Of a DNA stretch of 23,208 nt, positions 1-23,208 are shown one piece after another. How positions within the stretch are numbered: position 1 is the first letter of the stretch; each line of letters starts with the position of its first letter. The stretch covers positions 1 to 23,208 of the forward strand of contig QEUW01000072.1 of the NCBI GenBank assembly GCA_003577005.1, read 5' to 3'. The notes under the pieces are model-generated. The model worked only from the letters and a program-made list of their open reading frames with translations. It did not search any database and was not told where the DNA came from. The DNA is from Chloroflexota bacterium (GTDB taxonomy: Bacteria; Chloroflexota; Anaerolineae; Caldilineales; Caldilineaceae). The translations under genes were made by a program, and so were the position numbers.

Positions 1-393
1 TGGTCGCTGATACCTTTGCCCAACTGGCTACGCTGGCTGGCTGCCTTGGTGGGTATGGGCATGTTACCGGTTGTTTATTGGGTGTTCAGTACCATCGGCG
101 CCAATATCTCTGAGACTTACCTCACCAAAGAAACGCATGCTCTGGTGATGGATGGCCCCTATCGCTGGGTGCGCCACCCGCTTTACGCCGTGGCTACAGT
201 GATCTTTGTGGCGTTGAGCATCGTGGCGGCAAACTGGTTCATGCTAGCAATGGCGGTGGTGCAAACGTTTGTACTGGCGCTGGTGGTGATCCCGCGCGAA
301 GAGGCGCAATTGCGGTTGAAATTTGGCGAGGCGTATCGAGCATATCAGCAGCGCACCGGCCGGCTGGTGCCGCATCTGAGCCTACGCCGCTAA
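1..393 (+). CDS. Isoprenylcysteine carboxylmethyltransferase-family membrane protein (5' end cut by window)
   Basis: The frame is open from the first base, so the gene starts before the window; a TTG at 16 is only the first possible start inside it. About 130 residues remain, with a hydrophobic helix near the visible N-terminus and a long hydrophobic stretch that could form two more helices. The segment GPYRWVRHPLY followed by an E-E...L...FG..Y..Y...T.R..P pattern near the C-terminus is the hallmark of the ICMT/PEMT/NnrU group of membrane methyltransferases, which bind S-adenosylmethionine at this C-terminal part and methylate lipids, prenylated groups or small acceptors. The acceptor cannot be predicted. 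A hairpin lies about 55 bases after the stop. Family assignment is firm; the specific function is not. Confidence 0.8.
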   Translation, partial: WSLIPLPNWLRWLAALVGMGMLPVVYWVFSTIGANISETYLTKETHALVMDGPYRWVRHPLYAVATVIFVALSIVAANWFMLAMAVVQTFVLALVVIPREEAQLRLKFGEAYRAYQQRTGRLVPHLSLRR

Positions 394-783
394 TTTTTGC
401 GGTACGGCATACCTGTACTGACACATGAGATTAGAGCGCTTAATGGGAGGTGCAACGCACTTTTCAAGTGCATCGCACCTGTAGCACCCTATCTAACCTG
501 ATGTGTCAATACACATACCCGCTATAGTTGCACCAAATTTGGAATTCTCGGTTATGCGCCACAGCTTCTCAAAAGTTGCTGTTGGGTTAGGGCTGATAGT
601 CGCCAGGGTGATATACTGTAGAGGCGCTGGTCTTGAAAAACCCAATTTCTTGATTGCAACCTCGGCACAGGTATGTCTGGCCTTGAAACAATTGTTGTTT
701 GAAAAAATTTTTTTGAAAAAACGCCGATCATAGGCCGCACCTGTGTCGAGGATTGCTCAATCCAATAACGAGGAGAAAAGAAG
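394..783. other. 390-base intergenic region upstream of the aconitase gene
   Basis: This gap is clearly more AT-rich than its surroundings. It holds a hairpin at 448-480, a possible extended -10 element (TGATATACT, TATACT at 612-617) with only a weak -35 partner (TTAGGG, 587-592, 19-base spacer), and an A/T-tract at about 701-720 that could be intrinsically bent DNA. The end carries the strong ribosome site of the next gene (GAGGAG at 770-775, 8 bases before ATG 784). Short open frames on both strands here lack family resemblance and a convincing ribosome site. I see no RNA gene. It most likely contains the aconitase promoter, but the exact site is uncertain. Confidence 0.5.
448..480. terminator. 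Hairpin after the methyltransferase-like gene, possible terminator
   Basis: Arms at 448-462 and 466-480 pair at 13 of 15 positions (AGGTGC...GCACTT against AAGTGC...GCACCT, with two mismatches flanking one pair in the middle) around a 3-base loop. No T-run follows, so it is not a classical intrinsic terminator. It could still be a 3' end stabiliser, a factor-dependent terminator or a palindromic protein site. Confidence 0.4.
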
Positions 784-3063
784 ATGGTGACAATCGAGTC
801 CACACCGGAAATGGCCGCACAGGTCTATGCGACGATGGAGCGCAATCTCGCGGTTGTCCGCCGCCGGCTGGGGCGACCGTTGACCCTGGCCGACAAGGTC
901 TTGCTGGGCCATTTAGATGACCCAGAACACCAGGAGATGGAAGCGGGCAAGAGCTATCTCTTTGTCCGCCCCGATCGCGTGGTGCTGCAGGATGTGTTGG
1001 GCCAGACCGGTATGCTCCAGTTTATGCAGACACGGCGCAAGCGCGTCGCCGTGCCCACGACGATCCACTGTGACCATTTGATTCAGGCCAGAGTGGAAGG
1101 CCAGGCAGACTTGCGCGCCTCGCTTGCCGAAAACAGCGAGGTCTATGACTTCCTGCGGTCTGCTGCTGCTCGTTATGGCGCCGGCTTTTGGGAACCGGGC
1201 GCCGGGATCATCCATCAGGTGGTGTTGGAGAACTACGCCTTCCCCGGCGAGTTGATCATCGGCACCGACTCGCATACCCCCAACGCTGGCGGTCTGGGTG
1301 CGTGTGCGGTGGGCGTCGGCGGGGCAGACGCCGTCGAGGTGATGGCCGGGCTGCCCTGGGAGGTGCTCTATCCCCGGCACATTGCCGTCTACCTCACCGG
1401 CAAGCTAAACGGGTGGACCGCACCCAAAGATGTGATCCTCTACGTGGCGGGCCAGTTGACCGTGGCCGGGGGCACCAACGCGATTGTGGAATACATCGGC
1501 CCCGGCGCCCGCACCATCAGCGCCACGGGCAAGGCCACGATCACCAACATGGGCGCCGAACTGGGCGCCACCACCTCCATGTTCCCCTACGACGAACGCA
1601 TGGCCGTCTATCTGCGGGCGACCGGGCGCGGCGATCTGGCGCCCCTGGCCGAACAGTACGCGCATCTGCTGGCGCCGGATGAGGAAGTGGAAGCCCACCC
1701 GGAAAAGTACTATGACCGCGTGGTCGAGCTTGACCTCTCCACGCTGGAGCCGTACATCGTCGGGCCGCACTCGCCGGACCGGGCGCGCCCCATCTCCTGG
1801 CTTGCGGCTGAGGTAGCCAATCCGGCCAATGGCTTCCTCGACGAGATCTCGACTGCCCTGATCGGCAGTTGCACCAACTCCTCTTATGAGGATATGAGCC
1901 GTGCCGCCGATATCGCCCAACAGGCCCAGGCCCATGGCCTCAAAGCCGCCGCGCCCTTTTTGGTCACACCCGGGTCGGAGCAGGTACGCGCCACCATCGA
2001 GCGCGACGGCCAGATGCAGGCGCTCACCGCCATCGATGGGGTTGTGTTGGCCAACGCCTGTGGCCCGTGTATCGGCCAGTGGCAGCGGGCCAGGGATGTC
2101 GCCACCAAGCCCAACACCATCGTGACCTCGTACAACCGCAACTTCCCCATGCGCAACGACGGCCAGCCGACCACGATGAACTTTATCGGCAGCCCGGAAC
2201 TGGTCACCGCGATGGCCCTGGCCGGCCGCCTCTCCTTCAACCCGCTGACCGACACCCTCACCGGCGCCGATGGCCAGCCCTTCCGCTTGGAACCACCCAA
2301 ACCGGCGCCAGAAGTGCCGGCGCAACCCTTCGCCCGCGGTCGCAAGGTCTACGTGGCCCCGCCGGAGGATGGCAGCGACATCGTCCTCAAGGTGGATCCG
2401 CAGAGCGAGCGGCTGCAAGTGATGGAACCGTGGCCGGCCTGGGACGGTCAGGATTTTCTCGATCTGCCTGTGCTGCTCAAGGCCAAGGGCAAGACGACCA
2501 CCGACCACATCTCGCCCGCCGGACCGTGGCTGCGCTACCGGGGCCATCTCGACAAGTTTAGCGACAACACGTTTATGGGTGCAACCAATGCCTATACCGG
2601 CGAGATCGGCAAGGGCAAGAATGTGCTGACCGGAGCAACCGGACAGTCCTTTGCCACCACGGCCCGGCACTACCGCTCGCAGGGGATCAAGTGGGTGGTT
2701 ATCGGGGATCATAACTATGGCGAGGGCAGCAGCCGCGAACACGCCGCCCTCTGTCCGCGCTTGCTGGCCGGCGCGGCGGTCATCGCCCGCAGCTTTGCGC
2801 GCATCCACGAGTCGAACTTGAAGAAGCAGGGCTTGCTGGCCCTTACCTTCCAGGACCCGGCAGACTATGAGCGCATCCGTGAGGATGACCGTATCAGCCT
2901 GGTCGGGCTGGCGGAGATGGCGCCCGGCAAAGCGGTGACTTGCCTCGTCCGCCATGCCGATGGGACGGTCGAGACACTCCAGCTCAACCACTCGTACAGC
3001 GAGTCACAACTGGCGTGGTTCCGCGCCGGCTCGGCGTTGAATCTGGTCTCGTCCATGAGCTGA
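784..3063 (+). CDS. acn: Aconitate hydratase, mitochondrial (ACO2) type
   Basis: The 759-residue product would interconvert citrate and isocitrate through cis-aconitate in the TCA cycle, in the cytoplasm. Length and sequence match the mitochondrial-type aconitases rather than the approximately 900-residue AcnA or AcnB types; the segment TTIHCDHLIQA near residue 95 is typical. The three [4Fe-4S] cysteines are visible: C363 in GSCTNSS, and C426 and C429 in ANACGPCIG, with the family spacing. The swivel domain carries GDHNYGEGSSRE (641-652), including the catalytic serine region and substrate-binding arginine. The start is supported by GAGGAG 8 bases upstream. The gene stands alone; no other TCA gene adjoins it. 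A 2-methylisocitrate or homoaconitate role is less likely given the close ACO2-type motifs. Confidence 0.96.
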   Translation: MVTIESTPEMAAQVYATMERNLAVVRRRLGRPLTLADKVLLGHLDDPEHQEMEAGKSYLFVRPDRVVLQDVLGQTGMLQFMQTRRKRVAVPTTIHCDHLIQARVEGQADLRASLAENSEVYDFLRSAAARYGAGFWEPGAGIIHQVVLENYAFPGELIIGTDSHTPNAGGLGACAVGVGGADAVEVMAGLPWEVLYPRHIAVYLTGKLNGWTAPKDVILYVAGQLTVAGGTNAIVEYIGPGARTISATGKATITNMGAELGATTSMFPYDERMAVYLRATGRGDLAPLAEQYAHLLAPDEEVEAHPEKYYDRVVELDLSTLEPYIVGPHSPDRARPISWLAAEVANPANGFLDEISTALIGSCTNSSYEDMSRAADIAQQAQAHGLKAAAPFLVTPGSEQVRATIERDGQMQALTAIDGVVLANACGPCIGQWQRARDVATKPNTIVTSYNRNFPMRNDGQPTTMNFIGSPELVTAMALAGRLSFNPLTDTLTGADGQPFRLEPPKPAPEVPAQPFARGRKVYVAPPEDGSDIVLKVDPQSERLQVMEPWPAWDGQDFLDLPVLLKAKGKTTTDHISPAGPWLRYRGHLDKFSDNTFMGATNAYTGEIGKGKNVLTGATGQSFATTARHYRSQGIKWVVIGDHNYGEGSSREHAALCPRLLAGAAVIARSFARIHESNLKKQGLLALTFQDPADYERIREDDRISLVGLAEMAPGKAVTCLVRHADGTVETLQLNHSYSESQLAWFRAGSALNLVSSMS

Positions 3064-3080
3064 TACCAAGTCTTGCTGCT

Positions 3081-3127
3081 CGCTGTGGGGATTTTCCGGG
3101 ACAGATCGCCCGGTAATCCCCACAGCG
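3081..3127. terminator. Long hairpin between convergent genes, probable terminator
   Basis: Outer arms of 13 perfect pairs (3081-3093 with 3115-3127, starting CGCTGTGG and ending CCACAGCG) enclose inner arms CCGGG/CCCGG (3096-3100 with 3109-3113) around an 8-base loop. It sits 18 bases after the aconitase stop and about 100 bases beyond the end of the convergent minus-strand gene. No T-run follows on either strand, so termination efficiency is uncertain, but size and position fit a transcript end structure. Confidence 0.6.
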
Positions 3128-3224
3128 CCGACAGTGTCCTGTGTCAGACCGCATAGGGGATTGAAATAGCGGCATAGACAGTCTTTACATTATACGCCCT
3201 GCCAACGCACCAGGCTGCCAGGGG

Positions 3225-4439
3225 TCAATCTCCGGCGTGGACCAGCGCGGCGTCTTCCAGAGCGTGAAAGTGCTGGTAGACCATGCGCCCTACTTGTAAG
3301 GCGATGGGCGCCAGCGAAAGAACGTAGAACAGATACGCGGCCCCGTGCAGGTTGCTGCGCAGCGGCACAACGAAGATGCTTGCCCAGACCAGCGCACTGC
3401 CCACGTTGACGGCAAAGAGGCTGAACCAGTTGCCACCCAGGCCAGCCTTGCTCTTGTGAAGCAAATAACGCTCGACCAGGAAAGGGATTAGGACATAGCC
3501 AAATTGCAACACCCAGCCGTAGATCAACGCCTGTGGCGCCGTCGCCTCAATGTCGCCACCCACAAAGCCAGGGACATTCAAAAGGATGAATGGCGCAGTG
3601 AAGACAGGCAACAGGATCCACACATAAGCAGTCACCAGATGCCAGGCGCCCGCGGTGCGCAACTGCCCGGCGCGCGCCAGCCCGCGCACCAATAGCCCCA
3701 ACAGCCAGACGGTAGCCACAATGTGGAGCACCAATCCGGGGACGGTGACCCAGAGCGCGCCACCGAGCCACGGGCCGATGACCAGGCCGAGCGCGCCCAA
3801 TGTCATGCTCCAGAAGATGGTGTTGATCGTGCGCGCCGAGGCTAACGACTGGCCGCTCAGCAGCGGGATGATGTCGATGATCAGCCCGGCAAAGACCAAC
3901 GAGAGAAAGCCCCAGTTGTTGGCGTGGATGTGAACCTCCAACGGCACTTGAATGCGCAGCGGGCCGCTCCAGCCCAGCCACAGCCCCGTGCCTACAATGA
4001 TACCGAGCAAGAGGTAGAGCAGGCCAGTCACATAGAATTTGACACTCTGGCCCAGCGGCTGTGCCTCTCCACTGCGCATCCCCCACAGCTGCCCGGCGAG
4101 CAGCGCGGCGGCGATGAAGATCAATGTCCCACCGGTGAAGATCAGAATTGGGTTCATGCTGGGAATGCCGCCCAGCAGCACGATCAACCCTACATTGAGG
4201 GAAAGCCAGATATCCCAGCGCATGGCAGGGCGGGGTAATTTGCGCCGGGCCGCCACCAGCGCCGGTAACGCGCCAAAGATCACCTGGGTCACCATGCCCA
4301 GCGTGATAAAGTGGACACGCAACCAGCGTACCCCGTTGAACCAGGGCAACAGCTCGAAGCTGATCAGCGAAGCATCGAGCGCCGCCAGCACCGCCACGAA
4401 CAGATAAAGCAACATCATCAGAAAATAGGGGATCAGCAT
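3225..4439 (-). CDS. Multi-pass membrane protein A, heme-copper-oxidase-like (paralogue of the protein at 4873-6111)
   Basis: The 404-residue protein is almost entirely hydrophobic, with about 11-12 predicted helices. It shares a full-length pattern with the protein encoded at 4873-6111: WLR-x-H (H43) in helix 2, H-x-HAN..GF (H170, H172) in the middle, a single H267 in a following helix, LIYGW-x-LQ near 305-312 and WFSL near 338. Histidines fixed in helices this way are typical of heme or copper ligands in the heme-copper oxidase/NorB/NnrS-like world. However, the classical His-His pair and the late heme-ligand helix of catalytic oxidases are not evident, so I do not call an oxidase. It is the last gene of the operon, 73 bases after the cupin gene, with GGGAGG 8 bases before the ATG. 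A role in NO/O2 handling or heme/copper biology is an inference. Confidence 0.75.
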   Translation of the reverse strand: MLIPYFLMMLLYLFVAVLAALDASLISFELLPWFNGVRWLRVHFITLGMVTQVIFGALPALVAARRKLPRPAMRWDIWLSLNVGLIVLLGGIPSMNPILIFTGGTLIFIAAALLAGQLWGMRSGEAQPLGQSVKFYVTGLLYLLLGIIVGTGLWLGWSGPLRIQVPLEVHIHANNWGFLSLVFAGLIIDIIPLLSGQSLASARTINTIFWSMTLGALGLVIGPWLGGALWVTVPGLVLHIVATVWLLGLLVRGLARAGQLRTAGAWHLVTAYVWILLPVFTAPFILLNVPGFVGGDIEATAPQALIYGWVLQFGYVLIPFLVERYLLHKSKAGLGGNWFSLFAVNVGSALVWASIFVVPLRSNLHGAAYLFYVLSLAPIALQVGRMVYQHFHALEDAALVHAGD

Positions 4440-4512
4440 CAGATTGTCCTCCCGGTTTTATTCCACATTGTCAATTGTTGCGTTCAAGCCGTGTCGCTGA
4501 AGCCAGGCGCCG

Positions 4513-4839
4513 TCAGGCGGGCTTGGCGGCGAGGAAGATCACACGCGTCTCTGCCTGCATGCCGCGGCGGGCGCCGGCGGGTGTGATCACCGTGGCGCCC
4601 GGTGTGATCGGAAAGTGTTCATCATCGACCGTCATCGTGCCGATCCCGACTAAAAAATGGTATATGGCCAGTGATTCGGGGTGAACAGGAATCTGTTGCC
4701 CGGGTTCGAGGCCGCTCAAAATCACTTTGAAGTTGGCCTCATCCACCAGAAACTGCGGTTGCGGCCCCTGCTCGCCAAAAATCGTTTTTTCCTTGACGTC
4801 AGCGTAAAAGGCCACTTGTTTGCTTGTGCTTTGCGTCAT
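4513..4839 (-). CDS. Small single-domain cupin protein
   Basis: The 108-residue protein has the cupin beta-barrel pattern: FKVILSGLEPGQQIPVHPES (residues 37-56), then IYHFLVGIGTMTVDDE and a second motif ITPGATVITPAGARRGM (78-94). The metal-ligand set is incomplete. Motif 1 has H53 and E55 instead of HxH, and in motif 2 the usual histidine is replaced (R91/R92 region), so it may bind metal weakly, bind a small molecule, or be structural. I chose the ATG at 4839 over one at 4857 because AAAGGA (4849-4854) lies 9 bases before it, while the upstream ATG has no ribosome site. It lies 33 bases after gene B and 73 bases before gene A in the same operon, so its job is probably tied to those membrane proteins. 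Confidence 0.85.
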   Translation of the reverse strand: MTQSTSKQVAFYADVKEKTIFGEQGPQPQFLVDEANFKVILSGLEPGQQIPVHPESLAIYHFLVGIGTMTVDDEHFPITPGATVITPAGARRGMQAETRVIFLAAKPA

Positions 4840-4848
4840 TTTGATTTG

Positions 4849-4854
4849 TCCTTT
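4849..4854 (-). promoter_or_regulatory. Ribosome binding site that decides the cupin start
   Basis: AAAGGA read on the minus strand lies 9 bases before the ATG at 4839. A second in-frame ATG at 4857 directly abuts the upstream edge of this site and has no ribosome site of its own, so translation most likely starts at 4839. Confidence 0.6.
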
Positions 4855-4872
4855 CATCTACACTCGTATGAC

Positions 4873-6111
4873 TCAAACAGTCGTTCTTTCCGCAATTCTC
4901 CCAGCCAGTTCCGCCACCTTTGGTACCTGGAGCAGTGCGCGCACCAGCATCCGCAGATAAGGCAGCATCGCTACAATGACAAATAGATAAGCAATGCCCA
5001 CTACCGGCCCAGCCAGCGACCAAGGCAGCAACAGGCTGGAGAGCCAGATTACGGCGACCGCAGCGTTGAGCACGACCAGGCTAAACCAACTGCCTTCGCT
5101 ACGCCGGATGACCCGCTCCGGGCGTTCGGACGGCAGCCGCGTGATCATCAACGGCAACAAGGCGAGTGCCAGTTGCAGAATCCAGCCGTATATCAGCCCT
5201 TGTGTAATACCGAACTCCAGACGCGCCAGTGGTACGCGCTCTGGTCCCAGGGTCACATAGAAAACGGTGGCAACGGCCGGCGCGGCGATCCAGATGTAGC
5301 TGAGGAACACATGCGCGCCGTTGACAATGCGCACGGATGTGAGCTGATGGGTGGTGATAAAGAAGTTGGCCAGCATCAGCCCTGTGCCGGCGACATAGAC
5401 CACGAGGCTGGCGCCGGTGATGGCCAGGCTGCCCACGTAGGGACCCAGCCACAGCCCAACCCCGCCGATCACCATCAGCCACAACGTTGGCGCAACCCAG
5501 GTCGGGCGGGCCAGGTTGCGCCCAAAAAGCGGTGGCAAGCGATCCAGTATCACCCCTGCCACCACAATGCCGGTGAAGCCAAAGATATTGGCGTGTACAT
5601 GCGCTTCCTTGACGCCCACATAGTTTACCGGCGCCCACCAGTTCATGAGCATGGTGAGGGCCATGAGAACGCCCAGCAACAGAAAGAGGGGAGCCGCCAG
5701 GTAGAAACCCGCGACGACCGCTCGCGGCCGGGGTGCGCGGCGCCACATCTGCCCGAGCAGGCCGGTTTCAACCAACACCGCCAGCAGCAGAAGAGTCGCA
5801 CCGCTGTAAATCTGCCAGACTACACCGAGCACCTGGCCCACTGCCAACAGCATCAGACCCACGTTGAACAGGCCAAAAATGGTCCACAGGGCAGTGGGCT
5901 GTGGCCGTTTGAGGTTCAGACGCGTAGCCAGCAGACTGGGCAGCGTTCCCAACACGGCCTGCGCCAGGACGCCGATGGTCAACAGGTGCAGACGCAGCCA
6001 GTAGAGATTGGTCAGTCCGGGCGCGAGGCCAAACTGCAGTAATATGTGATCGAGCAGGCTGAGCACAGCCAGCAGGAGATAGAATGCTGCCATCCAATAG
6101 AAAACGGTCAT
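4873..6111 (-). CDS. Multi-pass membrane protein B, heme-copper-oxidase-like (paralogue of the protein at 3225-4439)
   Basis: The 412-residue protein has about 12 predicted helices. Its histidines match those of membrane protein A: H42 in WLR-L-H, H171 and H173 in AHVHANIFGF, and H267 in GAHVFLSYIW; LIYGWILQ and WFSL also recur. Conservation of these positions between otherwise diverged paralogues points to ligands for heme or metal. The start is well supported by GGAGG six bases upstream, and the ATG overlaps the stop of the PRC-barrel gene by 4 bases (6108-6111), implying translational coupling. Products of this type are sometimes labelled cbb3-type oxidase subunit I-like, but no subunit II, III or cytochrome c partner lies here. 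Function in the cytoplasmic membrane is unknown; gas (NO or O2) chemistry or heme handling are the best guesses. Confidence 0.75.
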   Translation of the reverse strand: MTVFYWMAAFYLLLAVLSLLDHILLQFGLAPGLTNLYWLRLHLLTIGVLAQAVLGTLPSLLATRLNLKRPQPTALWTIFGLFNVGLMLLAVGQVLGVVWQIYSGATLLLLAVLVETGLLGQMWRRAPRPRAVVAGFYLAAPLFLLLGVLMALTMLMNWWAPVNYVGVKEAHVHANIFGFTGIVVAGVILDRLPPLFGRNLARPTWVAPTLWLMVIGGVGLWLGPYVGSLAITGASLVVYVAGTGLMLANFFITTHQLTSVRIVNGAHVFLSYIWIAAPAVATVFYVTLGPERVPLARLEFGITQGLIYGWILQLALALLPLMITRLPSERPERVIRRSEGSWFSLVVLNAAVAVIWLSSLLLPWSLAGPVVGIAYLFVIVAMLPYLRMLVRALLQVPKVAELAGRIAERTTV

Positions 6112-6491
6112 GGGTTGCCTCCAACCTGTTCAGACAATGCATCAGAGCCGCGCCACACGGGCAAACTTTCCACCAGTGGATGATAGATGCGCAGCAAGAC
6201 CTCCCCATCACCCACCGCCGCGACCAGGTCGACGGGCGCCAGGCGGTACTCGGTTGTCTGTGTCAGGCGACCGAGCACCAAGTGGGTGACTTTGCCGTTC
6301 CGGCTATCGAGCACGACTGCCGCAACGTGACCTGCTGTATGCCCTTCGCTGGTCAGCACAGTCATGCCCCGACGTACTTCGGCCCGATGGCTCTCGCCGG
6401 AGCTAGTATCTGAATCAACCATTTTGTCCGTAGCTAGTGATCCGCTTTCCATCATCGTCACAGGCTGCTCATTGGTTTGTGAGCTAGACAT
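6108..6491 (-). CDS. PRC-barrel domain protein
   Basis: The 127-residue protein begins with a polar, probably disordered stretch of about 40 residues rich in Ser, Glu and Asp. A PRC-barrel fold follows from about 41 to 102 (GMTVLTSEGHTAGHVAAVVLD, then KVTHLVLGR and YRLAPVDLV), the usual beta-strand rhythm of this family. PRC-barrel proteins serve as small adaptor or binding modules, seen in photosynthetic reaction-centre subunit H, RimM and many stress proteins. It overlaps the next gene (membrane protein B) by 4 bases, so the two are probably made together, and the barrel may bind the cytoplasmic face of that protein. The ribosome site is moderate (AGGCGG). Domain assignment is good; partner assignment is inferred. 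Confidence 0.8.
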   Translation of the reverse strand: MSSSQTNEQPVTMMESGSLATDKMVDSDTSSGESHRAEVRRGMTVLTSEGHTAGHVAAVVLDSRNGKVTHLVLGRLTQTTEYRLAPVDLVAAVGDGEVLLRIYHPLVESLPVWRGSDALSEQVGGNP

Positions 6492-6520
6492 GGTCGTCCG
6501 CCTTCTGCAACCTTCTTCGC

Positions 6521-6760
6521 CTATTCATTACGCTTGGGCTGCTGCTCTTTGGTTGCAACCGCCTTACGCAAAATCTCTAAGAAATCGTCCAGTGGCACGC
6601 GGTGTATGCGGGCGGCCCATTCAACGGTCAGTGCTTTCGTCAGCAACTTGCGCAGCGAATAACGTCCAACACGCTTTACCCCAAAGAGCTCCATTACATC
6701 GGCAATCTCGCCGTATTCTTCCAGCAGATCCGAAACATAGGTATCTTTTGTAATTTCCAC
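6521..6760 (-). CDS. DUF1858 / ScdA-N-like small helical protein
   Basis: The 79-residue protein starts EITKDTYVSDLLEEY (residues 2-16), continues IADVMELFGVKRVGRYSLRK, and ends with a basic tail. This matches the DUF1858/DUF542-type domain, a small helical module often found with hemerythrin-like iron or nitric-oxide-response proteins and in the N-terminus of ScdA/RIC. The cysteine-bearing motif seen in some members is absent; the protein has no cysteine. It uses a GTG start with a very strong AGGAGGAG ribosome site, part of which overlaps the TAG stop of the preceding gene, so it is translated in tight succession with the four-helix membrane protein. The link to NO or iron stress comes from family context only. 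Confidence 0.8.
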   Translation of the reverse strand: MEITKDTYVSDLLEEYGEIADVMELFGVKRVGRYSLRKLLTKALTVEWAARIHRVPLDDFLEILRKAVATKEQQPKRNE

Positions 6761-6772
6761 GAGGTTCTCCTC

Positions 6773-7189
6773 CTATACTGTTACTTGATATTGCGTGTTG
6801 GCTAACTTTCTATAGGCCACCACGAAAATGACGAGCCAGGTAATTGTGCGCAAACCCATCGCGGCCACGGTGCGCATTTCGTAGCTGCCACCGGTCCAGA
6901 TTTGTACGCCAAAGGCAACAAAAATGATGAGGGTGGCGGCTGCAATGGCAAAAGAGAGCCACATTGCCCAGCGCTGCCAGAACCAAAGCCCAACGCCGGC
7001 AACGACATAGGCGAACCCGGCCAGAAAATTAAACCAAAGCACAAAGGGTACATAGTTGCCGGCAAGGCGCTGAACCTCGGTGTCAAAGAGGGTGCGTCCA
7101 CCGGAGATGATGGTGAGCAACCCAAAGAGGATGGCAACGATAGCCAGCGCGCTCATCCAGCGCGAACGCTTCGATTCAGGTGATGTCAT
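6773..7189 (-). CDS. Four-helix membrane protein of unknown function
   Basis: The 138-residue protein has four clear hydrophobic helices at about 11-31, 47-70, 74-95 and 107-127, with short basic or polar ends. Helix 2 and the following loop are rich in Trp and Phe (FVLWFNF, LWFWQRWAMW). No histidine or cysteine is present, so it is unlikely to bind heme itself. AGGAG lies 5-9 bases before the ATG at 7189. It is the first gene of the minus-strand operon, directly downstream of the regulator gene and the palindrome at 7220-7250. I do not recognise a named family; it may be a small membrane partner of the two large membrane proteins. Confidence 0.75.
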   Translation of the reverse strand: MTSPESKRSRWMSALAIVAILFGLLTIISGGRTLFDTEVQRLAGNYVPFVLWFNFLAGFAYVVAGVGLWFWQRWAMWLSFAIAAATLIIFVAFGVQIWTGGSYEMRTVAAMGLRTITWLVIFVVAYRKLANTQYQVTV

Positions 7190-7219
7190 TTTTTGCTCCT
7201 TGCATCAGTGGAAAATCGG

Positions 7220-7250
7220 GCAGACACTATGGTTAGACCATAGCATCTGC
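7220..7250. promoter_or_regulatory. Palindromic operator candidate before the membrane operon
   Basis: A 14-base arm (7220-7233) and its partner (7237-7250) match at 12 of 14 positions around a 3-base centre; the inner seven pairs, CTATGGT/ACCATAG, are perfect. It lies between the regulator stop and the start of the first operon gene, 31 bases upstream of that ATG. Position and symmetry fit a dimeric regulator site. It could also form an attenuator or terminator stem for the regulator transcript, but no T-run follows. Confidence 0.5.
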
Positions 7251-7287
7251 GCAGCGGGAAGTCTTCGACTTTTGTCGGCTTTGGGGT

Positions 7288-7986
7288 TTACTGACGGGTG
7301 AGGGTGGTTTTAGCCGCCAACCCCTGACGGTCCAGGATCCGGATCTGCTGGCGGTCAAGCTCGATCAGCTCTTCTTCAACCAGTGCGCGCAGGGCGCGAT
7401 TGAGGACATCGGGTACGGCGCCAAGACGGGCAGCCATTTCGGCCTGGGTGGCCCAGCGCCGCCGGTACACTACATCGTCCTCGGCTTCCTCCAACAACAG
7501 GCGGGCAAGTCGCTCTGTTACCGTGTGCAACGACAGGTCTGCCACCAGCGTGACCAGCTCGGTGAGCCGGTCTGCCATAAATTCGATCACCTGCACCGCC
7601 AGCGCCGGATTGGCCGCCAACATCCGGCGCACCGCATCGCGCTGGAGCAGCCAGATCCTCGTCTGCTCCAGCGCGATGGCCGTGGCCGGCGCGGGTCGAT
7701 CGACAAAGACGCCCATGCCGCTGAAGATCTCGCCGGGACCAAAAACTTGCAGAACCTGTTCGCGGCCTTCAGGTGACATTTTCACCACCTTGACCCACCC
7801 GGTATCTACGTAGTAGAGCGCCGGTGCGGCATCGCCCTCCAAAAAGATCACGGCGCCCGGCGCGTAGGCTCGCCAGACGGCGCTGCGTGCCATCTGCGCC
7901 AGGACCTCTGGGTCCAACCCGCGCAAAAATGAGCTGGTTTGAAGCTTTTCGACCAGTTGGTCCCGCTGAGCAGGTGTCGCTTGCAT
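7288..7986 (-). CDS. Crp/Fnr-family transcriptional regulator
   Basis: The 232-residue protein has an N-terminal cyclic-nucleotide-type beta-roll (about 20-115), a long dimerisation helix (about 120-165) and a C-terminal winged helix-turn-helix (TQAEMAARLGAVPDVLNRALRAL, with the recognition helix at 192-203). The effector pocket differs from CRP: the GEL and RSA phosphate-binding motifs are replaced by SGM and PAT, so cAMP binding is unlikely. There is no cysteine, so an Fnr-type iron-sulfur cluster is excluded; a heme- or NO-sensing DNR-like role is possible. The start at ATG 7986 is chosen because AAGGGG lies 6 bases upstream and the protein then has normal family length; an extension to 8109 adds 41 residues unlike the family. 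It probably controls the adjoining operon, and perhaps itself. Confidence 0.93.
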   Translation of the reverse strand: MQATPAQRDQLVEKLQTSSFLRGLDPEVLAQMARSAVWRAYAPGAVIFLEGDAAPALYYVDTGWVKVVKMSPEGREQVLQVFGPGEIFSGMGVFVDRPAPATAIALEQTRIWLLQRDAVRRMLAANPALAVQVIEFMADRLTELVTLVADLSLHTVTERLARLLLEEAEDDVVYRRRWATQAEMAARLGAVPDVLNRALRALVEEELIELDRQQIRILDRQGLAAKTTLTRQ

Positions 7987-8047
7987 CCACTTCCCCTTCA
8001 CAGCGCAACAAACGATGACAAAGCACTGTTCAGCCAGTTGAGGTGAA

Positions 8048-8078
8048 TCATCTTGATTGTCACGCAAGATCAATATCA
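8048..8078. promoter_or_regulatory. Imperfect palindrome with TTGAT/ATCAA half-sites upstream of the regulator gene
   Basis: Arms TCATCTTGAT (8048-8057) and ATCAATATCA (8069-8078) match at 8 of 10 positions around an 11-base centre. The TTGAT and ATCAA cores equal Fnr half-sites, but the spacing is 11 rather than the canonical 4. It lies 62-92 bases upstream of the regulator ATG, a suitable place for autoregulation. Binding is inferred. Confidence 0.4.
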
Positions 8079-8300
8079 TGAAAGCGGGATTTACGCAACG
8101 CTGGCGCACCGGGTCCCTCTAACCGGCGATACAAAACCCGGATGATCGACGGCTTTTCATCTCGGCCGCGCTCCCAATATCAACCACCCCAATGTATCTT
8201 TTGACCCTTCTGTCGCACACCGGTTGATGGCTACACTCACTCCCAGCGATCAACCCATTACGCTGCCCCAAACCTGCTGCAAGCGCGTTTTTGATATATG

Positions 8301-8306
8301 AAGGGG
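8301..8306 (+). promoter_or_regulatory. Ribosome binding site that decides the start of the large secreted protein
   Basis: AAGGGG lies 9 bases before the ATG at 8316. Another in-frame ATG at 8298 directly precedes this site and has no ribosome site upstream, so 8316 is the better start. Confidence 0.6.
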
Positions 8307-8315
8307 ACAAACCTT

Positions 8316-11300
8316 ATGTACGTTCAATCGATTCTCGAAGCGCCATGCCTTGATCTGGGCCTCAAGGAGAAGGCGCTGGCGCTGCTCGTGGTGATCAGCC
8401 TGCTCTTGCAGCCGATCATCACGATGCTGCCGCCGCAAAGCCTGCCAGCGCCCAATGAGACCGTCGCCGTAGCAAACGCGACGGCCGACGTGGCTACCCC
8501 CACTGCGCCACCACCGGCGACCGCCCGGCCCATCTACCCGCTACCTGCCGAACTCGTGGGCAAGCCGGAGGTAGCCGCGCTGCGCACGGCGCACAGCGCA
8601 ACATTTGCCGTCGGCGACAACGAGTACGCTGTGCTACAGGAGCTCCAGCCTATCCATTACCAAGATGCGACGGGCGCCTGGCGGCACATCGACCCGGCCT
8701 TTGTTCGCACGCCCACCGGCTGGCAGAATACGGCCAACACGGTCCACACTGCGTTGGCCCAGCGCACCAGCCTGGCCCGCATCAGCGGCGACGGCGTCGG
8801 CGTCGAATGGCGCCCGGTCGCGCTCGAAGTGGTCCAGGCCAACGGCGGCAAAGAGACCGTGGCCCAACCCCACCTCGGTGAGTCGGCTGCACCCGGTGTT
8901 CAGCAGGCTGATGGCAACACCGTGCGCTACCCCGCCAGTTGGAGTCTGGAGGGTCTACAAGACCAGTGGCAGAGCGGTCGCGGTCAGGTCGAATACGCCA
9001 TGCGCCTGCCCAATCTCCCCCTCTCCAAACTGGAGAGGGGGGAGGGGGGTGAGGTCGAGCATCTCGACCTTCGTGTCTTGCTGCGACTCACGCCCGGCAC
9101 GACTATCGAAATCGACGGCGAACCAGTCACACTCACTCCTCACTCCTCACTCCTCACTCGTCACGCGCTCACCTTTGTCACTGGCAACGGCGCCGCCATG
9201 CTCCTGCAGCCGCCCATCACCTACGAACAGGAGGACCCTGAAAATGCGGCGGCCGGGAGCTACGTACTCAGCGCCACTGCCGATCCCAACGTGGTCGAAC
9301 TGCGCGTCCGCACGCCGTGGGATTGGCTGGCGGCGCCCGAACGCCGCTTCCCGGTGATCATCGACCCGGTCTTTCAGATGCGCTCGGGCACCTTTAGTTT
9401 GACACCGGTCTACAAAGATTTCTTTGAGACTTTTGTCGATTACTCAAGCAAGCCTGGCTTCGGCCAGTTCAAGCAGGGTGTCAAGCGCTACTTGGTCAAG
9501 TTCGATATACCCAAACAGCCGCCGGGCACAACCGTCACCAAGGCTCACTTTGTGGTGACACCCACAGGACAAAACGCCGGTTCGTTTGGTGCCTTCCCGG
9601 TCGCATGGCTGGGTACGATGTTTGGCAATGTGCAGATGCTCAATGTGCGCGGCTTTGCGCTGGATAACGACAATTGGCAGATGAGTTCTAACAAGCAGCA
9701 CATCCTAAATGCCGCACCGCTGGCGCCCGCCGAACGGTTGGTATTCTACACCAACGGCAATCCCAAACAGCCGCTCAGCGCCGTCTGGGATGTCACCGAC
9801 CTCGCCAGCCAGTGGCTGACGCCGGGGCAGAACCACGGTCTGATGGTAGCGACCCAGCGCGAGTTCTGCTATCAAGACCTCAACTTTGTCGAGGCCTACA
9901 TCTGGCCCTGTGGCGGCTTTGACCTGGACAACACGCGCGCCTGGCGTGACGAAGAACTGGCCGAGATCGAGGCCAACAGTACGCCCGACGAAAATCACCA
10001 CGTCGTCAGCGAAAGCGGCGGTGTGCGGCTCATCGCCTATTACACCGGCCCGACGCTCAACAAGGACCAGGTCATCACCACCGACAACCTCTTTCTCAAT
10101 AACTTTGGCCTGCCCAGCAGCGAACCAGCCTACTACCACACTGATCAGGAATATAGGCTGGCGGCGCTGCCGATGAATAATTGGTATGCAGTGGCGACGC
10201 GCGGCTTTGGCGATCCCTTTGGCCCCAATCCGCCCACGCTTGACGAACCCAGCGGGCGCAACCTGCGCGGCTCGGTCGATTTTGAGATCTACGTCAACAA
10301 CGGCAAACCAACGCGCCAGCCGGGCAAGACCGGCAACGTCAACCATTATGTCATCGACGGGCGCAATGTCAACACCGACGGCTTCCGCGCCCTGGTCAAG
10401 CCGCAGACGGGCGAAAACCTGCCCAGTGGCTATGATATCCGCCTCATCGGCGAGCGCGAGAGCCTGGCCGTCCCTCTAGGGGGATCGGTGGAGCGCAACG
10501 TCTGGTTCTCCAGCCTCGAGCCGCTGCACCTCTACAATGTCGCGCTGCCGCCGGGCAGCAACAGCCGCGTCGATGTCCGCATCGTGGCGACCAACGCCGA
10601 GGACACCACGCAGAACTTTACGCTCTACCAGAACGCGGATGACTTCTTTGCCGAACTGACCGGCGCCAACACCCAGGTGGCCGTGCAGACGATCGCCAAC
10701 CGCGGGCTGGTCGGTATCCCCGTCGGCGGTGTCCAGTTGACCAGCGGGATCGTCAGCGTGCCCGGCGGCAACTATGCGCTTGCCCTGGGCTACACAGGGC
10801 CGGAAGTGCTGTTCGACAAGATTGAGATTCCGTCGTTGCAGGCTGCCTCGGCGGGGGGCGAACCGCTCGTCGTCCAATATCATTACAATCTGCGCATCAC
10901 CGCCTGTGGGCCGGGCGAATACCCCACCAGCACAGGCGGCTGCCAGCGCGTCGAGTGCCCCACCAGCGCCTTTGCCGCAGCGAACCGGCGTGACAACCTG
11001 GCCGGTCTCCAGGTCTGGAGCGCCGCTGGGTGGAGCGCCGCCGGCAACCCGGCCACCACCAATCTGGCGAATATCGCCCCGCTCATCGGCGGGGCCGGCA
11101 ATATCTCGCCCCATGTGGCGGTCATTGAAGGCACGGTCAGCATCAACGGCAACGACATCCGCGTCGATAGGCCCGATCCCAACAACCTGGTCGCGCCGAC
11201 GGTGATCCTGGTCGACTGCGGCCAGTTCAACAACCCGCCGGCCACGCCCGCCGACTCGTTCACGGCATACACCGGCCCCATGCGGCGTGAGTTCGCCGGC

Positions 11301-14300
11301 CAGCCGCCTGTTGCAATGGCCGCGCTCATTCCTGGCGGTGTGGGGGCGCGCGGGCTCAACCCCTGGTACAGCGACGACCTCAACGCTGGCGATGTGAGCC
11401 AGCACGAATACCGCGTGCTGCCGGCAGCGGGTTCCATCGAGGGCAAGGCGCAGTTGCGTCGGCTCGTCCCCGCCGATCTGCGCTTCGACGTGACCTACAG
11501 CGGCAACATCGGCGGCTACAGTTCGCTCAACGGGGAGATCGTCGCGGCGGGCAATCTGGCGACGCTCGACATTGCCAGCCTGGCCCTGGCGCTTGGCAAC
11601 GACTTCAGTCTGGACTGGCGCACCTATCCCGTGTTGGAGGACAAATACTCGGCGCGCTACTTTGGTGCCGTGCGGGCGGCCAAAGCGACCGTAACTCAGC
11701 ACGCCAGCCTGGGCGGCGCCAGCAAACCGGTCCAGGCGCTGCTGTTACCGCGTGGGGTCAAACTGCCCAGCGAACCACAGAAGAGTTGCGCCGGCAGTTG
11801 TGTCGATGTGCGCGCCCCGTCGGACACCCCCACCGCGCCCAACCGCAAGTGGGCCATGCCCGATGTCCACACCGATGTCCAGGCGGGTATGATGGCAATG
11901 AATGCCGCCGGCAGCACCATCGTCTACAGCACCGACCACCCGCAGGTAAATGCGACGGGCATGAATGCGCCCAACATTAGCCAGAGCTTTAGCTTTGACG
12001 CCTTCAACGCCACGGTGAGCGTCGAGGAGGATTACTGCGCCACCGACGCCAACGGCAACCCCAGCGGCCCCAAGGTGTTGGTGATCCGCGGCGAGACGCG
12101 GCTGGCGCTGCCCAACATCGGCTCGGCGGGCGACCCCAACGCCGGCATCAGCGCCAAGTTCAAACTGTGCCAGACCTCGCTGCGCAGCGTCCACCTGAGC
12201 TTCCAGTCGCCTGTGGGCGTGCCCATCGGCAGCAGCGGTCTCTTCCTGACCGGGCTAAGCGGCAGCGTGGACATTTTCCCCGAACACACCACCATCCGTA
12301 TCGGGTTGGACTTCCAGGCCGCACCGGGCGGCAACGGCGGCATCTTCAAGGCGCACGGCGAGGTGGTGATCGACACACGCGGTCTCTTTGCCTTCCAGGG
12401 CGACGCCAAGATCCTGGGTGTGGTCAACGCCGACGGCAAGCTCTGGGTAGCGTGGAACCCCATGGACATCGGCTTCGAGGTCAATGTGCGGCTGGGAAGC
12501 TGGCTCAAAGGCTTTGCCCGCGCCCACATGTGGCAGGGCCGCGGCTTCAACAACTATACCTGGCTGCCCGACAACGACGAGATGCACTTCACCGCCGCGC
12601 TGGGCGCTACCATCACCATCGAAGAGGACGCCATCTTCTGGGGCGTGCCGTGGGACGACATCAGCTTTGGCGTCGAACTGGCCTTTGGCGAGTTCTGCAC
12701 CAACAGCAGTTGCACCCGCTACGAGTTTGGCGTCAAGGGCAAGTTCGAGATCGCCGGCTTCGACGTGGGTCTTTACTACGGCTTTGACGAAGGGCTGGAC
12801 TTCATCCTGGGCAATGACAACCACGTGCTCATCGACCAGCACAACGGCGCCAAGAGTTCGCCCGTCTTTGCCGCCGGAGAAATGGCTGACCTCTCTGACC
12901 CGGTCACGGTCCAGGGCGCGCCGGCCACCATCAACGGGGTGGCGACCATCACCTTTACCGTCTCAACGCAAGCCGAGGAGATACTGGTTGGCATCGGCTG
13001 GCAGGCAGGGACGCCGAGCCTCAGCCTGGTGCGACCCGACGGCGTGGAGATCACCACCGCCAACGCCAACCAACACGGCGCCCAGACCGAGGTGCATAGC
13101 CAGACGATGATCTTTGGCGTGGAAGGCCCCATGGCGGGCGTCTGGCAGGCGCGCATCAGCAACCTGAGCGATGAAGGGATCGAGCACTATCGCTTCTTCC
13201 ACTTTGCCAGCAAGGGCGCGCCAGGGACGCCGGGCAACCGCGGCGCTTTTGTCAACCCGCTGGGGCAGAACGAGCCGGGGACAAATAGCTACACCATCAA
13301 CTGGCAGGCGCCGCCCGACACGCCCGCTACGGCCACGGTGAGCCTCTACTATGCGCGCACCGATGTGATCACCGGCAACTTGCAGATCGGCATGCCGATC
13401 GTCAAGAACCTGCCCTTTGTGACCGGAAGCTACGAGTGGAACACCAGCAAGCTGCTCAATGGCAGCTACCGCGTGACCGCCGTGGTGGACGACGGTATCA
13501 ACGAGCTGCCCACCGGCAAGGTGAGCGTACCCGACGACGCCTGTCTCCCCATGGAGTACGGCGTGCCGCGGCTGCGAGCCTTTGACCCCAACCGCTTCCC
13601 CGGCACCGAGGTCTTTACCGCGACCGGCACGATCCAGATCAACGACGTGCTGCCGCCGGCAACCCCTACCGGGCTGACCGTCGTGCCCGGTGACGGTGCG
13701 CTGCTCGCCAAATGGAATCCATCGCCCGAGCCGGATGTGAACGCCTATCTGATCCGCTGGGGCCAGTTACGGCCCGATGTGCCGGTGGGCTTCCTGGTGC
13801 AGAACCAGGCGCTGGTGGCGGCGTCTGAGTTACCGCAGTATCGCATCGGCGCGCTCAAGACTGGTCTGGGCTACGGGGTGGACATAGCTGCGCTCGACAT
13901 CAACGGCAACGCCAGTCCCTTCAGCGAGGCGGTCAAGGCAGTCAACGACAGCACGGCCAGTGTCATCCCCCTGGCGCCGGAGAACTTTGCCCTTGCCGGG
14001 CGCACCTCCGATAGCGCTAGCTTCAGTTGGATGCCCGCCGCGGGTCCCTCGGCGGCGAGCTTCCGGCTCACCTACGTCAAGCTGGGGGCCGGCCATGAAG
14101 TAGGTGTGTTCGACGTGACCGGCACAGCGGCGACGATCCCAAATTTGGAGACCGGCGCGGTCTATCAGGTCATGGCCAATGCGGCCAACGCCGACGGCTG
14201 GCGTAGCGCCAACAGCGACCCCATCCGTGTGCTGGTCACCAACGGGGTGGATGCCAACGGCGACGGCATGGCCGATGACTGGGCCGCAGCCCACGACGTG

Positions 14301-14843
14301 ACCAACGCCAACGCCGACGATGATAACGATGGCTTGACCAATGGGCAGGAATATGCCCAGGGCAGCAACCCCCGCCGGCAAGACAGCGACGGCGACGGCC
14401 TGAGCGACTTCGAGGAGCAGGCCGCCGGCACCGACCCGGCCAATGCGCTGGAATACGGCGGCGAGGTGCTCCAACCTCGTCTACTGTTGGAGCACGACCG
14501 GCTCACCTTCAAGCCCAAGCTGCAACCGGGCGGCGAGGCGCCGGCGCAGTCGATCAAGTGGCTCAACGCCGGTGGCGGGACGCTCAACCTGCAAGCCAGC
14601 ACCGACGCGCCGTGGATCACCGCCAGCGTCGTCAGTGACACCGTGCAGGTGGCGCTCAGCCAGGGCAACCTGACGCCCGGCTTCCAGTCGGGCATCGTGC
14701 GGCTGGCGGCGGCGGAGGGCAGCGGGCCGATCATTGGCGGCGCGGCGTGTATTCGGGTCAACGCCTGGGTGGCCCAGGCGGACAACGACACGACGCCGCT
14801 CTTTGACCGGCACATGTTCCTGCCGCTGGTGAGCAATGAGTGA
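8316..14843 (+). CDS. Giant secreted modular surface protein (DNRLRE-type, FN3-like, Ca-binding repeats, BACON-like)
   Basis: The product has 2175 residues. A hydrophobic segment at about 20-38 followed by a Pro/Thr/Ala-rich stretch marks it as exported. Residues about 90-350 resemble the N-terminal part of secreted DNRLRE proteins (IHYQDATGAWRHIDPAF; RRFPVIIDPVF). A DNRLRE-like domain spans about 355-540, with YLVKFDIP and WDVTDLASQWL. From about 540 to 1500 the chain is beta-rich and unrecognised, with several cysteine pairs. Two FN3-like domains follow (about 1780-1873 and 1885-1980), then acidic calcium-binding repeats (DANGDGMADDW, DDDNDGLTNGQEY, DSDGDGLSDFEE; about 1977-2046), a BACON-like domain (about 2054-2152) and a C-terminal FLPLVSNE. 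Likely a wall-, sheath- or matrix-associated adhesin or scaffold; no catalytic motif is seen. It starts at ATG 8316 (AAGGGG 9 bases before). It precedes the polysaccharide operon but is separated from it by a terminator and 501 bases. Confidence 0.88.
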   Translation: MYVQSILEAPCLDLGLKEKALALLVVISLLLQPIITMLPPQSLPAPNETVAVANATADVATPTAPPPATARPIYPLPAELVGKPEVAALRTAHSATFAVGDNEYAVLQELQPIHYQDATGAWRHIDPAFVRTPTGWQNTANTVHTALAQRTSLARISGDGVGVEWRPVALEVVQANGGKETVAQPHLGESAAPGVQQADGNTVRYPASWSLEGLQDQWQSGRGQVEYAMRLPNLPLSKLERGEGGEVEHLDLRVLLRLTPGTTIEIDGEPVTLTPHSSLLTRHALTFVTGNGAAMLLQPPITYEQEDPENAAAGSYVLSATADPNVVELRVRTPWDWLAAPERRFPVIIDPVFQMRSGTFSLTPVYKDFFETFVDYSSKPGFGQFKQGVKRYLVKFDIPKQPPGTTVTKAHFVVTPTGQNAGSFGAFPVAWLGTMFGNVQMLNVRGFALDNDNWQMSSNKQHILNAAPLAPAERLVFYTNGNPKQPLSAVWDVTDLASQWLTPGQNHGLMVATQREFCYQDLNFVEAYIWPCGGFDLDNTRAWRDEELAEIEANSTPDENHHVVSESGGVRLIAYYTGPTLNKDQVITTDNLFLNNFGLPSSEPAYYHTDQEYRLAALPMNNWYAVATRGFGDPFGPNPPTLDEPSGRNLRGSVDFEIYVNNGKPTRQPGKTGNVNHYVIDGRNVNTDGFRALVKPQTGENLPSGYDIRLIGERESLAVPLGGSVERNVWFSSLEPLHLYNVALPPGSNSRVDVRIVATNAEDTTQNFTLYQNADDFFAELTGANTQVAVQTIANRGLVGIPVGGVQLTSGIVSVPGGNYALALGYTGPEVLFDKIEIPSLQAASAGGEPLVVQYHYNLRITACGPGEYPTSTGGCQRVECPTSAFAAANRRDNLAGLQVWSAAGWSAAGNPATTNLANIAPLIGGAGNISPHVAVIEGTVSINGNDIRVDRPDPNNLVAPTVILVDCGQFNNPPATPADSFTAYTGPMRREFAGQPPVAMAALIPGGVGARGLNPWYSDDLNAGDVSQHEYRVLPAAGSIEGKAQLRRLVPADLRFDVTYSGNIGGYSSLNGEIVAAGNLATLDIASLALALGNDFSLDWRTYPVLEDKYSARYFGAVRAAKATVTQHASLGGASKPVQALLLPRGVKLPSEPQKSCAGSCVDVRAPSDTPTAPNRKWAMPDVHTDVQAGMMAMNAAGSTIVYSTDHPQVNATGMNAPNISQSFSFDAFNATVSVEEDYCATDANGNPSGPKVLVIRGETRLALPNIGSAGDPNAGISAKFKLCQTSLRSVHLSFQSPVGVPIGSSGLFLTGLSGSVDIFPEHTTIRIGLDFQAAPGGNGGIFKAHGEVVIDTRGLFAFQGDAKILGVVNADGKLWVAWNPMDIGFEVNVRLGSWLKGFARAHMWQGRGFNNYTWLPDNDEMHFTAALGATITIEEDAIFWGVPWDDISFGVELAFGEFCTNSSCTRYEFGVKGKFEIAGFDVGLYYGFDEGLDFILGNDNHVLIDQHNGAKSSPVFAAGEMADLSDPVTVQGAPATINGVATITFTVSTQAEEILVGIGWQAGTPSLSLVRPDGVEITTANANQHGAQTEVHSQTMIFGVEGPMAGVWQARISNLSDEGIEHYRFFHFASKGAPGTPGNRGAFVNPLGQNEPGTNSYTINWQAPPDTPATATVSLYYARTDVITGNLQIGMPIVKNLPFVTGSYEWNTSKLLNGSYRVTAVVDDGINELPTGKVSVPDDACLPMEYGVPRLRAFDPNRFPGTEVFTATGTIQINDVLPPATPTGLTVVPGDGALLAKWNPSPEPDVNAYLIRWGQLRPDVPVGFLVQNQALVAASELPQYRIGALKTGLGYGVDIAALDINGNASPFSEAVKAVNDSTASVIPLAPENFALAGRTSDSASFSWMPAAGPSAASFRLTYVKLGAGHEVGVFDVTGTAATIPNLETGAVYQVMANAANADGWRSANSDPIRVLVTNGVDANGDGMADDWAAAHDVTNANADDDNDGLTNGQEYAQGSNPRRQDSDGDGLSDFEEQAAGTDPANALEYGGEVLQPRLLLEHDRLTFKPKLQPGGEAPAQSIKWLNAGGGTLNLQASTDAPWITASVVSDTVQVALSQGNLTPGFQSGIVRLAAAEGSGPIIGGAACIRVNAWVAQADNDTTPLFDRHMFLPLVSNE
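9017..9041. repeat. Palindromic GC-rich repeat element inserted in frame
   Basis: Perfect 11-base arms (CCCCCTCTCCA and TGGAGAGGGGG) around a 3-base loop are followed by a GGAGGGGGGTGAGG tail to 9054. It lies within the large protein gene and is translated as the polar stretch LPLSKLERGEGGEV, unlike its neighbours. The type resembles short dispersed repeats usually seen between genes, so an insertion that kept the frame is likely. Confidence 0.6.
9130..9164 (+). repeat. Heptanucleotide tandem repeat inside the large secreted protein gene
   Basis: Three exact copies of TCCTCAC (9137-9157) are followed by one variant TCGTCAC (9158-9164) and preceded by a weaker copy, CACTCAC (9130-9136). It is read as LTPHSSLLTRH. 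Because seven is not a multiple of three, gain or loss of one unit would shift the reading frame of the remaining roughly 1900 codons. Confidence 0.8.
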
Positions 14844-14867
14844 GGGGCTGACAGCAGATTTACAGAA

Positions 14868-14900
14868 CAGTTCGAGCAGATTTAGGCGCTGCTCGAACTG
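14868..14900. terminator. First hairpin after the large secreted protein
   Basis: Perfect 12-base arms CAGTTCGAGCAG (14868-14879) and CTGCTCGAACTG (14889-14900) surround a 9-base loop, 24 bases after the stop. No T-run follows directly. It probably acts together with the next stem as a transcript end structure. Confidence 0.55.
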
Positions 14901-14918
14901 AGCGAGGGTTAACACAAG

Positions 14919-14955
14919 AGCGGATTCTCCCAGGGGAGAATCCGCTTTGGTTTGG
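14919..14955 (+). terminator. Intrinsic terminator of the large secreted protein gene
   Basis: Perfect 13-base arms (14919-14931 and 14934-14946, AGCGGATTC... / ...GAATCCGCT) form a very strong stem with a minimal loop, followed by TTGGTTTGG. Together with the upstream hairpin it gives two stacked stems, the second with the T-rich tail expected of a Rho-independent terminator on the plus strand. Confidence 0.75.
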
Positions 14956-15344
14956 CTGACAGGCAACTGTGGCCCTCTTATCTGTTCCTCCATGCCCGGC
15001 GTTGTTATCTGCAATACCGAGTTGATAATCGTACTACTTTATAAACGCCGGGTTGTCCTCCATATGGTTGAGTATCTCGCTCAGACGTCGTAACAAAATT
15101 GACAGCATCGGCGCGAAGGAAAACCTATTGCATCACGATACTTATCAAGAGCCGGTCTAGTCAAAGAGATTCTCTCACCAGCCAGTTGGTGGAGAAAGCA
15201 CATTGACCGGGTCTATTGGCCTGCCGTAGATCCCCTAGACCGTGCCGTCTATTGTGGATTCCCTCACGCGATTCGTAGCCGAAATCACCGAGAAGAGGGT
15301 GGCGCAACATCAACCCATATCACATTCTTGGTGAGATAGGGAAT

Positions 15345-16910
15345 ATGAAGAATTCTATGGTACAGGTTGCTCAGGAACACAGGATAGCATCTAGCAGAAG
15401 CGCCGCTCGACGATATACGGAATGGTCGATCCTGTTGGCAGTTGTAGTTGGGATGGCTGCACTCGTCTTTTACCTGCGCTGGTGGCTGAACAGCGGGTTC
15501 CTCACATCGCCTGTGTTGCTGCTTGTCTTTGTCTCTGCCCTGGCCTACAGCAGCTTCCAACTGGTCGGGAACTGGTCGCTCTTTTTGGCCGCTTCCTTCC
15601 GACCACTGAGAAAGATCTATCCAGCGCATTGTTTCACCGTCGATGTCTTTGTTACGGTGTGCGGCGAAGACCATGCCTTGATCCGCAAATGTCTGGCTGC
15701 CACCTGCGCCATGCGTGGTGAACACAAGGTCTGGCTTCTGGATGATGGCCCCGACCCAATGTTGGAGCAACTGGCACAGGAACTTGGCGCTGGCTATCTT
15801 ATCAGAGGGAACCGCAACGATGCCAAGGCTGGTAATCTCAATGCGGCGCTCGCTCGTACAAATGGCGATATCATTGCCATTTTCGATGTCGATCATGTGC
15901 CAGCGCCAGACTATCTGGAGCGGACGGTACATCACTTTTCCGACCCTGGCGTAGGCTTTGTCCAGGTCATAGTGACCTTTGGCAACAGCCAGGACGGTTG
16001 GGTGGCGCAGGCCGCAGCCGAAAGTTCGCTGGATTTCTACAACCCCACCTCAAAGGGAATGGACGCACTGGACAGCGTCACCATGATGGGGAGCAATTCG
16101 CTCATCCGGCGCACGGCGCTCACCTCCATCGGCAATTACCAACCGGGGCTGGCCGAAGATCTGGCCACCTCGCTCGCCCTGCACGCAGCGGGCTGGCGCT
16201 CGGTCTATGTGGCAGAACCGCTGGCGCCGGGGATCGCCCCGCCTGACCTGGCAAGCTGGTTTACACAGCAATTCAAGTGGGCGCGAGGTGTCTTTTCCGT
16301 CTTGTTGAGCGACTTCCCGCGAGTCTGGTCACAACTGAGTTGGGGCGAACGCATTGCCTACGGGGTGCGTATGACTATGTACTGGCTGGGGCCGGTCATC
16401 TGCGCCCATTTGCTGGCAACAGTGGCTGTGCTGTTCTGGGGCAGCCAAGAGGTGATGGAGGGCTATGGGCAATACCTCCTGACTCTCATGCCGCTGGCCG
16501 CAAGCAATGTCCTGATCCACTGGCTGGCGTTGCAACGATGGCGTCACCCCTCGCTGCCAGCGCCCACATGGAAAGCGGTGATGCTGGTCTATGCCACCTG
16601 GCCGATCTATACCTTGGCCTGGCTGATGGCGTTGTTGCGGATCCCACTGGCCTTTCGCCCAACGCCCAAGACGCCAAGTAGCCGTCTCAACCTTTGGTGG
16701 CTAACACCACAGACACTGATAACCGCGCTCCTACTGGCTGGCACTCTTTATCGCTTTTCATCTGATGGCTTCTCCAGCACCCTGGTGTTGCTGGCCGCAC
16801 TGATGCTTGTCTTCCCCCATCTCTTGTTTTTTGCGCATTGCTGTGGGTCGCAAGATATGCGGTCTCTACCGGATCTACAAGGAGTGGCGCAAGTCGGGGC
16901 GACCCAATGA
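15345..16910 (+). CDS. Membrane glycosyltransferase family 2, cellulose-synthase-like
   Basis: The 521-residue protein has two N-terminal helices (about 27-46 and 53-72), a cytoplasmic GT-A domain and about five C-terminal helices from 345 on, the layout of processive GT2 synthases. Catalytic features are present: DDG (133-135), DVD (181-183) binding metal and nucleotide-sugar, AED (270-272) with the likely base D272, and QQFKWARG (308-315) in the place of the Q-x-x-R-W motif. There is no PilZ domain, so it is not a standard BcsA. It is the first gene of the polysaccharide operon and overlaps the next gene by 4 bases. It may polymerise a glycan at the inner membrane or start the chain; the sugar is unknown. 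The ribosome site is weak (AGGGA close to ATG). Confidence 0.92.
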   Translation: MKNSMVQVAQEHRIASSRSAARRYTEWSILLAVVVGMAALVFYLRWWLNSGFLTSPVLLLVFVSALAYSSFQLVGNWSLFLAASFRPLRKIYPAHCFTVDVFVTVCGEDHALIRKCLAATCAMRGEHKVWLLDDGPDPMLEQLAQELGAGYLIRGNRNDAKAGNLNAALARTNGDIIAIFDVDHVPAPDYLERTVHHFSDPGVGFVQVIVTFGNSQDGWVAQAAAESSLDFYNPTSKGMDALDSVTMMGSNSLIRRTALTSIGNYQPGLAEDLATSLALHAAGWRSVYVAEPLAPGIAPPDLASWFTQQFKWARGVFSVLLSDFPRVWSQLSWGERIAYGVRMTMYWLGPVICAHLLATVAVLFWGSQEVMEGYGQYLLTLMPLAASNVLIHWLALQRWRHPSLPAPTWKAVMLVYATWPIYTLAWLMALLRIPLAFRPTPKTPSSRLNLWWLTPQTLITALLLAGTLYRFSSDGFSSTLVLLAALMLVFPHLLFFAHCCGSQDMRSLPDLQGVAQVGATQ

Positions 16911-18037
16911 GCGCACACCAAGGATCATTTCTTTCTAATCGCTCAGCGCTTGTAACCCCAGAACGCAGCGAGTATACTGCACCAGATGGGTTGCTCCCTA
17001 GGCACACGATCTCAATTGTCGTGGCAACCTACGATCGGCCGGCAGACTTGCGCAACTGTCTTCAGTGTCTCGTCAACCAACAAACGACGCACCCGGTGGA
17101 GATCATTGTTGTGGACAACCACCCGGTCTCGGGCCTAACCCCGCCCGTCGTGGCTGAATTCCCCGGTGTCGTGCTGGTTTGCGAGCCGCGCCAGGGGCTG
17201 GCCTATGCCCGCAATGCTGGTTTTATCGCCAGCCGGGGAGACATTGTTGTGACGACGGATGACGATGTGCTCGCCCCGCCCGACTGGCTGGAGTCGTTGG
17301 TGGCGCCCTTTGCCGACGAAGAGGTCATGGTCGTCACTGGGAATACACTGCCGCTGGCGCTGGAGACAGAGGCCCAACGACTGTTCGAAGCCTATGGCGG
17401 GCTGGGGCGTGGTTCGCAATTCCGCAAGGTGGGCCGCGAGTGGTTTCGCTCCTTTCGCCGCCAGGCGGTGCCGACCTGGCGGCTGGGCGCTACGGCCAAT
17501 GCCGCCTTCCGGGCGACGATTTTTGGTCACCCCGAAATCGGGCTGATGGATGAAGCGCTCGGTCCCGGTATGCCATCGGGAGTGGGCGAAGATACCTATC
17601 TTTTCTACAAGGTGCTCAAGGCAGGGTTCTCGATGGTCTACGAGCCAGCCGCAGTTGTACTGCACAAACACCGCCGGGAGATGGCTGCGCTGCGCCGGCA
17701 GCTCTACGATTACAGCAAAGGTCATGTCGCCTATCACCTGACTACGTGGCTGCGCGATGGCGATATCCGGGCGCTGTTCCATGTTTTTTGTCTGATGCCC
17801 CCCTGGCGGGTCTGGCAGATCATACGGCTGCTGATCAACGAGGTGCGTGGAACGAACAACTATTCGCTGTCGTTGCTCTTGCTTGAGATCAGGGGGAATT
17901 TGGCCGGCGCCTTTGCGCTCTGGCGCTCGCGACGGCGGGTGGCGCGTGAGGGGCGCAGCGGCTCGGTGTGTCCACCGGTCAAGCAGAACCGGGCTGCCGA
18001 GTTCGAATCGCTCCTCAGCGCGAAAGCAACGCACTGA
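16907..18037 (+). CDS. Glycosyltransferase family 2
   Basis: The 376-residue protein has a GT-A domain: ISIVVATYDRP near residue 37, V-D-N (D70) in place of the usual DDG, TDDDV (D118-D120) for the metal/nucleotide site, and GED (E228, D229) as the likely base region. The C-terminal part is basic with a hydrophobic stretch, so membrane association is likely, but no clear transmembrane domain is seen. The ATG at 16907 overlaps the TGA of the previous gene (ATGA), giving translational coupling; an upstream frame to 16838 would overlap far more and lacks a ribosome site. It would add one sugar during assembly of the glycan handled by the neighbouring transporter. Donor and acceptor cannot be predicted. 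Confidence 0.92.
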   Translation: MSAHQGSFLSNRSALVTPERSEYTAPDGLLPRHTISIVVATYDRPADLRNCLQCLVNQQTTHPVEIIVVDNHPVSGLTPPVVAEFPGVVLVCEPRQGLAYARNAGFIASRGDIVVTTDDDVLAPPDWLESLVAPFADEEVMVVTGNTLPLALETEAQRLFEAYGGLGRGSQFRKVGREWFRSFRRQAVPTWRLGATANAAFRATIFGHPEIGLMDEALGPGMPSGVGEDTYLFYKVLKAGFSMVYEPAAVVLHKHRREMAALRRQLYDYSKGHVAYHLTTWLRDGDIRALFHVFCLMPPWRVWQIIRLLINEVRGTNNYSLSLLLLEIRGNLAGAFALWRSRRRVAREGRSGSVCPPVKQNRAAEFESLLSAKATH

Positions 18038-18039
18038 CC

Positions 18040-18915
18040 ATGCAGATGGGATCGATTGTCGAGCGGCTTCAACGCCCTGATACAGCAGTACCGGCCGCAC
18101 CCACCTTTGTGCTGGAGCCTTCACGCGCCTGGTTTGCGCTCAAACTCAAGGAGTTGTGGGTCTATCGCGAACTGCTCTATTTTCTGGTCTGGCGCGATGT
18201 CAAGGTGCGCTACAAACAGACGGCGCTGGGCGTCCTCTGGGTGGTGCTCCAGCCGCTGCTGATGACCTTGCTCTTTAGCGTTGTCTTTGGTGGCTTTGCC
18301 GAGATACCTTCGGATGGTGTGCCCTATCCCATTTTCACGTTTGTGGCGCTCCTGCCCTGGCAACTCTTTGCCTTTGCCCTGGCGGCGTCGAGCACCAGCC
18401 TGATCCTGAACCAGCAGTTGATCACCAAAGTCTACTTTCCGCGGCTGATCGTGCCGCTAGCGGCGGTGCTGGTCGGCATAATCGACTTTGCCACTGCTTT
18501 TTTGGTGCTGTTGGGGATGATGGCCTATTACCAGATCGCATTGACACCGGCGATCCTCGTCCTGCCTCTCCTCGTGTTGCTGGCGCTGGCAGTGGCCACG
18601 GCGGTCGGCCTTTGGCTCTCGGCGTTGAACGTACAATATCGAGATGTGCAGTACACGATTCCGTTCTTGACCCAATTCTGGCTCTTCGCCACCCCTATTG
18701 CCTACCCGGCGAGCCTGATCCCCGAACAGTGGCAGTGGTTGTATGGGTTGAACCCAATGGTGGGCGTGGTGGAAGGGTTTCGCTGGGTGTTGCTGGGCCA
18801 GATACAGCCGCTTGGCCCATCCTTTATGGTATCGGTTGCCGTCACAATGCTGTTGCTGCTCAGCGGGTTGCTTTACTTCAACCGTGTCGAGAAGCGCTTT
18901 GCGGATATCATCTAA
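18040..18915 (+). CDS. ABC-2 type polysaccharide export permease (Wzm-like)
   Basis: The 291-residue permease begins with a cytoplasmic N-terminal part containing LKELWVYRELLYFLVWRDVKVRYKQ-like residues (about 33-57), typical of the amphipathic entry of ABC-2 polysaccharide exporters. Six predicted helices follow; GVLWVVLQPLLMTLLF and LNPMVGVVEGFRWVLLG are family landmarks. With the ATPase encoded 3 bases downstream it would form the Wzm/Wzt-type exporter that moves lipid-linked polysaccharide or teichoic-acid-like polymers across the cytoplasmic membrane. It starts 2 bases after the preceding stop; another in-frame ATG lies at 18046, and neither has a strong ribosome site, so the exact start is uncertain by two codons. 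Confidence 0.95.
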   Translation: MQMGSIVERLQRPDTAVPAAPTFVLEPSRAWFALKLKELWVYRELLYFLVWRDVKVRYKQTALGVLWVVLQPLLMTLLFSVVFGGFAEIPSDGVPYPIFTFVALLPWQLFAFALAASSTSLILNQQLITKVYFPRLIVPLAAVLVGIIDFATAFLVLLGMMAYYQIALTPAILVLPLLVLLALAVATAVGLWLSALNVQYRDVQYTIPFLTQFWLFATPIAYPASLIPEQWQWLYGLNPMVGVVEGFRWVLLGQIQPLGPSFMVSVAVTMLLLLSGLLYFNRVEKRFADII

Positions 18916-18918
18916 ATC

Positions 18919-20241
18919 ATGACCCACCTTGCCCTCCGTGTCGAGCAAATGAGCAAACAGTATCGGATCGGCCAGCTTCAGCCCTACCAGTCGCTGCGCG
19001 AAGCGCTGGTACAGAGCGTACAGCGGCCACTGGCAAAGCTCCGCTCCCGCCGCAACGGGCAGGAAGCGGCCGCCGGCAAGACGATTTGGGCCTTGAAGGA
19101 TGTCTCGTTTGAGGTTCAGCATGGCGAGGTGGTGGGGATTATCGGTCGCAACGGGGCCGGCAAGAGCACGCTGCTCAAGATCCTCTCGCGCATCACCGAG
19201 CCGACCACAGGGCGGGTGGAAGGTTACGGCCGTGTGGGCAGCCTGCTCGAGGTGGGCACCGGCTTTCATCCTGAACTGACGGGGCGCGAGAATCTTTATC
19301 TCAACGGCGCCATCCTCGGCATGAGACGCAGCGAGATCGAGCGCAAGTTTGACGAGATCGTGGCTTTCGCCGAGCTCGAGCAGTTTCTCGATACCCCGGT
19401 CAAGCGCTACTCCAGCGGCATGTACATGCGTCTGGCCTTTGCCGTCGCCGCGCACCTGGAGCCGGAGATCCTCATCGTCGATGAAGTGCTGGCGGTGGGT
19501 GATGTTGCCTTTCAAAAAAAATGCCTGGGCAAGATGGATGAAGTGGCAAGAGCAGGACGAACCGTCCTCTTTGTCAGCCATAATATGACGGCGGTTGAGA
19601 ATCTGTGCAACCTGGTTATCTGGATCGACAGCGGCCAGGTGGTGGAAGAAGGAGCGCCGGCCGGTGTGATCGCCCATTATTTGAATTCTTCGTACTCGAC
19701 GGCCACCGAGTGTATCTGGCGCGACCGGGCCGAGGCGCCGGGCAATGACGAAATCCGCCTGCGCCGCGCCTGTGTACGCCCGCTTCATGGCACGTCCGCA
19801 GAGCCGCTCACCGTTCACGATACGCTTGTGGTCGAATTTGAGTATTGGAATCAACAAACAGCCGCGCATCTGGATCTGAGCATTCAACTCTACAACGAGC
19901 AAGGCGCCCTGGTCTTTGACGTTGGCCGGGCGATCCGGCCGGCGTGGCCGGAAAATCAGCTACCCCTTGCGCTCCTGCGCGATAGGTGCCACATCCCAGG
20001 GAATCTGTTGAACGATGGCATGTATCGCATCGAGTTGGTCGTGAGCAAAGAACAGCGCGCCATCTATCGCCACCCAGATTTGCTGGTTTTTGATATACAG
20101 GACTCCGCTGAACGCCGCAATGGCTGGTATGGAAAGTGGCCCGGCACCATCCGCCCGGTATTGGCGTGGACGACTGAGATGGTAGAGGAAAGCCAGTCTA
20201 GCGTTGATCGGCAGAGTATTACCAATGCGGATTCTGGTTGA
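18919..20241 (+). CDS. ABC transporter ATPase for polysaccharide export, with C-terminal domain (Wzt-like)
   Basis: The 440-residue protein has a full nucleotide-binding domain: Walker A GRNGAGKST (76-84), signature YSSGM (164-168), Walker B ILIVDE (ending D188, E189) and the switch histidine H221 in VSHNM. LLEVGTGFHPELTGRENLYLNG is typical of the Wzt/TagH/RfbB group. Residues about 270-415 form an added beta-rich domain like the Wzt C-terminal carbohydrate-binding domain, which in known systems recognises a modified chain terminus before export. It follows the permease by 3 bases and overlaps the pyruvyl transferase gene by 17 bases. The carbohydrate-recognition role and the link to terminal modification are family knowledge applied by analogy. 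Confidence 0.95.
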   Translation: MTHLALRVEQMSKQYRIGQLQPYQSLREALVQSVQRPLAKLRSRRNGQEAAAGKTIWALKDVSFEVQHGEVVGIIGRNGAGKSTLLKILSRITEPTTGRVEGYGRVGSLLEVGTGFHPELTGRENLYLNGAILGMRRSEIERKFDEIVAFAELEQFLDTPVKRYSSGMYMRLAFAVAAHLEPEILIVDEVLAVGDVAFQKKCLGKMDEVARAGRTVLFVSHNMTAVENLCNLVIWIDSGQVVEEGAPAGVIAHYLNSSYSTATECIWRDRAEAPGNDEIRLRRACVRPLHGTSAEPLTVHDTLVVEFEYWNQQTAAHLDLSIQLYNEQGALVFDVGRAIRPAWPENQLPLALLRDRCHIPGNLLNDGMYRIELVVSKEQRAIYRHPDLLVFDIQDSAERRNGWYGKWPGTIRPVLAWTTEMVEESQSSVDRQSITNADSG

Positions 20242-21529
20242 ACCGAGCGACTATATTCTCCGCAATGTTGGGGATATGGCAATGATGCAGATCGCGGTAG
20301 AGCGTTTGAGTGTACTCTGGCCCAATGCGTCGATCCAGATCTTGAGCGATGTTCCTGACCGGATGCCCACTTTTGCGCCCAATGCACGGGCGCTGGATTC
20401 GGCGGGCCGCCAGATCTGGCATCGACCGGGCTATCTGGCCGGTCGCCTGGAAGCCTATTTGCCCGGGTGGCTGCGAGAGCGGATTCGCACATTTGAACGA
20501 TCACTCCGCCGCCGTTGGCCTGCGCTGGTCGCCTTCATCCTGCGGCGCAAGCTGCGCTGGGCTGGCTATGATGACCAGGCGTTGAACGAATTCTTGACGG
20601 CAGTGTCCGAGGCGGATCTGGTAATCGCCAATGGGATGGGAGGCATTACCGACACGTTTCCAGAGTACGCCTCGGAACTGCTCGACACCTTGCAGCTTGC
20701 CATCCGGCGCGGTGTGGTCACGGCGATGGTCGGGCAGGGGATGGGTCCTCTGTGCGACCCCGCTTTGCGGGCACAGGCGCAACGGGTGCTGCCGCAGGTG
20801 GACTTCCTGTCGTTGCGCGAGGAGCGGGCGGGGCGTCCGCTCCTCCGCGCCTTGGGCGTCGCAGAGGAACGCATTCTGACGACGGGGGATGATGCAATCG
20901 AACTGGCCTATGCACAACGGCAACCCCTCATTGGCGATGGCTTTGGCGTCAACTTGCGGCTCTCCAGTTATGCAGGAGTGGATGAGCAACTGGTAAAACA
21001 GCTTCGTCCATTGCTGCAGAGCGCCGCACGCAGGTATTGCGCACCGATGATCCCCGTGCCGATTTCAGGCGTGCCCGGTGAGGCCGATGCCGAAACGATC
21101 CGCCAACTACTGCACGGCTATGAGCAGCAGCCGGTTGACTGCGATGAGGAAGTGGACACGCCCCTCAAGGTGATCCGGCGTATCCAACGTTGCCGGGTTG
21201 TCGTTTCGGGCAGCTATCATGCGGCGGTCTTTGCGCTTGCCATGGGCATCCCGGCGATTGGTCTCGCCGGTTCTGCTTATTATGAGGACAAATTTTTGGG
21301 TCTGGCCGATCAATTTGGCCCCGGCTGCGGGGTGGTCTTTCTGCATGACCCAGATCTGCCGGCCCGGCTGGCGTGTGCCATCGATGAGGCATGGCAATGC
21401 GCCGGGCAGATCCGGCCCCAGCTTTTGGCGGCGGCGGCGCGGCAGGTAGAGTTGAGCCACGCTGCCTACCGCCGAATCTACGAACTGGTCGAGTCGCGCC
21501 GGAAGTCGGCCCAGCTTCATCACAGATAG
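20225..21529 (+). CDS. Polysaccharide pyruvyl transferase family protein
   Basis: The 434-residue protein starts MRILVEPSDY, followed by RNVGDMAMMQ (N14, G16, D17), matching the N-x-GD opening of this family. A second landmark is VSGSYHAAVFALAMGIPAIGL (H332), the usual R/SYH-G-x-x-x-A-x-x-x-G-x-P pattern; LVIANGMGG and MVGQGMGP also fit. Family members transfer pyruvate from phosphoenolpyruvate to a sugar as a ketal, giving surface glycans a negative charge or an anchoring tag. I chose ATG 20225 over a TTG at 20204 because residues before it are not family-like; it overlaps the ATPase gene by 17 bases. Some family members are glycan enzymes of other kinds, so pyruvylation is probable rather than proven. 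Confidence 0.9.
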   Translation: MRILVEPSDYILRNVGDMAMMQIAVERLSVLWPNASIQILSDVPDRMPTFAPNARALDSAGRQIWHRPGYLAGRLEAYLPGWLRERIRTFERSLRRRWPALVAFILRRKLRWAGYDDQALNEFLTAVSEADLVIANGMGGITDTFPEYASELLDTLQLAIRRGVVTAMVGQGMGPLCDPALRAQAQRVLPQVDFLSLREERAGRPLLRALGVAEERILTTGDDAIELAYAQRQPLIGDGFGVNLRLSSYAGVDEQLVKQLRPLLQSAARRYCAPMIPVPISGVPGEADAETIRQLLHGYEQQPVDCDEEVDTPLKVIRRIQRCRVVVSGSYHAAVFALAMGIPAIGLAGSAYYEDKFLGLADQFGPGCGVVFLHDPDLPARLACAIDEAWQCAGQIRPQLLAAAARQVELSHAAYRRIYELVESRRKSAQLHHR

Positions 21530-21542
21530 AAGAGTCAGCAAC

Positions 21543-22895
21543 ATGATGGACAGCGTGCGCCACGAACTGACGGGCATGGCCAGGAGCCAAGCAGTCAGGC
21601 CTTTCCAATGGGGCAAGGGGACGGGAGAGGCGCTGATCTCCGTCATCATCCCTTGTTATAACCACGCCCGGTATCTGGGCGAAGCCATCGAAAGCATCCA
21701 GGCGCAGAGCTATTCGCATCACGAGATCATTGTGGTCGATGATGGCTCCACCGACGATACAGCGGCGGTGGCGGCGCGCTATCCGGGTGTGAAATATATC
21801 TGGCAGCGCAACCAGGGGCTATCGGCGGCGCGCAACACGGGCATGCGCCACAGCGAGGGGACTTTTCTGGTCTTTCTCGACGCTGACGACCGGCTGCTGC
21901 CCCGTGCGCTCGAAGTTGGGTTGCTCTGTCTCCAGGCGCGCCCGCAGTGTGCTTTTGCCTCCGGCCACTATCGCTATGTCCAGGCCGATGGCTCGTTGCT
22001 GGTCGAGCATCCGCAAAATCGGGTGACAGAAGACCATTATCTGGCACTCCTGCGCGGCAACTATATCGGCATGCATGCTACGGTCATCTATCGCCGCTCG
22101 GTCTTCGACCAGGTGGGGGGCTTTGACACGACCCTGCGCGCCTGTGAAGATTACGACCTCTATCTGCGGATTGCCCGGCAATTCCCCGTCTTTTGCCACG
22201 ACGAGGTGGTCGCCGAGTATCGCCAACATGGCGCAAACATGTCCGGCAACCCCAATTTGATGCTAGACCAGGTGCTCCATGTGCTGCGGGCGCAGCGGCC
22301 TCATCTCAAGGGTGACCCGGCGCGCTTGTACGCATACCGGCGCGGTGTGCGCGCCTGGCAAGCCTACTATGGCCGCGCCTTCTTTGCACAGGCAGCCAGG
22401 TTGCGGGCGCAGGGCGAACACCAGCGCGGTGCGACCACGCTGCTGGCGGCGGTCAGGCGGGTGCCCCTCTATGCCGGCTACCATGCCGCAAAATGGGTCT
22501 TTGACCAGGGATACTGGCTGCTCTACCGCTCCTTCTCGCCGCCGGCCCGCGCCCGTATCGCCCATCTGCTTTACCGGCTCACCGCCCCGCGCGTTGGGCG
22601 TGTGCGCATGGGCGATCTGCGCAGCCGCACGCCGCTAGGCGTGATCGATCCACAGGAGCACGCCGCACACATCGATCACTACTACGTTACCGCCTTTTTG
22701 GCTGACCAGGCGCATTATGTGCGCGGCCGCGTGTTGGAGATCGGCACTTGTGGTTATACCGAGCGACTAGGCGGTACACGCGCGACTGCCGTTGAGCGTT
22801 TATTTGAAATGGCTGGCCCACTATGGCTGGCGGATGATCTGGCCATCGCATCTATGATCTTACAGGGGCAGTGGATGCGCTTTACCGGCTCTTAA
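21543..22895 (+). CDS. Glycosyltransferase family 2 with a truncated C-terminal SAM-methyltransferase start
   Basis: The 450-residue frame contains a GT-A domain: ISVIIPCYNHARYL near residue 32, VVDDGSTDD (D66, D67), LDADD (D113-D116) and ACEDYDLYLR (E202, D203), a full set for an active family 2 transferase. A linker region up to about 370 follows. From about 375 the chain begins a methyltransferase-like domain (VLEIG at 397-401, then GYTERLGG), but after about residue 415 the sequence no longer fits and stops at 22895. The rest of that domain appears in another frame from about 22838 onward. The GT half looks functional; the methyltransferase half does not in this frame. ATG 21543 has only a weak GAAGAG upstream; the gene follows the pyruvyl transferase by 13 bases. 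Confidence 0.9.
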   Translation: MMDSVRHELTGMARSQAVRPFQWGKGTGEALISVIIPCYNHARYLGEAIESIQAQSYSHHEIIVVDDGSTDDTAAVAARYPGVKYIWQRNQGLSAARNTGMRHSEGTFLVFLDADDRLLPRALEVGLLCLQARPQCAFASGHYRYVQADGSLLVEHPQNRVTEDHYLALLRGNYIGMHATVIYRRSVFDQVGGFDTTLRACEDYDLYLRIARQFPVFCHDEVVAEYRQHGANMSGNPNLMLDQVLHVLRAQRPHLKGDPARLYAYRRGVRAWQAYYGRAFFAQAARLRAQGEHQRGATTLLAAVRRVPLYAGYHAAKWVFDQGYWLLYRSFSPPARARIAHLLYRLTAPRVGRVRMGDLRSRTPLGVIDPQEHAAHIDHYYVTAFLADQAHYVRGRVLEIGTCGYTERLGGTRATAVERLFEMAGPLWLADDLAIASMILQGQWMRFTGS

Positions 22896-23197
22896 AACCC
22901 GGTGGAGTGGTGTTGGTGACTGCGCCGGGTCTCGGTCTGGTCAAACCAGGCGCAAACGAAGATACCGGTTACTGGGCTTTCACCGATCGCACGCTCCGCA
23001 ACCTGTTTACAAAGCGCTTTGCCGGCGACCTGGTCAAGGTGGAGGCCTGTGGCAATGTGCTGGCAGCCAGCGCGTTCTTTCACGGCCTGGCAGCGGACCA
23101 GCTCGACGCGCAAGAGTTGGCGCAACGGGACCCGCAGTACCCTGTTGTCATCACGGTCAAAGCGGTGAAGGATCGGAATGATGCCGGCGGCGCATAG
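22871..23197 (+). CDS. C-terminal part of a SAM-methyltransferase domain, out of frame with the preceding GT (probable frameshift/deletion remnant)
   Basis: From a GTG at 22871 the frame reads VDALYRLLKPGGVVLVTAPG, a typical class I methyltransferase segment, then YWAFT..TLRNLF and VEACGNVLAASAFFHGLA, and ends ITVKAVKDR. The open frame extends upstream only to a stop at 22835 and includes RIYDLTG just before 22871. In methyltransferase domains fused to GT2 proteins this part continues directly from the VLEIG part, which here lies in the preceding frame (from 22731). Between the two parts are only about 62 bases where about twice as many would be expected, so a deletion with a frame change is likely. 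An independent gene is unlikely: it would lack the cofactor-binding half and a well-spaced ribosome site. A sequencing or assembly error is the alternative. Confidence 0.6.
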   Translation: MDALYRLLKPGGVVLVTAPGLGLVKPGANEDTGYWAFTDRTLRNLFTKRFAGDLVKVEACGNVLAASAFFHGLAADQLDAQELAQRDPQYPVVITVKAVKDRNDAGGA

Positions 23198-23208
23198 GGT
23201 CAACCCGG

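Follow-up and report, generated by a model that had tools for sequence, protein, structure and literature searches.

On balance, the locus described here appears to encode an NnrS-like accessory module of nitrogen-oxide respiration, in which a heme-copper-oxidase-like membrane protein (HCO-L) would bind or buffer nitric oxide (NO). This reading draws on the genes, a predicted fold, recurring gene order, an operator-like motif and co-occurrence with nitrogen-oxide genes, all computed here for a 23,208-nucleotide stretch of Chloroflexota DNA (the window) and its relatives. As a mechanism, we infer that a Crp/Fnr-family regulator binds YGAC(A/T)4GTCR and thereby switches on the operon, the signal presumably being NO. 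The core product HCO-L, a 12-helix membrane protein predicted to have a heme-copper oxidase fold without the oxidase active site, would serve as a membrane heme and/or copper protein and protect the cell from NO released by NirS or NirK; the cupin, DUF1858 and four-helix proteins would be small partners or sensors. Some Chloroflexi reduce nitrite or N2O and, to our knowledge, little is known about how they handle NO. The oxidase-like operon may represent a means of dealing with it that has not been described so far. Chloroflexi are described as highly abundant in wastewater bioreactors in the excerpted text of one report (PMC9942424), and for the two loci described in its text, a survey of Chloroflexi nirS genes reported that no other denitrification gene lies within 20 kb (PMC8756737).

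Six minus-strand open reading frames, which an earlier note had placed behind a regulator of Crp/Fnr type, were all recovered at the stated positions together with that regulator; the gaps between them measure 12, 29, -4, 33 and 73 bases, the 33-base gap presuming that the cupin starts at 4839. Its DUF1858, PRC-barrel, cupin and Crp/Fnr assignments likewise agree with Pfam matches, each over the respective cut-off. The regulator (7288..7986, minus strand, 232 aa) matches PF00027 (1.2e-23) and PF13545 (6.7e-12) in a Pfam search with the longer ORF extending to 8109; the start at 7986 was chosen because related regulators measure about 225-232 aa. It is 48-58% identical to most counterparts neighbouring HCO-L and 88% identical to that of L005. 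Having no Cys, it lacks the cluster of such residues that holds the 4Fe-4S centre of FNR-type proteins, and therefore has no FNR-type Fe-S cluster; the 38 proteins of the regulator cluster average 0.6 Cys, with one carrying three. The predicted operator CGACAAAAGTCG (7266..7277, minus strand) is centred 82.5 bases upstream of the four-helix gene start. Because this site separates the regulator from the four-helix gene, the latter is probably the first gene of the operon. Promoter and terminator scans returned fewer sites than shuffled sequences.

Matches to YGAC(A/T)4GTCR, a motif picked from the same loci in which they were counted, numbered 38 in intergenic regions versus 1 in coding regions (49 sequences). 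The motif occurs near an HCO-L gene in 29 of the 39 Chloroflexota loci, window included, with an orientation bias of 32 to 2; it was not found in the other 10, nor in any of the six haloarchaeal loci. The looser pattern CGACN4GTCG, searched in the window alone, gave 1 match versus 0.38 expected, which is not significant. All four YGACAAAAGTCR sites of G001 and G113 are at HCO-L loci, and the HCO-L locus of G006, likewise assembled as one main contig, holds one of four, in a survey that left out two G006 sites and most TGAC-type sites of fragmented genomes. A match also precedes nosZ by about 117 bases in L167 and L168, the identity of nosZ having been checked individually for L167 and confirmed for both in a separate check. 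No operator match was detected in the nosZ region of G001 (L173), the motif in L071 and L075 is located between nirS and the cupin gene and not before nirS, and exact CGACAAAAGTCG is absent from the eNOR loci L128-L132. As in the DNR, NnrR and HcpR regulons, according to the portion of the source available (PMC1274295), a Crp/Fnr-family regulator stands beside nitrogen-oxide genes and the operator is palindromic with a four-base spacer, the HcpR motif TTGACnnnnGTCAA sharing the GAC/GTC core. Unlike those operators, most sites here are CCGACAAAAGTCG with an A-rich, oriented spacer, and the phylum and target set are different; the predicted operator also differs from the DNR-type operator TTGATnnnnATCAA. 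A conserved predicted operator together with a defined gene set makes the regulon directly testable.

The core of the gene set recurs in other Chloroflexota loci and is therefore more than a chance assembly. Within six genes of HCO-L at 38 such loci, the regulator was found at 26, the cupin at 25, the four-helix (sTM4) protein at 12, DUF1858 at 11, cytochrome c at 11 (a cluster that mixes nos-cluster members with longer ones adjoining b561), b561 at 8, NosL at 6 and NosY at 6, with the names b561, NosL, NosY and NosD each verified on one cluster member. The proposal of a conserved module thus holds for this core, whereas the full six-gene set was seen only in the window and its close relative L005, which has a shortened B gene and whose contig ends within A. 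Two paralogous membrane proteins, suggested as the base of the operon, are indeed present in the window (A and B, 32% identity over 393 residues), whereas most relatives carry one such gene at the locus. The PRC-barrel gene (6108..6491, minus strand, 127 aa; PF05239 2.2e-4, 21.6 bits versus a cut-off of 21.2) drops out of the conserved set: with only two of the 38 other loci (L005 and L054) having it near HCO-L, it is a lineage-specific addition outside the conserved core and nearly private to its lineage. No named system was found for the conserved oxidase-like gene set.

Several of these neighbourhoods include respiratory genes. L068 and L071 have the order CRP-cupin-b561-cytC-HCO-L, as does L073 with two more genes before HCO-L, and nirS stands between regulator and cupin in L071 (Cytochrom_D1, 1.6e-124) and L075. 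Gene runs that join b561 and cytochrome c to HCO-L would fit an enzyme, e.g., a non-canonical NO reductase, fed by these two proteins, an explanation we consider unlikely; the window operon has no cytochrome gene. In L046, L047, L048 and L052, a CRP-cupin-HCO-L unit abuts nos genes, and the B-type genes of L003 and L004 adjoin cytochrome c, nosL and nosY. Such neighbours, and a haloarchaeal plasmid locus (L186) that encodes both an azurin-type copper protein and a multicopper oxidase, would suit HCO-L and its partners as factors that assemble NirS or NosZ or deliver cofactors to them. That role is rather improbable: HCO-L is absent from 24 of the 27 nosZ genomes in the phylum sample and is therefore not needed for NosZ generally, and the models place its conserved His within the transmembrane helices of an oxidase-type fold.

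Genomic co-occurrence points to the nitrogen-oxide setting as well. In the phylum sample, nirS, nirK or nosZ is present in 14 of 16 genomes with HCO-L versus 63 of 384 without it (one-sided p=3e-9), and within the order nosZ is present in 11 of 13 versus 6 of 33 (p=5e-5), while nosZ alone is not enriched across the phylum (3/16 versus 24/384, p=0.085); these counts take no account of kinship or genome completeness. The two phylum HCO-L genomes with no nir or nos gene are G122 and G161, the HCO-L match of G122 being doubtful, with a protein outside the HCO-L cluster. In three of the five genomes that combine nirS and HCO-L (G019, G056 and G065), nirS lies away from the module. Of the NO/O2-response setting proposed earlier, the link to nitrogen oxides is thus supported by gene order and co-occurrence. 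An operon that serves low-oxygen or redox conditions in general, its nitrogen-oxide ties being incidental, would suit the haloarchaeal relatives, which are without the module and mostly lack nir and nos genes: a nos gene is nearby in only one of six haloarchaeal HCO-L loci and in one of four plasmid regions (L184, with cytochrome bd genes, which equals L008 in species and gene order). Against it stand the enrichment, the nirS within the gene run, the adjoining nos genes and the motif ahead of nosZ in L167 and L168, and we consider it very unlikely.

The structure models of membrane proteins A (3225..4439, minus strand; the B paralogue, of the widespread type) and B (4873..6111, minus strand) predict with high confidence the 12-helix fold of heme-copper oxidase subunit I, the best-matching solved structures being cbb3 oxidase and cNOR. 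At the sequence level, B scores 19.3 bits against COX1 (PF00115), below the curated cut-off of 34.8; A has no COX1 match at E<=1 and no Pfam family over cut-off, and a PDB sequence search with B gave chance matches only. Conserved His occur in TM2, TM6 (ExHxHxN) and TM9 of HCO-L, the annotated residues of B being H42, E169, H171, H173, N175 and H267. In oxidases and known NO reductases, TM7 and TM10 hold CuB and heme. HCO-L has no invariant or near-invariant His in TM7 (B 203-226) or TM10 (B 295-325), and so neither the CuB pair of oxidase helix VII nor the HxH heme ligands of helix X. The earlier suggestion of heme-copper-like membrane proteins is thus supported as regards the predicted fold; because the canonical oxidase ligands are missing, heme or metal binding is put forward only conditionally.

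The same missing His in TM7 and TM10 argue against the NO reductase explanation. In its favour, H171-x3-N175 of TM6 is invariant; at the corresponding position of the active site, oxygen reductases have Tyr, whereas sNOR and CuANor have Asn, as far as the available part of the source goes (PMC8756737, Table A4). COX1 proteins were searched in 15 of the 37 HCO-L genomes (31 matches), and the classification left out a G001 match (132.9 bits) and L121 (G403); the COX1 protein of L127 (G001), with neither Tyr nor Gln, was left unclassified. Further in its favour, all ten COX1 proteins found in five order HCO-L genomes (G404, G435, G436, G438 and G441, each in many pieces) keep the oxidase Tyr, so no NO reductase of the superfamily is seen in them. 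Conversely, an eNOR-type subunit I (HPAQQ, Gln for Tyr) already exists in four of the five nirS and HCO-L genomes (G006, G019, G065 and G113), which weakens the idea that HCO-L supplies a NO reductase otherwise missing from nirS genomes.

For the NnrS-like module favoured here, the comparison with NnrS itself (PF05940) is central. According to the excerpted source (PMC1274295), NnrS recurs as a member of N-oxide-responsive regulons; judged from motif, gene order and co-occurrence, HCO-L may belong to such a regulon too. Both are membrane proteins of about 400 aa with histidine motifs, and HxHANxxGF in TM6 of HCO-L resembles HAHEMLFGF of NnrS (E=1.7e-5 and probability 79 in an hhalign comparison of HCO-L repeat 2 with repeat 1 of NnrS). 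They differ in that these motifs are one four-helix repeat apart, and visual inspection of the aligned HCO-L sequences did not reveal the NnrS signature RxARGHTG. Neither A nor B matches PF05940 at E<=1 or reaches its curated cut-off; nine of 25 HCO-L family members, A and B included among the 25, match NnrS at E<=0.01, and two HCO-L genes, those of G066 and G407, score above the cut-off (36.3 and 28.3 versus 28 bits). Since a separate NnrS over cut-off was found in only three of 37 HCO-L genomes (G001, 335 bits; G066, 43; G210, 38), HCO-L may stand in for NnrS. Its identification as plain NnrS was not adopted, given that A and B miss the NnrS model and the profile matches are local and shifted. 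Nothing was found in open-licence PMC articles that ties NnrS to heme-copper, nitric oxide and Chloroflexi or to the oxidase superfamily, or that concerns circular permutation in heme-copper oxidase.

A tentative further possibility is that HCO-L forms a separate, register-shifted heme-copper oxidase branch that would convert or handle NO at a site unlike that of known NO reductases. The three four-helix repeats would be kept, with the HxH repeat central (TM6 plus the TM2 His) rather than terminal (TM10 plus TM2), an arrangement that circular permutation or repeat swapping would produce. In repeat comparisons with borders set by eye and E-values from single comparisons, the HxH of TM6 falls within repeat 2, which matches COX repeat 3 (profile E=2.2e-7) indistinguishably from COX repeat 1 (2.6e-6), and circular permutation is thus not proven; HCO-L repeats 1 and 3 have no convincing COX repeat match (best 0.006). 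COX repeats 1 and 3 also align with one another (7e-8), and pseudo-symmetry by itself would therefore be expected to yield a match to either of them. The NnrS matches of HCO-L are partly in the unshifted register, and NnrS repeat 1 matches COX repeat 1 weakly (0.051), which leaves a common register of HCO-L, NnrS and COX1 unsettled. If true, the placement of the His in another repeat of the heme-copper fold would bear on the origin of the superfamily from repeats. Stand-alone four-helix proteins matching one repeat share HCO-L gene neighbourhoods: seven of the 11 in cluster c13 match HCO-L at E<=9e-6, a further three have E-values between 0.006 and 0.24, and the last is absent from the matches listed at E<=0.5.

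The four-helix membrane protein (6773..7189, minus strand, 138 aa) matches no Pfam family and was assigned with an sTM4 HMM built from sTM4 proteins of related loci (E=1.2e-7; L005 orthologue, 1.3e-6; best remaining protein, 0.067). The stand-alone DUF1858 protein (6521..6760, minus strand, 79 aa; PF08984 7.2e-12) is 99% identical to that of L005 and 67-75% identical to those of L057-L060. It scores 22.9 bits versus a cut-off of 44.95 against TIGR03980 (prismane-associated redox disulfide) and contains no Cys; it is therefore not of the redox-disulfide type. In the excerpted text of PMC6710368, the nnrR-mutant table gives -29.2 for a DUF1858 gene. In Thermus, as described in the available part of PMC6282519, the DUF1858 and DUF2249 proteins of drpAB are linked to nitrate respiration and its regulation, but DrpB fuses DUF1858 to two DUF2249 domains, whereas here DUF1858 stands alone and accompanies a cupin and HCO-L. 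That small cupin (4513..4839, minus strand, 108 aa; PF07883 1.8e-7) belongs to a cluster of 29 members, in which, in the numbering of the 108-aa protein, H53 is present in all and H61 in 86%.

The order of the six minus-strand genes (3225..7189) behind a Crp/Fnr-type regulator (7288..7986), and their gaps of 12, 29, -4, 33, and 73 bases, were borne out as the earlier note had them, as was the paralogy of membrane proteins A (3225..4439) and B (4873..6111), which share 32% identity across 393 residues. The operon as observed is real and worth following; a name for the system was not found in the searched literature, which comprised open-licence papers only. From sequence comparison, the locus is read as serving N-oxide respiration in an accessory, NnrS-like role, and the membrane protein at its core would represent a diverged branch within the oxidase fold. 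The window's source is probably a member of Chloroflexota related to Caldilinea: among the nearest homologues of protein A, those with names are mostly from Caldilineaceae MAGs, and one contig from such a MAG, L005, matches the window at 99% identity in the DUF1858 protein (6521..6760), 94% in the PRC-barrel protein (6108..6491), and 86% in the four-helix protein (6773..7189). The last is a member of the sTM4 family (E=1.2e-7; best unrelated protein, 0.067). The B gene of L005, the window's closest relative, is a 155-aa frame (5381-5848) that aligns only with the beginning and one later portion of B, either through a deletion inside the gene or through a faulty assembly.

Both membrane proteins belong to the HCO-L family, with a predicted 12-helix heme-copper-oxidase-like fold. 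In a B-centred alignment of 74 sequences (B, A, and 72 relatives; B numbering), H42 (TM2) and E169, H171, H173, N175, and G178 (TM6) never vary, and H267 (TM9) hardly does; the A-centred alignment (n=58) has the same pattern of conserved residues. Oxidases carry their CuB pair in TM7 and the HxH heme ligands in TM10. Since neither TM7 nor TM10 of HCO-L has an invariant or near-invariant histidine in these alignments (n=74 and n=58), the known oxidase active site is absent from the predicted oxidase fold.

Nine of 25 family members, including A and B, match NnrS (PF05940) at E<=0.01, and five of the 25 match heme-copper oxidase subunit I (COX1, PF00115) at the same threshold, some of these matches lying in a register shifted by four helices; the NnrS cut-off is exceeded by the HCO-L genes of genomes G066 and G407. 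With repeat borders drawn by eye in HCO-L, COX, and NnrS, HCO-L repeat 2 (TM5-8) matched COX repeat 3 (2.2e-7), COX repeat 1 (2.6e-6), and NnrS repeat 1 (1.7e-5), and scored worse against repeat 2 of COX and NnrS (1.6e-3 and 0.17). COX repeats 1 and 3 also resemble one another (7e-8), so these matches point to the kind of repeat, not to a permutation. A cluster (c13) of 11 stand-alone four-helix proteins of 117-139 aa was found in L047 (4493-5333), L048 (3664-4504), L052 (11716-12541), L067 (4173-4976), L068 (4179-4982), and L070 (12788-13186), in pairs at five of these six loci. Seven of the 11 match HCO-L TM1-4 at E<=9e-6 (best, 4.4e-9), and one outside those seven matches COX1 at 9e-4, under the COX1 cut-off. 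A 350-aa NnrS-like protein adjoins c13 proteins. A second four-helix type (L057 8209-8631, L058 6505-6927, and L073 7391-7819) has a GHVHGN motif like that of HCO-L TM6, with weak profile scores (0.003 to 0.11).

Among 49 flanked sequences compared, a single HCO-L cluster was present in 45: the window, 38 Chloroflexota loci, and six haloarchaeal loci. Outside it were L060, L063, and L064, chosen for DUF1858, and L080 (G122), whose weak HCO-L match did not group with the rest. Neighbours up to six genes away from HCO-L, counted over the 38 Chloroflexota loci as lower bounds with several contigs short, were regulator (26), cupin (25), sTM4 (12), cytochrome c (11), DUF1858 (11), b561 (8), NosL (6), NosY (6), c13 (6), NnrS-like (5), and HCO25 (4), the rarest being NosD (2), PRC-barrel (2), and DUF2249 (1). 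Names were assigned by similarity or eye, with one member each of b561, NosL, NosY (ABC-2 permease), NosD, and the regulator-linked nirS confirmed by Pfam. The fuller gene order is regulator-cupin-(b561-cytochrome c)-HCO-L-DUF1858-sTM4. nirS is placed between regulator and cupin in L071 and L075, the regulator/cupin/HCO-L unit borders nos genes in L046, L047, L048, and L052, and in L003 and L004 it is B-type genes that border them. In the remaining genomes with both nirS and HCO-L (G019, G056, and G065), nirS occupies separate loci (L169-L171) without the module. Near the six haloarchaeal HCO-L genes the core partners were not found; nosD lies near one of them (L008).

In a phylum sample of 400 genomes, HCO-L was called in 16 (query B, E<=1e-10), nirS in 10, nosZ in 27, and nirK, counted above cut-off, in 51. 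By one-sided Fisher tests on raw counts, uncorrected for kinship or completeness, genomes with vs without HCO-L were compared for nirS (5/16 vs 5/384; p=1.2e-5), nirK (9/16 vs 42/384; p=2.6e-5), nosZ (3/16 vs 24/384; p=0.085), and any of the three (14/16 vs 63/384; p=3e-9); the two HCO-L genomes without a match to any were G122 and G161. Within the order of G404 (46 genomes), nosZ was present in 11/13 with HCO-L vs 6/33 without (p=5e-5, likewise uncorrected for kinship or completeness). COX1 matches above cut-off occurred in all 15 HCO-L genomes searched, and the active-site position of 30 fetched COX1 proteins was Tyr in 23, Gln in five (from G006, G019, G065, G081, and G113), unclassified in one, and unread in one. 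Gln at this position is a mark of the NO reductase type eNOR (PMC8756737). The notion that HCO-L is simply the missing NO reductase is thus weakened by these eNOR-type proteins, present in five of the 15 HCO-L genomes searched. Genes for eNOR-type subunit I (HPAQQ) were seen in L128-L132, from five genomes also carrying HCO-L.

The palindrome CCCGACAAAAGTCGGG recurs at an equivalent position in several HCO-L loci, yielding the motif YGAC(A/T)4GTCR. In the same 49 sequences from which it was drawn, the motif has 38 intergenic matches (115 kb) vs one coding match (584 kb). An intergenic match lies within six genes of HCO-L in 29/39 Chloroflexota loci (window included), the 10 others being L003, L004, L051, L056-L059, L065, L069, and L078, and near HCO-L in 0/6 haloarchaeal loci. 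Orientation was classed in 34 cases; in 32 of them the A-rich side falls on the strand that encodes HCO-L. The candidate operator of the window (7266-7277) is centred 82.5 bases from the four-helix gene. In L005, a gene that looks FtsH-like by eye lies between regulator and operon, at this locus only, and a second operator-like site, CGACAAAAGTCA, stands upstream of it (2192).

Because the motif was drawn from HCO-L loci themselves, a scan of 12 genomes matters as an outside check: YGACAAAAGTCR gave 64 sites, and the reversed control 28. Every one of the four sites in G001 and G113 falls at an HCO-L locus (reversed control, 4 and 0). G006, likewise with one main contig, has four sites, of which two were examined, one at the HCO-L locus and one in L164, upstream of a cupin-b561 pair that follows an apparently broken regulator. 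Other sites lie ~117 bases upstream of nosZ (L167 and L168), upstream of the gene preceding nosD (L174), flanked by an sTM4 pair and a divergent regulator (L163, with two further sites), upstream of a gene row with an sTM4 pair (L166), and upstream of a 73-aa gene with DUF1858 and DUF2249 genes behind it (L172). At the sites in L165, L177, L178, L179, L181, and L182, no N-oxide gene was recognised in the fetched regions, and no site was found in the nosZ region of G001 (L173). In L172, the regulator, a flavodoxin-like gene, and the 73-aa, DUF1858, and DUF2249 genes form one row (3314-5720). Of the published motifs (PMC1274295), that of DNR is TTGATnnnnATCAA-like and that of one group of HcpR regulators is TTGACnnnnGTCAA; YGAC(A/T)4GTCR is nearest to the HcpR motif.

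As a mechanism, we infer that the regulator would switch the operon on in the presence of NO or nitrite. DNR is a heme-based regulator, and the window regulator, since it lacks cysteines, is perhaps heme-based as well. Where the gene run includes b561 and cytochrome c, these could conceivably feed electrons to HCO-L. Elsewhere, genes for DUF1858 proteins have been linked to N-oxides (PMC6710368; PMC6282519).

Elsewhere in the window, a mitochondrial-type aconitase gene (784-3063; TIGR01340, above cut-off) is convergent to gene A, with an inverted repeat, seen by eye, between the two. Also by eye, 8316-14843 encodes a protein of ~2175 aa that contains fibronectin-like repeats and others rich in Asp, and 15345-23197 is probably a cluster for surface polysaccharide, with glycosyltransferases, a pair of exporter genes of the ABC-2 type, and a gene resembling those for pyruvyl transferases.
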